64,000 nt of DNA from Chryseobacterium phocaeense (GTDB taxonomy: Bacteria > Bacteroidota > Bacteroidia > Flavobacteriales > Weeksellaceae). Position numbers and translations under genes: made by a program. This document shows, in pieces, positions 1 to 64,000 of the stretch (position 1 is the first letter of the stretch; the number at the start of each line of letters is the position of its first letter). Where the stretch lies: the NCBI RefSeq assembly GCF_900169075.1, contig NZ_LT827015.1, positions 2,434,158 to 2,498,157 on the forward strand. Direction: 5' to 3'. The notes under the pieces are model-generated. The model searched no databases. It had not been told where the DNA came from and saw nothing but the letters and a program-made list of their open reading frames with translations.

Positions 1-1759
1 GAATACTGCATGTGTTGAAAATACCTAAGGCATCATTCAGTAAGCCTTCTCCTTCAGTTTCAATAGGTTCAGTGAGCCCGAAATAACGGCTAACACTTTC
101 TACCTCGCCTTTCGCCAGGCCATCCAGGCCGGGAAATACAAAAGCTACCTTGCCTCCGTCTTTCAGTAAAGGCGTGTTGGTATACCAGATATCCTGCTTG
201 TTGCGCCACGGATTATCCTTTGCAACAATTTTAATTACTTTTTCTATTCTTTCCGGTGTTGGGTCGAATAAAGCTACCCTGTAATTTCCTTCTCCCGTTT
301 CAGTTTCCTGATTCCGTAAGGCGGAAAGAAGTTCTTCGTGGGTGGGTCTTGCCAGAATCAGGACACGGTCTTTTTTCGGCATATCATAGCCTTCAAGAAC
401 GACATGCGCGTTGATTCCTCCGAATCCGAATGCATTAACGGCTGCCACTTTCGGCAGTCCTGTCTTTGACCAGCTTTTCGACTCCTGTACAGGCTCAAAT
501 CTCGTCTGTTGCATATCCGGAACTGGATTTTCGCAGTATAATGTAGGCGGTAAGGTATCGTGGTGTAAAGCCAGACAGGTCTTAATCAAACCTGCGATTC
601 CTGCAGCGGGCATGGCATGTCCGATGTTTGATTTTACAGACCCTATTCCTGCTGCCGGAGCGGTTTCTTCTTTTCCGAAAAACTGAGCGAGGGTCTGAAG
701 TTCGGTCTTATCTCCAAGTGGCGTTCCGGTTCCATGAGCTTCAAGATATCCGATCTGTTTTTCATCCAGACCTGCATGGCTCCATGCCTGTTCTAAAGCT
801 TTAAGCTGACCTTTAACAGATGGGCTCATCACACTGGTCCCATTACCGTCACTGCTGACTCCAACTCCTTTAATCACGGCATAAATCTTATCCTGATCTC
901 GAACTGCGTCCTCCAGCCGTTTCAGCACCACAAAACCGCAGCCTTCCCCGATCAGTAATCCATCCGCATCACTGCTGAAAGGTTTGATCTGCTGCTGATG
1001 TGAAAGGGCTCCCAGCTGGGCAAAAATACTCCAGAACGCAGCATTCTGCCCGGTATGTACACCGCCTGCAATGACCATATCACATCTTCCTCTGTTAAGC
1101 TCCTGTACGGCATGGTCTACAGCGAGCAAAGCACTTGCGCAGGCTGCGTCTACTGTAAAAGCGGCTCCTCCCAGATTGAACCGGTTGGCCACCAATGAAG
1201 CAACAAGATTGGGAATTAAACCCATCGCGGTATCTGCGGCAAAACGTCCTTTCTTTTCCTGGAAAGCATGCTTTACTTTTTCAATATCATCTGCAGATAC
1301 TTCGGGTAACAATTCCTGAAGCAATGAAGAAATCTGCTCTCCGGTTCGTACTATTTCAATGGCACGGGTAGCTCCCGGACCTGTATAATTTCCTTTCCCG
1401 ATGATAATCCCCGTTTTTTCGAGAGAAACCTGTTTTTTGAATACTCCGGCATCGTCCAGGGCTTTCTGAACCAGATCGAGGGTGAGTAAATGATCCGGCT
1501 CCGTTCCTTCTACGGCTAACGGTAAAATTCCGAAAGCGGTAGGATCAAATTCATAATCAGAGATAAATCCGCCGCGTTTACAGTAAAATCTGTCAACGGG
1601 ACTGGTAGCATCACTGAAATGCACGGGATCGATCCGGTCCGCAGGAACTGACTGGGTAGAATCTACCTTATTGATAATATTCTGCCAGAATGTATCGGCA
1701 TCCTGTGCCCCGGGAAAGACACAGGACAAGCCAATGACAGCAACATCTGTTTTTTTCAT
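1..1759 (-). CDS. polyketide/PUFA-type synthase, KS-AT (partial, 3' end outside window)
   Basis: The first 586 residues of a large multidomain synthase are visible. An N-terminal ketosynthase fills about residues 4-450. Its nucleophile lies in VDAACASA (Cys about 206), followed by EAHGTGTPLGD and NIGHAMPAAG, which supply the two catalytic histidines, so the KS looks active. From about residue 533 an acyltransferase-like region begins at VAFVFPG and is cut by the window edge. The ATG at 1757-1759 lies 18 bp behind the stop of the larger synthase, so the two are almost certainly one operon and probably one assembly line. The arrangement resembles PfaB/PfaC-type subunits of PUFA synthases and heterocyst-glycolipid-type synthases. 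The product cannot be named from here. Confidence 0.85.
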   Translation of the reverse strand, partial: MKKTDVAVIGLSCVFPGAQDADTFWQNIINKVDSTQSVPADRIDPVHFSDATSPVDRFYCKRGGFISDYEFDPTAFGILPLAVEGTEPDHLLTLDLVQKALDDAGVFKKQVSLEKTGIIIGKGNYTGPGATRAIEIVRTGEQISSLLQELLPEVSADDIEKVKHAFQEKKGRFAADTAMGLIPNLVASLVANRFNLGGAAFTVDAACASALLAVDHAVQELNRGRCDMVIAGGVHTGQNAAFWSIFAQLGALSHQQQIKPFSSDADGLLIGEGCGFVVLKRLEDAVRDQDKIYAVIKGVGVSSDGNGTSVMSPSVKGQLKALEQAWSHAGLDEKQIGYLEAHGTGTPLGDKTELQTLAQFFGKEETAPAAGIGSVKSNIGHAMPAAGIAGLIKTCLALHHDTLPPTLYCENPVPDMQQTRFEPVQESKSWSKTGLPKVAAVNAFGFGGINAHVVLEGYDMPKKDRVLILARPTHEELLSALRNQETETGEGNYRVALFDPTPERIEKVIKIVAKDNPWRNKQDIWYTNTPLLKDGGKVAFVFPGLDGLAKGEVESVSRYFGLTEPIETEGEGLLNDALGIFNTCSI

Positions 1760-1777
1760 AGTCGTTATATACAGAGG

Positions 1778-4700
1778 TTACCAATTGTTTCCGGACATGA
1801 TCAGCACCTGGCTTTCTGTTCCGTATTTTATTTCGTTAAGGAAGATTTCTTTCCCCTGGTCCAGTGGAATTAATGAAATACCACGGCGTTCATATTCTGT
1901 TTCCAGTGTGGATGAAACCATTCCGGCTCCTTTCCATGGTCCCCAGTTGATAGAAATTACTTTTCCTTTTAGTTTTTTATTGAGTGCTTTTGCGTAATCA
2001 TCCAGTACGGAATTGGCGGCAGCATAATCAGTCTGGCCCTTATTACCATACACCGAGGCTATGCTTGAAAACAGGACTACAAACTGACAATCTTCACGAA
2101 GCTGCTCTGCCAGTACCCTTAGCGGTTTCACTTTGGTATCAAAAACACGTTCAAAAGAGCTTGAAGTTTTCTGTTTAAATAATTTATCCTCCAAGAGACC
2201 TGCTCCGTGGATCACTCCGTCTAAATGACCATAGGTTTCATAGATATTTCTGATGAGATCAGACAGTCCTTCTTCGTCACAAAGGTCTAATGAGTTGTAA
2301 ACGACCTTACTTCCCAACTGTTCCATATCGCGGATGGTCCCCAGAATCTGATTGTTTTTGAAGATCCGTACTGTTTCTTTCTCAATCTCAGCAGGAGCAG
2401 TGAACTGGCCGGATTTAATCAGATAGCTTCTGATCTCTTCTTTGGTTTTCATGGCTTCAGTTTCTTTTAGACGGGAAACCTCATCTCTCGGATCTGCTGA
2501 TCTTCCGACAAGAATATAGGTGCAGGGATAGGTTCCGGACATGTGCTTCACAAGTTCGGAGGTGATGCCCTGTGCACCGCCAAGTACCAATACCACAGAC
2601 TCTTTATCGAGCTGGATATGAGCTTCCTGAAGGCTTGTTGACAACGGTGAAGGAATAATATCCACTTTGTGACGCTGGTCGTTTTTATAGATAACTTCCG
2701 AAGGTTTATCGGTCGCCAGGATTTCTTTTAAAGCGATTTCCGCAATCTGGTCTGTCTGCTGTGGAGTACTTAAACTGATCAGTCTGCAATTGGTTTGTTC
2801 AAACTCACGGGCTAAACTTTTGAAAAGTCCGGGATGTCCTTTGTAATGACGCAAAAGCGTGGTATCAGTAAGCTCCTGAACATGGGCTGGAATATCTGAG
2901 ATCAGATAGATCCATTTGGCCTTATCGAGATCCATTTTTTTAATCAGATCAACGTGATCGATGATGCTGTGCTTCACTGTGGACGAGAATAAATCAAGGA
3001 TAATAAGTCCGTCAAAATCCGATAGATCTTTTCCGGCATCTACCAGTTCTGCGATGGCACCGTATTGTTCAAGGGCATTTTTGATCGCCGATGTCTGTGT
3101 GCTGTTGTCCTGAGTGATGGCAAAACGTTTTCCCTGCAGTATTTCAGTGTTTTGTTCCGGAGAAACATCCGTGGGAGTAAGATCAAAACGAAGGCGGGAC
3201 AAAAGGTTTTGTACAGGTTCTTCAGCATCAGTATTTCCACTCATTTCACTGATCCAGGATGCTAAACCACTTAAGGTTTTTATAGCAGCCAGCTTTTCCA
3301 TCAGATCATCTGCCTGCTCCAGGTTTTCACCAAAACCGATTTTTGTTTTAAGATCCGCAATAATTTCCATGCGTTTAATGGAATCAATGCTCAGATCTGC
3401 TTCCAGATCGAGATCCAGCCCCAGCATTTCTTTTGGGTAGCCTGTTTTTTCACTGACGATATTCAGGATGGCCTGCTGAAGTTCTTCAAGGGTAAATCCT
3501 GATTTATTTTGTGGGTTTGAAGTATTTGTTTCTACAGATTCAGTGTTTTCTGGTTTTGCAGTTCCCATGCATTCTGTAAGCCAGGAAACCAGGCCGCTTA
3601 AGGTTTTTATACCTGCCAGCTGTTCCATAATGGAATCTTCATTGCCCTGGTCACTGGTAAAAGCTCCCAGTTCATTGCGCAGTGTTCCGATAATTTCAAC
3701 CCTTTTAATGGAATCAATGCTCAGATCGGCTTCAAGGTCCATTTCCATCCCCAGCATTTCATGAGGATAGCCTGTTTTATCGCTGACCACCTGCAACAAC
3801 AACGTTTTAATATCTTTTACCGGAGCCTGCTTTACCGGAGTAGCCACAGGTTTTTCCTGAACCTGAATTTGTGCTACCGGCTGAACCGGAACAGTCATTA
3901 TACGTTCATTAGCATGATGGGGTACCGAAGGAGCGTAAACAGGTGCAGCACTGATCTGTGGGCTCTGTCCTAAGAAGGAAAGCATCACATCTCTCTGTGC
4001 CTGTATCAGCTGTTTCATGGTATCAAGATATTCCTGCAGCATACGTTCAGCAGGCTGATGCTGGGCGGCTGGGGTTTGTTGGTTATTGGTAAAATGGTTC
4101 ATGGCAATTGGATTTAAAATAGGCAGCGCGCCGTTAACCGGCAGCGTACCTGTAGTAGGATGTGCAGTCTGTCCGTTCACACGCCAGATTGCAGGGTTTT
4201 TCTTATATAATTCGGGTTGGTCTATATGAATCAGCTTGACATTACGGCCTTCGAACAGTTTTTCAACACTGAAATTGCGGCCGGTTCCAAGGTATTGCGC
4301 CAGCATGCAGAGCAGATGGCTCATTTTGTTTCGGCTGCTGTCTTCCACATATAGCGTGAGCTGGTCTTTATTTAAGCAGGAATTCGTCAGTCCGGTCAGT
4401 ACTTTTCCCGGGCCTACTTCGATGAAGATTCTTGCTCCGTCATCATACATCGCCTGAATTTCTTCCACAAATCTTACAGGTTGTACCAGGTGATCCGTCA
4501 GTCTTTCTTTAATGGCTGATGTTTCCTTTGGATAAGCTGCTGCTGTGGTATTGGACCAAACCGGAATCTGCATTTCATTGAATGGAACGTCTTTCAGAAC
4601 GTCTTCATATAAACCTTTAGATTTGGCCAGTAACGGGCTGTGGAAAGCACAGGCCACCTCCAGTTTCTTCGCAGAAATACGTTCCTGTTTCAGAACTTCC

Positions 4701-7700
4701 ATGAATGTTTGGATCGCAGATGTACTTCCAGCCACTACACATTGGTTGGGAGCATTATAATTGACAGGGTAGCAGCCTTCTACTTTGGCCAGAACAGGCT
4801 CTAAAAGCTCTTTTGTAGTGCTTACAGCTACCATGGAACCAGGATCTCCGCCTTCCACCGAATCCAAAATAGAGTGGGCTCTCCTGATGCTTAAATCAAC
4901 CAGCTGCTCTTCTTCAAATACGCCTGCAAAGCATAAAGCCGGTAATTCTCCGTAGCTGTGGCCTGCCAGCATATCAGGAACAATATCCAGCGACTGCAGG
5001 AATTTGGCCAAAGCCAGATCAACAATTCCCAGAAGAGGCTGTGCCAGGCGGGTATCTTTAATGGTTTCTTTTTGTAGTTTTAAAGCAGATTCATCGAAAA
5101 CAGCAGGTGGAAAAACAACCTTCTCCAGTTCCGGATAGGAATCCATCAGGTTTCGCATGGAAGGAAAAGCCACGAACAGATCCCGTGTCATATTGATTCT
5201 CTGGCTGCCCTGCCCCGGGAATAAGAAAGCAACTTTCCCTTCTTTTTTATTGACCGTAAAAGTGTCTTTGGTCTCAATTCCCAGCAGTACCAACTCGATT
5301 TTCATCATTAAATCTTCGGCGGTATCGGCTACAATGCTCAGTTGAATTGGTTTTTCTGAACCAACCGCTAAACTGTATGCAATATTTTTTAAGGAGATCT
5401 CATCATTGATTTCCAATAAAGATTTGATCTGACTTAACTGGTTTTTGGCTTCTTCATAAGTCTCACCACGGAACACAAATAATTCCGAAGGCCAGGATTG
5501 CAGTACTGCAGAATCATCCTGTTTAGGGTGATTGGCAATGACTGTATGAAAATTAGTCCCTCCAAATCCGAAAGCACTGATTCCTGCATACCGGTTCTTT
5601 TCACTCCATAATCCGCTTTCTGCATAAAAAGCAAAAGGGCTGGTCTGTGTATTGTAATAAGCGTTGGGTTGCTTCAAATGTAATGTAGGAGGTTTTACTC
5701 CATGATATACTGCAAGTGATGCCTTAATCAATCCGGCCAACCCTGCCGCACATTTGGTATGCCCGATCTGGGTTTTTACGGACCCTAAGTGAGTCTGTGC
5801 TGGTACCGCACCGGAACGGATGAATAGATTAGTCAATGCACTTAATTCTGTTTTATCTCCTACCACAGTTCCGGTTCCGTGGGCTTCTACCAATCCTACT
5901 GCTGCAGGACTAATGCCAGCCTGCGCGTAAGCACGTTCTAAAGCACGTTCCTGGCCTATTTTTCTCGGAGCTGTAAGTCCTAAGGCCTTGCCATCACTGG
6001 ATCCGCCTACTCCTTTGATCACTGAATAAATACGGTCACCATCACGGACAGCGTCCTCGTATCTTTTCAGGACAAGGATAGCAACGCCTTCTCCCAGGGC
6101 AATTCCGTCGGCTTCATTATCAAAGGTGGCACATCGTCCTTTTCTTGAAAGTGCATGTGTGCTGGAAAACATAAGGTAATCATTGATCCCGTTATGCAAA
6201 TCTGCACCTCCTGCCAGCACCATATCGGATTTCCCCAATACAAGCTCCTGGCATGCAAGGTCAATAGCAGCTAGAGATGACGCACAGGCTGCATCTACTG
6301 TATAATTTCTTCCGCCAAGATCCAGGCGATTCGTAATCCTACCTGCGATCACATTGGCCAGGATACCCGGGAATGAATCTTCTGTGGTATGGGGAAATGC
6401 TTCTTTTACTTCTTCATGCAATTCCCCGAAAACCTGTTTATAATAACCTCTGAAGCTATAGCTGTTGGCTAGGTCGTTCCCACCTTCAGCTCCTATGATT
6501 ACAGAAATATTTTCTCTGTTGAAATTTTTCTCCCCATATCCGGCATCTTCCATTGCCCGTTTTGCAACCAATAAAGTTAATAATTGTGTTGGCTCAATGG
6601 CAGCAAGGGACTGCGGAGGAATTCCGAAAGCCAAAGGATCGAAATCAATCTTTGGAATAAATCCACCCCATTTGGAATGGGAAACGTCCGGCCCGTCTGA
6701 ATCCGGATGGTAATACAGCTCTTTATTCCAGCGTTCATCCGGAACTTCGGTCACATGATCTTTCCCTAAAATGATATTCCGCCAGTACTCTTCCAGGTTT
6801 TTTGCCCCGGGGAAAATACATTCCATTCCCACAATGGCTATATCCAGTGGTTTTTCGACTGATACCGGTTCTTCCGGTAAAACGGCCTGTTCTATATATC
6901 CGTAATTATCTATACTTACATTCTGGTGCAGTGCCGCTAATGAAATCACACGGTTCTGCATGGTGGCCACCTGCCCGATCATGTACATGCCGAGATCCAG
7001 CTGCTCACTTTTAGGAACATTAACCAATTTATCTCCCTGACGATCAATTCCTTTGGCGGCAATTCTCAAACGGCCAACGTTTAATTTTTCAAGCTGTTCC
7101 CATACTTCTTTTTTATCAACCCCAGCGGCCAGAAGCTTGCTCTTTTCAGTGGTAAAATGTTGTGCAAATGCTGTATTCAGGCAGCGTGTCTCGTGGCCCG
7201 GTGCGGTTTCGAGCAAGACCGTATCTTTGGCCTGCATTGCCTGCACCTGGAATTCTTCCTGGATAGCCCCGGTACGCACCGCTTCTTCGGTGTACAGATA
7301 AGCAGTTCCAATTAAAACCCCAACTTTTACCCCTCTGGCTGCCAACGGAGCGGCCATCACCGAAACAAAAGCTGTAGAAAACGCATTGTGAATTCCACCG
7401 GCAAAGAATACGCTGATATTTTCAGGATGTTCTTCTTTTAAGATGCGTTCGATCTGTTTTTCCCAAAGGACCATACTGGAAAGCGGGCCTACATGCCCGC
7501 CGCATTCACGGCCTTCAAATATAAAGTTTGTGGCTCCTTCCTTTAAGAAAATATCCAGCAGTGCAGGGGAAGGAACATGCAGGAACGTGGTAATTCCCGC
7601 TTTTTCAAATACTTTGGCCTGTGCCGGTCTTCCTCCTGCAATCAAAACTACAGGTGGTTTGGCTTCCAATATGTATGAAGTCTGCTCTTCTCTCAGTTCC

Positions 7701-8779
7701 TGAGGAGCAAATCCTAAAATTCCAACTCCCCATGTTTTTTCTCCGGCCAGCTTTTTAGTTTCCATGACCAGAGATTTTGCCTGCTCACCCTTTAGCAAAG
7801 ACAGGGCAACAAAAGGCAAGGCTCCGGCATCCGCCACTGCATTGGCAAATAAAGGAACGTCACTCACACGGGTCATAGGCCCCTGTGCAATCGGGTAACG
7901 CAGCCCAAGCTCCCGGGCCATTACATTATTCTCACTGATCACCTGCAGAACTTTTGCCTGTTTCAGATGTCCATACATAGCTTCTTTAAAACCGAAAACC
8001 ATTCTCTTCAGGTTTTTGAAATCTTCAAAAAGATCTATGGCCAGCGAAATGTCCTGCCCCATAGGAATATAGTTCTGACTCAGATCGAAACCGGTAAAAT
8101 ACTGCCGTAATTCTTCTGAAGTTACATTTTCCGGCAACGCAGGAGAATTTGGTCTCACAAGAATCCTGTGATCCGCAATAATTTTAGTCTCTGTACCATT
8201 CAGTTTTGAGCAGAGATCTTTTATATCCTGAGGAACCGAACATTCAGGGAACAAAGCCAGCTGGCTGTCCAGGACAACTCCGGCTGCCCCAAGTGCTTTC
8301 ACGGCTGCAGCGGTATGAAGGCCCACGCCTCCCTGTACCCAAACCGGGATAGATTGAATCTCTCTGATGACGCGCTGAAACAGCACGAAGGTAGATTCAT
8401 AGCCTACGAGTCCGCCGGCTTCGTTACCTTTTATAATAATTCCTCCAGCTCCTGATTGCTCTGCAAGCCTGGCTTCATCCAGACTGTTGACCTGATAAAT
8501 GGTAGGCAGATCCGGTATAACATCCATAGAAGTTCCGGCGGGAAGAATGGCAAAGCTTACCTTTTCCGGAATCTGAAGGGATATAAATTTGTCATTGGGA
8601 AGATAAATTCCATAGGAAGGAATATCTGTCTGATTAAGTTGGTTCAGCGCTGCCTGAGCCTCTGTTAAATCATGTCCTAAGCTTAAAATTGGAAACGCAC
8701 CTGCCTGTTGCAGTTTGAGCATAAGGCTTACATCCGGCTTTTCAAAAGGCGTTAATCCAATAATGGGTAAGTTTTTCAT
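1778..8779 (-). CDS. multidomain polyketide/PUFA-type synthase (ER/NMO-ER/NMO-KS-AT-ACP-ACP-KR)
   Basis: This 2333-residue type I megasynthase has a recognisable domain order. A nitronate-monooxygenase/PfaD-like TIM barrel covers about residues 1-270. A second barrel of the same family covers about 290-640, with YPIAQGPMTRVSD and GRECGGHVGP. A ketosynthase runs from about 643, with VDAACASSL (Cys about 831) and VEAHGTGT. An acyltransferase follows, with FLFPGQGSQ and the GHSYGE serine near 1273. Two adjacent ACPs near 1688 and 1800 both carry DLSIDSIKR, the phosphopantetheine serine context of PfaA. A C-terminal ketoreductase has GGAQGITSE near 2065 and a DYAAANSVLDDYAK active-site region. 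No dehydratase is visible. I start at the ATG at 8777-8779, which opens directly on the conserved barrel; the longer frame needs a TTG at 8857. It is transcribed before the KS-AT gene downstream. Confidence 0.88.
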   Translation of the reverse strand: MKNLPIIGLTPFEKPDVSLMLKLQQAGAFPILSLGHDLTEAQAALNQLNQTDIPSYGIYLPNDKFISLQIPEKVSFAILPAGTSMDVIPDLPTIYQVNSLDEARLAEQSGAGGIIIKGNEAGGLVGYESTFVLFQRVIREIQSIPVWVQGGVGLHTAAAVKALGAAGVVLDSQLALFPECSVPQDIKDLCSKLNGTETKIIADHRILVRPNSPALPENVTSEELRQYFTGFDLSQNYIPMGQDISLAIDLFEDFKNLKRMVFGFKEAMYGHLKQAKVLQVISENNVMARELGLRYPIAQGPMTRVSDVPLFANAVADAGALPFVALSLLKGEQAKSLVMETKKLAGEKTWGVGILGFAPQELREEQTSYILEAKPPVVLIAGGRPAQAKVFEKAGITTFLHVPSPALLDIFLKEGATNFIFEGRECGGHVGPLSSMVLWEKQIERILKEEHPENISVFFAGGIHNAFSTAFVSVMAAPLAARGVKVGVLIGTAYLYTEEAVRTGAIQEEFQVQAMQAKDTVLLETAPGHETRCLNTAFAQHFTTEKSKLLAAGVDKKEVWEQLEKLNVGRLRIAAKGIDRQGDKLVNVPKSEQLDLGMYMIGQVATMQNRVISLAALHQNVSIDNYGYIEQAVLPEEPVSVEKPLDIAIVGMECIFPGAKNLEEYWRNIILGKDHVTEVPDERWNKELYYHPDSDGPDVSHSKWGGFIPKIDFDPLAFGIPPQSLAAIEPTQLLTLLVAKRAMEDAGYGEKNFNRENISVIIGAEGGNDLANSYSFRGYYKQVFGELHEEVKEAFPHTTEDSFPGILANVIAGRITNRLDLGGRNYTVDAACASSLAAIDLACQELVLGKSDMVLAGGADLHNGINDYLMFSSTHALSRKGRCATFDNEADGIALGEGVAILVLKRYEDAVRDGDRIYSVIKGVGGSSDGKALGLTAPRKIGQERALERAYAQAGISPAAVGLVEAHGTGTVVGDKTELSALTNLFIRSGAVPAQTHLGSVKTQIGHTKCAAGLAGLIKASLAVYHGVKPPTLHLKQPNAYYNTQTSPFAFYAESGLWSEKNRYAGISAFGFGGTNFHTVIANHPKQDDSAVLQSWPSELFVFRGETYEEAKNQLSQIKSLLEINDEISLKNIAYSLAVGSEKPIQLSIVADTAEDLMMKIELVLLGIETKDTFTVNKKEGKVAFLFPGQGSQRINMTRDLFVAFPSMRNLMDSYPELEKVVFPPAVFDESALKLQKETIKDTRLAQPLLGIVDLALAKFLQSLDIVPDMLAGHSYGELPALCFAGVFEEEQLVDLSIRRAHSILDSVEGGDPGSMVAVSTTKELLEPVLAKVEGCYPVNYNAPNQCVVAGSTSAIQTFMEVLKQERISAKKLEVACAFHSPLLAKSKGLYEDVLKDVPFNEMQIPVWSNTTAAAYPKETSAIKERLTDHLVQPVRFVEEIQAMYDDGARIFIEVGPGKVLTGLTNSCLNKDQLTLYVEDSSRNKMSHLLCMLAQYLGTGRNFSVEKLFEGRNVKLIHIDQPELYKKNPAIWRVNGQTAHPTTGTLPVNGALPILNPIAMNHFTNNQQTPAAQHQPAERMLQEYLDTMKQLIQAQRDVMLSFLGQSPQISAAPVYAPSVPHHANERIMTVPVQPVAQIQVQEKPVATPVKQAPVKDIKTLLLQVVSDKTGYPHEMLGMEMDLEADLSIDSIKRVEIIGTLRNELGAFTSDQGNEDSIMEQLAGIKTLSGLVSWLTECMGTAKPENTESVETNTSNPQNKSGFTLEELQQAILNIVSEKTGYPKEMLGLDLDLEADLSIDSIKRMEIIADLKTKIGFGENLEQADDLMEKLAAIKTLSGLASWISEMSGNTDAEEPVQNLLSRLRFDLTPTDVSPEQNTEILQGKRFAITQDNSTQTSAIKNALEQYGAIAELVDAGKDLSDFDGLIILDLFSSTVKHSIIDHVDLIKKMDLDKAKWIYLISDIPAHVQELTDTTLLRHYKGHPGLFKSLAREFEQTNCRLISLSTPQQTDQIAEIALKEILATDKPSEVIYKNDQRHKVDIIPSPLSTSLQEAHIQLDKESVVLVLGGAQGITSELVKHMSGTYPCTYILVGRSADPRDEVSRLKETEAMKTKEEIRSYLIKSGQFTAPAEIEKETVRIFKNNQILGTIRDMEQLGSKVVYNSLDLCDEEGLSDLIRNIYETYGHLDGVIHGAGLLEDKLFKQKTSSSFERVFDTKVKPLRVLAEQLREDCQFVVLFSSIASVYGNKGQTDYAAANSVLDDYAKALNKKLKGKVISINWGPWKGAGMVSSTLETEYERRGISLIPLDQGKEIFLNEIKYGTESQVLIMSGNNW

Positions 8780-9410
8780 TGCATTTATGGTATTGAGATA
8801 ATAACTGGGAAACTTTATAACTGCATCCAACCTTCCGGTTTCAAGGATATTTTTCAATTATGTGGGAATAAAAATAATAAATTTATATTACATTTTCAAT
8901 CATAAATAAAATATAATAATAAATTATTAACAATAAATTATTATGAATTTAAATAATATTAAAAATAGCAGTATATATTTCCATTATGGGAAAATAAGAC
9001 GGTACAGTCTATAGGATTCAATTATAAATGTTTATAATTAATTAATGTGAAGCAAATATAGAAATAAAAACCATAATATATCAAAAATAAGAGAATTATT
9101 TTTTTAATATTACAAAATAATAATATATCTGTAAAGTTGATGAAATCTATAAAAATGAGTTTAGTAATCTGACAGGAAAATTCTGATAAATATAAAATAA
9201 GAACAAAGTATCAGAAAAATTATTGAGATAATTTTCTTAAAATCTTAGTTTATTCACAACTAAAGATATGACAATAAGAAGGTTAAAAATCCACATATTG
9301 GTTTCATGATTTCATCAATCTGAAAACCGGGATATACAGAATATTAATATTTCCCAGCCTTAAGACTTAATTATTTGTTTACCATTAATGTAATCGGGTA
9401 ACAAAAAAAC
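8780..9410. other. AT-rich intergenic region upstream of the synthase operon
   Basis: About 630 bp, very rich in A and T, between the synthase operon start and a large hairpin. No open frame here resembles a protein. It presumably holds the promoter of the synthase operon; I could not single out a convincing -33/-7 pair. Confidence 0.5.
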
Positions 9411-9473
9411 CTGCCTGATCTGCTAAATCTGCGAGATTTTTTCCAGCTCGCGCAGATTTAGCAGATCAGGCAG
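9411..9473. repeat. perfect 23-bp inverted repeat, likely hairpin or terminator
   Basis: The arm at 9411-9433 is an exact reverse complement of 9451-9473, with a 17-nt loop containing a T-run. It lies between the glutaminase stop (9523, minus strand) and the synthase promoter region, so it is well placed to end glutaminase transcription. It could also be a copy of a dispersed palindromic element. Confidence 0.75.
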
Positions 9474-9522
9474 ATTCTTGCTATTTATTAATAAAACTTA
9501 AAAGTTAAGACTATTTAATGTT

Positions 9523-10536
9523 TTAGAATAAACTCAGGTTATATTGCTTCACCAGATCTAAAATCATATGATATCCCGCTGAGGAATTCCCATGCTGATC
9601 TAAAGCCGGACTGAAGACGCCTATTCCCATTTTGCCCGGGACACTAACTGTAATTCCGCCTCCGACACCGGATTTGCTCGGCAAACCAACCGTTCTGGCA
9701 TATTCACCGCTGAACTCGTACATTCCGGCAATAAGCATCTGGGATTGTATCAGCCTGGCAAGTTCTGCATTTTTATATGTGGAATCCCCATCAAAACGGA
9801 CACACTGATTGGCAAAGAAATACCCTATTTTAGCCAGATCTTCTGCAGTAACCTCAATGGAGCACTGTTTGAAATAATTATCCAGCTGCTCTTCATTTCC
9901 GGAAATCAGTCCGTTATTTTTCATGAGATAAAACATCCCGCGGTTACGGTGCCCTGTAGCCTTTTCAGATTCAAAGACGGACTTACTGTAATCCAACGCC
10001 TGGTTTTTGGTGATATAGCGGACCATAGCAAGGATTTTAAGAAACGGCTTTTCGTCTTCTCCGGAAATTAAAGACGTGGTATAAATTGCTCCCGCATTCA
10101 TCATGGGATTAAGCGGCTTTCCCGTAGTTTCCAGGTTTGAAAAATGATTAAAAGGCTGGTCTGTCCCGAAATATCCCATTTTATCAAAAACAGCGGCCTC
10201 TCCTTTTTCTTTCACGGCAATCATGAGTGCAATAATTTTGGAAATGCTCTGCATGGTAAATTTCTTGCGGGTATCGCCTGTATTATAGATTTTACCGTCT
10301 TTAGCCACCACGGAAAAAGCGATAGCCTTTGCGTCCATTTTCCCAAGCTCAGGAATATAATCTGCAACCTTACCCTGGGTGTAATAGGTTCTGTTTTTCT
10401 CCAGAATACCGCTTAATACCTTTTCTGAAATTGGTGCAATGTCAACTGTTTTCTGAGCATACGCTACTGTATTGAGGGAAAGAAAAGCTGCAATGAAAAT
10501 TCCTTTTGCAGATAACAGGAAACTGGAATTGGCCAT
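9523..10536 (-). CDS. glsA: secreted glutaminase (serine-dependent, GlsA family)
   Basis: A 337-residue glutaminase that hydrolyses L-glutamine to glutamate and ammonia. A signal peptide covers about residues 1-28 and ends in a VAYAQ-type site, so this copy should act in the periplasm; the usual bacterial family member is cytosolic. The catalytic Ser-x-x-Lys is MQSISK (Ser97, Lys100). Family blocks include PLNPMMNAGAI, GHRNRGM and LPSKSGVGGGI near the C terminus. The start is the ATG at 10534-10536, the only one ahead of the signal sequence. It is monocistronic, with a large hairpin 50 bp beyond its stop. Confidence 0.9.
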   Translation of the reverse strand: MANSSFLLSAKGIFIAAFLSLNTVAYAQKTVDIAPISEKVLSGILEKNRTYYTQGKVADYIPELGKMDAKAIAFSVVAKDGKIYNTGDTRKKFTMQSISKIIALMIAVKEKGEAAVFDKMGYFGTDQPFNHFSNLETTGKPLNPMMNAGAIYTTSLISGEDEKPFLKILAMVRYITKNQALDYSKSVFESEKATGHRNRGMFYLMKNNGLISGNEEQLDNYFKQCSIEVTAEDLAKIGYFFANQCVRFDGDSTYKNAELARLIQSQMLIAGMYEFSGEYARTVGLPSKSGVGGGITVSVPGKMGIGVFSPALDQHGNSSAGYHMILDLVKQYNLSLF

Positions 10537-10874
10537 CTGGAGTATCTTCGAAATAAATTATTATTATAAACCTTGAGAAAACAAAGATAAAGTATTTCAC
10601 CGGCTGACAACAAACCTCCGGGGAAATATCAGCTTTACATATGTGGTGAAAAGTAAGCAAAACTCTGCAGACAAAATATGCTCAGCAACCATTCCTTAAT
10701 ATTTATATTTTTTTGTGTAAAAACACAGGACTGAAAGGGCTTCCAAAAGATTAGGTATTTCTACTCAAATTCATAATTGGTCATTTCTACTCTAGCACAA
10801 AAACCGCCTTATTTGTTCCTTTGAAATACCCTAATGTGGTACCTGAAAAACTAATTAACCCAAATACATTCAAT
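10537..10874. other. divergent intergenic region
   Basis: About 340 bp between the glutaminase start and the small plus-strand gene, so it should carry promoters in both directions. I see no strong repeat or binding-site palindrome and no clear paired promoter elements. Confidence 0.4.
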
Positions 10875-11285
10875 ATGGAAACTACCAATGTAAATGCCAA
10901 CTCATCCGGCCAGCTTCAACTGGGAGGAGGTGCCCAGTTCTGGGTATATCTTTCTCCCCAAAACGACACCGCTAAAATGATTTCAACATGGCGTGTCACT
11001 TTTTATCAGGGAGACTGGAGTGATTCTATTTCCAGCGAAAATCCTACGAAACAGATTCAGACCCCCAACCTTTCGGGAATCTTTGATATCAGGGTGGAAT
11101 TATTAAGCGGCTCCACTGGTACGTGGAGACAGATCCCTCCACAGCAGGGAAGTTATAACGAAATAGGCTGCAATTCCAACTGTGCTTCTATGGTAGGGAT
11201 TGTGGCAGACAGCACCAACCCTCCTCCGGGAGCTATTAATGCTCATTTCTGGACTACATGGGACGCAATGTGTAAAGCACAGTAA
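10875..11285 (+). CDS. hypothetical small protein upstream of the flavin oxidase pair
   Basis: A 136-residue protein that I do not recognise. I chose the ATG at 10875; the frame stays open to a TTG at 10821, but the extra 18 residues add no signal sequence. It is rich in Gly, Ser, Gln and Trp, has no membrane segment, and looks beta-rich. Three cysteines cluster towards the C terminus (GCNSNCAS and AMCKAQ), suggesting disulphides or metal binding. It runs in the same direction as the two FAD oxidases 160 bp downstream, separated from them by a large inverted repeat. Confidence 0.6.
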   Translation: METTNVNANSSGQLQLGGGAQFWVYLSPQNDTAKMISTWRVTFYQGDWSDSISSENPTKQIQTPNLSGIFDIRVELLSGSTGTWRQIPPQQGSYNEIGCNSNCASMVGIVADSTNPPPGAINAHFWTTWDAMCKAQ

Positions 11286-11312
11286 TCCCAAAAACCTTCT
11301 TTAACATCAGAT

Positions 11313-11382
11313 TACCGGCCTTTTTTGCAAGTATGGAATTATGATTTAAGATTCCTGCATTTAAATCTTAAAAAGGCCGGTA
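11313..11382. repeat. 13-bp perfect inverted repeat with nested stem
   Basis: The arms at 11313-11325 and 11370-11382 are exact reverse complements (TACCGGCCTTTTT and AAAAAGGCCGGTA). The 44-nt interior holds a second palindromic pair, GATTTAA/TTAAATC. It follows the small gene by 27 bp and precedes the oxidase operon, so it may be a terminator with T-runs on either strand, or a transcript structure upstream of the oxidases. Confidence 0.6.
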
Positions 11383-11446
11383 CTCATGACCTGTATTTTG
11401 TGTGTATTCACATTCAATAACCTAAAAAACTATTAACAAATCAACC

Positions 11447-12634
11447 ATGAAAACTGAAAACTACGACGTCATTGTCATAGGCGGGGGAGCTATAGGCTTA
11501 GCTACGGCCTATCATCTCGGCAAAAGGAAAGCAAAAACCCTGGTTCTGGAACAGTTTACTTTCGTGAACCAACTGGGAAGTTCTGCGGGAGTTTCCCGAC
11601 AATTCCGGATTCCCTATCCTGATGAATATATGGTTCAAATGGCCCTGGATGCCCAACCGTATTGGGATGAACTGGAAAAAGAGACCGGAACCTCACTGCT
11701 TGACAAAGTAGGAACCTTATGGTTTGGAGATCCTGCCGTGCACTCCACCGAAGGGAATATAGCCCAGGCAGAACAGGCATTAAAAGCCCTGAATGTCCCC
11801 TACACTACCCTGACCGCAAAAGAAATTGAAGAACAATATCATTTCAAAAATTTACCTGAAACCTATACCGGACTTTTCCAGGCAGACGGAGCAAGTATTA
11901 ATTTCAAACTTACCATTGAAACGCTTTTAAACCTCTGCAGGAAAGAAGAGACCGTTCATCTGGAAGAAAATTCGCCCGTTCTTGAAATCAAACAGATGGG
12001 TAAGCTTTTCGAGATCACTACTCCCAACGGGATTTATATCAGTGAAAAACTGGCCATTATTCCGGGACCTTATATCAACAGTGTAATCAATTTGCTGGAT
12101 TTTAAAATAGAAGCTACGTACTGGAATATGTCTTCAGCCTATTTCAAAAAGACGGATCCGAACATACAGTATCCTACCTGGTTTGTGTTCCAGAATGCAG
12201 AGGGTGAAAACGGCAATCAGTTTTATGGTTTCCCTTCCGTGGACTGGGATCATCCGGAATACATCCGTGTAGCGCCGGACTTTGTGATTGATCCTTTGGA
12301 AGAACCATCCGACAGAACCTTAATTCCGAATCCACAGGAGCTTGGCTATACTTCAGACTGGGTGCAAAACCATATGACCGGACTGGCCACAGAACCTGAA
12401 TATACTTCCACCTGTCTTATTGCCCTCAGCAAAATCCCTAATAAGGAACTGCTGATTGATTTTGCCCCGAATTACGTCCCTAATCATAAGAATATTGTGG
12501 TTTATGCTACGGGATGGGCGGCTAAATTCACTCCATTCTTAGGGAAAATCATGTCGGACCTTGCTTTGGACGGGCATACGGATTTTGATATCTCTCCTTT
12601 CCAGCTGGGACGCAAATATTTCAAATCACTTTAA
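11447..12634 (+). CDS. FAD-dependent oxidase of the monomeric sarcosine / N-methyltryptophan oxidase family
   Basis: A 395-residue flavoprotein. The N terminus has the dinucleotide-binding GGGAIGLATAYHL, followed by an acidic residue at the end of strand 2 (VLEQ). GSSAGVSRQFR matches the GSS-x-G-x-x-R segment of sarcosine and N-methyltryptophan oxidases, and GWAAKFTPFLGK matches the family C terminus. Cys323 lies in the block where this family binds FAD covalently (STCLIALSKIP), so covalent flavin is plausible. Such enzymes oxidise a secondary or primary amine with O2, releasing an aldehyde or imine and H2O2. There is no signal peptide. The next flavoenzyme starts 12 bp after its stop, so the two are an operon. 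The substrate is unknown. Confidence 0.85.
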   Translation: MKTENYDVIVIGGGAIGLATAYHLGKRKAKTLVLEQFTFVNQLGSSAGVSRQFRIPYPDEYMVQMALDAQPYWDELEKETGTSLLDKVGTLWFGDPAVHSTEGNIAQAEQALKALNVPYTTLTAKEIEEQYHFKNLPETYTGLFQADGASINFKLTIETLLNLCRKEETVHLEENSPVLEIKQMGKLFEITTPNGIYISEKLAIIPGPYINSVINLLDFKIEATYWNMSSAYFKKTDPNIQYPTWFVFQNAEGENGNQFYGFPSVDWDHPEYIRVAPDFVIDPLEEPSDRTLIPNPQELGYTSDWVQNHMTGLATEPEYTSTCLIALSKIPNKELLIDFAPNYVPNHKNIVVYATGWAAKFTPFLGKIMSDLALDGHTDFDISPFQLGRKYFKSL

Positions 12635-12646
12635 AAACTCTTAACC

Positions 12647-14410
12647 ATGAATAAAAATACACCATTAAATCCGGGAAAACATCCTGATTTAAAAACGGAA
12701 GTAGCCATTATTGGCGCCGGAACATCCGGATTATACACTGCTTACCGTCTTGTGACCGATAAAAAATTTAAGGCTCATGAAGTTCAGATCTTCGATATGA
12801 ATACCAAGCTTGGAGGAAGACTGGAATCCGTCGTGATGCCCGGGATGGATTTCTGGGGCGAGCTGGGCGGAATGCGCTACCTGACTTCGCAGAAGATTGT
12901 AACGACATTAATTGAAGGCTATCCTCTTTCGGAAGAAGATCCGGCGAAACGCATCCCGGTTCTTAAAGATAAGATGACCCCGGTTCCTTTTCCTATGGGT
13001 GATCCTTCAAAATTACTGATGTATCTGCGTAAAGAACGGTTCAAGCAGGATGACTGGGATGAAGCACAGAAAAAAGGAGAAAAACTGCCTACCCGATACT
13101 ATCTGAATGATGATGACTTCGGATTCAGCTCGGATCAGCTTTTCAACAAGGTGATTTATGATGTTTTAATGGCAGATCCCTGGGTGGCTAAAAATTATGG
13201 AGACCGAATCATTAAAGGCTCTTCCGTATATGATTATACTTTTAAGTTGACCAGCAGAGACTGGGATGATATTAAACCTAAATTAGTTTATAATTTCCCG
13301 AATTCTCCTTATGACGGGCGTAAGGTAAATGATCTTGGTTTCTGGAACCTGCTGAAAGACCAGGTTTCTCAGGAAGGCTATGAGTTCCTGGCCAATGCGG
13401 GTGGATATTATTCCAATACCATTAACTGGAATTCAGCGGAGGCGTTTCCGTATATGGTGGGAGATTTTTCAGCGGGAACAATCTATAAAACCATTGAGGA
13501 AGGCTATGACAGCATTGCCTATGCCCTGGCCAATTCTTATATGGAGCATGAAGGTGCCTGTATCTGGTCCGAAAACAAACTGCTTACTTTTACAAAAGCA
13601 CATCCTTTAATCAACACCCATAAGTACGAACTGACCTTTCTGAACCTGAAAACAAACACCCAGTGGAAAGTATATGCCAATACACTGGTGCTTGCTATGC
13701 CAAGAAAATCACTAGAGCTGCTGGATCAGAACAATTTCTTCTTTAATATCAATGAAAATTCGGTTCTGAATGATAATATCCGTTCTGTTATTATGGAGCC
13801 TGCCTTTAAAATACTGATGGGCTTTGAATATCCATGGTGGAAAGAACTGGGAATCAGTTCCGGACATTCCATCACCGACCTTCCTATGAGACAGTGCTAT
13901 TATTTCGGGACAGACCCACATACTGATAATTCCATGCTGCTGGGAAGCTACGGTGATATGGAAACCGAAACGTTCTGGAAGGCCCTTTCCGATGACAAAG
14001 TTCTTTTTAAAGTAAAAGCAGCCAGATCCGCATCTTTGCAGGAACTTCATCAGCTGGACGATGTTCAGGCCACGAAACTGATGGTAGGAGAACTGATGAA
14101 CCAGCTCCGGGAGCTGCACGGGCCGGATGTAACCATTCCTGAACCGTATGTAACGTATTTTAAAGACTGGACGGATGAGCCTTTTGGCGCTGGATACCAC
14201 GCCTGGAAAGCCGGTTTCTCCGTTGAAAACGTCATGCCTTATATGAGAAAGCCTGTTAAGGATGAAAACATCCACATCTGCGGGGAAGCTTATTCTGATC
14301 AGCAGGGCTGGGTGGAAGGTGCATTCTGTGAAGCTGAAAAGATGCTTCAGGAATATTTCGGACTGCACCGTCCGATCTGGCTGGATCCTGAATATTATTT
14401 GGGGTGGTAG
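12647..14410 (+). CDS. flavin amine oxidase / L-amino acid oxidase-like protein
   Basis: A 587-residue member of the flavin amine oxidase superfamily. VAIIGAGTSGLYTAYRL near residue 20 is the FAD dinucleotide motif. LGGRLES and ELGGMRY are the second flavin segment, and HICGEAYSDQQGWVEGA near residue 540 is the C-terminal FAD motif typical of L-amino acid and monoamine oxidases. It is longer than a usual monoamine oxidase, mainly through an insertion around residues 100-230. No signal peptide is seen, so it is probably cytosolic. Coupling to the sarcosine-oxidase-like gene 12 bp upstream suggests two oxidation steps on one amine or amino acid. A terminator follows directly. Confidence 0.82.
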   Translation: MNKNTPLNPGKHPDLKTEVAIIGAGTSGLYTAYRLVTDKKFKAHEVQIFDMNTKLGGRLESVVMPGMDFWGELGGMRYLTSQKIVTTLIEGYPLSEEDPAKRIPVLKDKMTPVPFPMGDPSKLLMYLRKERFKQDDWDEAQKKGEKLPTRYYLNDDDFGFSSDQLFNKVIYDVLMADPWVAKNYGDRIIKGSSVYDYTFKLTSRDWDDIKPKLVYNFPNSPYDGRKVNDLGFWNLLKDQVSQEGYEFLANAGGYYSNTINWNSAEAFPYMVGDFSAGTIYKTIEEGYDSIAYALANSYMEHEGACIWSENKLLTFTKAHPLINTHKYELTFLNLKTNTQWKVYANTLVLAMPRKSLELLDQNNFFFNINENSVLNDNIRSVIMEPAFKILMGFEYPWWKELGISSGHSITDLPMRQCYYFGTDPHTDNSMLLGSYGDMETETFWKALSDDKVLFKVKAARSASLQELHQLDDVQATKLMVGELMNQLRELHGPDVTIPEPYVTYFKDWTDEPFGAGYHAWKAGFSVENVMPYMRKPVKDENIHICGEAYSDQQGWVEGAFCEAEKMLQEYFGLHRPIWLDPEYYLGW

Positions 14411-14433
14411 ATTAAAATACCGTTCTGAAGTAT

Positions 14434-14475
14434 ATACTCCAATCTCAAATTTAAATGAGGTTGGAGTATTTTTTA
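14434..14475 (+). terminator. rho-independent terminator of the oxidase operon
   Basis: A 14-bp stem with one G-T pair (14434-14447 with 14456-14469) around an 8-nt A/T loop, followed by a run of Ts, 23 bp after the stop of the second oxidase. Confidence 0.8.
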
Positions 14476-14513
14476 TATATCTTTTAAGAAATTTCTGTTT
14501 TATAATATGGTCA

Positions 14514-14670
14514 GGAAGATGGAAGGTTGAAGAGGGAAGTTATTGAAGCCTGAAACAGAACTTTAAAGCAATTTCATTCATTGTTAAAGCCAGCCTGATC
14601 AAATTTTATAACAGGTGTTTAATATGAGTACCTGATAGTAACTTCCAGCCTCCCTCTTCCAGCTTCCAGC
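14514..14670. repeat. inverted pair of TTCCAGC-type dispersed repeats
   Basis: The segment 14639-14670 is a TTCCAGC-rich unit. A degenerate copy in inverted orientation lies at 14514-14544, with about 95 bp between them. Related units occur at 17681-17713 and 21327-21357. It occupies the gap between the convergent oxidase operon and glycosidase gene. Confidence 0.55.
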
Positions 14671-14704
14671 TATTTCACTTTACATTTCTTATGCTTAACT
14701 CAGG

Positions 14705-17578
14705 CTAATAAACAGTCACCGGCCCCACCAATCCCATAGACTGCAGCGGCTGGTCTTTTCTTTTCTGATTGGTCCAGTACTGGGCAACCACATTATCTTT
14801 AAGGGTTTTCATATAATTTCCCATTACGGTAACGACTTTAATTTCAATCTCATTTGTTCCTTCGCGGATCAAGCCTGATACCGGATAAATTCTCCGGCCG
14901 AACCATTGGGTTCCGGCATCAACCGAGTTGATGCGAACCTCACAGATCCCGAAAACACTACCGAGATTTAAATAATTGGCCTTACGCTTATCTGTTACCT
15001 GAAATGTATTCCGGTAAACGACAGTCCCGGAAAAATGGGTATATCCGGGAAGTTCTTTAAGGTCTGCCAGTCTGTTGAGTGTTTCCTGTTTAACCGTTCC
15101 ATCATAATGCCTGAATTCAACTTCCCATGGATCAGAAAGTTCTTTTACATCATTTCCTGATACAGGATTTTCTTTCCATAGTTCTCCTTTTTTATGACGG
15201 TCAAAAACAATAAGTTTTGAATCTGCCGGACCTAAACTGATTTTCAGCCTTCCCAGCATAGGCTCCAGTCTGAAGCGTTTACCCGTCACGGCATCCCACA
15301 GCCATGCATGCTTGTGTTTAATGATGTTGCTGTCAAAACTAATATCCAATACTGCACTGTGTTTGCTGCTGGAATTATTAAACAGGAACAATTCAGCTTC
15401 ATAAGCCTGATAGCGTACCTGGGTAACGAACGTCTTTGGTTCCTGAATTTTTACATAGGGCTTGATCTGATACTTTTCCTGAATGGTTTTATACCAGCCC
15501 ATAAAATCTGCCGCTGGTTTCTTCAGAAGAATAAACCGATCCGGAAAAGCCTGCATTTTTATGATCCACTCCTGTACTTCCAGATCTCTTTTCTGATAAT
15601 CTTTCCAACCTGTGGAACGGTCCGGAATCGCTTCAATACAAAAGATCCGTCCGCCACTGTTTACAAATTCATATAGTTTAGCCGCCGTTGCTGTATCCAG
15701 GCTATGTACTTCTATCAGAAACAATGTATGATACTTTCTGTTTCCATAAGTAAGAAAACCTTTCTTTATCTCCGAATCCTGAATCACACGTTCAGATACA
15801 TAATCGCAGGCATTTCCGTTCTGATGGACAGATTCCCAGATCAACATCTGGTAAGCCGGGGAAACAAGAGTTGGGAAAGGTTCGTTCTGTGCCCCATATT
15901 CCGACCACTGGTCTGCGAACGGGGCCAAAAGGGCAATATCTGCAAACATGGTGGCCTGCTGCAGTACAGCAGACAGCCTTGTCCTGTAGTCCGTATAATG
16001 TTTAAAATACGGCCACATGGTATTTTTCTCGTTAAGATATCCGCCATAAGTGATCCAGCCGGGAAAAGCAGCTTCCGGCGGGGAGTAATTGAATCCATGA
16101 AAAACAGGATGGGTAACTCCGGAAACGGTGCTCTGGTCTCCTGCAATTTTAAAAATTTCCAGGGTTTCATTAAACACCATATCGGTATTGGTCAGCTCCT
16201 CAGAACTGATCAGCTTTTTATCTTTTAAATGGGCAGCCGATGAAACCAGTTTATTGATCATGGTATTTCCCCGACCCAAATGCCATGGATACTGGGTAAA
16301 TTTTTCCTCACTAATGTCTTCCCCGATTCCGTATTTCAGCCAGGTCTCACATTCGGGAATATCGATTTCAAAACTGCCTTCCAGCGGAAAATATCCACGC
16401 CCATAGGCTTGTGCCCTTGATTTTATTTTGTTATCCCTGCACCATTGTGTGAAAGTACGCACAAATCTTTCTTCAAACAACTCGGCCTTGGTGAGTTCAA
16501 AATCATACCGCATGCGGTCTGTCATTTTTTTGAATTCCTTCCCCATTTTTACCGGATACTGGATATTAATTCCGGTTGTATTTCCCATGCTCCCGATTTT
16601 AAACAAAACAAAAGGAAGATAGGGGTACAGATCATAGCCTCTCCTTTTTTCAAATTCACTCATCATATATCGGTTCCAGTTGGCTCCTTCCGTTTCAAGG
16701 CTGTCAATAAAGAAAGATCTGATGTTGGGTGCCAGCGGTCCGATTTTTTGCTGAATGGAATCGCTCATCCGGTTGAAATATTTTTTCACGGCAGCAGTAT
16801 CGTAATGATTAAGCACTGGTCCCATTCCGCCCGGGGCACCCTGAATAACGTTCATAAAACGTTCTATTTTCACCAAACCGTATAGGGCAAAATCGCCTTT
16901 GGGTATATCAACTTTGATGATTCCGTTTTTAATCTGGCCTGAGAGACTGATGACCTCATCCATATGGTTGAGTGGCTCCGGTACGAGCTTCACTTCCAGC
17001 ATTTCCATTGTTCTTCCGGTATAAGGATTGGTCACGGCAGGATCAGCTTCCTTATAAAGATCAAAAAGAGAGAATTCAGTTTTTAGCGGACCTTTTATTT
17101 TTTTCACGGCTATCACTACAATCTGGGAACATTCTTCCTTTTCCAGAAAATCACCGCCCATGGGAAATCCGGTCCCAACCAGTAAATCGCAGGTCATGTC
17201 CAGTGATCTAGCTTCTTCAAGGGTAAACCTCAGCAGTTCAATCCATTCATCACTTAACCAGTCTACGCTTCGTTTTCCCATATCGTCGGTACGCAAAGGA
17301 AATGATATGGGATTAATCTCCACACCGCCTATTCCTGCGTTTTTTAAAATCCTGAGTTCACGGGCGAGTTCTGCTTTTTCTATTTTATCGCCATTCCACC
17401 ACCAGCGGACAAACGGCCGATACTGATTTTCCGGATTGGTAAAACTTTTAAAAAGAGATTGATAGGTCAATGAATTTTCTTCTTTTATCGCTGCCTGAAT
17501 CCAGGACGGAAATACATTCATTAAAACTAAACCGGACGTGGCCGCTGAACATTGTTTTAAAAAGTCTCTTCTTTTCAT
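14705..17578 (-). CDS. GH106-like glycoside hydrolase (alpha-L-rhamnosidase family), exported
   Basis: A 957-residue exported enzyme. It starts with a Tat-like leader (MKRRDFLKQCSAATSG), so it probably folds before export. FVRWWWNGDKIEKAELAREL followed by NAGIGGVEI matches the start of the large GH106-type catalytic domain, whose known members cleave alpha-L-rhamnosides from plant or pectic glycans. The C-terminal 150 residues (HFSGTVVYRNTF and after) look like a beta-sandwich carbohydrate-binding module. I used the ATG at 17576-17578; the longer frame begins with TTG and would bury the twin-arginine leader. It stands alone, with no SusC/SusD pair nearby. The exact specificity is unproven. 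Confidence 0.82.
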   Translation of the reverse strand: MKRRDFLKQCSAATSGLVLMNVFPSWIQAAIKEENSLTYQSLFKSFTNPENQYRPFVRWWWNGDKIEKAELARELRILKNAGIGGVEINPISFPLRTDDMGKRSVDWLSDEWIELLRFTLEEARSLDMTCDLLVGTGFPMGGDFLEKEECSQIVVIAVKKIKGPLKTEFSLFDLYKEADPAVTNPYTGRTMEMLEVKLVPEPLNHMDEVISLSGQIKNGIIKVDIPKGDFALYGLVKIERFMNVIQGAPGGMGPVLNHYDTAAVKKYFNRMSDSIQQKIGPLAPNIRSFFIDSLETEGANWNRYMMSEFEKRRGYDLYPYLPFVLFKIGSMGNTTGINIQYPVKMGKEFKKMTDRMRYDFELTKAELFEERFVRTFTQWCRDNKIKSRAQAYGRGYFPLEGSFEIDIPECETWLKYGIGEDISEEKFTQYPWHLGRGNTMINKLVSSAAHLKDKKLISSEELTNTDMVFNETLEIFKIAGDQSTVSGVTHPVFHGFNYSPPEAAFPGWITYGGYLNEKNTMWPYFKHYTDYRTRLSAVLQQATMFADIALLAPFADQWSEYGAQNEPFPTLVSPAYQMLIWESVHQNGNACDYVSERVIQDSEIKKGFLTYGNRKYHTLFLIEVHSLDTATAAKLYEFVNSGGRIFCIEAIPDRSTGWKDYQKRDLEVQEWIIKMQAFPDRFILLKKPAADFMGWYKTIQEKYQIKPYVKIQEPKTFVTQVRYQAYEAELFLFNNSSSKHSAVLDISFDSNIIKHKHAWLWDAVTGKRFRLEPMLGRLKISLGPADSKLIVFDRHKKGELWKENPVSGNDVKELSDPWEVEFRHYDGTVKQETLNRLADLKELPGYTHFSGTVVYRNTFQVTDKRKANYLNLGSVFGICEVRINSVDAGTQWFGRRIYPVSGLIREGTNEIEIKVVTVMGNYMKTLKDNVVAQYWTNQKRKDQPLQSMGLVGPVTVY

Positions 17579-17635
17579 AAATGGCTGATATGGTGATAGA
17601 AACAAATGTAATGGATTTGTTGTAATAATCCCGCA

Positions 17636-17915
17636 TCAGTGAGGAAAATAATAGGCTGGAAACTTATATCCGGGATAGTGGCCTGAAGCTGGAAGAGCGA
17701 GGCTGGAAGTTGATGTTTCTGCCATAGAAATATCTGATAAAATTGTATCGGGCTGCTTTACCAACATTGATTTTTCATAGGCTTCCCTGAGATCCTTGTC
17801 TGGTTCGGGAATAAGCTCTGTCCGGTGATGTATATCTGTATTTGTGTTTTTATCACCGGTGCAGCCCGTTACAATTAAAAAACAATGTTATTGTTATGAT
17901 CAATGCATGTTTCAT
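17636..17915 (-). pseudogene. small lipoprotein gene with a one-base frameshift in a T6 tract
   Basis: The ATG at 17913-17915 opens a signal sequence that runs off frame after 20 codons. Removing one base from the six-T tract (17877-17882 on the plus strand) restores a 92-residue frame with a textbook lipobox, LFLIVTGC, followed by a Lys/Asn/Thr-rich tail and ending at TGA 17636-17638. The last 30 codons overlap a TTCCAGC-type dispersed repeat, so the C terminus may have been supplied by that repeat. Causes could be a sequencing error, a true mutation or slippage at the homopolymer. Two further lipoprotein genes lie just upstream on the same strand. Confidence 0.6.
17681..17713. repeat. TTCCAGC-type dispersed repeat, copy 2
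   Basis: A unit reading GCCTGAAGCTGGAAGAGC and on, closely matching the reverse complement of 14639-14670. It lies inside the 3' part of the frameshifted lipoprotein frame. Confidence 0.6.
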
Positions 17916-17987
17916 TTTTTAAATTTCCAATCTGTCCTGTATTTTTACCGGTCAGGATATTAAAATTTATTTCATGGTTATCTTCTG

Positions 17988-18413
17988 CTAACGCGTTAAG
18001 ATATAGGTTTGTTTGTATGTGGTATTTCCTTCTGTAGCGGTATTGCTGAAGGTAAATTTATTAGCCGTCAGCTCCAGGATGCTCTGCTCCCTTTCCCATA
18101 AAATCATGATGTTGTTGGCTTTCACTTCATAAGAGTGTTCTGCTTCTCCTTCAGCATTTGATTTTACTCTTCCATTGGCAAAGAATTCAAAATAAATATT
18201 CTGAGGATCATTATTGATAATTTCGGGAGGCTGGTTACCCACTCTTGTTTCTTCTATGAATTCCACTAAATTCCAGCGGCCCAGCATTTTTTGCTGCATT
18301 GCAGATATTGCGTTGTTTTCTTCCTCTTCGGGACTGGTTTTATCACAGCTGACCGTCCCAATTAAAACACTCAGCAATACCATAAACAGGGTTAATAATT
18401 TATTTGTTTTCAT
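17988..18413 (-). CDS. lipocalin-like lipoprotein
   Basis: A 141-residue exported lipoprotein with a lipobox ending at VSC (Cys about 24), then an acidic linker and a domain starting at LGRWNLVEF. That Gly-x-Trp signature and the predicted beta-strands match the lipocalin-like lipoproteins common in Flavobacteriia, of unknown ligand. The start is the ATG at 18411-18413. The next gene upstream, ending 26 bp away, is a diverged paralog with the same plan, so the pair probably arose by duplication and is co-transcribed. Confidence 0.75.
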   Translation of the reverse strand: MKTNKLLTLFMVLLSVLIGTVSCDKTSPEEEENNAISAMQQKMLGRWNLVEFIEETRVGNQPPEIINNDPQNIYFEFFANGRVKSNAEGEAEHSYEVKANNIMILWEREQSILELTANKFTFSNTATEGNTTYKQTYILTR

Positions 18414-18439
18414 ATCCGTTCATTTTTATAGGTTTTATA

Positions 18440-18850
18440 TTACCTGCTCAAATTAAAGGTTTGTTTTCGGGTATTGGTAGGGTTTACTATTACCAATTCA
18501 AAGACCAGCTTCTGTGAAGTCAACTCTTTTATTGTACAGGCTTCACCTCCAATCCTCAGTACCGTTTCATTCTCGATGCTGTACGTTTCAGTCTGTGCTT
18601 CTTCATCGTCCTCAAAAGAATAGTATAAATTTCCATCCGTACGAAAATCAAAATAACTACCCTCCGCACCATATTCGGTATTGACCTGTGGAGGCTGTGA
18701 TGGCTTGGTGGTTTCAGTTACCAATGAAATGAATTTCCATTTGCCCAGTATTCTTTCCTGTGCGGACGGTTCTGAAACCTCGTCTTTATCACAGCCCGTT
18801 AAAATAGCAACAGACAGGAGTGCAAATAGGATTAATAGGATTCTTTTCAT
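18440..18850 (-). CDS. lipocalin-like lipoprotein (paralog)
   Basis: A 136-residue lipoprotein with the lipobox AILTGC (Cys about 20), a short acidic spacer and a domain opening with LGKWKFISLV, as in its downstream neighbour. Both end in a Thr/Gln-rich strand followed by Leu-Ser/Thr-Arg, which supports recent common origin. It should be anchored by lipid in the outer or inner membrane; ligand and role are unknown. The start is the ATG at 18848-18850, and it is probably the first gene of the two-lipoprotein operon. Confidence 0.75.
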   Translation of the reverse strand: MKRILLILFALLSVAILTGCDKDEVSEPSAQERILGKWKFISLVTETTKPSQPPQVNTEYGAEGSYFDFRTDGNLYYSFEDDEEAQTETYSIENETVLRIGGEACTIKELTSQKLVFELVIVNPTNTRKQTFNLSR

Positions 18851-18923
18851 GCTGTTAAAGTTTTAAATTAATATTCATCTGAACGCTCATGGAAATATGA
18901 ATCATGGTTTTCACAAGCTCTTA

Positions 18924-19259
18924 CTATTGGTGAAGAAAGCTGAATCTGTTCTCAAAAAAGCCGCCGATCACCGGCACGGGTTTCATCACCTGATTCAGTG
19001 CATTGATCAAACCTAAAACCATCAATATCAAAGGAATAAGTGATATCAATGAAAAAAGGACAGATAATGAAGGAACCACATTGACTAAAATGCCGGCAAT
19101 GACAGAAACTATGATACTGAAAACCATCACGCCAAGGCTTTGTTCCAGATGGTACGTAACAAATGAATCTTTTTTCTGCTCATTCTTATAGGAGAAATAC
19201 GCGATCAGCCAACCGATGATAGTTATGTATGATACAATGGCTAAGGTTTTATGGTTCAT
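18924..19259 (-). CDS. DUF4870-like small membrane protein
   Basis: A 111-residue protein with three hydrophobic helices: an N-terminal one (IVSYITIIGWLIAY), one from about residue 45, and one from about residue 70. Between the first two lies a charged loop, FSYKNEQKKDSFVTYHLEQS. That pattern, with a His-containing segment before the second helix, is characteristic of DUF4870 membrane proteins in Bacteroidota. No enzymatic residues are evident. The start is the ATG at 19257-19259. It has its own upstream region, so it need not be in the lipoprotein operon. Confidence 0.7.
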   Translation of the reverse strand: MNHKTLAIVSYITIIGWLIAYFSYKNEQKKDSFVTYHLEQSLGVMVFSIIVSVIAGILVNVVPSLSVLFSLISLIPLILMVLGLINALNQVMKPVPVIGGFFENRFSFLHQ

Positions 19260-19452
19260 GAGATAAAAATTTGGTGTGTATGATTTCTATTACAAAGTTG
19301 CTGTCCAACGCACCAATTTTCCAACAAAATGACCTCTACAAAACATCTACAAAAGCCGAAAAACACTTTATAAAGTATATACAGGACAGGTTTAACCTGC
19401 AAACCGGCCAGATCATCCCGGGAAATATGCCCATCATTCAATGAACAAATTG

Positions 19453-19460
19453 TACTTTTG
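19453..19460 (+). promoter_or_regulatory. -7 element upstream of TPR/LuxR-type regulator
   Basis: TACTTTTG is a perfect match to the Bacteroidota TAnnTTTG -7 element, 51 bp upstream of the regulator's ATG. No TTG is seen at the -33 spacing. Confidence 0.45.
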
Positions 19461-19511
19461 TTTTAATCAGCTTTATGAAATTCATATTTAATTTACATCC
19501 AATGCCACATT

Positions 19512-21332
19512 ATGAAATATTATATAAAGTTCATCCTTATTGTACTCATTCTTTTTGCCGGACTTGATAAGGCCCGTTCACAATCTGTGATCGTAGATTC
19601 GTTGAAAAGCCTTCTTCGCAGCCCGGGGCTGAAACCGGAAAAAAAAGCAATGGCTCTTTCACATCTTGGCCGTCATCTCTACGAAACGGATATGCCGGCA
19701 GCATTAAAAGCAGCCAACGAGGCACTGAAATTAAGCCACCGGTTTTCTGACGGTCAGTACGGGGCTTTTGCTCTTGCCACCTTAACGTATCTGAACGTAC
19801 AGCGGGACAGTCTTGTACTGGCTCAAAAAAATATTGACAGTGCTTTAATTTATACAGCTAAATCCACAAACAGGGTGGTTAACGGATATGTGTGGCTGCG
19901 AAAAGGATGGCTGGAATACAATGTTAATAATACGACCAAATCCACAGCCAGTTTATTTAGGGCACTTCAGCTGCTGGAGGGACAGAAAGCGTATGCTTAC
20001 GAGAGCTTGGTGTATCATTATTTAGCAAGTATTTATGCAGATTTGAAGGATCCTGAAAACTTAAAGAAATACACCGTATTAAGCCAGAATCTGGCAAGGC
20101 GGTCCGGGGAGCCGGATATTATCTGTACGGCTTATCTTGCCACTGCGTCTTCATTTTTACAGAATTTCAGAAAAGACCCATCTCAGAAAAAACTGCTGGA
20201 TTCTGCCATTTTCTATAACAAACAGGTGTTACAGCTTTCCCAGGCGCAGCCCAGAAGGATCGTTAACCATATCAATATAGCCGCTGCGGCTCTCAATATT
20301 GCTAATATTTATTGGGAATTTTTTCCAAAAGATTATAAGGAAAGTGCTAAAAAGTATATTGATCTTGCTTTGGACATTGCCCGGAAAATCAAGCATGAAG
20401 AAGTTATTGCCAACTGTTATGGAATTTTAAGTGAATATGCCATGGCTGAGGGAAATTATGCAGAAGCAGAAAGATTATTCCTGTCGGGTTTTGCCGAGGT
20501 AGAACACAGCGCAGGCAGCAGTATGGCAGTAAGAGCATCGATGATGAAAGGTTTGGCCACCGTAGCGGAAAAAAGTGGCAATCCTGTAAAAGCACTCGAC
20601 TATTATAAACAGTACATGCATTACGAACGGGAAGCTTACGATGCCTCAAAGCTTTCTATAGCACAAAGGCTTGGGGTACAATATGAGGCAGAAAAAAAGG
20701 AAAAAGAGCTTGAATCCCTTCAGGAACGGGCAGCCTTTAACAGAAAGCTCAATTTTATCTCTGCAGGTCTGATTATTGCCGGTCTGCTTGCCCTGATATT
20801 TCTGTTCCGCTCTTATCATTTCCGGTTAAAATCCTCCATCCAGCAGCAAAAACTGCGAACGGAAGAAGCTGCCCGACTTAAAGCAGAGCAGGAATTGCTG
20901 CAGGAAAGACAGGAACGGCTGCAAAAAGAACTGCTTGCCGGTAATTTACAGGTGGAACAAAAGAATGAACTTTTACAAACCATGAGAGATAAGTTAGCCG
21001 CTCAGCCGGAAAGCGGGACGTTCAAAAATCAACTGGAGCGTATCCTGAAGGAAGACCAAAGGATGGATGAGGATTTTGAACACGCAAAAGCGAGTCTGAC
21101 CAACATTCACCCGGAATTTTTCAACCGGCTTCAGGAACTGGCGAACAACAAGCTTACCCGGCTGGATCTCAAGCATTGTTCCTATATTTTAATGGGATAC
21201 TCCAACAAAGAAATTGCAAGCCGCCTCGGGGTAGATCCGAAAAGTATCCTGATGGCGCGATACAGAATTAAGCAGAAGCTTAATCTGGACAAGGAAGCCA
21301 GTCTGGACCTGTTGATACAGAAGCTAAGCTAG
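19512..21332 (+). CDS. TPR-repeat membrane regulator with C-terminal LuxR-type HTH
   Basis: A 606-residue one-component regulator. A signal sequence (about residues 1-23) leads into periplasmic TPR-type helical repeats to about residue 400. A transmembrane helix follows near 414-436, then a Glu/Gln/Leu-rich coiled coil (about 440-500), and finally a helix-turn-helix in which YSNKEIASRLGVDPKSILMA is the recognition region. This architecture is common in Flavobacteriia, where such proteins are thought to sense periplasmic signals and bind DNA. A second regulator with the same plan lies at 37365-39122. The target genes are unknown. Confidence 0.8.
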   Translation: MKYYIKFILIVLILFAGLDKARSQSVIVDSLKSLLRSPGLKPEKKAMALSHLGRHLYETDMPAALKAANEALKLSHRFSDGQYGAFALATLTYLNVQRDSLVLAQKNIDSALIYTAKSTNRVVNGYVWLRKGWLEYNVNNTTKSTASLFRALQLLEGQKAYAYESLVYHYLASIYADLKDPENLKKYTVLSQNLARRSGEPDIICTAYLATASSFLQNFRKDPSQKKLLDSAIFYNKQVLQLSQAQPRRIVNHINIAAAALNIANIYWEFFPKDYKESAKKYIDLALDIARKIKHEEVIANCYGILSEYAMAEGNYAEAERLFLSGFAEVEHSAGSSMAVRASMMKGLATVAEKSGNPVKALDYYKQYMHYEREAYDASKLSIAQRLGVQYEAEKKEKELESLQERAAFNRKLNFISAGLIIAGLLALIFLFRSYHFRLKSSIQQQKLRTEEAARLKAEQELLQERQERLQKELLAGNLQVEQKNELLQTMRDKLAAQPESGTFKNQLERILKEDQRMDEDFEHAKASLTNIHPEFFNRLQELANNKLTRLDLKHCSYILMGYSNKEIASRLGVDPKSILMARYRIKQKLNLDKEASLDLLIQKLS

Positions 21333-21357
21333 CCGGAAGAGGAAGGCTGGAAGGTGC
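21327..21357. repeat. TTCCAGC-type dispersed repeat, copy 3
   Basis: Contains GGAAGAGGAAGGCTGGAAGG directly after the regulator's stop; same family as the units at 14639-14670 and 17681-17713. Confidence 0.55.
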
Positions 21358-21456
21358 TCCGGGACATGTATTTTAATCATACCCATCCAATTTACTTACA
21401 TGTCTAAAATATTTTGCAAAAAAAATTAATTTCAAATGGATCTCCACCCTGTTTCT

Positions 21457-21464
21457 TATTTTTG
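21457..21464 (+). promoter_or_regulatory. -7 element of the DUF1826 gene
   Basis: TATTTTTG, a perfect TAnnTTTG, ending 10 bp before the ATG of the DUF1826 gene. A -33 TTG at the usual distance is not evident, so the transcript would be nearly leaderless. Confidence 0.4.
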
Positions 21465-21474
21465 CACAGCATAA

Positions 21475-22194
21475 ATGCCCAATATTTCTACACCTATGAA
21501 CAATACATTTTCTGATCATCATCAAATCGGAGTGGTCTCTACTTTCTCTGAGCTTATCAATACCGATTTTCAGGGAGCTGTGAATGCCATTTGCTGGAAC
21601 AGAAACCTGGATGGAGATTTTAAAGAAATTGTCACCCAGCTTCAATTAGAAGATAACATTACGGAAGTTTATCCTGAAGACTTATTATCTCTGCAATTGT
21701 CTGAGAAAGGACAGATCGCAAGGGAAATCATCCTGAATGACTGGCGGTTACTGACGGATTTCGGGGCACAGCCTTCCCTCAATCTACTTAAGAATTACGA
21801 ACGGGATGAGGAGCTGGATTTTATTTCCACAGATGTTTATTCTTATCATGTAGACCGTTCGCCTGTTGGCACCAATACTTTTTTATGCACCTATTACGGC
21901 GCAGCGAGTGATATTCTACCCAATGACCAGGCCGTACAAAAAATCCTTATTCCCGAAATCCGCGAAAAGCTTAGAGAATTACACGACGGTCCGGAAGAAG
22001 AATTTGAAAACTTTTTACAGGAATACTATTTTGACCTGCATTATCAGCCAAAATCTGATGCCCAACCCATTAATTTAGGAACAGGTCATCTGTGGAGAAT
22101 TGCTGTAGATCATCCGGATCAAAAGGTTTTACCGTGTGTTCACCGGGCTCCTGTGGAGAATGATGGAGAATACAGGTTGTTGCTGATTTGTTGA
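21475..22194 (+). CDS. DUF1826 family protein
   Basis: A 239-residue cytosolic protein. YHVDRSPVGTNTFLCTYYG matches the FHVD...LxCTYxGP block of DUF1826, and the C-terminal VHRAPVENDGEYRLLLIC matches the family's VHRSPP....RLLL end. The two histidines and the Asp in these blocks suggest metal binding, but no biochemical role is established to my knowledge. I used the ATG at 21475; a second ATG seven codons in is a possible alternative. It is flanked by unrelated genes and is probably transcribed alone. Confidence 0.75.
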   Translation: MPNISTPMNNTFSDHHQIGVVSTFSELINTDFQGAVNAICWNRNLDGDFKEIVTQLQLEDNITEVYPEDLLSLQLSEKGQIAREIILNDWRLLTDFGAQPSLNLLKNYERDEELDFISTDVYSYHVDRSPVGTNTFLCTYYGAASDILPNDQAVQKILIPEIREKLRELHDGPEEEFENFLQEYYFDLHYQPKSDAQPINLGTGHLWRIAVDHPDQKVLPCVHRAPVENDGEYRLLLIC

Positions 22195-22252
22195 GTGCCC
22201 ATTTAATGAATTATTCCTTTGGTCCGGAAACGTCTGTATAATCAGGTCTGGA

Positions 22253-23377
22253 TTATTTTTTCGTAATCAGTTTATTGGTCAGCCATTTTCTCACCGGAAT
22301 ATCAAAATACTTCATTGTCACAAATGCCAACGCAATCGAAATAATTACAATTCCCGTCCCAATCATCCAGGAATCTTCCAAACTGTTCTTGCCGTTCACC
22401 ACCCACGCATAAAAAACATAGACAACAGGGAAATGGGTAATATAAATAGGATAAGAAATATCTCCCAGGAACTTACATATCTTTCTGCCCTGCTCATTCT
22501 CCACTTTTCCCCCCGCTCCCATCCATATGATTAAAGGGAAAACGATCATCAGTGCAAAACATTCATACAATGCATTTTGCCAATGGGCTTCATTTCCTCC
22601 CAGTCTTGGAAAAGCTAAAAGTATAACCAAAAGAATACTGGTCGTAAGGAATGCATTTTTCGTCAAGCGTAATTTAGAAACTTTAGCCAGAACAATTCCC
22701 GCGAGGAAAGGAAATGCCAGTCTTGTAAAACCTATTTTAAGCTGGACTGGATCATCAATAGACCATCCGCCGATTATATCACCGTTAGGATTGGTAAAAG
22801 CCAGATGGATGGTAAATCCTGCGGCAATTATCATCAATATAATCAGGACATTTTTTGAGAGTTTTCTTAAAACCAAAGCGTACGCAATATTGGCAATATA
22901 TTCGAAAAAAAGGGACCAGGCCGGGCCGTTCAGCGGATGCATTTCACCCCAGCCGCGGATATCGAGCGCTTTCCCGACAGGAAAAACAGTCATTCCGATA
23001 ATCATTACCAGCATAAGTTTCCAAAATGGAGTTTCTGCAATTCTACCCCAGCCCAGATCCGGTGAATGCTGAAAATAAAACAAAACCGCACCTATGATGG
23101 AACCGACAATAATCATAGGCTGAAGCCTGACGAGCCTTCTGATGAAAAAATCTTTCAGGGTCATTGTATCCCAACGGTTGTCATACGCATAACTGATAAC
23201 GAAGCCGGAAAGCATAAAGAAAAAATCAACCGCCAGATAACCATGGTTGATCATTTGCTTCGTGTGGTCCCCGTTTGAGAAGATCTCGAGAACGTGGAAG
23301 AAAACAACCATAATAGCAGCAACGCCACGCAGGCCATCAAGTATCTCATAATGAGGTTTTGTGTGAGAAAGCTCCAT
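22253..23377 (-). CDS. acyltransferase 3 family membrane protein (OafA/YrhL type)
   Basis: A 374-residue polytopic protein with about ten hydrophobic segments. The N terminus, LDGLRGVAAIMVVFFHV, is the diagnostic start of the acyltransferase 3 family, with the conserved Arg and His, and LAVDFFFMLSGFVISY follows. Such enzymes O-acylate cell-surface sugars or lipids from inside the membrane. The start is the ATG at 23375-23377. The gene diverges from an AraC-type regulator 110 bp away, which makes that regulator a candidate controller. Confidence 0.88.
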   Translation of the reverse strand: MELSHTKPHYEILDGLRGVAAIMVVFFHVLEIFSNGDHTKQMINHGYLAVDFFFMLSGFVISYAYDNRWDTMTLKDFFIRRLVRLQPMIIVGSIIGAVLFYFQHSPDLGWGRIAETPFWKLMLVMIIGMTVFPVGKALDIRGWGEMHPLNGPAWSLFFEYIANIAYALVLRKLSKNVLIILMIIAAGFTIHLAFTNPNGDIIGGWSIDDPVQLKIGFTRLAFPFLAGIVLAKVSKLRLTKNAFLTTSILLVILLAFPRLGGNEAHWQNALYECFALMIVFPLIIWMGAGGKVENEQGRKICKFLGDISYPIYITHFPVVYVFYAWVVNGKNSLEDSWMIGTGIVIISIALAFVTMKYFDIPVRKWLTNKLITKK

Positions 23378-23487
23378 AATATTTTAAAATTGGTCAAAAA
23401 TAAAGACAATTGAATTTCCGGAATTGTCTGATATTTTTTTATTATTGTCTAATATTCTGACAATAGAAATAATTTCTAATTATTAAG

Positions 23488-24333
23488 ATGGAAAATTTAA
23501 AATATTATCCAAGCAGTCCTAAGGAAACCTTTAGTTTTGACCACGTTCACATTCCGTTAGTGAGCCAGGTCCCGATGCACCAGCAGGAAACCTGGGAACT
23601 GACTTATATTATCACGGGTTCAGGCATCCGGATTATTGGGGATGCAGTTGAAAATTTTTCTGAAGGTGAGGTCATTCTGATTCCTCCCGATACTCCTCAT
23701 TGCTGGTCTTTTGATAAAAATGATCATGATGATGAAGGTAAAATCGAACATCTGTGTCTTTTCTTTAAGCATGAATTTCTGCATGATCTGAAAGGACTAA
23801 TCCCCGAACTTACTGATACCATTTCAGCAATTGAAGAAAACCATAATGCTTTGTCATTCATTGGAGAAACCAGGAAAAACCTCCAGGAACTGATGGGAAA
23901 AATGAATTTGCAGAATACGGTCGAACGTCTTTCCGGCTTCATGCTGATTCTTGATCAGATTTCTTCTGCTCCATCTGCACATATCGTTGGCAACAGGATT
24001 TCCGAAAGAAAAAACGAAAAGACACTGCATGAGATTTATATGTTCATTCTCAATAATTTTCACCGCCCCATAGAACTTGATGAGGCTGCAAGAGTTGCAG
24101 GCATGCCCAAATCAACTTTCTGCCTGTTCTTTAAAAGGATGACAGGAAAATCTTTTGTAACCTATCTTACCGATTTCAGAATAGAATCCTCGTGCCAGAT
24201 GCTGCTGAAAACAAAACTGAGCGTGTCCGAGATCTGTGTAGCTTCCGGATTCAATGATATTCCTTATTATAACAGAATATTCCGGAGAATTAAAAACCAG
24301 ACGCCTACGCAATACAGAAGCGCCAATATTTAG
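23488..24333 (+). CDS. AraC family transcriptional regulator
   Basis: A 281-residue regulator with an N-terminal cupin-like sensor domain (about 1-140). WELTYIITGSGIRIIGD and LIPPDTPHCWSF are typical of the ligand-binding barrel. Two AraC-type helix-turn-helices fill the C terminus (about 180-281); the second contains VSEICVASGFNDIPYYNRIF and KNQTPTQYR, the family signature. It starts at the ATG 23488 and is transcribed away from the acyltransferase gene, which is a natural candidate target. Confidence 0.88.
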   Translation: MENLKYYPSSPKETFSFDHVHIPLVSQVPMHQQETWELTYIITGSGIRIIGDAVENFSEGEVILIPPDTPHCWSFDKNDHDDEGKIEHLCLFFKHEFLHDLKGLIPELTDTISAIEENHNALSFIGETRKNLQELMGKMNLQNTVERLSGFMLILDQISSAPSAHIVGNRISERKNEKTLHEIYMFILNNFHRPIELDEAARVAGMPKSTFCLFFKRMTGKSFVTYLTDFRIESSCQMLLKTKLSVSEICVASGFNDIPYYNRIFRRIKNQTPTQYRSANI

Positions 24334-24443
24334 CATTATGAGGACTGACAAGATTAACAGTCTTTAAAGTATAATTTTTTATAATCCTGAAATCCATGTA
24401 ACAGAACTGATTCTTAACTTGTTATGAAGATAAATAGCATGTT

Positions 24444-25829
24444 ATGAAATTAACGGGAATAATTTTTATTCTACTTTGCAGTACTACACTGGCCTACGGA
24501 CAGAAATTTTCAAAGGAAGATGTATATAATGACTTTAAAGATCTGTACCGGACCTTGCAGGAAACGCATTATAACCTGTATGCATACAGGAGCAAGCCTC
24601 AATATGACAGCTTATATAATGCGCTAAATCAAAGTGTTAAAGCTGATTCCCTGAGCCTGATGGAAACGGTATCTCTTTATCAGCATCTGGTTAGTTTTGC
24701 GAATACGGGACACTGTGAAATTGATTTTCCTGCCGGACCTTATATTGAATATCTGAAATCCGGAGGCACTGTCTTTCCGCTGGAGCTTTCTTTTGAAAAT
24801 AATAAGACTTTTATCCGCAAAAATTTTTCCTCTCTTCAGCATTCTATTATTGGTGAGGAACTGATAAGTATTGACGATGCCCCAATCAGCAGTATTGAAA
24901 AAGATCTATTTCCATTAATTTCTGTTGAACGGACCTATTTTAAAAGAGCAAAGATAGAATTCTGGTCATTTCCAAGAATCTATTTTCAACAGTATGGAAA
25001 AAAAGACCATTGGCAGCTAAAAATAAAAGATAAAAAAGGTCACATTAAGAGCTTAAAGGTCCATGCCATACCAGCCATTGAATATGAAGAAAAAAGAGGC
25101 GGTGAGATTGTCAACCCCAAAAGGTCTGTTGTATTCTATAAAAACACCGCTTATCTAAATCCGGGAATGCTGAACAGCTCCGAACCTGAAGGATTTGAAA
25201 CATACCGAAAGTATATAGACAGCGCATTTGAAAAAATTAAAAACCACCGGTCTCAAAGCCTTATTATCGACCTGAGAAATAATCCGGGTGGCGATGATGC
25301 ATACAGTGATTACCTCATCTCCTATTTTGCAAAAAAACCTTTCAGATGGTATTCAAAATTTTCGGTCAAGACCAGCAAAGTACTTAAAGAGCATATCCGA
25401 AAACAGACAGACACCACGGATAGTTTTTCCCAACAACTGCTCACTAACAGGGATGATCATATCATTCCCATTGATTTTCCACTAAGTCAACCTGTAAATG
25501 CGGATAAAATCTTTAAGGGTCATGTCTATGTGTTGGTAAACAGGCAGACCTATTCAATGGCCGCAGTAAGTGCTGCACTTATCCAGGATTATCAATTCGG
25601 TACCATAGCAGGTGAAGAAACGGGCGATACCCCTACTTTGTATGCTTCTCAGTTCTCTTTTCACCTTCCCCTTACCGGGATAATGGTCAAAGTTCCGAAA
25701 GGATATATCATCAGGCCCAATGGTGATGAAGCTTTACAAGGAGTTATTCCCGATATCATCATCCGGGATCATTTACTGGATGAAAATGATGAAATCCTTA
25801 AGGGATTATTGATCAGAATCAACAAATAA
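24444..25829 (+). CDS. secreted S41-family peptidase
   Basis: A 461-residue secreted protein with a signal peptide ending around AYGQ (residue 20). The central region resembles tail-specific protease folds: LIIDLRNNPGGDDAYSDY is the S41 core, and the nucleophile is in QTYSMAAVSAAL (Ser371), followed by IAGEETGD. There is no obvious PDZ signature, as in many Bacteroidota S41 paralogs. Expected role is proteolysis in the periplasm or at the surface. Same orientation as the serine hydrolase 119 bp downstream, with which it may be co-expressed. Confidence 0.82.
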   Translation: MKLTGIIFILLCSTTLAYGQKFSKEDVYNDFKDLYRTLQETHYNLYAYRSKPQYDSLYNALNQSVKADSLSLMETVSLYQHLVSFANTGHCEIDFPAGPYIEYLKSGGTVFPLELSFENNKTFIRKNFSSLQHSIIGEELISIDDAPISSIEKDLFPLISVERTYFKRAKIEFWSFPRIYFQQYGKKDHWQLKIKDKKGHIKSLKVHAIPAIEYEEKRGGEIVNPKRSVVFYKNTAYLNPGMLNSSEPEGFETYRKYIDSAFEKIKNHRSQSLIIDLRNNPGGDDAYSDYLISYFAKKPFRWYSKFSVKTSKVLKEHIRKQTDTTDSFSQQLLTNRDDHIIPIDFPLSQPVNADKIFKGHVYVLVNRQTYSMAAVSAALIQDYQFGTIAGEETGDTPTLYASQFSFHLPLTGIMVKVPKGYIIRPNGDEALQGVIPDIIIRDHLLDENDEILKGLLIRINK

Positions 25830-25948
25830 TGTTCTATAATTTATTGATCTTAATGAAATTACACCTATATTTATAAAAATAATTCTTAGATACAAAGACA
25901 GAACAAGAGAAACAGTAACTATTATCAGGACCCCATAATTCTGCAATC

Positions 25949-27040
25949 ATGAAACTTAAAGTCTTTTTTATATTCTTTTTTTGTATACTTATTTTTTCAA
26001 ATAACCATGCACAGCTAAAGTCTTTAAACAGCCAGCAAATCAGTAAAGAATCCATGGACAAATTTCTCCGGCAGCAGATGGATTCTTTAAAGTTGCCGGG
26101 ACTTTCAATTGCTTTTATTAATGAGGGTAAAATTGTATACACCAATGAATTTGGATTTTCTGATATCGAAACGCAGACAAAGGTAAAACCCAATACCCTC
26201 TTCGAAGCAGCTTCAATGAGTAAAACGGTCTTTGCTTACTTTGTATTAAAACTGGTTGACAAGGGGTTACTGGACCTGGATACCCCTTTATTTCAATATT
26301 TAAAAAATAATGACCTGGCCTATGATGACAGATATAAACTGATCACGGCAAGAATGGTGCTTTCCCATACGACAGGTATGCCCAATTGGAGAGAGTGGGA
26401 CCCGGCGGATCCTGAATTACATATTAAAAAAGGAGATCTTTATCTGAAATTTATGCCCGGGACAGCGTTTTCCTATTCAGGGGAAGCCTATCAGTACCTG
26501 ATGAATGTGGTTGCCCATCTTATGAATAAAACCCCACAGGAGCTTGATCAGGTTTTTTACAACGAAGTCTGTAAACCGCTTAAAATGAAGCACGCTTACT
26601 ACTGGTGGAATGATTATATCAAAAAACACAGAGCAGCAGGTTACAAACAAAAAGACGGTGTAAATGAAAAACAACCGGTAAAAAAATTTGAAGAATTCGG
26701 TGCGGCAGGAACCCTGAGAATCAATGCGGTGGATTATGCCAGATTTATGATCGGATTAATGAATGAAGAAGGACTTTCAAAAAAAAGCGCTCACGAAATG
26801 TTCAAAGTGCAGTCAAAAGTCCCTGACTGGGACGATGCAGACTATTGGGGACTGGGGATAGGTATGAAAAGCACAGCTTACGGAATGCGTTATATGCACA
26901 GCGGAAATAACGGAGATTTCACGGCCTACTTTATCATGTACAAAGACAAAAAGTCCGGCTTTGTTTTTCTTACGAATTGTAACCGTGCCGGTGATCTGTT
27001 CGAAAAACTGGAACCTTATTTTTCTAACGGAACCTTATAA
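25949..27040 (+). CDS. secreted serine hydrolase, beta-lactamase (class C/PBP4*) family
   Basis: A 363-residue exported enzyme of the Beta-lactamase Pfam family. It has a signal peptide (about 1-21), the nucleophile motif SMSK (Ser89, Lys92), the second motif YSG (176-178), and a C-terminal HSG in YMHSGNNG in place of KTG. This is the esterase/D-aminopeptidase/PBP4* branch; HSG in place of KTG is common in non-lactamase members, so I would not call it a resistance gene. The ATG at 25949 is the only start preceding the signal sequence. Confidence 0.85.
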   Translation: MKLKVFFIFFFCILIFSNNHAQLKSLNSQQISKESMDKFLRQQMDSLKLPGLSIAFINEGKIVYTNEFGFSDIETQTKVKPNTLFEAASMSKTVFAYFVLKLVDKGLLDLDTPLFQYLKNNDLAYDDRYKLITARMVLSHTTGMPNWREWDPADPELHIKKGDLYLKFMPGTAFSYSGEAYQYLMNVVAHLMNKTPQELDQVFYNEVCKPLKMKHAYYWWNDYIKKHRAAGYKQKDGVNEKQPVKKFEEFGAAGTLRINAVDYARFMIGLMNEEGLSKKSAHEMFKVQSKVPDWDDADYWGLGIGMKSTAYGMRYMHSGNNGDFTAYFIMYKDKKSGFVFLTNCNRAGDLFEKLEPYFSNGTL

Positions 27041-27041
27041 G

Positions 27042-27144
27042 GCTGTCATATACCTAAATGTACCCGCTAAATTATAAAGATGGTTTTATCAGACATTTGT
27101 TTAATTTATCTGTAACCCTCTGGTACATTTAAGTATATAACAGC
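27042..27144. repeat. 103-bp unit with 23-bp imperfect terminal inverted repeats
   Basis: The arms at 27042-27064 and 27122-27144 match as inverted repeats at 21 of 23 positions. They begin one base after the serine hydrolase's stop codon and surround a 57-bp AT-rich centre. The shape is that of a small MITE or a long-looped bidirectional terminator between convergent genes. I see no target-site duplication with confidence. Confidence 0.55.
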
Positions 27145-27225
27145 AAATTTTTATGGTTTGATCATTTGATGCCGGAGATTATGAAGCACAAATATCCTAT
27201 GCCGTTGCTGCCGGCGAATCCTTAT

Positions 27226-28206
27226 TTAAAGTGAAATTCCATATTCAGGTTTCGGAAATTCCCCGGGAGTTTTATACCGGGTGGAAATTCCTTTGTGATA
27301 CCATGCTCCCAAACCTGAAATCATCAGGGCAACATTATGAACAAAACGTTCTACATTTTTTTGCTCCGGGCCAAAATCAGGGAGGCTGTTCTGTAATTCC
27401 ACGAATTCCTTTACATATTCATCATGAATACGCATCGCTTCTGCAATCGCTTCTTCCAGTGAAACTTTGTACTGGTGTCTTATGATCAGAATGATATTTA
27501 AAAATTCGGTATCTACGGCCAGCTCTTTTTCTATAGAACCAAAATCGTTCTGGATAGCAATGATCCTGCACATCAGCATTTTCAATCTCTTTATAACAGG
27601 ATGCTCTGATATATAATCAGGAACCATATAATTGATCGATGGTTCTACAGGATCTCCATAAGGATACATGGCAATAGAATATTCACGGATAAGCAGATAG
27701 TTACTCAGTGTTGGAAACTCCTTTTTCAATTTGTAGGGTGTTTCCTCCATGATCCCGTAAGTTGTATAATTATAAAACGACTTTGCCCATCGTTGCAGCC
27801 AGTTTTCATTCACGTACGGTACAAATTCTTCACGGCTTAAGGCCACCTGCCTCATAAGACCAATGTCATCAGGTTTAGGCTGATCGCCCATCATGATATC
27901 CATAATCCGGTCTCTTACCTCTGTGAATTTATCAACTGGGCATAATTCATGATAGTCATCACATAAAGTAAGCCATACCATAAATCTTGCCAGGGGTCTC
28001 ACCTGTTCCCGTGTATTGGCTGCAGGAAACATATAAGACGCCGCTTCTACCAGGCCATGTTTTTTATATTTTGTTCTGGTGGATTCGGACATGAATTGGT
28101 AGTCGGTGTCTAGCCAGCTGTTTTGTTCTTCGTAAAACAATTGCGAAAACGGGCCGATTTCATAAGGCCATGGGTACTGTAAAATGGGAACATCTTTTTG
28201 TTTCAT
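27226..28206 (-). CDS. type I terpene synthase
   Basis: A 326-residue class I terpene cyclase. The metal-binding aspartate motif is LCDDYHE (Asp83, Asp84), and the second metal motif is complete as N220-D-x-x-S224-x-x-x-E228. The RY pair near the C terminus (STRYKT) matches the pyrophosphate-sensing RY of bacterial sesquiterpene synthases. Such enzymes ionise farnesyl or geranyl diphosphate and cyclise it; the product cannot be read from sequence. The ATG at 28204-28206 lies 31 bp after the stop of a second terpene synthase, so the two are one operon. No prenyltransferase or P450 is adjacent. Confidence 0.88.
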   Translation of the reverse strand: MKQKDVPILQYPWPYEIGPFSQLFYEEQNSWLDTDYQFMSESTRTKYKKHGLVEAASYMFPAANTREQVRPLARFMVWLTLCDDYHELCPVDKFTEVRDRIMDIMMGDQPKPDDIGLMRQVALSREEFVPYVNENWLQRWAKSFYNYTTYGIMEETPYKLKKEFPTLSNYLLIREYSIAMYPYGDPVEPSINYMVPDYISEHPVIKRLKMLMCRIIAIQNDFGSIEKELAVDTEFLNIILIIRHQYKVSLEEAIAEAMRIHDEYVKEFVELQNSLPDFGPEQKNVERFVHNVALMISGLGAWYHKGISTRYKTPGEFPKPEYGISL

Positions 28207-28237
28207 GATTAAAATAGGTAATTTATAGGTGGTAGAA

Positions 28238-29260
28238 TTATTTAAAACTGCTTTGGTTCAATTTCTCTTTCAGCGCATTGGAATCCGGAAACTCAGTGCT
28301 GTTATAACGATCCAGTCTGGTAGAAATGTTTTTCCAGCCGCTGAGTACCATGCTCATATAATGGATCCAGTTGACAACGGCATCCTGCCACGGCCCAAAG
28401 TCCGGAAGAGAGGATTGCAGTGATACAAATTCCTTTAAATCTTCATTGTGAAGGCGAAGATCTTCCAGACAGGCCGCATCAAGTGAAACCCCTTGTTCAT
28501 TCTGAATGACCTTTACAATGTTGTAATAAATACTTCCTGTAGCCTCATCTTTTACCACAGACTGTACTTCATTAAAGAAGGTAACAAGGTGGCAGGCCAG
28601 TGCCTGAAGACGACGAATCACCGGGTGCTCATGAATCTCAGGAGGCAGGGTGATCCCCGTTTCTATTTCTGTAAGCTGCAGGAATGGGTACAGGCAGATG
28701 GAATCTTCCCTTAAGGCAATGCATTCTTTTACAGTCGGGTATATTTTATTTTCCTTATACCAGAGTTCCCTTTTCAGGCCATTAAAGTACCTGCTGATCA
28801 TTTTTGTAAAACGGCCGATAGTTTCCTGTGGAATAAACTGAAGCAGTTCTTCCCTTAATGATTCGAGCATTGCCCCCAGCGGTATGCCTGACTCTGAGGC
28901 TTTTTTTTCGCCAAGAAGTATAGCTACGGATTGCTGATGGATAAAATCAATCTCATCCGAAGAACTTTCTTCGTAGAGGTCATCATTATAAAGGGTCCAC
29001 AGCATCAGTCTGCAGACAGGCTTCAGACGTTCGGAAGGAGCTGTCGGAAACCACTGGGACGCAATGTGAGCTGTTTTGGTTTTCTTATACTTCTTTCTGA
29101 TGTCCGGATTCTGTTCATAGAGCCATAGATATTCTCCGTCGATCCATTGCTGGTCTGTAATTTCCTGCAGCTGTTCTGCATTGGGATTCTTTAATGTGGG
29201 AAAAGGATACCTGAACTCTTTCCGCAAAAGTTCCAGGATATTAAAATTTTCAGGTTTCAT
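28238..29260 (-). CDS. type I terpene synthase (paralog, variant metal motif)
   Basis: A 340-residue homologue of the following gene. The aspartate motif is YNDDLYEE (Asp93, Asp94). The second motif is N230-E-x-x-S234-x-x-x-D238, that is Asp in place of the usual final Glu, which still can bind magnesium. The C terminus keeps a Thr-Arg-x-x-x-Tyr arrangement. It is the first gene of the two-cyclase operon, with its promoter in the 400 bp upstream. The two proteins share plan and motifs but differ widely, so two different products are likely. Confidence 0.86.
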   Translation of the reverse strand: MKPENFNILELLRKEFRYPFPTLKNPNAEQLQEITDQQWIDGEYLWLYEQNPDIRKKYKKTKTAHIASQWFPTAPSERLKPVCRLMLWTLYNDDLYEESSSDEIDFIHQQSVAILLGEKKASESGIPLGAMLESLREELLQFIPQETIGRFTKMISRYFNGLKRELWYKENKIYPTVKECIALREDSICLYPFLQLTEIETGITLPPEIHEHPVIRRLQALACHLVTFFNEVQSVVKDEATGSIYYNIVKVIQNEQGVSLDAACLEDLRLHNEDLKEFVSLQSSLPDFGPWQDAVVNWIHYMSMVLSGWKNISTRLDRYNSTEFPDSNALKEKLNQSSFK

Positions 29261-29659
29261 GGTTTTAGTTTGATTTGGTTAAGACTAATATATAAAATAA
29301 TGTTGCATAAACATCAATTTATTTAATCATAATCAATTATATCAATAAATAATAACAAATAAAGCCTGAAAATTAAAATAATTCACAAAACACATGTGGT
29401 AAATTCCGAAATTCTAACGCTATAAATGATTGCAACTGCTTTTTTATGGGTTACATCTACAAACTTAACAGGATTAAGAAAAATATAAAAGATGTTACCG
29501 TGAAAATATAGAGAAAGATTAAAGATTAGAAGGTGAGTTCATTTTAATATATTTTTATTTCTAAGCTATTTATTAATGATGGTTTAAATTCATATTAACA
29601 CAGCATTTGCAGAAAAAAAATGTTAAATTTACTTTTAATAACCTTAAATTCAATTAATT
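29261..29659. other. divergent intergenic region between terpene operon and nuclease
   Basis: About 400 bp, AT-rich, without coding potential. It should hold the terpene operon promoter (minus) and the nuclease promoter (plus, see 29607-29637). Confidence 0.5.
29607..29637 (+). promoter_or_regulatory. likely promoter of the nuclease gene
   Basis: TTG at 29607-29609, a 20-bp spacer and TACTTTTA at 29630-29637, one base off TAnnTTTG, ending 22 bp before the ATG. This matches the Bacteroidota -33/-7 arrangement. Confidence 0.5.
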
Positions 29660-30403
29660 ATGGACAATCCTTTTAGTATGCAGCCTGAGCTCCGATATGG
29701 TGCTCCGGTTTGTGATGAAATCTTAACGGGCAGATATTTTACCATTGGCTACTCCTGGTATTTTAGGCAGGCCAAATGGACATTAGAAATTATAAACAGA
29801 AATAATTATCTTGTTGGAACCGTGTTGGAACCAGTTGAAAGGCTTGATAATTTCAGAGCTGACATCAGAATACCAAAAAGATTCAGAGCGGGTTTGGATG
29901 AATATGCCGGTAGTGGTTATGACAGAGGACATCTTGTATCAAGTGCCAATCAGATAAACCGTCCTATCCAAAACAGTGAAACATTTTTATTATCAAATAT
30001 GTCACCTCAGAAAAAAGAATTAAATCGGTTTATGTGGAAAACATTGGAAGAAAAGGTCAGGGTACTTAATGCTAAACCGGAAATTTTTGAAACTTATGTT
30101 CTATCATCACCGGTATTTTATTTTAACAGGCCTATTGAAACAATTGGAGAGCCTGATGATTTAGGAATTGATATTCCAATTCCCCACGCTTTTGTCAAGA
30201 GTGTACTTGCAGAAGATAATAAAGGTAGACTTTCACTTTGGACATTTTTAATGGAAAACACAAAACTGGAGGGTAAGATAGAAGATTATCTGGTAAAAAC
30301 ATATAATGCAGAACAATTAGTTGGTGGTAGATTCTGGGATCGCATCAGTGGAACGGATATGCATGATCAAAAGAGGACAATAACTCCAATCTGGGATTAT
30401 TAA
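29660..30403 (+). CDS. DNA/RNA non-specific endonuclease (NucA/EndoG-like)
   Basis: A 247-residue nuclease of the beta-beta-alpha-metal family. The catalytic DRGH motif is at residues 88-91 (YDRGHLVSSAN), and the metal-binding Asn region follows in FLLSNMSPQKKELN. These enzymes cut DNA and RNA without sequence preference. Family members are usually secreted, but no signal peptide is visible here: the N terminus is polar and the frame has no longer start. It may be exported by another route, or act inside. No gene of an obvious inhibitor is adjacent. Confidence 0.82.
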   Translation: MDNPFSMQPELRYGAPVCDEILTGRYFTIGYSWYFRQAKWTLEIINRNNYLVGTVLEPVERLDNFRADIRIPKRFRAGLDEYAGSGYDRGHLVSSANQINRPIQNSETFLLSNMSPQKKELNRFMWKTLEEKVRVLNAKPEIFETYVLSSPVFYFNRPIETIGEPDDLGIDIPIPHAFVKSVLAEDNKGRLSLWTFLMENTKLEGKIEDYLVKTYNAEQLVGGRFWDRISGTDMHDQKRTITPIWDY

Positions 30404-31027
30404 CATATCAAAATCTGTTAATTTTAACCTCACTCAATGTATTCAAACTTTATTTGTAAAAGTTATCCATTAAAATTAACCAAATGAATTACATAAGTCT
30501 CTACTCTTCTTATTACCAAAGTTAATAAAAGCAGTAGAGACTTATACTAATTTGCATTTAAGATTCCCTTTGAAAAAAAAACGAATGTTCTAAATCGTAA
30601 AATTATGTTCTGGAAGAGCTCTCTTTGATTATTTTTTCAATTAAGAAATTAGATGTCAAACCCAATAAAGAAAGTACGGCATTTTAAATTTCGAAGACGA
30701 TAAAATATTCAATCTCTGATTAAAAATGATGTAACCTAAAATAAATGATGTTTTACAAAGAATTAATGAAAGCATTAAATCAAAAATTATTTAATTCTTC
30801 CATTTGCTGACAAAGCCTCATACGATAATCATCATCGCGAAATTTAATAAAATCATACAGCCCATCAAGCCCCTGATGCTTTTAATAATATTCTCCTGTA
30901 TCAATGTTGCGACAAGATGCTTTTTCTCCCTTTTAACTTTGTCACTACATTTAGTACATACAAAAATCACTAACAATAGAATAATCTATCTCATACTTAA
31001 ATTATATTTTAGAAAAATTACTGTGTC
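30404..31027. other. AT-rich intergenic region with a 13-bp inverted repeat
   Basis: About 620 bp between convergent genes. The arms 30493-30505 and 30533-30545 are exact reverse complements (ATAAGTCTCTACT and its complement) with a 27-nt loop; no T-run follows, so it is only a possible terminator. An 80-codon frame at 30804-31046 is low-complexity and overlaps the next gene; I do not accept it. Confidence 0.45.
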
Positions 31028-31573
31028 TTATAACTCATTCTTTTGAATAAAACTCCACTGCGTTCCATTGAAAATACACAAGAGCTCTTTGACTGTATCA
31101 AAAGCAATCATTCCTGGCGCAGGCTTTATAATATTTAAATGCGGGCTTGCCAACTTGGGTAAAACCATGGCTTTATTAGCGCTTTCCAATACCAATATTC
31201 CTTTTACATTTGTTGGATTTCCTATTATCACTTTAGCATCAGGTTTTTCTGGATATAATGGGTTATTCTGTAAACTATTGTCTATACCATTATTTGTTCC
31301 TGCTTCGTTACTATAGTCTACCCACTGATTATTTACAAAAGCTTTTATTTTTCGTTCTACGTTATTAAAGATAATAGTTCCATTTACAGGATTTGGTACA
31401 TCTCCATTCGTCCATGGAAGTATTAATCCTTTGTTTGCGTTATTAGAAAATTCTAAAAGAACAGATGGCGTCGAAATACTAGCATTGGTAGATGATGCTC
31501 CGTTAATAACAACTTGAGATTTTACATCTAAAAATGAAGAGTTTAATATAATTACAATAAATATTTTTTTCAT
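31028..31573 (-). CDS. small secreted protein with flavobacterial C-terminal surface motif
   Basis: A 181-residue exported protein. I start at the ATG 31571-31573, which opens a signal peptide ending near VKSQ; the longer frame reads back into the preceding gene. The body has two segments of the type NKGLILPW...VNGTIIFN and NKAMVLPKL...PGMIAFD followed by LLCIFNGTQW. The same 'GMI-Y/F...C-I/L-x-I-Y/F...W' unit ends both larger proteins upstream. It is the last gene of the surface-protein operon, 10 bp after the preceding stop. Its function is not known. Confidence 0.7.
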   Translation of the reverse strand: MKKIFIVIILNSSFLDVKSQVVINGASSTNASISTPSVLLEFSNNANKGLILPWTNGDVPNPVNGTIIFNNVERKIKAFVNNQWVDYSNEAGTNNGIDNSLQNNPLYPEKPDAKVIIGNPTNVKGILVLESANKAMVLPKLASPHLNIIKPAPGMIAFDTVKELLCIFNGTQWSFIQKNEL

Positions 31574-31583
31574 AAGAGAAAAT

Positions 31584-33482
31584 TTAATCAGGACAAGAAA
31601 AATTTTGATAGCATCTCCAGCCCGTTGAGGTGTAGATAGAAAGACAGTTATCATTTAGTTCATAAATAATCATTCCGACTACTGGATCCGTTATGCTTGA
31701 TTTTGTGGTTCTGGAAAGTACAAGACCTTTTGTAGAAGATTCCAAGGCTAAATATCCTCCGTTCCTTAACATCGGCCAATTTCCATTGTTTATACCTGCT
31801 CGGTTAAATGCGGTAATTCCTACGTTAGTTGATAGTACTGTTCCTGTATTTACAGCATTTTTATAACATACATTATCGGTAATCTTGTAAGTTGAAGTTA
31901 CTACAGCACCTTGACAAGTGCTAGCATCGGCAGGCTGAAGATCTCCCGTACCTGGATCTACAAGAGTAAACGTAAGAGTTTCGCTGCCTTCAGCAAATAA
32001 ATCCTGTTCAACTTGTATAATAGATGCTAAACTTATGGCGGTAGTAGGTGTACCATCATAATTGCCCGCAGGCACCGTAATGGAAAATGGTCCGGTAGCA
32101 GGAGTTGTAGTGTAATCGGAGCCCCTGGTTGCGGTACCTCCCAAAGTAATCTGTACAGTTCTTGGAACAGCCAAAGTACCATTAATCAGCAATTTAGGTA
32201 AATTTGCAGTTGGAACATTTTCATTTCCTGTAGGATTTAGCCTATCAAATGTCATAATCGCACTCAAACCTGAAATTTTGACATCATCAACAAAATTTCC
32301 TGCACTTATATTACTGCCTGATGCACTACTCACTGCCCTAAAACCAAACGTAATCATCTTAGAAACTCCAGAATTATTTTTCCATCGCCCGTGATATCTT
32401 GTCCATCCTGTAGTTGCAGTAGGATCTTTATTAACTGTTACATTGGAAGCTGCCCCACCGGGATTTATTAGAACACCTGTATGTGTTCCGGATTGAGCAT
32501 TATTATCTTTGAACTCCGCAACATCAATTTCGTCTATCACAAGTCGCATTACATCTGTTCCATTTCGCCCGCGATGTGCAAAAGACCAGTTAAAAGTTTC
32601 GTTCGGTAAGATACAAATTGGCGTCTGCTCTAATTTTGAATTGATAAATGAATTTAATTCAGCATAGTATGTACCCTGATAAGCTGGTACATTCATATAA
32701 CCTAAACTAATAAAATCGATAGATCCTCCTTTACCATCAGCTAGACGGTTGGCATTGGGAGATATTCCTGCGATTGCATCTGTAGTACTCCATCCGGGAA
32801 CAATACCCTCGGGTACTGGCTCCCAAGTGCTAGAAGTGGTACCCTGCTCAAAATTACCGTTAATAAAAGTTCTTACAGGAATTACTCCTGAAGTAACCTC
32901 TAATTCGGTAAATTCTAGATTACTATCTTGTAGGTTAAGAATAAGGATATACCTGGCACGGTGAATTCCTATATTTAAACTATAAATGCCATTATTGAAG
33001 ACAGGTCCTAAATTTTGACCAGCAGTACTGGGAACAGCTGAAGAAGGTGTAGGACGCCCAAAAAACTGGTCTGAATCACTGTTTGCAGTGTAAATAAATC
33101 TATTATACAGAGAGATTGAAGCAGAACTATTTATATAATCTGTTGGTATATAACCCATATTAGGATAATTACTGGCGAATGTAATAATCATAAACCTTCT
33201 GGATTTTGTATTATCCGGGACTACAGAACCAAGTTTTATATTCTGAATAAAATAATCCGCTCCCAAATCTACCATAAACCATTCCGCATTGGGTGGAACC
33301 TGTGAAGACCCTGTCCGTGCCACTGTAGTGAAATTTCCATCTGTCAGATTAGAATTTGGAAAAGAACTGTCATCCACAGACGATGAAGTAACAGTCTTTC
33401 CCAAAGCAAGATTAGCTTGCTGGGGCTTGTAATTATTAAAAACTAACACGAAAATTATGGAAATAATAAATGATTTTTTCAT
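31584..33482 (-). CDS. secreted discoidin-domain surface protein (tandem paralog 2)
   Basis: A 632-residue exported protein. After the signal peptide, NLALGKTVTSSSV and the following 140 residues look like an F5/8 type C (discoidin) domain, a sugar- or lipid-binding fold. A middle jelly-roll-like region includes FNWSFAHRGR and a Gly-Gly-Thr-Ala-Thr-Arg-Gly segment resembling Calx-beta-type repeats. The C terminus is a short Cys-containing flavobacterial unit ending NFSCPD. It is very similar to the gene upstream (33494-35362) over its whole length, so they arose by tandem duplication. Probably a surface or secreted adhesin; no catalytic motif is seen. Confidence 0.75.
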   Translation of the reverse strand: MKKSFIISIIFVLVFNNYKPQQANLALGKTVTSSSVDDSSFPNSNLTDGNFTTVARTGSSQVPPNAEWFMVDLGADYFIQNIKLGSVVPDNTKSRRFMIITFASNYPNMGYIPTDYINSSASISLYNRFIYTANSDSDQFFGRPTPSSAVPSTAGQNLGPVFNNGIYSLNIGIHRARYILILNLQDSNLEFTELEVTSGVIPVRTFINGNFEQGTTSSTWEPVPEGIVPGWSTTDAIAGISPNANRLADGKGGSIDFISLGYMNVPAYQGTYYAELNSFINSKLEQTPICILPNETFNWSFAHRGRNGTDVMRLVIDEIDVAEFKDNNAQSGTHTGVLINPGGAASNVTVNKDPTATTGWTRYHGRWKNNSGVSKMITFGFRAVSSASGSNISAGNFVDDVKISGLSAIMTFDRLNPTGNENVPTANLPKLLINGTLAVPRTVQITLGGTATRGSDYTTTPATGPFSITVPAGNYDGTPTTAISLASIIQVEQDLFAEGSETLTFTLVDPGTGDLQPADASTCQGAVVTSTYKITDNVCYKNAVNTGTVLSTNVGITAFNRAGINNGNWPMLRNGGYLALESSTKGLVLSRTTKSSITDPVVGMIIYELNDNCLSIYTSTGWRCYQNFSCPD

Positions 33483-33493
33483 ATGTCATTAAT

Positions 33494-35362
33494 TTAATCA
33501 GGACAAGAAAAGTTTTTATAGCATCTCCAACCGGTTGAAGTATATATTGAAATACATCTGTCATTAGTTTCATAAATAATCATTCCTACTACAGGATTAG
33601 TGATGCTCGACTTTATGGTTCTTGTAATCACGAAACCTTTTGTAGAAGATTCTATAGCTATATATCCTCCATTTCTTATCATAGGCCAATTACTATCGGT
33701 TGCTCCAGCTCTGTTAAATGCAGTGATTCCAAAATTGGTTGGTAAAACAGTTCCGGTGTTTACAGGATTTTTATAACAGACGTTATCAGTAATTTTATAA
33801 GTAGAAGTCACCACAGCTCCCTGACATGTACTTGCATCAGCAAGCTTAAGATCTCCCGTACCGGGGTCGACAAGAGTCAAAGTGATTGTTTCACTACCTT
33901 CAGAAAATAAATCCTGATTAATTTGTATAATAGATGCTAAACTTACTGCTGTTGCGTTTGTTCCGTCATAATTACCGGCAGGTATCGTGACTGAAAAATT
34001 TCCGGTAGCTGGAGTAGTTGTATAATCGGAGCCCCTAGTTGCAGTTCCTCCCAGAATAATCTGTACAGTTCTTGGAACTGCTAACGAACCATTGATCAGC
34101 AATTTCGGTAAATTCGCAGTAGGAACATTCTCATTACCTGTAGTATTTTGCTTATCAAATGTCATTATAGCTCCTAAACCTGATATTTTAAGATCATCAA
34201 TAAAGTTTCCAACACCTATACTACCTGTTGCTGTACTTATGGCTCTAAAACCAAACGTAATCATTTTAGAAACTCCAGAATTATTTTTCCATTGCCCGTG
34301 ATACCTTGTCCATCCTGTAGTTGTAGTAGGATCTTTATTAACTATTACATTGGAAGCCGACCCTCCGGGATTTACTAGGATACCTGTATGTGTTCCGGAT
34401 TGCGCATTATTATCTGTAAATTCCGCAACATCAATGTCGTCTATAACCAAACGCATTACATCTGTACCTAAACGACCACGATGCACAAAAGACCAGTTAA
34501 AGGTTTCGTTGGGCTGTATACAAATTGGCTGTTGTTCAAGTTTTCCATTCGTATATGCATTCAGTTCTGCAAATATGCTACCTTCAAAAGAAGAGACTCC
34601 ATTGAATCCATTATCCCAAAGCTCAATGTAGCCTCCGTCTTTAATTGTATTTGAAATAGGATTTACTCCTTCAGTCGTACTCCAGCCAGAGACCAAATTT
34701 TCTGGAAGAGAATCTCCATTATTATCCTCAAATCCACCGTTGGAAAATACCCGTACTGGGATTACTCCTGAAGTTACCTGTAATTCTGTAAATTCTAAAT
34801 TAGCATCTTGAAGATTCAGTACAAGAATATATCTTGCACGGTGAATTCCAACATGTATGTTGATCAAGCCCTGTGTAAAGGGCTGACCTAGATTAGTGCC
34901 AGGTGTACCGGGTATCGTTTCATTTGCTGAACCACCGAACAGATTTCCTCCACTTACTCTATTAGACGTATATATCAATCGATTGTATTGCGAACTGTTA
35001 TTGCTGCTAGAATTATAGGTTTGAGGATTCATTCCTAAATTAGGATAAGCACTTGGAAAGGTCACAATCATAAATCTTCTGGATTTTGTATTATCAGGAA
35101 CTACAGCTCCTAATGTAATATTCTGAATAAAATGGTCTGCGCCCAAATCCACCATAAACCATTCTGCATTGGGTGGAACCTGTGAAGACCCTGTTCTTGC
35201 CACCGTACTGAAATTTCCATCAGTTAAATTTGAATTAGGACTAGAACTATTATCTACCGATGATGAAGTAACCATTTTCCCCAAAGCAAGGTTTACCTGC
35301 TGGGATTTAAAGCCATTACATGTTAAAATAAAAACAAGGAAGGTAATAAATAATTTTTTCAT
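33494..35362 (-). CDS. secreted discoidin-domain surface protein (tandem paralog 1)
   Basis: A 622-residue paralog of the next gene with the same order: signal peptide, discoidin-like domain from NLALGKMVTSSSV, a jelly-roll-like centre, a Calx-beta-like stretch and the C-terminal NFSCPD unit. I use the ATG at 35360-35362; the longer frame begins with TTG. Divergence from its twin is concentrated in the loop regions around residues 120-170 and 220-270, as expected if ligand-contact surfaces diversified. The genes are separated by 11 bp and are co-transcribed. Confidence 0.75.
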   Translation of the reverse strand: MKKLFITFLVFILTCNGFKSQQVNLALGKMVTSSSVDNSSSPNSNLTDGNFSTVARTGSSQVPPNAEWFMVDLGADHFIQNITLGAVVPDNTKSRRFMIVTFPSAYPNLGMNPQTYNSSSNNSSQYNRLIYTSNRVSGGNLFGGSANETIPGTPGTNLGQPFTQGLINIHVGIHRARYILVLNLQDANLEFTELQVTSGVIPVRVFSNGGFEDNNGDSLPENLVSGWSTTEGVNPISNTIKDGGYIELWDNGFNGVSSFEGSIFAELNAYTNGKLEQQPICIQPNETFNWSFVHRGRLGTDVMRLVIDDIDVAEFTDNNAQSGTHTGILVNPGGSASNVIVNKDPTTTTGWTRYHGQWKNNSGVSKMITFGFRAISTATGSIGVGNFIDDLKISGLGAIMTFDKQNTTGNENVPTANLPKLLINGSLAVPRTVQIILGGTATRGSDYTTTPATGNFSVTIPAGNYDGTNATAVSLASIIQINQDLFSEGSETITLTLVDPGTGDLKLADASTCQGAVVTSTYKITDNVCYKNPVNTGTVLPTNFGITAFNRAGATDSNWPMIRNGGYIAIESSTKGFVITRTIKSSITNPVVGMIIYETNDRCISIYTSTGWRCYKNFSCPD

Positions 35363-35577
35363 CAATTGTTCTTTTTTAAAATACAAATTAAAATACCGAG
35401 CACTTAGTAGCAGTGTTCTCTCAAACAGCTCATCACTAGCACCTAAACTCGACCGATGGTATTTCTTTAGAATAGGACCATTAGCGCTTATTTAAAATTT
35501 AGAAGGATGACGATTTTCGACACATTTTCTCTCGGTTTGATGCGATATATATAAAATTATGTGATTTCTTTTACATT

Positions 35578-36909
35578 TTAGTTTCCAGTACCTAAAGATA
35601 TAATTGCGAAAGTAGCTCCAGACCGGATAGTATAGTTTTCAGGTGGATTATTACAACCAAAGCAGTGAAGTGAACCAAAAGTAACAGCTGTATCTTTATT
35701 TAAAAATAGTACGATGGTTCCCCCTCTACTCTTAAAAAGATTAGCTCCAGCGTTTTTCGCGTCTGCAACACTATAGTAGCTGCCTCCCGCCAGTACATAC
35801 CAATCAGAGTCATTAATTGATTTGTCTGATGAGATTGATGCATGTAAAGAAAACTGATAGTATCCGGTTTTAGGAATGGTATATGTATTGGTAGTAGTAT
35901 TCCAGTTACCGTCGTTAGTGCCTATAGAAGAAAAATTATACTTAAAGAAAATTCCATTCCCCGTTGCTGAAGTCTGTACAGTAGTTCTCCCAGCTGCTAA
36001 AACTTTGGGAATAAACGGTGCACTAGCAACGTCAGTCCATTGAGGAGCTGTTCCAGGCCCCCTTGAAGTAAGCACCTGACCCGCAATTCCTGCAGTCCCA
36101 GCTAAAGTACCACTCCCCCCTACATTAAGCTCATTAGTTACCTGAAGCCCTCCATTAATATGCAATTTTCTCTGTGGAGTCATCGTTCCAACGCCGGTAT
36201 CACCAGTTTGGGTTATTCGAAGTCTTGCATAATCACCAGTCATTAAATCTAATGGATGAGCACTCCCAGTACCAAACCAAGCAGCCTCAGTATTTCCGTT
36301 ACTCGATCCTTTTCCCACATAAGATTGTAAATGTATATTACCATCAGTATGCTGAAAACCAAAAGATTTTGTTGGAGTAAAAATATCCAATGGAGTGGCG
36401 GGACTAACTGTTCCAACACCTATTCTGTTTTTTGCAGCATCCACTGAAAGAGTTGGACCATCCACTGAAAAGGCATTTGCTGATGTACCAGTAAATGCCA
36501 AAGTATTTCCTCCTTGAGTTATTGTACGATTTGAAGCAAGGCTACCATCATTAGTATATATATTATTCACTTGGGGAACATTATTTGGATTGTGCAATTT
36601 CACCCATACTGTTCCATTAAAATAATAATAACCTACTCCATCAACATTGGCGGTTTTTCCAGTTTGCGTTCCGTTAGCAACATTATTAATAAAAACCATG
36701 GTTGAAGTCTGTATGCCAGCCATATTCTGTGCACGTAGTCTGTCTACTCTAGGAATTAATAAACCATCTGCATTAGTTGAGGATCCAGCTGCATTTTTGG
36801 CAGCAATATCTAAAGTAGCCATCGGAGTTGCATGATTAATACCAACCTGTCCTAAGTATGCAGTTGGAATTAGCATCAAACCAAATAATCGAATTTTCGT
36901 TTTTTTCAT
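35578..36909 (-). CDS. secreted tail-fibre-like surface protein with C1q-like C terminus
   Basis: A 443-residue exported protein. The signal peptide is followed by VGINHATPMATLDIAA, a motif that opens many flavobacterial surface proteins. Repeats of the form RIGVGTVSPATPLDI and DTGVGTMTPQRKLHI resemble phage tail-fibre or head-fibre stalk repeats. The last 130 residues (KYNFSS...YTIPKTGYYQFSLHASI) look like a C1q/TNF-type jelly roll, a trimeric binding head. A fibrous adhesin is the most likely role. It is the first of the four surface-protein genes on this strand, 215 bp before the paralog pair. Confidence 0.72.
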   Translation of the reverse strand: MKKTKIRLFGLMLIPTAYLGQVGINHATPMATLDIAAKNAAGSSTNADGLLIPRVDRLRAQNMAGIQTSTMVFINNVANGTQTGKTANVDGVGYYYFNGTVWVKLHNPNNVPQVNNIYTNDGSLASNRTITQGGNTLAFTGTSANAFSVDGPTLSVDAAKNRIGVGTVSPATPLDIFTPTKSFGFQHTDGNIHLQSYVGKGSSNGNTEAAWFGTGSAHPLDLMTGDYARLRITQTGDTGVGTMTPQRKLHINGGLQVTNELNVGGSGTLAGTAGIAGQVLTSRGPGTAPQWTDVASAPFIPKVLAAGRTTVQTSATGNGIFFKYNFSSIGTNDGNWNTTTNTYTIPKTGYYQFSLHASISSDKSINDSDWYVLAGGSYYSVADAKNAGANLFKSRGGTIVLFLNKDTAVTFGSLHCFGCNNPPENYTIRSGATFAIISLGTGN

Positions 36910-37364
36910 TTTTATGTTAATTTTTTTTATGTAAAAAGTACCTAATAAAAGCTACAATTATGGGAGTGTTTTTTGACCGATTCCGGCTTTTCAAATTTGA
37001 AGAAAACGCTTGATTAAGTTGGGTTTATGGTAAATTATACAAGTTGCACAAACAACTTTTTTTTGTTCTTCAAATTATTTAGCAAAAGAATAAACAATAA
37101 GTCGTTGTACAAATTAAAATCATTAATTATATGTCAACAAAGCTGCAACTATTGGTTAACTAAATAAAATTTCATAAAAAAAATTGTTAACATAAAACAA
37201 TGTAAAATATTGATTTGCAATAGTTTCAAAAAATAAATTGTTAGTTATATAATTTAAGAGGGAAATTTATTGTAATTGTAATTAAATTGCATTAAAGTTC
37301 TAAAATTCCTTTCCAGAGGAAGAATCGACAAACATATTTATTTTATCAACTCAAAAGATTTAAT
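36910..37364. other. AT-rich divergent regulatory region
   Basis: About 455 bp between the surface-protein operon and the divergently transcribed TPR/LuxR-type regulator, with no coding potential. It must carry both promoters. TTGTTAAC and TTGTTAGTT-like words recur near 37180-37250 but I cannot define a site. Confidence 0.45.
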
Positions 37365-39122
37365 GTGGTAAAAATTATTCAATCTTTGTTAGTATTACTC
37401 ATCTTTAGCTCCTGTGGTCGCACAACAGAAGAAGGTAATTCTTATCTCAAAGACATCAACGATGAGATTAGCAAATTACATGAAAGTATTCAGTATGTTG
37501 ATGTTATCTATAGGAGAGAATCAAATAAATACAAACAAAGTAATGATGACTTATATCTAATCGGTAGTAAGTATATTCAGTTCTTTAATAACTACCACAA
37601 TCATAAAGCTGAAAAGCTTAAACAGATCCCTCTTGCGTACGAATTACTAAAACTCAACAATGGTAGATATGAGTATATATCTATTATCTGTAATTTTCAT
37701 TTAGCATTACTCGTTGAATACACGTCGCCACAACAATCTATGCAATTCATCAATGAAGCTATAAAAATTGACGAAGAAGAAGGTAGAAATTTTTTTTTAC
37801 CACACACCTATCATATGAAAGGTAGATTATTATACGACAAGCAAGATTATCATGGCGCGATAAGTTATTTTCAGAAAGCTCTTGAAAATTTGGATAAATC
37901 AGACATTCTTTACAGGGCCTCTATGCATAATAATTTTGGAATGTGTTACGACAAAATTAATAAAACTGAAATTGCCATAGTGGAGGCAAGAAAAGCAGTG
38001 AAACTTCTAGAAAAGAAATCTAAGCTAAACTCTCAAGAAAGGTATTATACATTTCGTTTTAAAGGTCAGCTTGGATACTACTTATACAAAGTAAAGAACT
38101 ACAATGCCGCAGAAAAATTGTTAATAGAAGAATTAGAATTCCATACACAGCATCCAGAATATGTCCGTGATGTAATACCGCCTGCCAAACGTTTAATTGA
38201 TTTATATTCTATTACGCGGCAACATGATAAAATTAAAAATATAATTACAGTCTTAATTAATATAGAAGCCGATTTAGCTGACACCTCACAAAAAATTCAA
38301 GCAAACGAGATAATCAAAAACTATTATGCCTACAATAACAATTTAGAAAAGCTTAAGTTAGTTTCACAAAAACTGGATCTTTTGCATAGAAAATTAGAAA
38401 AAGAAAGATTTAATAATTTTAACAAAGTGAGCAGCACACTTAATTCTTATATGATACAAAGTATTGATAAGAAATACTCCGAACAGATTGGAACTTATCA
38501 AAGAAAAATAAAACAACTGATAAGCGGTTTGATAATTTCTGCAGTTGTTATACTTATCATTATAAAAAGCGTAAAAAGCAAAAACAAGAGAGAAAGTATA
38601 ATTGTAGAAAACGAAAGAAAAATATTTCAACAAAATCAAAAGATCTATGAACAAGATCTATTATTTCATAAACAAAAAATAGAAAATCTTGTTCTCAATC
38701 TTAACTTAAAAATGGAGATGGAAAAGTTTTTTTTGGATAACCTGAAGGAGCTAAAAAATTTGAGAATGGGTAATAGAGATTCAGAGAAAGTAATTAAGGA
38801 ACTTTACCAAAAATTAAATAACTTAATGCAAATAAATAAAAAGAATTACCCAATTATTGATGACAGTTCTGAAGAACATAAAGAATTTATGAAAAATCTT
38901 AGCCAAAAATTCCCGCAACTCACTCAGCAGGAACTCAAATTCTGTGCTTATATTAAACTAAATCTGTCTGCTAAAGAGATTTCATTGTTGGAAAATATTA
39001 CTGAAGGAAGTGTAAGAGTTTATAAAACTAGAATAAAAGTAAAACTCGGCCTGCAAAAAGCAGAAAATCTAAATAACTACATGACCGAGATGAGCTGGTC
39101 AATTATTCATGAAAACAGATAA
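37365..39122 (+). CDS. TPR-repeat lipoprotein-type membrane regulator with LuxR-type HTH
   Basis: A 585-residue regulator with the same architecture as that at 19512. It has an N-terminal hydrophobic leader with a lipobox-like LIFSSCG, then periplasmic TPR-like helices (about 30-370), a transmembrane helix (about 381-402), a charged coiled coil, and a C-terminal HTH (LTQQELKFCAYIKLNLSAKE, then GSVRVYKTRIK). The start must be GTG at 37365: the frame is open back to a TAA at 37293-37295 with no ATG, and ATG at 37363 is out of frame. Divergence from the surface-protein operon suggests it controls those genes. Confidence 0.8.
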   Translation: MVKIIQSLLVLLIFSSCGRTTEEGNSYLKDINDEISKLHESIQYVDVIYRRESNKYKQSNDDLYLIGSKYIQFFNNYHNHKAEKLKQIPLAYELLKLNNGRYEYISIICNFHLALLVEYTSPQQSMQFINEAIKIDEEEGRNFFLPHTYHMKGRLLYDKQDYHGAISYFQKALENLDKSDILYRASMHNNFGMCYDKINKTEIAIVEARKAVKLLEKKSKLNSQERYYTFRFKGQLGYYLYKVKNYNAAEKLLIEELEFHTQHPEYVRDVIPPAKRLIDLYSITRQHDKIKNIITVLINIEADLADTSQKIQANEIIKNYYAYNNNLEKLKLVSQKLDLLHRKLEKERFNNFNKVSSTLNSYMIQSIDKKYSEQIGTYQRKIKQLISGLIISAVVILIIIKSVKSKNKRESIIVENERKIFQQNQKIYEQDLLFHKQKIENLVLNLNLKMEMEKFFLDNLKELKNLRMGNRDSEKVIKELYQKLNNLMQINKKNYPIIDDSSEEHKEFMKNLSQKFPQLTQQELKFCAYIKLNLSAKEISLLENITEGSVRVYKTRIKVKLGLQKAENLNNYMTEMSWSIIHENR

Positions 39123-39317
39123 AATGTTATACTTATGTTTGAGATTTGCAGACAGGAGCGTAACATCAACTTTTATAGGATCAAAAAATTAAAAATCTCT
39201 TTCTAGTTCGAGCCTATCTCCAAATCTAAGAAAAGGTCGAGATATGGTCAAGTCCCAATTATTTATTAGCATCGCCTTTATCTTGTAACATCTCTACTGA
39301 TCAGTACATCAGTCTCA

Positions 39318-39586
39318 TTATTGTCTGCTCAGACCAGAAGGTTCGCTCAGACCCGGTGATCTTTCGAACGCGATTCCCATTCCCGTACGTAACGAAAGAG
39401 AAAAAATCGGTCCAATTGTCCAACTATGTTTTGGATGCAGGGGCATTTTCTTGGCCCATTTTTCTTCAAATAAAAAAAGTTCTAAGCTACCATTAGGAAG
39501 AATAGAATTCCCCTATCGACGATGAAATGCTCGTGATTGGAGTCATAAGTAAATATCGACAGCTTATTTAAGATTTTGTATGTCAT
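39318..39586 (-). pseudogene. short broken gene of unknown family (one-base frameshift)
   Basis: An ATG at 39584-39586 opens a 34-codon frame (TYDSNHEHFIVDRGILF) that stops at 39482-39484. From about 39497 the neighbouring frame continues for about 60 codons with protein-like content (LELFLFEEKWAKKMPLH, SWTIGPIFSLSLRTGMGIAF) to a TAA at 39318-39320. Adding one base near 39498 joins the two smoothly into about 90 residues. I do not recognise the family. It lies in a 760-bp gap that otherwise holds nothing I can identify. Confidence 0.45.
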
Positions 39587-39885
39587 TACTGGGAATTTTT
39601 GATCATATATGTCACTACAGCAATATTCAATTTGTCTTATAATACTTATTTGATCTCAATAAAAGCACAAGTAATAATTAGTAAGAAGGACCTTTATAAT
39701 CGGTATTAGTTAACATATTGTTATTTTAGAATCTTTCTCTGCTAACATATTGTTAACGAAAAAATCATGTATACTATTTCTATTCATCTACTTTTACATT
39801 TTATTTTAAATAAGTAATGAAAGCAATACTTTAGGTTCCTAATATATTCCAGTCATTATGCCTTCTCTTAAATTGATTACACGTT

Positions 39886-40308
39886 ATGATTATAGATTAT
39901 AAAAATATTAATATTGGACAACTAATACGCCTGCGGGTTAAGGAAAACAACATTGAATTATCTCGAATCTGCAACTATATGAAATGCACAGTAGATGAAA
40001 TCAACGAAATGTATATGCAGGAAAATTTATGCGCCCATACATTGCTGAGATGGAGCAAGCTTTTAAAGTATGATTTTTTCCGGGTTTACAGTCATCATCT
40101 AATTTTGTTCTCCCCCCCAGCTGGAAATAATAGACAGCAACGGACATCCCAACTACCGCAGTTCAGAAAACACATATATACTAGAGAAATCATTGATTTC
40201 ATTTTAGAACTGATTAATACCGGACGAAAAACAAAAATCCAAATCATAGAAGAGTACAATATTCCTAAAACTACTTTATATAAATGGATTCATAAATACA
40301 ATAACTGA
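39886..40308 (+). CDS. small helix-turn-helix protein
   Basis: A 140-residue protein with two DNA-binding-like parts. The N-terminal 60 residues (LIRLRVKENNIELSRICNYM and on) resemble an XRE-type or antitoxin-like HTH. The C-terminal 45 residues (TKIQIIEEYNIPKTTLYKWI) are a clear transposase-type HTH. No catalytic domain is present, so it is either a small regulator or an orphan DNA-binding part of a transposase. The next gene, 29 bp downstream, is another small HTH protein; the two are probably an operon in a region of decayed genes. Confidence 0.6.
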   Translation: MIIDYKNINIGQLIRLRVKENNIELSRICNYMKCTVDEINEMYMQENLCAHTLLRWSKLLKYDFFRVYSHHLILFSPPAGNNRQQRTSQLPQFRKHIYTREIIDFILELINTGRKTKIQIIEEYNIPKTTLYKWIHKYNN

Positions 40309-40337
40309 CATAAAATCTAATCACGATCCCCTTCTCT

Positions 40338-40655
40338 ATGAAAAATACCGAACCTAACTATCTTCTGATTTATCATGACCTCATTCACATGAAATTTCCT
40401 GAAAAGCTATCAGATTGTCAGGCTCTTTTAAAAAAAGAACGGCTCTCCACACTAGATGTAATTAGATTAAACAATACTATTTTTGGGAGTCATGATGAGG
40501 AATTGAATCAAAAGCTGCGATCATATGATTTAAATACCATCAAATATATACTGGATTACCAGAAAAAAAATAAATTAAATAATTCCCAGCTTGCTTTACA
40601 TTTTAAAATCAGCAGGAACAGTGTTACCAAGTGGAAAAGGCTGTATAGCCCGTAG
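40338..40655 (+). CDS. small helix-turn-helix protein
   Basis: A 105-residue protein ending in a helix-turn-helix (LNNSQLALHFKISRNSVTKW) of the transposase/homeodomain-like type. The first 60 residues are helical and charged, without recognisable motif. It follows the preceding HTH gene by 29 bp. Such pairs are common in Chryseobacterium genomes, apparently without a transposase. The role is unknown. Confidence 0.6.
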   Translation: MKNTEPNYLLIYHDLIHMKFPEKLSDCQALLKKERLSTLDVIRLNNTIFGSHDEELNQKLRSYDLNTIKYILDYQKKNKLNNSQLALHFKISRNSVTKWKRLYSP

Positions 40656-40841
40656 CATATTTTGATATAAAAACCTCTCAAAGCAAAAACAGGGAAAATT
40701 CAAATAATGGAAATAAGATTTAGATGTCCATAAGACGCCAGATTGAAATATAATTATGTATCTTCTTATAATAAAATAACTTACTAAAAAAAGTACTGTT
40801 GTACAATCTTCTAAAAATCTATAAATAAAACGTGTTCAAAA

Positions 40842-41189
40842 GGATTACATCTTATCAATGAAGTTGGCATCATAAGTATTTTAGGGGTTGCAGGAATTTG
40901 GAAATATCAAATATACACCATCCTATTATCTGGGTTATAAAAGTACTATTGAAATCCTGCATTATTCGGCATCACTGCGCGAACAAGTCAAAGGTATAAA
41001 CCCGATGAGCCTGCTTGGAAGTGGGTGATGGAAGATTTAAGCGAAGAATGGATAACGGAATTGGCCACTTACCAAATCAAAGCCTCGAAAATGCAGGCAT
41101 ACTCAATTGAAAAGGGTTTTAGAAAAACCGGCACCCCTACAAAAGCATTTGTTTATGCGGAGATTCCTGAATTGACATATGAAATTTAA
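40842..41189 (+). pseudogene. degraded gene of unknown family (frameshifted)
   Basis: Three protein-like stretches follow each other in different frames. HLINEVGIISILGVAGIWKY starts near 40848, then PSYYLGYKSTIEILHYSASL in the +1 frame, then RYKPDEPAWKWVMEDLSEEW and a 45-residue tail back in the first frame, ending at TAA 41187-41189. The outer two share a frame, so two compensating shifts or one short insertion could explain it. Its 3' end overlaps by a few bases the convergent DinB gene. Not recognised. Confidence 0.4.
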
Positions 41190-41692
41190 GAAGTGCTTTT
41201 TACTCTATTTTGTAGGTACTTGATCGTAATTCCAATCTGGCCTAAATGATAAAAATCATGATGAATCAGACCATTGACAAGGTATAAATAATCATGCGGA
41301 AAAGTAGAATCTGCATGTGGATATTTAGAATACAGGTAAAAATCGTCTTTTTGATCCAGGAAATTTATTAAGTCATTTTGGGATTTGCGAAAATTAGCGA
41401 GGAGATTCGTCCAGCCATCCACTTCCAGTTCGTCATTGTGCCGCCAATTGAGTGCATCTGTCATTTCCAAGCCTCTTGGATTACCGTTTAATCTACTTAA
41501 AACTTCTTTCCGCCATTCTACCAAATGGGAGATAATTTCACCAACACTATGCATATCGTTGATAGGCCTAATGAATCCAGTTTGCTTGGTCACCAAGGCC
41601 AGTTTTTTGTTGAAATTTTCGTCTATCCATAAATCTGCATTTTCAACGTCCTGCAACTGTTGTATAAGGTTTTTTATTAACGTATTATCCAT
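41186..41692 (-). CDS. DinB-like metal-binding protein
   Basis: A 168-residue four-helix DinB/YfiT-type protein. The expected three metal-binding histidines are visible: one in HSVGEIISHLVEW and two in the HxxxH of GLIHHDFYHLGQIG. Family members include thiol transferases and damage-inducible proteins; the substrate is not predictable. The start is the ATG at 41690-41692. It is monocistronic and convergent with the degraded gene to its left. Confidence 0.8.
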   Translation of the reverse strand: MDNTLIKNLIQQLQDVENADLWIDENFNKKLALVTKQTGFIRPINDMHSVGEIISHLVEWRKEVLSRLNGNPRGLEMTDALNWRHNDELEVDGWTNLLANFRKSQNDLINFLDQKDDFYLYSKYPHADSTFPHDYLYLVNGLIHHDFYHLGQIGITIKYLQNRVKSTS

Positions 41693-41791
41693 TTTAATAA
41701 TTTTATTTATTTAGTTTTAATATCATTGAACCTCACGCCTCTAACAATAAAAATTTCCGAAACTTGTTTGAGTTTGTTTTACCTATCGTAT

Positions 41792-42257
41792 TTATTTCCC
41801 TTCCGTGTAATATAACTTTACAGAAAGAGGACTAAGTTTATTTTTATAATTATTGAACTCTATTTTATCTGAAAAGACAATCTGTCTTTTATACAGAATC
41901 GAGTAATAGACATAAATTTCAAATACCGAATGTCTTTCCGGTGTACAGTAATCCGGATGTAGCAATACACCAATCACTTTCAAACATTGTGGATGCATAC
42001 AGTCCCAACTTGTCAGCAATAAGGCTGGATACACAATTAGAATTTTTGATCTCAGAAGCCTCGACCTTCAAAAGCTTCACTATTTTATCAGGAGTATGTA
42101 CCGTGATACCGCCTTTATAAAATAATTTTGAATTAGTCATTTCCGAAAACGCAAGCTGCATCGCACCAGCGGTAACACTCTCTGCAATGGAAATGGTTTG
42201 ATCACAACTCATAAATTCTTCATTGATTTGTTCCAAAAGGATCTTGTTAAATTCCAT
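41792..42257 (-). pseudogene. CinA-like gene, frameshifted
   Basis: The first 108 codons match a CinA C-terminal (nicotinamide-nucleotide amidase-like) domain: ISIAESVTAGAMQLAFSEM and GGITVHT align with the intact paralog at 45780-46280. The frame then ends early at ATSGLLYTG. The missing end continues in the adjacent frame, from about HSVFEIYVYYS to KLSPLSVKLYYTEGK, which corresponds to the paralog's TKASTAQLYYTE. One base change near 41930-41945 would rejoin them. Confidence 0.7.
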
Positions 42258-42373
42258 GATACTTTATAATATAGATTTTACGAACTTAAAATTGATATGT
42301 ATTTCATTAATGTATTAACGAACTTACGGTAGTGTTTATTCTTTAAATGAAGGCGCCACTTTATATTATTGAA

Positions 42374-42407
42374 AACAAGCCATACACTATCAGCTGTATG
42401 GCTTGTT
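42374..42407 (-). terminator. terminator of the YciE-like gene
   Basis: A perfect 12-bp stem (AACAAGCCATAC with GTATGGCTTGTT) and 10-nt loop, 15 bp beyond the stop of the minus-strand ferritin-like gene, followed on that strand by TTTTC. Confidence 0.75.
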
Positions 42408-42421
42408 TAAATTTTATATGT

Positions 42422-43009
42422 TTAATCTTCCTGCTGGGCATCAAAATTAATGTTAGTCTCTGCAATCTCCGTAAGGTTATAATCTGTATCTTCTTCCTCC
42501 TGCAGTGTTTTTTCTAACAGCTCAGCAGCCTTATCGTGTCCCATAGTAATAGCAAGTTGCGTTAAGCCTCCATAGCTTGCGATCTCGTAATGTTCTACCT
42601 TCTGCGCCGCAATTATCAGAGCTGCATCTCTTGTCATCGTGCCTTCTTCCGTAGATTTAATGATTTCTTCGCCTTCCTTAATCAATCCATCCATTGCTTC
42701 ACATTTTTTTTGCTCCGGATTCTCATTAATGAGTTTAAAAACTTTCTCCAAGCGGCTTATATGCTTTTTAGTCTGTAACTGATGATCCTCAAAAGCATCT
42801 TTAAGCTCTTCGGTTGTTGCTGCGTCATGCATAGTCTGTAACGCATCTACTAATTTATGCTCAGCGTAATAAATGTCTTTTAGTGCATCTACAAAAAATT
42901 TATGCAGCGGAGCATTTTTCATCTCACTTTCTTTTACTGTAGCATTCTCTACTGTCATTTTTTTGTCAGCAGCACCGGTTGTCGTATTTTCTGTTGTTTT
43001 AGTTGCCAT
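42422..43009 (-). CDS. YciE/YciF-like ferritin-fold stress protein (DUF892)
   Basis: A 195-residue protein. After a Thr/Lys-rich N-terminal tail of about 30 residues comes a DUF892 four-helix bundle: FFVDALKDIYYAEHKLVDAL, then AQKVEHYEIASYGGL and LLEKTLQEEEDTDYNLTEIA. The Glu and His residues in these helices are those of ferritin-like diiron sites. In enterobacteria the homologues YciE/YciF belong to stationary-phase and osmotic stress genes. It lies 63 bp downstream of the KGG-motif gene on the same strand, a pairing that recalls the yciGFE operon. A strong terminator follows. Confidence 0.85.
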   Translation of the reverse strand: MATKTTENTTTGAADKKMTVENATVKESEMKNAPLHKFFVDALKDIYYAEHKLVDALQTMHDAATTEELKDAFEDHQLQTKKHISRLEKVFKLINENPEQKKCEAMDGLIKEGEEIIKSTEEGTMTRDAALIIAAQKVEHYEIASYGGLTQLAITMGHDKAAELLEKTLQEEEDTDYNLTEIAETNINFDAQQED

Positions 43010-43072
43010 AAGATAATGGGATTTAAAAGGTTAAAAGGCTGCCCCTTTTTCACAGAGACAGCCTAAAAAGAA

Positions 43073-43852
43073 TTATGAATTACGTCTGCCTCCGAATCCG
43101 GATCTACCGGATCCTGAAGATCTTCCACCACCATGAGAAGCCTGACCTCCCATTCTGGCTATTCTTGTACGTTCAGATTTACTCATTGAAGCAAAACCTC
43201 TTTTTGATGTTCCCCCTCCTGAATTAGAACCTCTGTTGCTACCTCCTGACCCGGAGTTAGAATTAGAGCCACGGCCGCTTCCTGAACCGGAGCTTGAACT
43301 ACGCCCTCTTCCTGAACTACTGTTTCCGCCCGATCTTGAATTGGAGTTTCTTGAGCTTCCTCCGCTATTTGATCCTGATCTTCCTGAGTTTGATCTTGAT
43401 CCTGACCCTGATCCTGAAGATCTTCCGCTTCCTCCTGACCTAGATCCGGAGCCAGAACGGGATCCTCCACGAGAGCTGCTTCCAGAACTTCCTCTTCCAC
43501 CAGAAGTAAATCTTCCCTGACTATCCCTGTTTTGACTTCCGCCTCTTGAACCTCTGCTTCCGCCTCTTGAACCTCTGCCCCTATTATCATCGTCATCATC
43601 ATCGTCATCGTCGTCATCATCATAGTCATCGTCGTCGTCATAGTCATCGTCATCATAATCTTCGTCATCATACCCTCCTTCCTCATCGAAATAGTCTTCA
43701 AAATCTGAGAAATCATCATCGTACTCCTCGTCCTCACTTCCGTCGTTATAACCATGCTCATAACCTAATTGGTACGCTTCCTCAAGCATTGATTGGTCAT
43801 CATCTGATGAATTTCTGCCTGAACTTCTGTTGTTTGAATTTCTAGTGTTCAT
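43073..43852 (-). CDS. disordered Asp/Ser/Gly-rich protein with KGG-like stress motif
   Basis: A 259-residue, strongly biased protein. Residues about 40-90 are an acidic block of Asp, Glu and Tyr with a run of twelve Asp. Residues about 90-210 are Ser-Gly-Arg-Asn repeats, including RDSQGRFTSGG. Residues about 217-240 carry RGFASMSKSERTRIARMGG followed by QASHGGG, which matches the KGG stress-protein motif (as in YciG) with Met for Lys. Nearly all of it should be intrinsically disordered. The overlapping long frames on both strands here are artefacts of the repeat. The start is the ATG at 43850-43852. Confidence 0.72.
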   Translation of the reverse strand: MNTRNSNNRSSGRNSSDDDQSMLEEAYQLGYEHGYNDGSEDEEYDDDFSDFEDYFDEEGGYDDEDYDDDDYDDDDDYDDDDDDDDDDDDNRGRGSRGGSRGSRGGSQNRDSQGRFTSGGRGSSGSSSRGGSRSGSGSRSGGSGRSSGSGSGSRSNSGRSGSNSGGSSRNSNSRSGGNSSSGRGRSSSSGSGSGRGSNSNSGSGGSNRGSNSGGGTSKRGFASMSKSERTRIARMGGQASHGGGRSSGSGRSGFGGRRNS

Positions 43853-43896
43853 AAATTTACTTTTTGAAATTAATATTTAGTGATGTACCGCAGTCC

Positions 43897-43910
43897 TTGA
43901 CTAGTATCAG
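43897..43910 (-). promoter_or_regulatory. weak Crp/Fnr-like palindrome upstream of KGG gene
   Basis: TTGACTAGTATCAG fits TGAC-N4-RTCA with one asymmetric end base. Its centre is 51 bp upstream of the ATG. The -7-like sequence at the matching distance (TTAATTTC) has two mismatches, so this is the weakest member of the site family. Confidence 0.3.
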
Positions 43911-44039
43911 ACTGCAGTCGGTTTATTTTTAATGTTTAGACAATACAATACCCGCACACCGTAGAAACAGTGTGAAATATGATTGAATAATACTTTTAGT
44001 TATTCTATTATTCTGTAATAAGTTAAATGATACGTGTCC

Positions 44040-44261
44040 CTATTTAGAGCTCACGCCAGCTGAATCCTTCATCTTAATAGTGGCAACACTATCATTTGGA
44101 TTTCTTGATGTAATACCTGTTGTGTCTGGCCGTGTAGAATTTGTATTCATTGAATCTATAGCAGATGTATCAGCAGTAATTGGTGGCGCTGTTTGTACTT
44201 CTTTTTTACAACTGATTGTCAAAAGCCCTAGAAGAAGAGCTAAAGAGATTATTGCTTTCAT
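44040..44261 (-). CDS. small lipoprotein, Crp/Fnr-box controlled
   Basis: A 73-residue lipoprotein: signal sequence MKAIISLALLLGLLTISC with the lipidated Cys at about 18, then KKE and a Thr/Ser/Asp-rich disordered tail. I begin at the ATG 44259-44261; the longer frame begins with TTG further upstream. It has no recognisable domain. The upstream region holds a perfect TAGCTTTG -7 element and a 16-bp palindrome placed like a class II activator site, so expression is likely activated by a Crp/Fnr protein. Confidence 0.7.
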   Translation of the reverse strand: MKAIISLALLLGLLTISCKKEVQTAPPITADTSAIDSMNTNSTRPDTTGITSRNPNDSVATIKMKDSAGVSSK

Positions 44262-44285
44262 ATAACATATTTTAATTTGGTATAT

Positions 44286-44330
44286 CAAAGCTACAAGCTC
44301 AGGAAGGCAAATCCTATGACAATGATCATA
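44286..44330 (-). promoter_or_regulatory. Crp/Fnr-type class II promoter of the small lipoprotein gene
   Basis: The box TATGACAATGATCATA (44315-44330) is a perfect TATGA-N6-TCATA palindrome. The -7 element TAGCTTTG (44293 to 44286 on the minus strand) matches TAnnTTTG exactly. Centre of box to last base of -7 is 36.5 bp, which is about -41 from the expected start site. No TTG lies at -33, as expected for an activator-dependent promoter. Confidence 0.65.
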
Positions 44331-44462
44331 ATTGATTCATAATTTTTATTAAATTTTACTCTTCACCTATTTATATGATAAGAAAGAGTAGAATCACTCT
44401 AATATTTTTTAGATAGTAATTATTACTTTCTTTAGAATTAATACGATTTCAAAATCTATATA

Positions 44463-44968
44463 TCACCAGGATCGAAACTCAACTAACCCATCTGTCAAAA
44501 TCTTCCATTGAATTTTTGAAATTCCCACCATCCCTCCAAGAGCAATAGCTAAATTCCTTGCTTTGTCTGCGATCTGAGCATCCATATTCGGAGTTTCGTT
44601 ACGTCCGTAAATACCTGCTTTTATAAAATCCTTCCCTCGTGATATGATAAAAGTAGAACTTGCATCTCCCGTATAAAAGTGCGCAGTGTATGCATTTACC
44701 AAAATATCTATTTTCCCAAATTCAGCAAATGTTTTTGAGACGGTTTCTTTACAAAATTTTACATCATTGATATCTCCGCCAAAACATATAGCATGCCTAC
44801 CTAGAGCTTCAATTTCCATTTTTGTTTTTTCTGCATCGTCGTCGTCTTTATAATAGACAAAGGAATATCAGCACCTTCTTTGGCAAATAATAAGGCAATT
44901 GCTTTACCTATTCCGCTGTCTGCTCCTGTAATGAGCACTGATTTATTTTCCAATTGTAACCTCTCCAT
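44463..44968 (-). pseudogene. short-chain dehydrogenase gene, frameshifted and rearranged
   Basis: The ATG at 44966-44968 begins a normal SDR start (VLITGADSGIGKAIALLFAK). After about 38 codons the frame breaks, and the continuation is in the next frame (VYYKDDDDAEKTKMEIEAL, then FGKIDILVNA). The usual catalytic region with Ser and Tyr-x-x-x-Lys is absent. Instead, after DILVNA the sequence becomes unrelated (FIISRGKDFIKAGIYG, TDGLVEFRSW). So this is both frameshifted and either deleted or fused to another gene's end. It follows the intact SDR gene 11 bp downstream. Confidence 0.65.
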
Positions 44969-44979
44969 ACTATTAAAAT

Positions 44980-45774
44980 TTATACATCCTGTGGTTCCTG
45001 CATTTTTCCCATACGATATGCTGCCATGCTATCGCTTGCCAGATTAGACATGGCTACCGTTAATTTATTTTTCAACCCCGAGATTATTTTATCCTCTCCA
45101 TTCATCAGGGCTTCATAGCCATCTTTAGCCACTTCTTCCGGAGTGCTGAAACTCTCTTTATCTTCCATAATCTTACTTCTGTTCATATGGGCTTTGTTGA
45201 AAAAATCCGTATCGGTTGGTCCTGGAAGAAGTGCCGTAACCGTAATTCCGGTATCTTTTAACTCTTCACGAATCGCCTCAGACCATGACAGGATAAAAGC
45301 TTTACTTCCATGATAAACTGATTGCCATGGACCGGGTGCTTTACTTGCGATTGAAGCCAGATTCAGTATTTTCCCTGATCCTTTGCCGATACGATCCTTT
45401 AGGAAAAGTTTGGTTAAAATCAGAACTGCATTTATATTGAGCCTGACAATATCCAATTCCCGATGTATGTCTGTATCTTCAAATTTTCCATAGAAGCCCT
45501 GTCCTGCGTCATTCACCAATATTTCCGGGCTAATATCGTTGAGTCTAAGTTCGGCATACATAGAAAAAACATCATCTTCTTTAAAGAGGTTTTTTGCCTG
45601 GGTTATCACCTTAACACCATATTTTTTAAATTCATTGGCTTTTTCAAGCAGTTGATCATGACTGCGCGATACAATAACCAGATGGTAGCCATTTTTTGCG
45701 AATAATTTCGCCAGTTCATATCCGATTCCGCTGGTTGCACCAGTGATCAGTACATATTGATTTTTGATTTCCAT
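44980..45774 (-). CDS. short-chain dehydrogenase/reductase
   Basis: A 264-residue classical SDR. The cofactor motif is TGATSGIG (residues about 11-18), VNDAGQ stands for the NNAG motif with Asp, and the catalytic residues lie in NLASIASKAPGPWQSVYHGSK (Ser, Tyr, Lys). The Arg after strand 2 (VIVSRSHDQL) suggests NADP(H). The substrate is not predictable. It begins five bases after the stop of the CinA-like gene and is probably co-transcribed with it and the zinc dehydrogenase. The next gene downstream is the broken SDR. Confidence 0.85.
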   Translation of the reverse strand: MEIKNQYVLITGATSGIGYELAKLFAKNGYHLVIVSRSHDQLLEKANEFKKYGVKVITQAKNLFKEDDVFSMYAELRLNDISPEILVNDAGQGFYGKFEDTDIHRELDIVRLNINAVLILTKLFLKDRIGKGSGKILNLASIASKAPGPWQSVYHGSKAFILSWSEAIREELKDTGITVTALLPGPTDTDFFNKAHMNRSKIMEDKESFSTPEEVAKDGYEALMNGEDKIISGLKNKLTVAMSNLASDSMAAYRMGKMQEPQDV

Positions 45775-45779
45775 ATCGT

Positions 45780-46280
45780 TTATTTTAAAATAATCATTTG
45801 ATTGAGTTCACATTTAAAGCATCCGAGAATAAATTCCGTGTAATACAGCTGGGCTGTTGAAGCCTTTGTTTTATGGTGCAGTTCCAGTTTCTTGGATAAA
45901 ATGATTTCATTTTTGTAGGCGAATGAAAAATGCGCGAAAATTTTTTGATCCGATTCTTTCACAGGAGTTGCATATCCGGTGACAGATATTCCCCAGTCTG
46001 TATTGAATAATGCACTAACATTCAACGCCATTTCATCGGCAACTTCCTTAGAAACACAATCACACTTTATCGCTTCCTGCTCATCAACTTTCAAAAGTTT
46101 CAATTTTTCCTCAAGAGTGTAGGCGGTTATGCCGCCTTTAAAAAATTCAGAGGCATCTTTCATCTGCGAAAGTGAAAACTGCAGGCAGCCAGCAGTAACA
46201 CTTTCTGCCACAGAAACTGATTCATGGGCAGATTTCAGTGCCCCGCCGATATAATCCAACAAAGACTGTTTAAATTCCAT
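45780..46280 (-). CDS. CinA C-terminal domain protein
   Basis: A 166-residue stand-alone CinA C-terminal domain, as in nicotinamide-nucleotide amidase PncC, which removes the amide of NMN in the pyridine nucleotide cycle. SVAESVTAGCLQFSLSQM, FFKGGITAYT and WGISVTGYATP correspond to the active-site blocks. The last 60 residues diverge from PncC, so the substrate may differ. The ATG at 46278-46280 is 56 bp after the zinc dehydrogenase stop. A frameshifted paralog lies at 41792-42257. Confidence 0.8.
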   Translation of the reverse strand: MEFKQSLLDYIGGALKSAHESVSVAESVTAGCLQFSLSQMKDASEFFKGGITAYTLEEKLKLLKVDEQEAIKCDCVSKEVADEMALNVSALFNTDWGISVTGYATPVKESDQKIFAHFSFAYKNEIILSKKLELHHKTKASTAQLYYTEFILGCFKCELNQMIILK

Positions 46281-46336
46281 GAGAATACATTTAATTAATT
46301 AACAATACGCCTCTCCTAATACCATAGAGCTTTTAT

Positions 46337-47503
46337 TTATCTCCAGGGATCAAGCACTACTTTTACACATCCATCCTGCTTTTTATCAAATATTTCATAT
46401 CCTTTTGCCACCTCATTAAGGGAAAGGCGGTGCGTTATGATATCATCAAGTTTTACCTGCCCGGTTTCCACATATTTCATTAATTTATCAATAATTGCAT
46501 GAACCGGAGATTGCCCCGCTTTAAGCGTAATGCCTTTATCAAAAAGCTGACCTACCCTAAAATTGTCATAATTCATGGGATAGACTCCTAATATGGAAAC
46601 AAAACCTCCGCGTCTTACGCCACTCATACACGCATCCAGCACTTTGATAGAACCTTTTTCAAAATTGACAACTGCCTTTGCTCTGTCTATCAGATTTCTG
46701 TCCGGTTCAAAGCCTACTGCATCTATGCATAAATCGGCACCTCTGCCATTGGTCATGCTTCTGATTTCGTCAACAGTCTGTTTGGCATCTTCCCAAAGAA
46801 TGGTTTCGCATCCTGTAAGATTTTTTATCTGATCCAATCTATATTGAAGGGTATCAATAACAATTACTTTTTTTGCATGATGAAGAATGGCACTTTTTAC
46901 CGCCATTGATCCCACCGGCCCTGCACCAAAAATAGCTACGGTTTCTCCGCCTTTAAGGTCCGCCCACATTACGCCGGTATACCCTGTAGGAAAAATATCG
47001 GTAAGAAAAAGCACTTGTTCATCGGTCAATGAATCAGAAACCTTTCTAGGTCCGAAATTAGCATAGGGAACTCTTACATATTGTGCCTGCCCGCCATTAT
47101 ACCCACCATACAGATCGGTATAACCAAACATGCCGCCACCTTTTTCAGTAACCAAACCCCCTTCGGGACCGTAATTTTCTATATTGGAGTTTTCACAGCC
47201 TGATGGTAAATCATGCTGGCAGAAATAACACCCTCCGCATGCAATCGGAAATGGTACCACAACTCTGTCGCCCGCTTGTAGGTGATTGATGTTTTTTCCT
47301 ACTTCCTCCACAATTCCCATAAACTCATGTCCCATTACCATAGGACGCGGCTGAGGAATTCCTCCCGAATACATGTGAAGGTCACTACCGCAGATTGCGG
47401 TGGAAGTTACACGAAGGATGATATCATTTTGATCTTCAATCTTTGGATCATCGACGGTATCGCAGGTAATGTTACCCGGCGAATGAAAAACTGCTGCTTT
47501 CAT
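46337..47503 (-). CDS. zinc-dependent alcohol dehydrogenase (formaldehyde-dehydrogenase-like)
   Basis: A 388-residue medium-chain zinc dehydrogenase. ICGSDLHMYSGG and GHEFMGIVEEVG supply the catalytic zinc ligands (Cys and His), and CGGCYFCQHDLPSGCEN holds the four cysteines of the structural zinc. GAGPVGSMAVKSA is the NAD-binding site. The long form with the extra loop after the structural zinc is that of glutathione-independent formaldehyde dehydrogenase-like proteins. I use the ATG at 47501-47503, which starts the conserved MKAAVFHSPG; an ATG at 47551 would add 16 unrelated residues. It heads a likely operon with the CinA-like and SDR genes. Confidence 0.87.
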   Translation of the reverse strand: MKAAVFHSPGNITCDTVDDPKIEDQNDIILRVTSTAICGSDLHMYSGGIPQPRPMVMGHEFMGIVEEVGKNINHLQAGDRVVVPFPIACGGCYFCQHDLPSGCENSNIENYGPEGGLVTEKGGGMFGYTDLYGGYNGGQAQYVRVPYANFGPRKVSDSLTDEQVLFLTDIFPTGYTGVMWADLKGGETVAIFGAGPVGSMAVKSAILHHAKKVIVIDTLQYRLDQIKNLTGCETILWEDAKQTVDEIRSMTNGRGADLCIDAVGFEPDRNLIDRAKAVVNFEKGSIKVLDACMSGVRRGGFVSILGVYPMNYDNFRVGQLFDKGITLKAGQSPVHAIIDKLMKYVETGQVKLDDIITHRLSLNEVAKGYEIFDKKQDGCVKVVLDPWR

Positions 47504-47675
47504 ATTGTTATATTTTATAGTTTGGTGTTTATACGTTATCAATGTGATCATCAGACTCTAAAAGCTCATGCATTGGACATTTCAAATTGTAATTTGATTA
47601 AAATGGCTGACGAGAGACCTGGCTAAAGTTTTTTATACTTCAGCAATGGTAGAGGATCTCCTCCTTCCTAAACAG

Positions 47676-47909
47676 CTACAGGTAGTGTATCGACAATAAA
47701 TACATGAGGCAAAGGGAGCTTAAAGTAATCCCGAGAATGCTTAGCACTCTTCCTGTTTTTAAATTGTCGAAATTGGTATAGTTTCCTTTATTTTTATCAT
47801 ATACTTTTTTATCTCTTCTGTAAAGAAAGAGAGCGATGCTTCCGGTTAGTATTCCCGGGATTCCATAACAGCAGCATAAGGCTACAGAAGAAATTCCGAG
47901 CACTAGCAC
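47676..47909 (-). CDS. CCC-motif small membrane protein, start unclear
   Basis: A 77-residue protein with two membrane helices. VALCCCYGIPGILTGSIALF holds the triple-cysteine motif of a conserved Bacteroidota family, and NLKTGRVLSILGITLSSLCL is the second helix. From the GTG at 47907-47909 the protein starts inside the family: the nine codons before it read NSKLPNATA, which matches the usual N terminus, but no ATG, GTG or TTG is available upstream in that frame. Either a rare start is used or the true start codon was lost. Confidence 0.65.
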   Translation of the reverse strand: MLVLGISSVALCCCYGIPGILTGSIALFLYRRDKKVYDKNKGNYTNFDNLKTGRVLSILGITLSSLCLMYLLSIHYL

Positions 47910-48105
47910 GGCTGTGGCATTGGGTAATTTGGAATTCCTTATGATGATAGATTTTGAAACCAGTAGATTATTCCAGTAATAAAATGCAGCCGGCAGTAAA
48001 GATTAAATACTGTCTTTATAAAACATTAATTTTCTGGCTTACAAATCAATAATGTAAACAATCAAATCCGTCAGCATCAGATTTTCAGAAACAATATACA
48101 GTCTT

Positions 48106-48157
48106 TCGAATAATATCCGATAACCCTTTCAAGGCAGATTACCGGATATTTATTCGA
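48106..48157 (-). terminator. terminator downstream of DUF4142 gene
   Basis: Arms 48106-48123 and 48139-48157 pair over about 17 bp with one bulge (around AATATCCGATAA and TTACCGGATATT), 3 bp beyond the stop of the DUF4142 gene on the minus strand. Confidence 0.65.
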
Positions 48158-48159
48158 CA

Positions 48160-48771
48160 TTATTTTACATCATCTTTTGCTTTTTTAGATTCCATTAAAT
48201 GATGATCTAAAGTGGGAAGAATTTTAGTGGCAAAATTTTTCAGAGAGGATTCGGAGCCGTCAGCAGCTTCTTTCTTAAAATCAGCTATTGTTTTTTCATG
48301 ATCCTTAACCATCATATCAGTATACATGCGATCAAAATCAGCTCCTTTTTTAGCTTTAAGATCATCATATTTTTTCTGTTGGTCTGCATCTAAGGCGGCA
48401 GGTAAAGTGTAAGCCGTTTTAGAAGCCCACTGCTTTAATTCTTCGTTGGCTTTGGTGTGATCCTTTACCATCATTTCACCCAGTTTTTTAACTGTTGGGT
48501 TGGTCGCATTTCGGGATGCTAATTCTCCCGCCATCACTTCCATCATTCCTCCTTTTGCTGCTGCATCAGCAAATTTTCGATCCTGATCATTTAATGATGT
48601 TGTTTCAGAGGACGTTTGGGAAGTTGAAAGAGAATCTCCAGGCATTGCACCCGAATCCACAGGAGCTGACATTTCGCTGTGATCAGCCGAATGATCAACA
48701 GTAGCGGTTTCTTTTTTGTTACATGCCGTTATTGCAGCAATGGTTACAAAGATTAGAATTGTCTTTTTCAT
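48160..48771 (-). CDS. DUF4142 lipoprotein
   Basis: A 203-residue exported protein. The lipobox is ITAC (Cys about 17), then a His/Ser/Thr-rich linker of about 45 residues. From LNDQDRKFADAAAKGGMMEV starts a four-helix DUF4142 domain with two repeats of the form MVKDHTKANEEL and MVKDHEKTIADF, the family's paired helices, related to ferritin-like folds. DUF4142 proteins are often stress-induced envelope proteins, consistent with the catalase gene 54 bp upstream on the same strand. The start is the ATG at 48769-48771. Confidence 0.82.
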   Translation of the reverse strand: MKKTILIFVTIAAITACNKKETATVDHSADHSEMSAPVDSGAMPGDSLSTSQTSSETTSLNDQDRKFADAAAKGGMMEVMAGELASRNATNPTVKKLGEMMVKDHTKANEELKQWASKTAYTLPAALDADQQKKYDDLKAKKGADFDRMYTDMMVKDHEKTIADFKKEAADGSESSLKNFATKILPTLDHHLMESKKAKDDVK

Positions 48772-48825
48772 AATATTTTAATTTGTTGGTGTTGATATGA
48801 ATGTCAAGTAGTTTCTACTCATTTT

Positions 48826-50970
48826 TTATACTAATCCGTTTCTTTCTTTTTCAAACTGCCAAACCCTGTGATTAGCTATCGCCTCAACAAATAAGTCATC
48901 AGAATCAGCATCCTTAGCAGAAATTACTCCAGGATCATCATGTTTGATCGATGCCACATCTGTAAGGTTTTTGATTACTTCAGTATCATACCCAAAGTAA
49001 ATGGCTTTACAGTGACGGAATGCCTCATTAATAAAATCAACCGTCATATTTTTATTTCCAGGCTTTACAAATCCTTCTGCAGATTTTGCACCGCCACAGA
49101 TATACAGGGCATCAAAGCAAACACTTGAAGTTGTAGATAATGAATGATCCGGAATGTACGTCTGGCCGTCCGAAGATTTTACCGGTGCTACGGAATCCGC
49201 AATATATTGTACAACTGCACCCAGCCCTTCTAATTTTTCTATTAAATGATCGGTAGAAGCAGCATCAAACCCATCAGTCATCATAAAGCCAATTACACGG
49301 CTCTCAATGGTATCTTTAACAGTATTGGCCATACTCAGCGCTTCTGAAAATTTTATGGAAGGTTCAGTTTCTGCACTTTGGAGACTTGCTGGATCGGCAT
49401 CTGCAGGAATACTTTGATTGGGCTGATCGAGAATTTTAACCTCAACACCTAATCTGGATGCTACTTCCTGAGCCAAATCTTTGTTTACAAAAGCTAACTG
49501 ACCCACCATTCGTTCTCTGATGGCAGGAAGCGTTACTTTTGAAAGCTCAAAAACCAATGCATTTTGCAGATGCGTTTTTTCAAAGGCAGACTGACTGTTG
49601 TAAAATAATTTTGCCTGAGAATAATGGTCTACAAAGCTTGAGCTTCTTGCCCTTACTTTATGTCCTTCTACCCGCTCCTCCTGGGAGACAAAACCACCTT
49701 CTTTCACCATGGCCTGAAAAGGGCACCCTCCACCCATTGAATTAGGCTCGTAACTTACTTTTCCTTTAACGATCTGCTGACGCATGTGTCCATCACGCTG
49801 ATTATTTTGAATGGTTGTAATGGACCTGTTGATCGGAATTTCATGAAAATTCGGAGAACCTAATCTGGTAAGCTGAGTATCGGTGTATGAGAAAAGTCTT
49901 CCCTGTAAAAGAGGATCATTGGTAAAATCTATGCCGGGAACAATATGACCGGGATGAAATGCTACCTGCTCTGTTTCCGCAAAGAAATTATCCGGATTTC
50001 GGTTTAATGTTAAAGTTCCTACAAGTTCCACAGGAACAAGCTCTTCCGGGATAATTTTTGTAGGATCAAGGAGATCAAAATCAAATTTGTGCTCGTCTTT
50101 TTCAGGAACTACCTGCACTCCGAAATCCCACTCAGGGAAAGCTCCGTTCTCAATGGCTTCCCAAAGGTCACGGCGATGAAAATCTGGATCATTTCCTGAA
50201 ATTTTCTGTGCTTCGGGCCACGCCACCGAATGGACTCCCAATTTGGGTTTAAAATGAAATTTCACAAAATGTACATCGCCCTGTTCATTGATAAATTTGA
50301 AGGAATGCACGCCAAAACCTTCCATCATACGGAAGCTTCTCGGGATCGCACGATCACTCATCAACCACATAATCATATGGGTACTCTCTGGCATTAATGA
50401 AATGAAATCCCAAAAAGTATTGTGAGCCGAAGCAGCTTGCGGAATCTCATTATCCGGCTCTGGTTTTACCGCATGGACCAGATCCGGAAATTTGATTGCA
50501 TCCTGAATAAAAAAGACAGGCATATTATTGGCAACCAAGTCATAAACGCCTTCTTCAGTATAAAATTTCACAGCAAATCCTCTTACATCTCGGGCAAGAT
50601 CTGTACTTCCTCTACTTCCGGCAACGGTAGAAAAACGCACAAATACAGGAGTCTCTTCATCGATATTGTTTAAAAATTTAGCTTTCGTATATTTTGCCAG
50701 ACTTTTATTTAATTTAAAAACACCGTGAGCCCCGGAACCTCTTGCATGAACTACTCTTTCCGGAATTCGTTCATGATCAAAATGAGTAATTTTTTCTCTG
50801 AGAATAAAATCTTCAAGAAGAGAAGGTCCTCTTTCTCCTGCTTTCAGAGAGTCCTGATTGTTATTGATCTTTAATCCCTGATTAGTGGTCAGTTTTTCAT
50901 TGCTGTTATCCGTTGTATGATCTTGAAGTTGATCACGCTTCGAGTTTGATCCCAAATTTTCATTTTCCAT
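48826..50970 (-). CDS. katE: large-subunit catalase (HPII type)
   Basis: A 714-residue monofunctional haem catalase that converts H2O2 to water and oxygen. The distal His is in RVVHARGSGAHG (His75), the distal Asn in DLVANNMPVFF (148-149), and the proximal Tyr in RLFSYTDTQLTRLG. The extra C-terminal 150 residues (VIGFMMTDGFDAASTDHLIE) are the flavodoxin/DJ-1-like domain of clade 2 large catalases such as E. coli HPII. No signal peptide, so cytosolic. A class II Crp/Fnr-type promoter about 285 bp upstream probably drives it, making it part of the local stress regulon. Confidence 0.93.
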   Translation of the reverse strand: MENENLGSNSKRDQLQDHTTDNSNEKLTTNQGLKINNNQDSLKAGERGPSLLEDFILREKITHFDHERIPERVVHARGSGAHGVFKLNKSLAKYTKAKFLNNIDEETPVFVRFSTVAGSRGSTDLARDVRGFAVKFYTEEGVYDLVANNMPVFFIQDAIKFPDLVHAVKPEPDNEIPQAASAHNTFWDFISLMPESTHMIMWLMSDRAIPRSFRMMEGFGVHSFKFINEQGDVHFVKFHFKPKLGVHSVAWPEAQKISGNDPDFHRRDLWEAIENGAFPEWDFGVQVVPEKDEHKFDFDLLDPTKIIPEELVPVELVGTLTLNRNPDNFFAETEQVAFHPGHIVPGIDFTNDPLLQGRLFSYTDTQLTRLGSPNFHEIPINRSITTIQNNQRDGHMRQQIVKGKVSYEPNSMGGGCPFQAMVKEGGFVSQEERVEGHKVRARSSSFVDHYSQAKLFYNSQSAFEKTHLQNALVFELSKVTLPAIRERMVGQLAFVNKDLAQEVASRLGVEVKILDQPNQSIPADADPASLQSAETEPSIKFSEALSMANTVKDTIESRVIGFMMTDGFDAASTDHLIEKLEGLGAVVQYIADSVAPVKSSDGQTYIPDHSLSTTSSVCFDALYICGGAKSAEGFVKPGNKNMTVDFINEAFRHCKAIYFGYDTEVIKNLTDVASIKHDDPGVISAKDADSDDLFVEAIANHRVWQFEKERNGLV

Positions 50971-51169
50971 ATTTCTTCTTATTGCGATTTGATGTATGTG
51001 ATGTTGACTTAGTATTTAATTTACAATATCAGCAAATGCGATACGGCAAATTGTTTTAGGATGATTATCCAACTCATTATTATATTATGAATAAAGTTTC
51101 TTTTGGAAAAAGGAGAATAATTAAACGAACTGTACACATTAAAAAATGGAGCGGAATATCATCTACTTT

Positions 51170-51235
51170 CTAAATTGCTTTATAAAATGGTAAGCCGCAC
51201 AGGTTAATCTGTGTGTATTTATAATTGGTGCTCAT
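51170..51235 (-). CDS. possible 21-codon leader ORF upstream of katE
   Basis: An ATG at 51233-51235 begins 21 codons starting MSTNYKYTQINLCGLPFYK and ending at TAG 51170-51172. It starts only about 20 nt after the start site predicted from the -7 element at 51261-51268, so it would be the first thing translated in a 285-nt leader before katE. Length alone gives little statistical support; position is the main argument. Confidence 0.25.
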   Translation of the reverse strand: MSTNYKYTQINLCGLPFYKAI

Positions 51236-51260
51236 ATAATTTTTATTTTATGGTGTATTT

Positions 51261-51305
51261 CAAAATTACAACTCCATAAAAATCTACCTTATGACTTAGG
51301 TCATA
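51261..51305 (-). promoter_or_regulatory. Crp/Fnr-type class II promoter upstream of katE
   Basis: The box TATGACTTAGGTCATA (51290-51305) is a perfect six-base-arm palindrome. The -7 element TAATTTTG (51268 to 51261, minus strand) matches TAnnTTTG. The distance from box centre to the end of the -7 is 36.5 bp, identical to the lipoprotein promoter at 44286-44330. The transcript would have a leader of about 285 nt before katE. Confidence 0.6.
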
Positions 51306-51482
51306 TTGCAATAATTTATCACAGCAATACCTAAAAAAAATATAAATGTTGAAGTATTTATTGCCACTTATCTATTCCAAGTATGAAGAATATGCTTTTT
51401 AAATTCTTTGGTCTGGTTAAATTTATTCCAATCATCAGATGGCATCGAATGTTAATATGATAAATAGGCATGATTGAAATGA

Positions 51483-52079
51483 TTAATAAAATATTTTTCC
51501 ACCAATATTTTTTACAATATTTTCACGTTCCATTTTTTTTAATACTCTTATCACAGTTTCTATTCTCAGTCCTGTTAGTGAGGCAATTTCAAGACGGGTA
51601 TAGGGAATTTGATAGGCGTATTGTTCTGTCACATTATGATATTGCTTCAAACAGTCCATTACACAGATTATTTTACTGAAGGTGTTTGTGGATGATAAAT
51701 TATTTAGCATCACATAACGGTAGTGCATTCTTTCAGCGGTATATTGATAAAGTTTAAATAATATGCTTTTATCACTGTGAATCAGATCAAAAAATCTAGC
51801 TATTCCAACTTTAATAACTGCTACATCATTCATTGCTACTGCATTGACTGGATAAGGCCTTTCGGAAAATATAAAAGTTTCTCCAAGACAGTGCCCGGCC
51901 GAAGGTAAACTATGGATAAATTCTTTTCCTTCCTGATGATAATTGTTGATTTTTACATTGCCATATTTTATCTGAAAATAAAATTTTGGTATTTCCGATT
52001 CTCTAAATATCATATCATTTTTGGTGAATTTCACTAATTGTCCTCCATAATGAAAGAGTAAATCTTCATCAACCAGCAT
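51483..52079 (-). CDS. Crp/Fnr family transcriptional regulator (1)
   Basis: A 198-residue regulator. The N-terminal cyclic-nucleotide-binding-like barrel (about 10-120) contains FYFQIKYGNVKINNYHQEGK and GETFIFSERPYPVNAVA. The C-terminal winged helix has YTRLEIASLTGLRIETVIRV as the recognition part. No N-terminal cysteine cluster is present, so it is unlikely to hold an Fe-S sensor like FNR. It is the closest relative, by eye, of the two plus-strand regulators that follow. Its own promoter region carries two palindromes, so autoregulation is likely. Confidence 0.88.
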   Translation of the reverse strand: MLVDEDLLFHYGGQLVKFTKNDMIFRESEIPKFYFQIKYGNVKINNYHQEGKEFIHSLPSAGHCLGETFIFSERPYPVNAVAMNDVAVIKVGIARFFDLIHSDKSILFKLYQYTAERMHYRYVMLNNLSSTNTFSKIICVMDCLKQYHNVTEQYAYQIPYTRLEIASLTGLRIETVIRVLKKMERENIVKNIGGKIFY

Positions 52080-52140
52080 ATTGAAAAAATTATTAGGGGG
52101 TATTAAACTTGTACTAATTAAATTGCAGGATTAAAAAAAA

Positions 52141-52154
52141 GTGACATATATCAC
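52141..52154. promoter_or_regulatory. Crp-like palindrome GTGA-N6-TCAC
   Basis: GTGACATATATCAC fits both the E. coli CRP-type GTGA-N6-TCAC and the local TGAC-N4-RTCA pattern. It lies 62 bp upstream of the regulator-1 ATG and about 25-30 bp downstream of the start site expected from 52181-52188, a position suited to repression. Confidence 0.55.
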
Positions 52155-52180
52155 TGATAAGTGTACAATTAACTAGCATT

Positions 52181-52226
52181 CAAAGGTAATGGTAAAGGAC
52201 ACTTCACATGTATGACCTAAATCATA
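52181..52226 (-). promoter_or_regulatory. Crp/Fnr-type class II promoter of regulator 1
   Basis: The box TATGACCTAAATCATA (52211-52226) has perfect TATGA/TCATA arms. The -7 element TACCTTTG (52188 to 52181, minus strand) matches TAnnTTTG. Centre-to-end distance is 37.5 bp, one base more than at the lipoprotein and katE promoters. Leader about 95 nt to the ATG of regulator 1. Confidence 0.6.
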
Positions 52227-52446
52227 CGTACGAATTATGAGTACAAAATGTCAATCGTCAATTGAACAAGTTTACCTATGTGTATTTAAAAATTCTATAA
52301 AGCAATATAATCAAGAGATTTTTGGTTGCTGGTTTTATATTATCTTTAGAAAACAATTGTGCTTTTTCTTGCTAAAAGATTTAGTATAATCAGGAATATT
52401 AATCTTTGATATTCTACTAACTTTTATTCAAAAACATAATAGTATT

Positions 52447-53043
52447 ATGATTATCGATCAAAATCTTTTGCAGTTATACGGTGCAGAAACATCACAGTTT
52501 AAAGCCCATGAAACACTGTTTCAGGAAGGTAATACTCCAAAACTTTATTATCAGATAATAGAGGGCAGAGTTAAATTAAATCATTACGATGAAGACGGGA
52601 AAGAGATTATTCAAAGTATTTTGTTTTCAGGACAGAGTGTTTGTGAGTTGCTCCTTTTTATCACCGAAAAATATCCTGTCAATGCGATAACATTAACTCC
52701 TTGTGAAATCATTACCATTCCTAAAGACAACTTCTTTAAATTACTTACTGATCATCCGAATGTATCTTTAGATATCAACAAGTTTATATCCGAACGATTG
52801 TACCAAAAATTTGTCATGATGCAGCATAATTTATCATTGAGACCAGAGGTGAGGCTTTTGGGAATTCTTGACTACTTTAAAAGCTACAGCAATAACAAAG
52901 AAAAATATTCTTTTGAGGTTTATTTAACCAGAAAACAGATGGCTGCCATCACAGGTTTACGAATTGAAACCGTGATTAGAACTATTAAGAAAATGGAAAG
53001 TGGTCATATATTAAAATTGATTAACAGTAAAATATTTTACTAA
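52447..53043 (+). CDS. Crp/Fnr family transcriptional regulator (2)
   Basis: A 198-residue paralog of regulator 1, transcribed divergently from it. The sensor barrel contains LYYQIIEGRVKLNHYDEDGK and SGQSVCELLLFITEKYPVNA, and the winged helix has LTRKQMAAITGLRIETVIRT. No Fe-S cysteine pattern. The upstream 220 bp holds AATCTTTG-like and TATCTTTA-like -7 candidates but no palindrome at the class II distance in this direction. The palindrome 52211-52226 is shared intergenic space and might act on both genes. Confidence 0.88.
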   Translation: MIIDQNLLQLYGAETSQFKAHETLFQEGNTPKLYYQIIEGRVKLNHYDEDGKEIIQSILFSGQSVCELLLFITEKYPVNAITLTPCEIITIPKDNFFKLLTDHPNVSLDINKFISERLYQKFVMMQHNLSLRPEVRLLGILDYFKSYSNNKEKYSFEVYLTRKQMAAITGLRIETVIRTIKKMESGHILKLINSKIFY

Positions 53044-53629
53044 AACCTACTCATGATAATTGGTATTGGAAAGAGGAATCTTTCGAAGAAATAATTATAT
53101 CTATATATAGCAGCTATATCCTAATCTGTTATCTATTTCCATGTTTTTGTTTTAAGCTACTGGAAATTAACATATAAATCCTAATACGATCTAAAATCAA
53201 ATAATTATGATTTAATTAACGTATTTATAATTTAAGGCGTAAAATAGGTATATAAGTGCGTCCATCAATATGTTTTACATTTACAATCAATTAACTTTAT
53301 GATTAAAAAAAAGATAAAACATACATAGTATGATTCAAAACATATTATTTAAATAGTGTTCGCATTATATTTGCTGCATACTAATTGCTGATGAATTATA
53401 TAATCTCCTAACAAATTATGGAGCTTTAGCAACTTTCATATGGAATATCGTCTAATAAATATTATTAAAAAGGCGCAATTCACTTCATGATTTTCGACCA
53501 ACCTAAGTTAGAATGTTGCTTTAAAAACATACTGTAACATGCAGCAAAATTACGATACCCGTATTACGCTGATGATCCTACATTAGGAATTCAAGTCCAT
53601 TCATATCACTAACCACAAAAATTAAAAGT
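53044..53629. other. AT-rich intergenic region before regulator 3
   Basis: About 585 bp without a convincing gene. TATATTTG at 53366-53373 is a perfect -7 match but would leave a leader of more than 250 nt. No TGAC-N4-RTCA palindrome was found here. Confidence 0.4.
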
Positions 53630-54229
53630 ATGCTTTTTAAAGAAGAACTTCTACGTTCCATCGGAGCCGTAGAACAACATTATAATCCGGGAGACTATAT
53701 ATTCCACGAAGGCGCAAATCCCAAATTTTATTTTCAGCTAGTTAACGGCGATGTTAAACTAAATAACTATAATAGTTCAGGTAAAGAATTTATTCAAAGT
53801 ATTCTTACTTCCAAAGATCCTGTTGGAGAGTATATGTTATATACAGAAAACATGTATCCTATGAATGCTGTAGCTATTACAAACTGTACTATTATTAAAT
53901 TATGCTCGAATAAATTACTTCATTATTTAGACCAAAACCCCAACCTTTATGTGGACTTATGCAAATCACTATCAAAGCATCTTTATCGTAAATTCGTCCT
54001 TATGCAAAAAATATCGTGCCACAGTGCGGTTGAAAGACTAAAAGAGGTTCTGGAGCTAATGAAACAGGAACATGGAAATACTGCTACACCATTCACGTTT
54101 GAGGTTCCAATGACAAGACAGCAATTAGGATCATTAACGGGTTTATGCGTTGAAACTACAATTAGAGTTATAAAAAAAATGGAACGAGAAAAGATAGTTA
54201 GAATTGTAAATAGAAAAATTCTATACTAA
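53630..54229 (+). CDS. Crp/Fnr family transcriptional regulator (3)
   Basis: A 199-residue third paralog. Barrel segments FYFQLVNGDVKLNNYNSSGK and GEYMLYTENMYPMNAVA align with regulators 1 and 2, and the winged helix is MTRQQLGSLTGLCVETTIRV. It is followed 58 bp downstream by the broken start of a thioredoxin-reductase-like gene. In relatives, such regulators are often paired with an intact flavoprotein of that kind, so regulator 3 may have lost its partner. Confidence 0.88.
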   Translation: MLFKEELLRSIGAVEQHYNPGDYIFHEGANPKFYFQLVNGDVKLNNYNSSGKEFIQSILTSKDPVGEYMLYTENMYPMNAVAITNCTIIKLCSNKLLHYLDQNPNLYVDLCKSLSKHLYRKFVLMQKISCHSAVERLKEVLELMKQEHGNTATPFTFEVPMTRQQLGSLTGLCVETTIRVIKKMEREKIVRIVNRKILY

Positions 54230-54287
54230 CTCTGGTATACCACTTATTTACATGTTTATTTCGATATAAAGGAAATAACTTATTATT

Positions 54288-54398
54288 ATGATTAAGAATA
54301 CAATATTTGATGTCATTATAATTGGAGGAAGCTATTCAGGGCTTTCTGCTGCATTAAGCCTGGCGCGGTTCCGAAAAGAAATACTTATTATTGATTAA
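54288..54398 (+). pseudogene. N-terminal fragment of a thioredoxin-reductase-like flavoprotein
   Basis: Thirty-six codons from the ATG at 54288 encode a perfect FAD-binding start (FDVIIIGGSYSGLSAALSLA, then RKEILIID) and then stop at TAA 54396-54398. The intact family is about 300 residues, and the next strand motif expected after IID is absent in all frames nearby. It is the truncated remainder of an NAD(P)/FAD-dependent oxidoreductase. Confidence 0.7.
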
Positions 54399-54869
54399 AA
54401 GATATTGCCGATGTGTAAGAACCATGATATCCAAAAAGAAGCCCATCACAAAAAAGGTTGATGCCCAGCATCAAAAACAGTTAACCGGTGAGATTGTCCT
54501 GGATTATAGTTTGAGTGCTAACGGAGACTACAAATTGATGGGTATGTTATTTGCTATTCACCATATTACTATAAGGCATTATAAATTCATTCTAAGAGCA
54601 GTATTGATAAAGAGCATTGTATCCATCATCATAACTGTACCACTAGCATGAAGATCTTCTAAATGATTAGAACATATAATACAATAAATTTAGGTAGTAA
54701 CTGCAAGGATTCATATTAATGGAGTTTGCTAAAGTAATAGCATAATCACAGAAATTGAGTTTTTAGGGCTATTTTGAACGGTATTGGGAAAAGGAATCGA
54801 TTTCAAATAAACGTTCATAAAAATATTCAGAAAATAAGAGTGGAAAAATGTAGTGTAAAACATATCGAA
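54399..54869. other. intergenic region with no accepted gene
   Basis: About 470 bp between the flavoprotein fragment and the glycolipid-binding protein gene. A frame from ATG 54424 to 54651 encodes 75 residues without recognisable motif, and I do not accept it. It probably marks a deletion scar. Confidence 0.35.
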
Positions 54870-55430
54870 ATGAGAAAAATCGTCTGGAAAGGCTTGCTTT
54901 ATAAATCCTGGGAAAATTGCAGGATCGAGAAGAAAAATGATGCCTTCTATGTGGAATCAACTATCATTGGTAACTATATGAACCGAGTTTATAATGTAAA
55001 TTATATTTTAAAAATTGACAAAAATTGGTGCATACAGGAATTTGAAATAAAAACAGAAATTGATGGCCAAGGAAATGTAGTTGTGGGAACAAAATCTGAG
55101 GGTCAATGGTCGATCAATGGAATGCTTCGAGCCGAGTTTAATGAATTTCTCTATATTGATATTTCGGTCACTCCCTTCACCAATACCCTGCCCATCAATA
55201 ATTTATTATTGAACATCGGTCAGTCGGCCTATATTGATGTAGTTTATATCAATATTCTCGAAAATGAAATAAAGCCAGCTAAGCAGCTTTATAGCAGAAA
55301 GAAGAAGGACGAATATCTGTACGACAATCTTGATACAGAATTTTCTTCGTCAATCACAGTCGATCAGAAGGGCATTGTAAAGAGCTATCCCGGTCTATTT
55401 GAGTTAGTTTTGGAAGGCAGGGAAAATTAG
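54870..55430 (+). CDS. putative glycolipid-binding family protein (DUF1089-like)
   Basis: A 186-residue cytosolic protein. MRKIVWKGLLYKSWENC and the pattern of strands around YILKIDKNWCIQEFEIKT, GQWSINGM and DISVTPFTNTLPINNL match the putative glycolipid-binding family (PF06475, PA1994-like), a closed beta-barrel related to LolA/LolB-like folds. I use the ATG at 54870, which is where the family begins; the frame is open back to a TTG at 54774. It is convergent with the SRPBCC gene, 21 bp apart. The ligand is unknown. Confidence 0.72.
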   Translation: MRKIVWKGLLYKSWENCRIEKKNDAFYVESTIIGNYMNRVYNVNYILKIDKNWCIQEFEIKTEIDGQGNVVVGTKSEGQWSINGMLRAEFNEFLYIDISVTPFTNTLPINNLLLNIGQSAYIDVVYINILENEIKPAKQLYSRKKKDEYLYDNLDTEFSSSITVDQKGIVKSYPGLFELVLEGREN

Positions 55431-55451
55431 AATAATACCTCTGCGCAGGGT

Positions 55452-55817
55452 TTATGTTTGCATTAACAGGTTAAGATCTTCAATCACTTTTGACCAATAT
55501 TCTCGGGTCACCTCACGTTGACTTTCATTTTTTAATTTATCAACGTGAATCGAAATTGTTGTCTTATCTTTATTTTTGGACGGAATAAATCTGATCTGTA
55601 AGTTTGCGTCTTCAGTGAAATCTTTGTGCCTCCACTTTGTCCGGATATGCGAATATTCCTTAAAAGTTGAAAAATTCTGGTCTACACCTTCAGACCAATA
55701 GCTTAATCCCCGGTCTGAAAAAAAGTCATTCCACAGTGTTTTCAGGTTCGCTGGCATAGTTTTTCTGATTCCGAACTGCCAGCCTGCATCTTTTGTTAAT
55801 CCAGTGCTATTTGCCAT
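55452..55817 (-). CDS. SRPBCC-domain protein (AHSA1-like)
   Basis: A 121-residue single-domain protein. GWQFGIRKTMPANLKTLWND at the start and the C-terminal helix EYWSKVIEDLNLLMQT are typical of START/AHSA1-like ligand-binding folds, and the middle strands (FKEYSHIRTKWRHKD, LQIRFIPSK) fit. The function is unknown; proteins of this type bind hydrophobic ligands or assist stress responses. It is 37 bp downstream of the cyclase-family gene and probably in its operon. Confidence 0.7.
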   Translation of the reverse strand: MANSTGLTKDAGWQFGIRKTMPANLKTLWNDFFSDRGLSYWSEGVDQNFSTFKEYSHIRTKWRHKDFTEDANLQIRFIPSKNKDKTTISIHVDKLKNESQREVTREYWSKVIEDLNLLMQT

Positions 55818-55854
55818 GTTTATCTCCTTTTAAAATGAGTCCAATTGAATATAA

Positions 55855-56748
55855 TTATTTCTTTTCAACCGAAGCAAAAGCCCTGACCGGAAAAGTCCCA
55901 ACATCTTTAAATTTTGGTGGAGCGGCTGTGAACGTAAAATTCTCAGCCGGTAATTTATTTAAATTGCAGAGATGTTCAACTATTAAAATCCCAGCACCCA
56001 ACAGCACCGTATGAACAGGTCTTGTTCTGCCAGCCGTGTCATCTATATTATGGGAGTCAATACCTACAAGTTTGACGTTACAATCCCTAAGATATATTGC
56101 CGCCTGCTCGGTAAGATAAGGATGATCCTGGTAATATAGCTCCGTATTCCAATGTCTATCCCAACCGGTCTGTATTAATACCGCTTTATTTCTGATTTCT
56201 CTATTCTTAAGATGATCGTCCGTAATTGTCAGGGTTTCTGTAAACGGTATATGGATCATTACTGCTTCAAGCTGCGCAAAATTCTTTAATGCCGTTTGGG
56301 CTGTGTCCTTACCATCAGCAAATCTATGAAAGGGGCAATCAATATAAGTTCCGGTGTTGGTGACCATCTCAATTTTTCCAATCTGAAAAGATGTATCCCC
56401 GTCATAGTTTTGTTTTGACTGCTCCCTGGAGAGATAGTCGCAAATATGTGGTGCCTGCAGCCCCTTGTAAGTTATCAGACCATCTTCTATTGTATGACTC
56501 AAATCTATTAACAATTCTTCTGCCACACTTTCATCAATTGGTTTGCGTTTATGAGGCTCAACAAGGATTTTCTTGTTAAGGATATTAACTTGCCCTACCA
56601 TTAGCAGCCGCATATCTTTAACAATGTAGTCGGCCAGGACTCTGTCGCTGATATCGTCTCCGAATATATCCAGCCTAAAATCTTCACCTTTGATACTGCC
56701 ACCATTCGTAAAGAATATCTTGAAGTCAAATTTTACTCTTTTTTCCAT
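55855..56748 (-). CDS. cyclase family protein (kynurenine-formamidase-like) with N-terminal extension
   Basis: A 297-residue protein. The C-terminal 215 residues are a cyclase/formamidase domain: IDLSHTIEDGLITYKG, then NTGTYIDCPFHRFADG, a variant of the metal-binding HxGTHxDxPxH (the first His positions are Asn and Tyr here), then GIDSHNIDD and a late HTVLL. The first 80 residues (IFFTNGGSIKGEDFRLDI, ADYIVKDMRLLMVGQVNILN) are an extra conserved domain of some cyclase relatives. The start is the ATG at 56746-56748. Loss of two metal ligands questions amidohydrolase activity. It is preceded by a Crp/Fnr-type promoter lying within the end of the upstream gene. Confidence 0.75.
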   Translation of the reverse strand: MEKRVKFDFKIFFTNGGSIKGEDFRLDIFGDDISDRVLADYIVKDMRLLMVGQVNILNKKILVEPHKRKPIDESVAEELLIDLSHTIEDGLITYKGLQAPHICDYLSREQSKQNYDGDTSFQIGKIEMVTNTGTYIDCPFHRFADGKDTAQTALKNFAQLEAVMIHIPFTETLTITDDHLKNREIRNKAVLIQTGWDRHWNTELYYQDHPYLTEQAAIYLRDCNVKLVGIDSHNIDDTAGRTRPVHTVLLGAGILIVEHLCNLNKLPAENFTFTAAPPKFKDVGTFPVRAFASVEKK

Positions 56749-56771
56749 AGGATATTTCAATTTTACTATGA

Positions 56772-56815
56772 CAAAAGTGTGAAAATCTAAATATTGTTTA
56801 CTTGACTTAGATCAA
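56772..56815 (-). promoter_or_regulatory. Crp/Fnr-type class II promoter of the cyclase-family gene
   Basis: The box TTGACTTAGATCAA (56802-56815) is close to the classical FNR box TTGAT-N4-ATCAA. The -7 candidate CACTTTTG (56779 to 56772, minus strand) differs from TAnnTTTG at one base. Centre-to-end distance is 36.5 bp, as at the lipoprotein and katE promoters. The box lies inside the last codons of regulator 4, and the leader to the ATG would be about 20 nt. Confidence 0.55.
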
Positions 56816-57518
56816 TTTGATTGATTTTTTTACTCCTGATCCTACTAAGTGTTTCAGGGCTGATCCCAAGGTAAGAAGCGATATGGAAAAGCGGAATCTG
56901 TGTATCTGCATTCGGGAACTGTTTTAGAAAATAGTGATAGCGTTCATTGGCATCCAGCAGCAGAAACGAACTTTCCCTACGGCATTTTTTGATATATTCT
57001 TTGGCCAGAATATTATTCAATAAAATATTCCATTTGGTATCCTCCCGGATCAGTTTGTCCATAAGAGCCTTTGGTATACTTATCAAATCACATTGTTCAA
57101 TACACTGGAAACATAATTTGGTTTTCTCCTGAGTAAGAAAACTTGTAAACGCAGTAAAAAATTCATTTTCAAAAAAGAATTCAGTATTGATTTCTTTATA
57201 ATCCTTTTGATAGAAACTTCTTATGATCCCTTTTTGGAGGAAAAAGAGTTTGGCCGCAACGGATAATGGGTTTATCACATGGCTTCCCATGTCTGCGTTG
57301 AAAATGCTAACATGGTCCTCCAAAAGCAGGACTTCCTCATCATTCAGTGGAAAAAGACACTGAATGCTATTGATCAATTGGATTAACGGGTTATTTTCCA
57401 AGCCTGATAGTTTAAAATTTCCGATTACATATGAGTTTGTGCAACGAACGATCCGATAATTAAAAGTAATAAATATTAAGCATTTGTTGAATGTTAATAA
57501 TAAAAATAATATATTCAT
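56787..57518 (-). CDS. Crp/Fnr family transcriptional regulator (4)
   Basis: A regulator of the other Bacteroidota Crp/Fnr subfamily, resembling that at 61457. The barrel region contains AKLFFLQKGIIRSFYQKDYK and TEFFFENEFFTAFTSFLT. The HTH is PLFHIASYLGISPETLSRIR, with SRIR typical of this subfamily. The frame starts at the ATG 57518, but the family would be expected to begin near LENNPLIQLINS about 40 residues in, where only TTG is available, so the true start is uncertain. It precedes the cyclase-family gene by 38 bp and may be its regulator. Confidence 0.82.
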   Translation of the reverse strand: MNILFLLLTFNKCLIFITFNYRIVRCTNSYVIGNFKLSGLENNPLIQLINSIQCLFPLNDEEVLLLEDHVSIFNADMGSHVINPLSVAAKLFFLQKGIIRSFYQKDYKEINTEFFFENEFFTAFTSFLTQEKTKLCFQCIEQCDLISIPKALMDKLIREDTKWNILLNNILAKEYIKKCRRESSFLLLDANERYHYFLKQFPNADTQIPLFHIASYLGISPETLSRIRSKKINQIDLSQVNNI

Positions 57519-58165
57519 TAAAAAATGGTGTTAAATCCAAAAGTTCCTGAATGGTTCTCCCATTTTTTTATACTTACCTCTGTTTTATCTTCAAATTATA
57601 GATAGTGATATTTTAAAAGAAGTATCAATTGATATTTAAGTATTTATAGATTGCTTTATCTTTTCAATGCGTTTTGATAGATTTATATATATCTAAAGGA
57701 ATAGTGATTATGAGAGTGGATTTTATACTTGGTTGTCAAATTTCTCAGAGATAGTTATACCTGTATTTGCAACTGATAATTGTTAATCAATTTATATAGA
57801 AATTAGACTCATTAAGTACAGTAAATTAACCTTTATACTAATGGTAATTGTTTAAATCTAAATCGTTTTGTATGAAAATGAATTATTATAAAAAAGGCTG
57901 TAAAAGTTCTAAAGAATTACCTTTAAATAAATATTAATTCATTCATTTAAAGTATGCTAGTATATATTAAGTGCAGTGAATTAACCAATAAAATCGTACG
58001 ATTTTTATTTTGGAACTAGGGGGACAAAACTGGGGACAAATTTAACTGATTTATAGTGCTAATTTTCTTTTGTAAAACACATAAATTACTGTAATACAGT
58101 GATATATAGTATATTTAAAAGGATTTACTTAATTATTTTAAGTTATTGATTTTCAGCTATTTATA
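57519..58165. other. AT-rich boundary region beside mnmE
   Basis: About 650 bp without a gene. A 21-bp direct repeat (57811-57831 and 57966-57986, 19 of 21 identical, around ATTAAGTACAG) and two GGGGACAAA words (58020-58028, 58032-58040) lie here. This separates the accessory region from mnmE and may be the scar of an integrated element. Confidence 0.45.
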
Positions 58166-59551
58166 TTATTTCCCGATACAAAACTTAGAAAAAATATTCC
58201 CCAGCACCTCATCATTAGTTACTTCACCGGATATTTCGCCGAGGTGTTCCAAAGCATTTCTCAGCTCGTAAGCTAAAAGTTCTGTGGAGATCTGGAAAGA
58301 AATAGCTTCTTTCACTTTATGGGTAGCCTCCAGGGATTTCTGCAGGGCTTCAAAGTGTCTTTGGTTGGTGATGATGACGTTGCTTTCCTGGGACTTTAAC
58401 TGCTCAACGTAAGAAGAGAGTTCGTTTTTAAGATCCTGGATATTTTGGTTTTCAACGGCAGAAATCCTGATAAAATCAAATTCCTGATCGATTTCTTTTC
58501 TGAAAATATCTTCTACAGACTCATATTTCGGAGGCAGTACTTCATCAATTTTTGTAGCGCAGATAATCAGCTTCAGGTCGTCTCTCTGCAAAGATCTGAT
58601 CATTTCAATATCTTCCGAATAATCTTCTGTAGCTGCGTCTGCAAGATATACCAGGACATTGGCATTTTCTACTTTTTCCTTTGCTTTTTTCACCCCGATG
58701 GCTTCAATCTCATCCATGGTTTCACGGAGTCCGGCCGTATCAATCAAACGGAAAGCGTGGCCTTTAATATGCAGCACTTCTTCAATGGTATCCCTTGTGG
58801 TTCCCGCAATATTACTGACAATCGCTCTTTCCTCTTTCAGCAAAGCATTCAGCAGGGTGGATTTCCCGGCGTTCGGTTTTCCGATAATGGCAACTGCGGT
58901 TCCGTTTTTAATGGCATTTCCGTACTGGAAACTTTCGATCAGGGATTCTAATTTATGTTCAATTTTATCTAAAAGTCCTTTAAGCGCTGTTCTATCCGCG
59001 AACTCCACATCTTCCTCCGCAAAATCAAGCTCAAGCTCTATCAGCGAAACAAAATTCAGAAGATCTGTTCTCAATATAGAAATTTCATTGGTAATGCCGC
59101 CTTTCAGCTGGTTGATCGCCACTTTTCTTGACGCTTCGTTTTCTGATGCAATCACGTCTGCAATGGCTTCTGCCTGCGAAAGATCTATTCTTCCATTGAT
59201 AAACGCACGAAGGGTAAATTCCCCTGCCTTAGCCATTCTCGCCCCGTTTTTGATCAGAGTTTCCAGAATACGTTTTCCGATATGCGGTGAACCGTGAAAA
59301 GCAATTTCCACAGAATTTTCCGTAGTAAAGCTTTTCGGAGCCAGGAAAATAGAAAGCATCACCTCATCCACTGCTTCTTCCCCATCCATAAAATAACCGT
59401 AATGAATGGTGTGAGACGGCTGATTTTCCAGTTTTTTAGTCGGAAAGCTTTTCTGGACCACCGGTAAAGCATCATTTCCGGAAACCCGGATAATCCCTAA
59501 AGCTCCTACTCCGTTGGCCGTAGCCAGTGCGCAAATCGTATCGTTATTCAT
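58166..59551 (-). CDS. mnmE: tRNA modification GTPase MnmE
   Basis: A 461-residue MnmE/TrmE, which with MnmG installs the 5-carboxymethylaminomethyl group on wobble uridine of certain tRNAs. The N-terminal folate-binding domain opens with TICALATANGVGALGIIRVSG. The G domain has GKPNAGKSTLLNAL (G1), DTAGLRE (G3) and ATKID (G4). The C terminus ends in the conserved FCIGK, whose Cys is needed for the reaction. The length is normal. The start is the ATG at 59549-59551. The gene is transcribed towards the accessory region; its 3' end is a known integration site for some genomic islands. Confidence 0.96.
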   Translation of the reverse strand: MNNDTICALATANGVGALGIIRVSGNDALPVVQKSFPTKKLENQPSHTIHYGYFMDGEEAVDEVMLSIFLAPKSFTTENSVEIAFHGSPHIGKRILETLIKNGARMAKAGEFTLRAFINGRIDLSQAEAIADVIASENEASRKVAINQLKGGITNEISILRTDLLNFVSLIELELDFAEEDVEFADRTALKGLLDKIEHKLESLIESFQYGNAIKNGTAVAIIGKPNAGKSTLLNALLKEERAIVSNIAGTTRDTIEEVLHIKGHAFRLIDTAGLRETMDEIEAIGVKKAKEKVENANVLVYLADAATEDYSEDIEMIRSLQRDDLKLIICATKIDEVLPPKYESVEDIFRKEIDQEFDFIRISAVENQNIQDLKNELSSYVEQLKSQESNVIITNQRHFEALQKSLEATHKVKEAISFQISTELLAYELRNALEHLGEISGEVTNDEVLGNIFSKFCIGK

Positions 59552-59752
59552 GGAGCAAATTTACGTTTTTTCGGGTTAATTTTTAGCGGAGGCTTTTATA
59601 CAGATTGTCTATTGTTTTCATTGGAACTTTTTTTATTCCTTCAGAATTTAGATTAGTGGCATTTGTGTTAACATTAGTGACATTAGTGTTTAAAATTTAA
59701 GATGAGATTGCTTCGTCACTACGTTCCTCGCAATGACTGCTGCAATGATGGT

Positions 59753-60331
59753 TTATTTTTGCTTTCTTCCGAGTTCTTTTATTTTCCGAATCCATTTACC
59801 ACGCTGCATTTCCGTGGAATTTCTTATAATTCCCACATAAGTAACCTTTACAGGTCTGATCCCGCAGAATTCCAGGGTAGATTTTTTCAGCTGATTAACG
59901 CTGGGCCTGCCGTAAAACAGACGGTAATACCATCCCGGCTGGTCCAGAGTCGTGATAATATGTGCCGTTTTTCCTTTCAGTAGCTTATCCCACCAGATTG
60001 AGTTTTCCCTGTATTGATAGGCAAACCCCGGAAGAAAAAGCCGGTCGAGGAAGCCCTTCATCAGGGCAGGCAACCCGCCCCACCACACCGGGTGGAGCCA
60101 TACCAGATGATCTGCCCATTGGATTATCTCCCAGGCTTTCAGAAGATCCGGTTCCAGCTCCATTCTTTTCTGGTATCCAAAATGAAGGATGGGATCAAAA
60201 TCTAATTCCGCTATGATGATTTCTTTTATTTCCGTTCTGGCTTCCAGGGCTCCTTCTTTATAGGCTTTTGCAAGTCCAAAGTTAAAGGAATCCTTATTGG
60301 GATGCCCGTTGATAATGGCTATTTTTTTCAT
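59753..60331 (-). CDS. NAD(P)H quinone oxidoreductase, flavodoxin-like fold
   Basis: A 192-residue member of the Flavodoxin_2 family. IINGHPNKDSFNFGLAKAY is the FMN-phosphate loop, and HPVWWGGLPALMKGFLDRLF plus TTLDQPGWYY match the NQO1/KefF-type active site. It reduces quinones or dyes with two electrons using NAD(P)H. Its ATG overlaps the stop of the upstream gene (ATGA at 60328-60331), so the two are translationally coupled. Confidence 0.87.
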   Translation of the reverse strand: MKKIAIINGHPNKDSFNFGLAKAYKEGALEARTEIKEIIIAELDFDPILHFGYQKRMELEPDLLKAWEIIQWADHLVWLHPVWWGGLPALMKGFLDRLFLPGFAYQYRENSIWWDKLLKGKTAHIITTLDQPGWYYRLFYGRPSVNQLKKSTLEFCGIRPVKVTYVGIIRNSTEMQRGKWIRKIKELGRKQK

Positions 60332-61353
60332 TTTGATGTTTTTATTTGAATGGTTTCGTAAGCTTTAAGTTTTTCCATCAAAGAATAAGGCTGATGCAGC
60401 TGATGGCTGAAACAGACTGAGTTTTCATGAATATTCTGCAACAGTTCTTCCGTATGCAGTACCGCAGAAAGTGCCGTTAATTCGGCCTGACCTTTTTCGC
60501 TCTTCAGGCTCAGCTTTTCACTACCCTGTTTTGTTTTTACAATGATTTCAAATACGCTCTGATCCCCTTTTCCACTGGATCCGAAAATCATTCTCCTCTC
60601 TTTTAAGGATAGGATATTAAAAATTCTGATTTTTTGAAATGCACCCAGCAGCCAGGTAATCAGTTTTGAATTATAGGTCATTTTTACATTTACACCAGGG
60701 ACTTTTCCAATCTGATTTAAAATATACAGATCCGGGACGTCAAAATTATAGGCCTCCCGGCTGCCAATTCCAAAAGAGAAATCGAACTTTTCAGAATCTA
60801 AAAAATGTCTGATGGAAACTTCCTTATTATTTTCATACCGGATAAACGGTTTCGCTACATTTTCAGCCATAAAATGCGCTGAGCTTTCTCCTGCCAGATC
60901 TTTCACGGAATAATAAACGAAAAGCTTCACTTCCTGTATATCAGAGTTTCCCGGTGAAAGTGTTTTTACCAGTCCGCTCACAATTCCTCCCATCCATCCT
61001 GAACTGAAAACAATCCTGCTGTTAACTTTCCTGCTTTTCGCAAGATTATAAGCTCGGACAAGGTCAGGCGTAGGTTTTGTAATATCTAAATAATCAATCC
61101 CGTTGTCTATCGCAAAGCGAAGAATATGATCGGACTGGTCATTAACGGACAGAATAATAAGACTGATCTTCTTATCCGGGATCACCTGAAAAGAAGCAGG
61201 GTCTGTGACATCAATCTTCAGATCATTTTCCGTATTTCCTCCTTTTCTGCCGCCCGTGAAAATATGTATGTGTGGGTTTCTTGATTTCAGAATCCGGATG
61301 ATGGTTTTTCCTACAAGGCCGTTTCCTCCAACAACCAGAATATTATGCTCCAT
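60328..61353 (-). CDS. saccharopine-dehydrogenase-like NAD(P)-binding protein
   Basis: A 341-residue protein with an N-terminal Rossmann fold: ILVVGGNGLVGKTIIRIL, then FTGGRKGG and ILSVNDQSDHILRFAIDNGI, as in saccharopine dehydrogenase-like and enoyl-reductase-like proteins. The rest (IRYENNKEVSIRHFLDSE, MIFGSSGKGDQSVFEI) fits the second domain of that family, of unknown substrate. I start at the ATG 61351-61353, since the motif begins four residues on; the longer frame has 16 unlikely residues. It is coupled to the quinone reductase and lies 103 bp downstream of a Crp/Fnr gene. Confidence 0.78.
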   Translation of the reverse strand: MEHNILVVGGNGLVGKTIIRILKSRNPHIHIFTGGRKGGNTENDLKIDVTDPASFQVIPDKKISLIILSVNDQSDHILRFAIDNGIDYLDITKPTPDLVRAYNLAKSRKVNSRIVFSSGWMGGIVSGLVKTLSPGNSDIQEVKLFVYYSVKDLAGESSAHFMAENVAKPFIRYENNKEVSIRHFLDSEKFDFSFGIGSREAYNFDVPDLYILNQIGKVPGVNVKMTYNSKLITWLLGAFQKIRIFNILSLKERRMIFGSSGKGDQSVFEIIVKTKQGSEKLSLKSEKGQAELTALSAVLHTEELLQNIHENSVCFSHQLHQPYSLMEKLKAYETIQIKTSK

Positions 61354-61456
61354 ATTTTTTTTGACAAAATTATAGAGCTGCACCGCTGAAATACAGGACA
61401 AATGTCTAAAACGACATACAGACTTTATAAGCTAGAGCTGAAGAAAGATCAATACG

Positions 61457-62023
61457 CTAAAGACTTACTTCTTTTCTGATCCTGCTGAGATGTCTCTGGG
61501 TAATGCCAAGGTAAGAAGCAAGGTACTGCAAAGGAATCGTCTGAACATAGTCCGGCTGTGTGCCCAGCAGGATTTCATACCGCTTCGCTGCAGTGTCACG
61601 CTGAAGCTGAAAGAATCTTTTTTCAAGCTCGAGGTATTCCTGTTCTGCAATTTTCTTTAAAAACTTAGTCCAGTTGAGATCATCTTTTACCAGTTGATCT
61701 GCAGCATCTTTTTTTAAGATCAACAGGTCGGCATCGGTAATGGCCTGCATATTTTCCCGGCTGGGGCAATCTGAGATAAATGAAGAATAGGCCGCCATCA
61801 TCTGATTGGGAAACCTGAAACAGTACGTTATATCTTTTCCTTCATCCGACAGATAATAGGAACGGAAAATTCCGGATACGATAAATGCAATCTCTGTACA
61901 GTTTTCTCCCTCCTGTACAAAGAAATCATTTTTAAATACTTTCCGGGCTTTAAAAAGCTGCAGAAAATCTTTGATTTCCTGCTCCGGGAATAGTTCAAAA
62001 CTCCGGAAAAACTGTTCTATCAT
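61457..62023 (-). CDS. Crp/Fnr family transcriptional regulator (5)
   Basis: A 188-residue regulator. The barrel contains EIAFIVSGIFRSYYLSDEGK and TYCFRFPNQMMAAYSSFI, and the winged helix is PLQYLASYLGITQRHLSRIR. It belongs to the same subfamily as regulator 4, the one widespread in Bacteroidota next to redox genes. It is transcribed towards the saccharopine-dehydrogenase-like and quinone reductase genes 103 bp downstream, so it is their likely regulator. The start is the ATG at 62021-62023. Confidence 0.88.
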   Translation of the reverse strand: MIEQFFRSFELFPEQEIKDFLQLFKARKVFKNDFFVQEGENCTEIAFIVSGIFRSYYLSDEGKDITYCFRFPNQMMAAYSSFISDCPSRENMQAITDADLLILKKDAADQLVKDDLNWTKFLKKIAEQEYLELEKRFFQLQRDTAAKRYEILLGTQPDYVQTIPLQYLASYLGITQRHLSRIRKEVSL

Positions 62024-62178
62024 CTTTTCAAAATTATACCCAGAATCCGTCCGGGCATGCCATGTTCAGCGAAATTAAGCAAATATCCGGTCATAGCATG
62101 TATACTATGGACAGGAAAAATAACTGCTTCGTAATATTGTTGTATATTGAAGGGTAATTTAATTATAAATGACAGCAA

Positions 62179-63471
62179 ATGATACAAAAGTTCGTTAGAT
62201 TTATCAGCCTTCATATCGGAGAAGAAGATAAGCAAAGGGTACTGGAAAACGTTAGTGATGACATCTCTTTCCGTGGATCCAATCTCTGGATTCTGGCCTG
62301 CGCCATTGTTATCGCCTCAATCGGGCTTAACGTAAATTCCACAGCGGTCATTATCGGAGCAATGCTTATATCTCCTTTAATGGGACCTATTGTAGGCGCA
62401 GGCTTTGCTTTGGGAACCTATAATTTCCAATTGCTTAAAAGATCAATGAAAAACTTACTGATTGCTACTATAGTAAGCTTACTGGTCTCTTTCATCTACT
62501 TTTCCCTGAGTCCTTTTAAAGAAACACAGTCTGAACTTCTGGCACGTACAGCTCCGAATATCTATGATGTTCTCATTGCCTTTTTTGGAGGTTTGGTGGG
62601 AGTAATTGCCATTACCCGGGTGAAAAAAGGGAATCCTATACCCGGCGTTGCTATTGCGACTGCTTTAATGCCTCCTCTGTGTACAGCAGGATATGGTTTG
62701 GCGGTAGGTAACTGGATTTATTTTTTCGGGGCTTTTTATCTGTATACCATCAATTGTTTTTTTATTTGTATTGCTACGTTCCTGATTATTAAATATCTGA
62801 AATACAAGCCTATCAGCCTGGTGGATAAAAAATATGAGCTCCAGATCAGATACGGCATTACCGCGCTGATTATTATTATGATTGTTCCGAGCTCTTATCT
62901 CGCCTACAATTTACTGAATGAAAAGAAATTCAATCAGCATATTGATCAGTTCCTTAATACAGAATTTTCCCAAAAAGGCTACACTCTTATTTATAAAAAG
63001 GTAAACTACAACGCTTCTCCCAGAAAAATTGAACTGGCATTTCTCTCTAAAAAATTCAGTGCAGACGAATTGAAAGCAATGAATAATAAGCTTAAAAGTT
63101 TGGGGATCCTCAATACGGAAGTGGTTATTAAACAGGACGCAACAGATATAAAATCTGAAATTCTGAACGAAATTGGCCAGCAGACGAGCATCCTTTCAGA
63201 AAAAGATATTGCCATTAATGATTTAAGGCAGAAAGTTGAAAAATACACCATCAAAGATTCCGGTGTTGTTAAGGAGATTAAAATTCTTTTCCCTGAATTC
63301 TATGATATTTCAATAGGTAAGATCACCAACAATCCCGGCACAGACAGTTCCAGGGTAAGCAGTATTATTTTGTACAAATCCGTGAAAGAAGAAAAAGACC
63401 AGGAATTAAAACTGAAAGACTGGATTTCAGAAAAATTATCGGATAAAAATGTTCAGGTGATCCGGCAGTAA
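62179..63471 (+). CDS. DUF389 membrane protein
   Basis: A 430-residue membrane protein. The first 230 residues hold about six helices with the DUF389 core: ILACAIVIASIGLNVNSTAV, then IIGAMLISPLMGPIVGAGFA and ATALMPPLCTAGYGLAVGNW. These proline- and glycine-rich helices are the family's hallmark; the function is not established. The C-terminal 200 residues are soluble, with a coiled-coil-like part around 300-350 and a mixed alpha/beta tail. It diverges from regulator 5. The start is the ATG at 62179, and a hairpin follows the stop. Confidence 0.85.
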   Translation: MIQKFVRFISLHIGEEDKQRVLENVSDDISFRGSNLWILACAIVIASIGLNVNSTAVIIGAMLISPLMGPIVGAGFALGTYNFQLLKRSMKNLLIATIVSLLVSFIYFSLSPFKETQSELLARTAPNIYDVLIAFFGGLVGVIAITRVKKGNPIPGVAIATALMPPLCTAGYGLAVGNWIYFFGAFYLYTINCFFICIATFLIIKYLKYKPISLVDKKYELQIRYGITALIIIMIVPSSYLAYNLLNEKKFNQHIDQFLNTEFSQKGYTLIYKKVNYNASPRKIELAFLSKKFSADELKAMNNKLKSLGILNTEVVIKQDATDIKSEILNEIGQQTSILSEKDIAINDLRQKVEKYTIKDSGVVKEIKILFPEFYDISIGKITNNPGTDSSRVSSIILYKSVKEEKDQELKLKDWISEKLSDKNVQVIRQ

Positions 63472-63508
63472 AACTATCGTTATATATTCCGGAATCAATG
63501 ATAAAAAT

Positions 63509-63535
63509 AAAACCATTTCAGGACGAAATGGTTTT
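63509..63535 (+). terminator. terminator after DUF389 gene
   Basis: A perfect 11-bp stem (AAAACCATTTC with GAAATGGTTTT) with a 5-nt loop, 38 bp after the stop; A-rich before and T-rich within the arm, so it may work in both directions. Confidence 0.7.
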
Positions 63536-63683
63536 ACTGCTTTGAATTTACTAAGTGTATATGAAGTTATGAATGATGTCTTTGTTTGTACTTACTGATG
63601 CAAAGATAGATCACTCCGTATTCGTTTATGTCAGGGGAATCCCTAAAAATATCTCCGTAAAAATACGGTGGTATAAATGAAAA

Positions 63684-63707
63684 GCCCCGCAGAGAAATCC
63701 GCAGGGC
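63684..63707 (-). terminator. terminator of the aminopeptidase gene
   Basis: A 7-bp GC-rich stem with one G-T pair (GCCCTGC with GCGGGGC on the minus strand), loop of 10, followed on that strand by CTTTTCATTT. It is 170 bp beyond the aminopeptidase stop. Confidence 0.5.
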
Positions 63708-63734
63708 ATCAAAAATTTATCTAACAATTATAAA

Positions 63735-63870
63735 TGTTCAAAGTTTTGGGTTCAAGGTTTAAAGTTTGAAGTTCAGGGTTTAAAGTTTTATATTTTTAAA
63801 ATTCACAATTGACAATTGACCATTCACAATTGACTATTCACCATTCACTTTTCACAATTGATCTTTCACT
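63735..63870. repeat. two arrays of short degenerate repeats
   Basis: The first array (about 63735-63790) repeats words like GTTCAAGGTTTAAAGTTT three to four times. The second (about 63799-63870) repeats ATTCACAATTGAC and ATTCACCATTCAC about five times. They lie between the aminopeptidase stop and its terminator, on the 3' side. Such arrays are seen between genes in Chryseobacterium; their role is unknown. Confidence 0.6.
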
Positions 63871-63879
63871 TATCTTCTT

Positions 63880-64000
63880 TTAAAGCGGACTTACCAGCTC
63901 CAGAAACCATTGTTTCACCTCTCCTTCAAGGTAAGGGCCTATTTTTTCTTCACAGGTTCTGTGGTAATCATTCAGCCATGCAATTTCGGTTTCAGAAAGC
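63880..64000 (-). CDS. Xaa-Pro aminopeptidase (aminopeptidase P), C-terminal end only
   Basis: The last 39 codons of a gene whose body lies beyond the right edge. LSETEIAWLNDYHRTCEEKI, then PYLEGEVKQWFLELVSPL and a stop match the end of flavobacterial M24 aminopeptidase P, where the LNDYH helix closes the catalytic domain. The metal-binding residues are not in this window, so the call rests on the tail alone. Confidence 0.7.
   Translation of the reverse strand, partial: LSETEIAWLNDYHRTCEEKIGPYLEGEVKQWFLELVSPL

Follow-up and report, generated by a model that had tools for sequence, protein, structure and literature searches.

Candidate class II Crp/Fnr operators precede stress-type genes, small lipoproteins and small RNAs across Chryseobacterium

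At class II promoters of E. coli, CRP or FNR occupies a palindrome with TGA...TCA half-sites centred near -41.5, and contact with a -35 element is not needed; a fixed spacing is needed by activators of this kind and generally not by repressors. FNR also activates FnrS, a stand-alone small RNA (sRNA) with its own terminator, while katE, a KGG protein and DUF892/YciF belong to the general stress regulons of RpoS, SigB and EcfG. In Bacteroides, a Crp/Fnr regulator (HcpR) and an RNA (SnoA) take part in the stress response, with SnoA levels unchanged by hcpR deletion (available part of PMC13370916). We found no prior description in the open-licence literature of the regulon presented below, which is weak evidence of absence because the spelling 'Crp/Fnr' may escape a search.

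We analysed a 64-kb stretch of Chryseobacterium DNA (the window), in which the original prediction had listed six palindromes and four -7 octamers and read four of the palindromes as operators of a local Crp/Fnr regulon. All ten elements are present where they had been placed. Hand counts from the box centre to the final -7 base agree with the spacings first given, at 36.5 bp (box at 44315), 36.5 bp (51290), 37.5 bp (52211) and 36.5 bp (56802), the first three also by computation. We consider it probable, at roughly 0.8, that such sites reflect class II activation of stress-type genes, lipoproteins, sRNAs and the regulators' own genes by the Crp/Fnr 1-3 subfamily, a reading drawn from sequence comparison. 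The features of the window are as follows (PWM, position weight matrix score).

43073..43852, minus strand: KGG-type stress protein gene
43886..43919, minus strand: RNA hairpin in the 5' UTR of the KGG gene, spanning the palindrome at 43897
44040..44261, minus strand: small lipoprotein of 73 aa, rich in Thr, Ser and Asp; such lipoproteins are a main class of protein-coding targets across the genus
44286..44293, minus strand: -7 element TAGCTTTG for the small lipoprotein gene, spacing 36.5
44315..44330, minus strand: putative class II operator TATGATCATTGTCATA of the small lipoprotein gene, 0 mismatches, PWM 26.6
48826..50970, minus strand: katE, long catalase, 714 aa
51261..51268, minus strand: -7 element TAATTTTG of katE, 290 nt upstream of its start codon
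51290..51305, minus strand: putative class II operator TATGACCTAAGTCATA of katE, PWM 30.8, spacing 36.5; sites also lie upstream of katE orthologues
51483..52079, minus strand: Crp/Fnr 1, type member of the candidate regulator family
52181..52188, minus strand: -7 element TACCTTTG of Crp/Fnr 1
52211..52226, minus strand: putative class II operator TATGATTTAGGTCATA of Crp/Fnr 1, spacing 37.5, PWM 31.6
52447..53043, plus strand: Crp/Fnr 2, paralogue, 36% identical to Crp/Fnr 1
53329..53344, plus strand: near-perfect putative class II operator TATGATTCAAAACATA upstream of Crp/Fnr 3, 1 mismatch, PWM 26.3
53366..53373, plus strand: -7 element TATATTTG, spacing 36.5, about 256 nt upstream of the start of Crp/Fnr 3
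53630..54229, plus strand: Crp/Fnr 3, paralogue
56802..56815, minus strand: cyclase box, doubtful operator, within the coding end of Crp/Fnr 4 (I-D-L-S-Q codons)

The regulon is not local. A directional pattern, TGAC-N4-RTCA, gave 12 matches versus 3 for its control and overlooked TGAT-N4-GTCA sites, and a symmetric pattern was used instead. In the window's own genome, the pair of TGAY-N4-RTCA and, 8-38 bp further on, TANNTTTG was counted 42 times, compared to 7 times for the reversed pattern; over the 31 possible distances, the 42 matches fall at exactly 36.5 in ten cases, 37.5 in five and 35.5 in two. Across the genus, TATGAY-N4-RTCATA followed after 20-22 bp by TAnnTTTG was found 427 times, in 126 of 148 Chryseobacterium genomes, and its reversed counterpart not once (an order-wide scan produced three control matches). 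The original prediction had proposed this kind of scan, with chance frequency as the refuting outcome, and both scans came out in its favour. The putative operator is TATGAYNNNNRTCATA, with a biased N4 (Y at the first position in 126 of 144 sites, R at the last in 126 of 144). A PWM built from 144 sites of other genomes, all of the TATGAY type and hence biased against the TTGAY-type cyclase box, found four sites in the window at a score of at least 13, namely 52226- (31.6), 51305- (30.8), 44330- (26.6) and 53329+ (26.3). The reversed window gave one match at 14.9, and none of 30 block shuffles reached 19. Three of the four proposed operators are thus strong PWM sites, and the statement that the window held no further match was nearly right, with one site, at 53329 before Crp/Fnr 3, overlooked.

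The spacing recurs where loci were selected irrespective of the -7 element, some genomes being common to the two sets. Among 76 distinct boxes in 30 loci fetched by Crp protein alone, TAnnTTTG lay at 36.5 (21 boxes), 37.5 (12) and 56.5 (1) and at no other distance within 15.5-64.5 bp, both strands counted; among 66 boxes in 30 katE-anchored loci, it lay at 36.5 (16), 37.5 (11), 33.5 (1) and 40.5 (1). In the start-site map of F. psychrophilum, TAnnTTTG spans -12 to -5, its last base being -5 (PMC9723704, as far as available). With -5 taken from that other genus, a spacing of 36.5 or 37.5 puts the operator centre near -41.5, the class II position.

A site at the class II position could in principle serve repression. 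If the palindrome were a repressor operator over the -33 region, Crp/Fnr 1-3 would silence promoters until stress removed them; the box does sit where polymerase would be blocked, and it occurs in several of the regulators' own promoters. We judge this very unlikely, since the distance to the -7 element is held at 36.5-37.5, which speaks for an activator over a repressor. TTG also occurs 17 or 18 bp before the -7 element in only 1 of 152 sites, which is weak evidence because box-less control sites have little TTG at -33 too and the fixed letters of the box leave no room for it over part of the range.

Three of the six palindromes fared less well. The box at 56802 and its 36.5-bp spacing to CANTTTTG (by eye) are kept in all six genomes with a full-length gene, own included, among 7 of 60 genomes matched, the seventh being a partial match with a stop. 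The -7 element there begins with CA, and a conserved peptide, I-D-L/V-S-Q, in the last Crp/Fnr 4 codons explains the letters of the palindrome; as a cyclase operator it appears doubtful, with a double role in coding and regulation conceivable. The palindrome at 52141 is rejected as a second operator: it yields no PWM site, and only near-identical relatives keep its 12-base core, which is unbroken in 4 of the 5 closest sequences (counting the own one) and in none of 6 that have diverged further. The palindrome at 43897, an RNA hairpin in the KGG 5' UTR, is likewise rejected as an operator.

Downstream of 152 sampled sites we found small lipoproteins, the KGG protein, catalase, other stress-type genes, the regulators themselves and 40 sRNA-like units. 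The stress-type content comprises katE, KGG, DUF4142-, CCC-, CinA- and ADH-like genes, several of them named by eye through similarity to annotated window genes, and from this content we infer a stress role for the regulon. Lipoproteins were called by regular expression, and 2 of the 37 calls (L178 and L224) look spurious. At katE, 11 of 30 loci lack a site in the 1.5 kb upstream; in the nearest 700 bp, a site is present in only 10 of 30. The protein at 43073..43852, which we take to be of the KGG type, has no Pfam or NCBIfam match; its orthologues elsewhere have their own class II site, and in the window the gene is probably co-transcribed with the lipoprotein. By eye, one target (L191) resembles succinate dehydrogenase, otherwise no respiratory set was recognised, and no hcp gene was recognised among the listed Chryseobacterium targets.

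The sRNA-like units follow 37 of 144 sites compared to 17 of 133 box-less intergenic TAnnTTTG sites, an approximately twofold difference (P 0.009). They include several unrelated families within the genus, and one palindrome serves two divergent sRNAs. In family R1, the box, -7 element, body and terminator are conserved in six genomes between unrelated flanks, as for a stand-alone sRNA. A model of R1 containing no promoter sequence had 24 strong matches, 23 of them with a site (16 of 17 outside the training set); at one locus, L326, the match scores 86 bits and the core string was not found. The own-genome site of another sRNA, C4:3206843-, overlaps the end of a 109-aa ORF. The k-mer TTTTCATC is present in 5 of 21 sRNA clusters (shuffle mean 0.16, largest 3), with bodies cut by rule of thumb, clusters partly set by hand and k-mers chosen post hoc. 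Complementarity of such putative seeds to start codons is a lead only, in a phylum with no Shine-Dalgarno sequences on its mRNAs (PMC6847099, available part).

These data leave chance palindromes in AT-rich DNA hardly credible. The core TGA-N6-TCA is short and frequent, and coding sequence can mimic it, as at the cyclase site and the C4:3206843- site, but chance is already contradicted by the genus scan (427 versus 0 reversed matches in 148 genomes), by the spacing in independently chosen loci and by R1, in both its matches and its conservation of box, -7 element and transcript between unrelated flanks.

As to the regulator, the original prediction had named all four clustered Crp/Fnr proteins as candidates. 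Crp/Fnr 1-3 form one family, with seven members in the own genome, and score above the Pfam cut-offs of PF00027 and PF13545, placing them in the Crp/Fnr superfamily. Further paralogues in the own genome include two at C4:1618779 and C4:1579168. Crp/Fnr 4 is not of the Crp/Fnr 1-3 family, since BLAST at E 1e-3 does not match it to any of the three; it matches PF00027 only, and below cut-off. In the Crp/Fnr 1 promoter, a box is kept in all 11 sequences compared (L108-L118, 57-100% protein identity), and the -7 element ends in A in three of them (L114, L116 and L117). Under relaxed criteria, a class II site lies within 1.5 kb in 28 of 30 Crp/Fnr-1-type loci, five of which are near-identical, compared to 0 of 30 for the reversed control; conversely, 19 of 30 loci fetched by site hold a gene of the Crp/Fnr-1-3 type, one of them, L092, containing just part of it. 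Site count correlates with family gene count (Spearman 0.645) far more than with other Crp-like candidates (0.115), neither value being corrected for shared ancestry; after adjustment for the family, the latter correlate weakly (0.195, P 0.017). Sites are absent from 6 of 7 genomes without the family and from 16 of 141 with it.

The recognition residues are compatible with the operator. In 101 aligned rows (partial and interrupted matches removed beforehand, own Crp/Fnr 1 possibly present twice, CRP aligned by motif), E174 and R178 of Crp/Fnr 1, aligning with CRP E181 and R185, are invariant, and the position of CRP R180 is V/I/T. By the rule in the accessible part of PMC1274295, this fits a TGA half-site preceded by T, not G. 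The column of CRP R82, the phosphate-binding cassette arginine (placed by eye), is V/M/I/T in 96%, and the next column is Asn in 94%. Crp/Fnr 1-3 score far below the cut-offs of the NCBIfam FNR models, and their sequences hold no N-terminal cysteine cluster of the FNR kind.

This last point bears on whether a classical O2/NO-sensing FNR/HcpR-type regulator might own the sites, with an anaerobic or nitrosative regulon and Crp/Fnr 1-3 as bystanders. In other Flavobacteriales the same architecture precedes what we take to be ccoS- and hemN-like genes, typical FNR targets, 24 of 30 such loci have no Crp/Fnr-1-4-type gene at E 1e-10, and one site (L140) precedes an FNR-like gene with N-terminal cysteines. 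We nevertheless find this quite unlikely for Chryseobacterium, where sites often adjoin Crp/Fnr-1-type genes and track their number, and where the recognised targets are stress and sRNA genes apart from L191; the HcpR2 sites of Bacteroides, moreover, read GTAACnnnnGTTAC (PMC1274295, in the part available).

The prediction of a class II Crp/Fnr operator with a stress-type regulon is thus supported by the spacing in -7-independent loci, the correlation of site and gene numbers, the linkage, and the sites before katE, KGG and lipoprotein genes elsewhere; activation, its signal and the binding paralogue we infer. TATGAY-YNNR-RTCATA would be the operator of an expanded Crp/Fnr subfamily, here Crp/Fnr 1-3. 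Bound there, with its centre 36.5-37.5 bp upstream of the final base of the -7 element (about -41.5/-42.5), a dimer would substitute for the missing -33 contact and recruit housekeeping RNA polymerase. Signal-responsive regulators would thereby activate their own genes, katE, KGG and other stress-type genes, small lipoproteins and sRNAs of very roughly 55-110 nt. A bolder and unlikely extension is a general stress response run by amplified Crp/Fnr paralogues, with no alternative sigma factor, at the class II promoters that drive stress genes, surface lipoproteins and an sRNA battery, in which several sRNAs with UUUUCAUC-type seeds complementary to AUG-AAA start regions would mask start codons. 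If the proposed regulon is real, a master regulator family, its operator and its stress targets can be named for a large, little-studied genus, and one Crp/Fnr family is tied to several sRNA families in Bacteroidota. With the strict pattern, the regulon can be counted in any Flavobacteriales genome, and the question of how a general stress response is run in these bacteria becomes directly testable.

Like class II sites of E. coli CRP and FNR, the Chryseobacterium operator is predicted to be centred near -41.5 and has TGA...TCA half-sites; unlike them, it has a TATGAY half-site and is paired with a TAnnTTTG -7 instead of a -10 element, and Crp/Fnr 1-3 lack both the phosphate-site arginine and the N-terminal cysteine cluster. 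As with HcpR and SnoA, a Crp/Fnr regulator and RNA would meet in a Bacteroidota stress response (PMC13370916, available part), but the operator is TATGAYNNNNRTCATA rather than the GTAACnnnnGTTAC of HcpR2 (PMC1274295, likewise in part), which does not place these genes in the HcpR2 regulon. The resemblance to FnrS is that a Crp/Fnr protein is proposed to drive a stand-alone sRNA; Chryseobacterium differs in having several unrelated families and one palindrome shared by two divergent sRNAs, and in belonging to a phylum without Shine-Dalgarno sequences (PMC6847099, in the part available). Finally, gene content is similar to that of the RpoS, SigB and EcfG regulons, and in place of an alternative sigma factor we propose a DNA-binding activator working with an ordinary -7 element.

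The palindromes and -7 elements of the original prediction were all found in the sequence as described, and the genus was confirmed by protein search (Crp/Fnr 1 is 98% identical to a protein of Chryseobacterium sp. YIM B08800). In the direction of transcription, the four main boxes, or candidate Crp/Fnr operators, read as follows.

Small lipoprotein box: TATGATCATTGTCATA
katE box: TATGACCTAAGTCATA
Crp/Fnr 1 box: TATGATTTAGGTCATA
Cyclase box: TTGATCTAAGTCAA

Across the C. phocaeense genome, TGAY-N4-RTCA followed after 8-38 bp by TANNTTTG gave 42 matches compared to 7 for the reversed pattern, with spacings from box centre to last base of the -7 of 36.5 bp in 10, 37.5 bp in 5 and 35.5 bp in 2. 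The strict form with N21 was present 7 times exactly and 5, 3 and 34 times with one, two and three mismatches; because its reversed control also gave 34 matches at up to three mismatches, the weak matches are uninformative. Using TATGAYNNNNRTCATAN{20,22}TANNTTTG, we found 427 matches in 126 of 148 Chryseobacterium genomes and none with the reversed control; the paired box and -7 exceed chance in both this genome and the genus. A position weight matrix trained on other genomes only returned four sites in the window, all at 44-54 kb.

At loci picked solely for encoding a Crp protein or KatE, nearly every TAnnTTTG that followed a box did so at a distance of 36.5 or 37.5 bp. A Flavobacterium psychrophilum study places TAnnTTTG at -12 to -5 (PMC9723704), and the box centre would therefore lie at -41.5 or -42.5, a class II position, with start-site numbering transferred from another genus. 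A -33 TTG, at 17 or 18 bp upstream of the -7, was present at 1 of 152 sites, a frequency also low in box-less controls and constrained by box letters that exclude part of the range.

Sites (box plus -7 at this spacing) became more numerous as the family of Crp/Fnr-1-type genes grew.

Family genes per genome, number of genomes and mean sites (148 genomes)
0 genes: 7 genomes, 0.14 sites
1 gene: 6 genomes, 0.33 sites
2 genes: 13 genomes, 1.23 sites
3 genes: 34 genomes, 2.24 sites
4 genes: 27 genomes, 2.52 sites
5-7 genes: 40 genomes, 3.78 sites
8 or more genes: 21 genomes, 5.38 sites

When the criteria were relaxed, a class II site lay no more than 1.5 kb away at 28 of 30 loci of the family, compared to 0 in the reversed control. 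A box upstream of Crp/Fnr 1 was kept in 11/11 sequences at protein identities as low as 57%; the -7 ended in A in three (L114, L116 and L117), and the L116 box began with A. Aligned family sequences share an invariant Glu and Arg in the recognition helix and lack the CRP phosphate-site Arg, and Crp/Fnr 1-3 lack an N-terminal cysteine cluster. Crp/Fnr 4 had no BLAST match to Crp/Fnr 1-3.

We classified the targets of 152 distinct sites (8 from this genome, 144 from others), sampled from the 427 among the matches listed and excluding sites near contig ends and four Crp-family-locus sites (G041:C28:19221, G064:C1:765922, G125:C1:683566 and G125:C1:684366).

Targets of the 152 sampled sites
sRNA-like: 40
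Lipoprotein: 37 (2 look spurious)
Short ORFs: 12
Other close ORFs: 13
More distant ORFs: 43
No target: 7

At least five lipoprotein sites (L047, L209, L212, L214 and L231) were placed in other classes. By eye, ORF targets included 11 KGG genes, 7 members of a 100-aa family of no known identity, 7 Crp/Fnr genes (two >300 nt away), 2 katE genes, and DUF4142-, CCC-membrane-, formaldehyde-dehydrogenase- and CinA-like genes, recognized by similarity to annotated window genes. Of 30 katE orthologue loci, 11 had no site on the same strand within 1.5 kb and 19 had one, which in 10 cases was no more than 700 bp away (relaxed criteria; reversed control, 0). At six loci (L086:430, L087, L089, L090, L100 and L104), the lipoprotein gene has apparently retained its promoter, leader and start codon, but the frame that follows is now short and unrelated, which would fit decay of the lipoprotein. 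The 5' UTR of the KGG stress gene contains a hairpin (window 43886-43919, minus strand) with two-sided changes in 5 of 9 pairs across 11 sequences, matched by 1 of 500 shuffles; its loop contains ACUAGU in 9 of 11, and six members folded singly gave z from -4.96 to -0.85. Rfam had no match at window positions 41500-58000, which include this hairpin.

Five units in this genome have a class II site at their start and a terminator within ~92 nt of the -7.

C4:1619542, plus strand: class II site, terminator
C4:3206843, minus strand: site with one mismatch; box overlaps last codons of a 109-aa ORF
C4:3207503, minus strand: palindrome common with 3207488
C4:3207488, plus strand: palindrome common with 3207503
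C4:3207802, minus strand: site with one mismatch

The layout of two divergent small RNAs on one palindrome (L050:1501-1516; G000:C4:3207488-3207503) is seen again in L101. The palindrome between a Crp/Fnr paralogue (G000:C4:1618779-1619372) and the RNA at 1619542 is a class II palindrome with a good -7 on the RNA side only. Terminators were modestly enriched (37 of 144 sites compared to 17 of 133 box-less intergenic TAnnTTTG sites). Stronger evidence for the putative small RNAs comes from family R1, in which box, -7, RNA body and terminator are conserved across six genomes with unrelated flanks. A covariance model built from the RNA alone (seven sequences) gave 39 matches in 38/148 genomes at E<=0.001. 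Of 30 loci examined, 24 scored at least 62 bits, and 23 of these had a class II site just upstream (L326 is unassigned); seven were training sequences selected for carrying such a site, and outside training the count was 16/17. The other six, at <=52 bits, were without the core, and 9 more weak matches fell outside the 30. At gathering thresholds, Rfam found only tRNAs in ten loci.

A 22-nt element, TTTTTTCATCATTTGTGTTTTT, resembles the core of a small RNA present in several copies. Exact matches occurred in 148/148 genomes, with 2 to 8 per genome against 0 in the reversed control, and the 7 genomes that have no gene of the Crp/Fnr-1 family are among them. In this genome it lies at G000:C4:3207689-3207710 and, at <=3 mismatches, in 14 other places; further copies are in L288-L295 and L340-L369. 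A terminator usually comes next in the copies displayed, and 10 of 35 examined had a class II site (relaxed criteria).

The most likely working is Crp/Fnr-driven class II activation. A stress signal would switch Crp/Fnr dimers to their DNA-binding form; bound at -41.5, they would bring polymerase to promoters that lack a -33 TTG, yielding more of themselves, catalase, other protective proteins, many lipoproteins and small RNAs. The small RNAs could in turn base-pair with start regions; that TTTTCATC recurs in 5 of 21 sRNA clusters, compared to a mean of 0.16 in shuffles, is a lead and does not establish such pairing.

In an order-wide scan, the pattern was found in 89/296 genomes (3 control matches), among them 14 of 20 from other genera of the same family. 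Of 30 loci from other families (L147-L167 among them), five had a Crp/Fnr-2-like gene within 1.5 kb (L159, L161, L164, L166 and L167; E 8e-34 to 3e-50), and a sixth, L152, had a weak match only. The box-to--7 architecture there precedes, among others, genes that we take to be ccoS-, hemN- and U32 peptidase-like. These sites are probably an FNR-type regulon, and FNR-type regulators there therefore seem to share the geometry.
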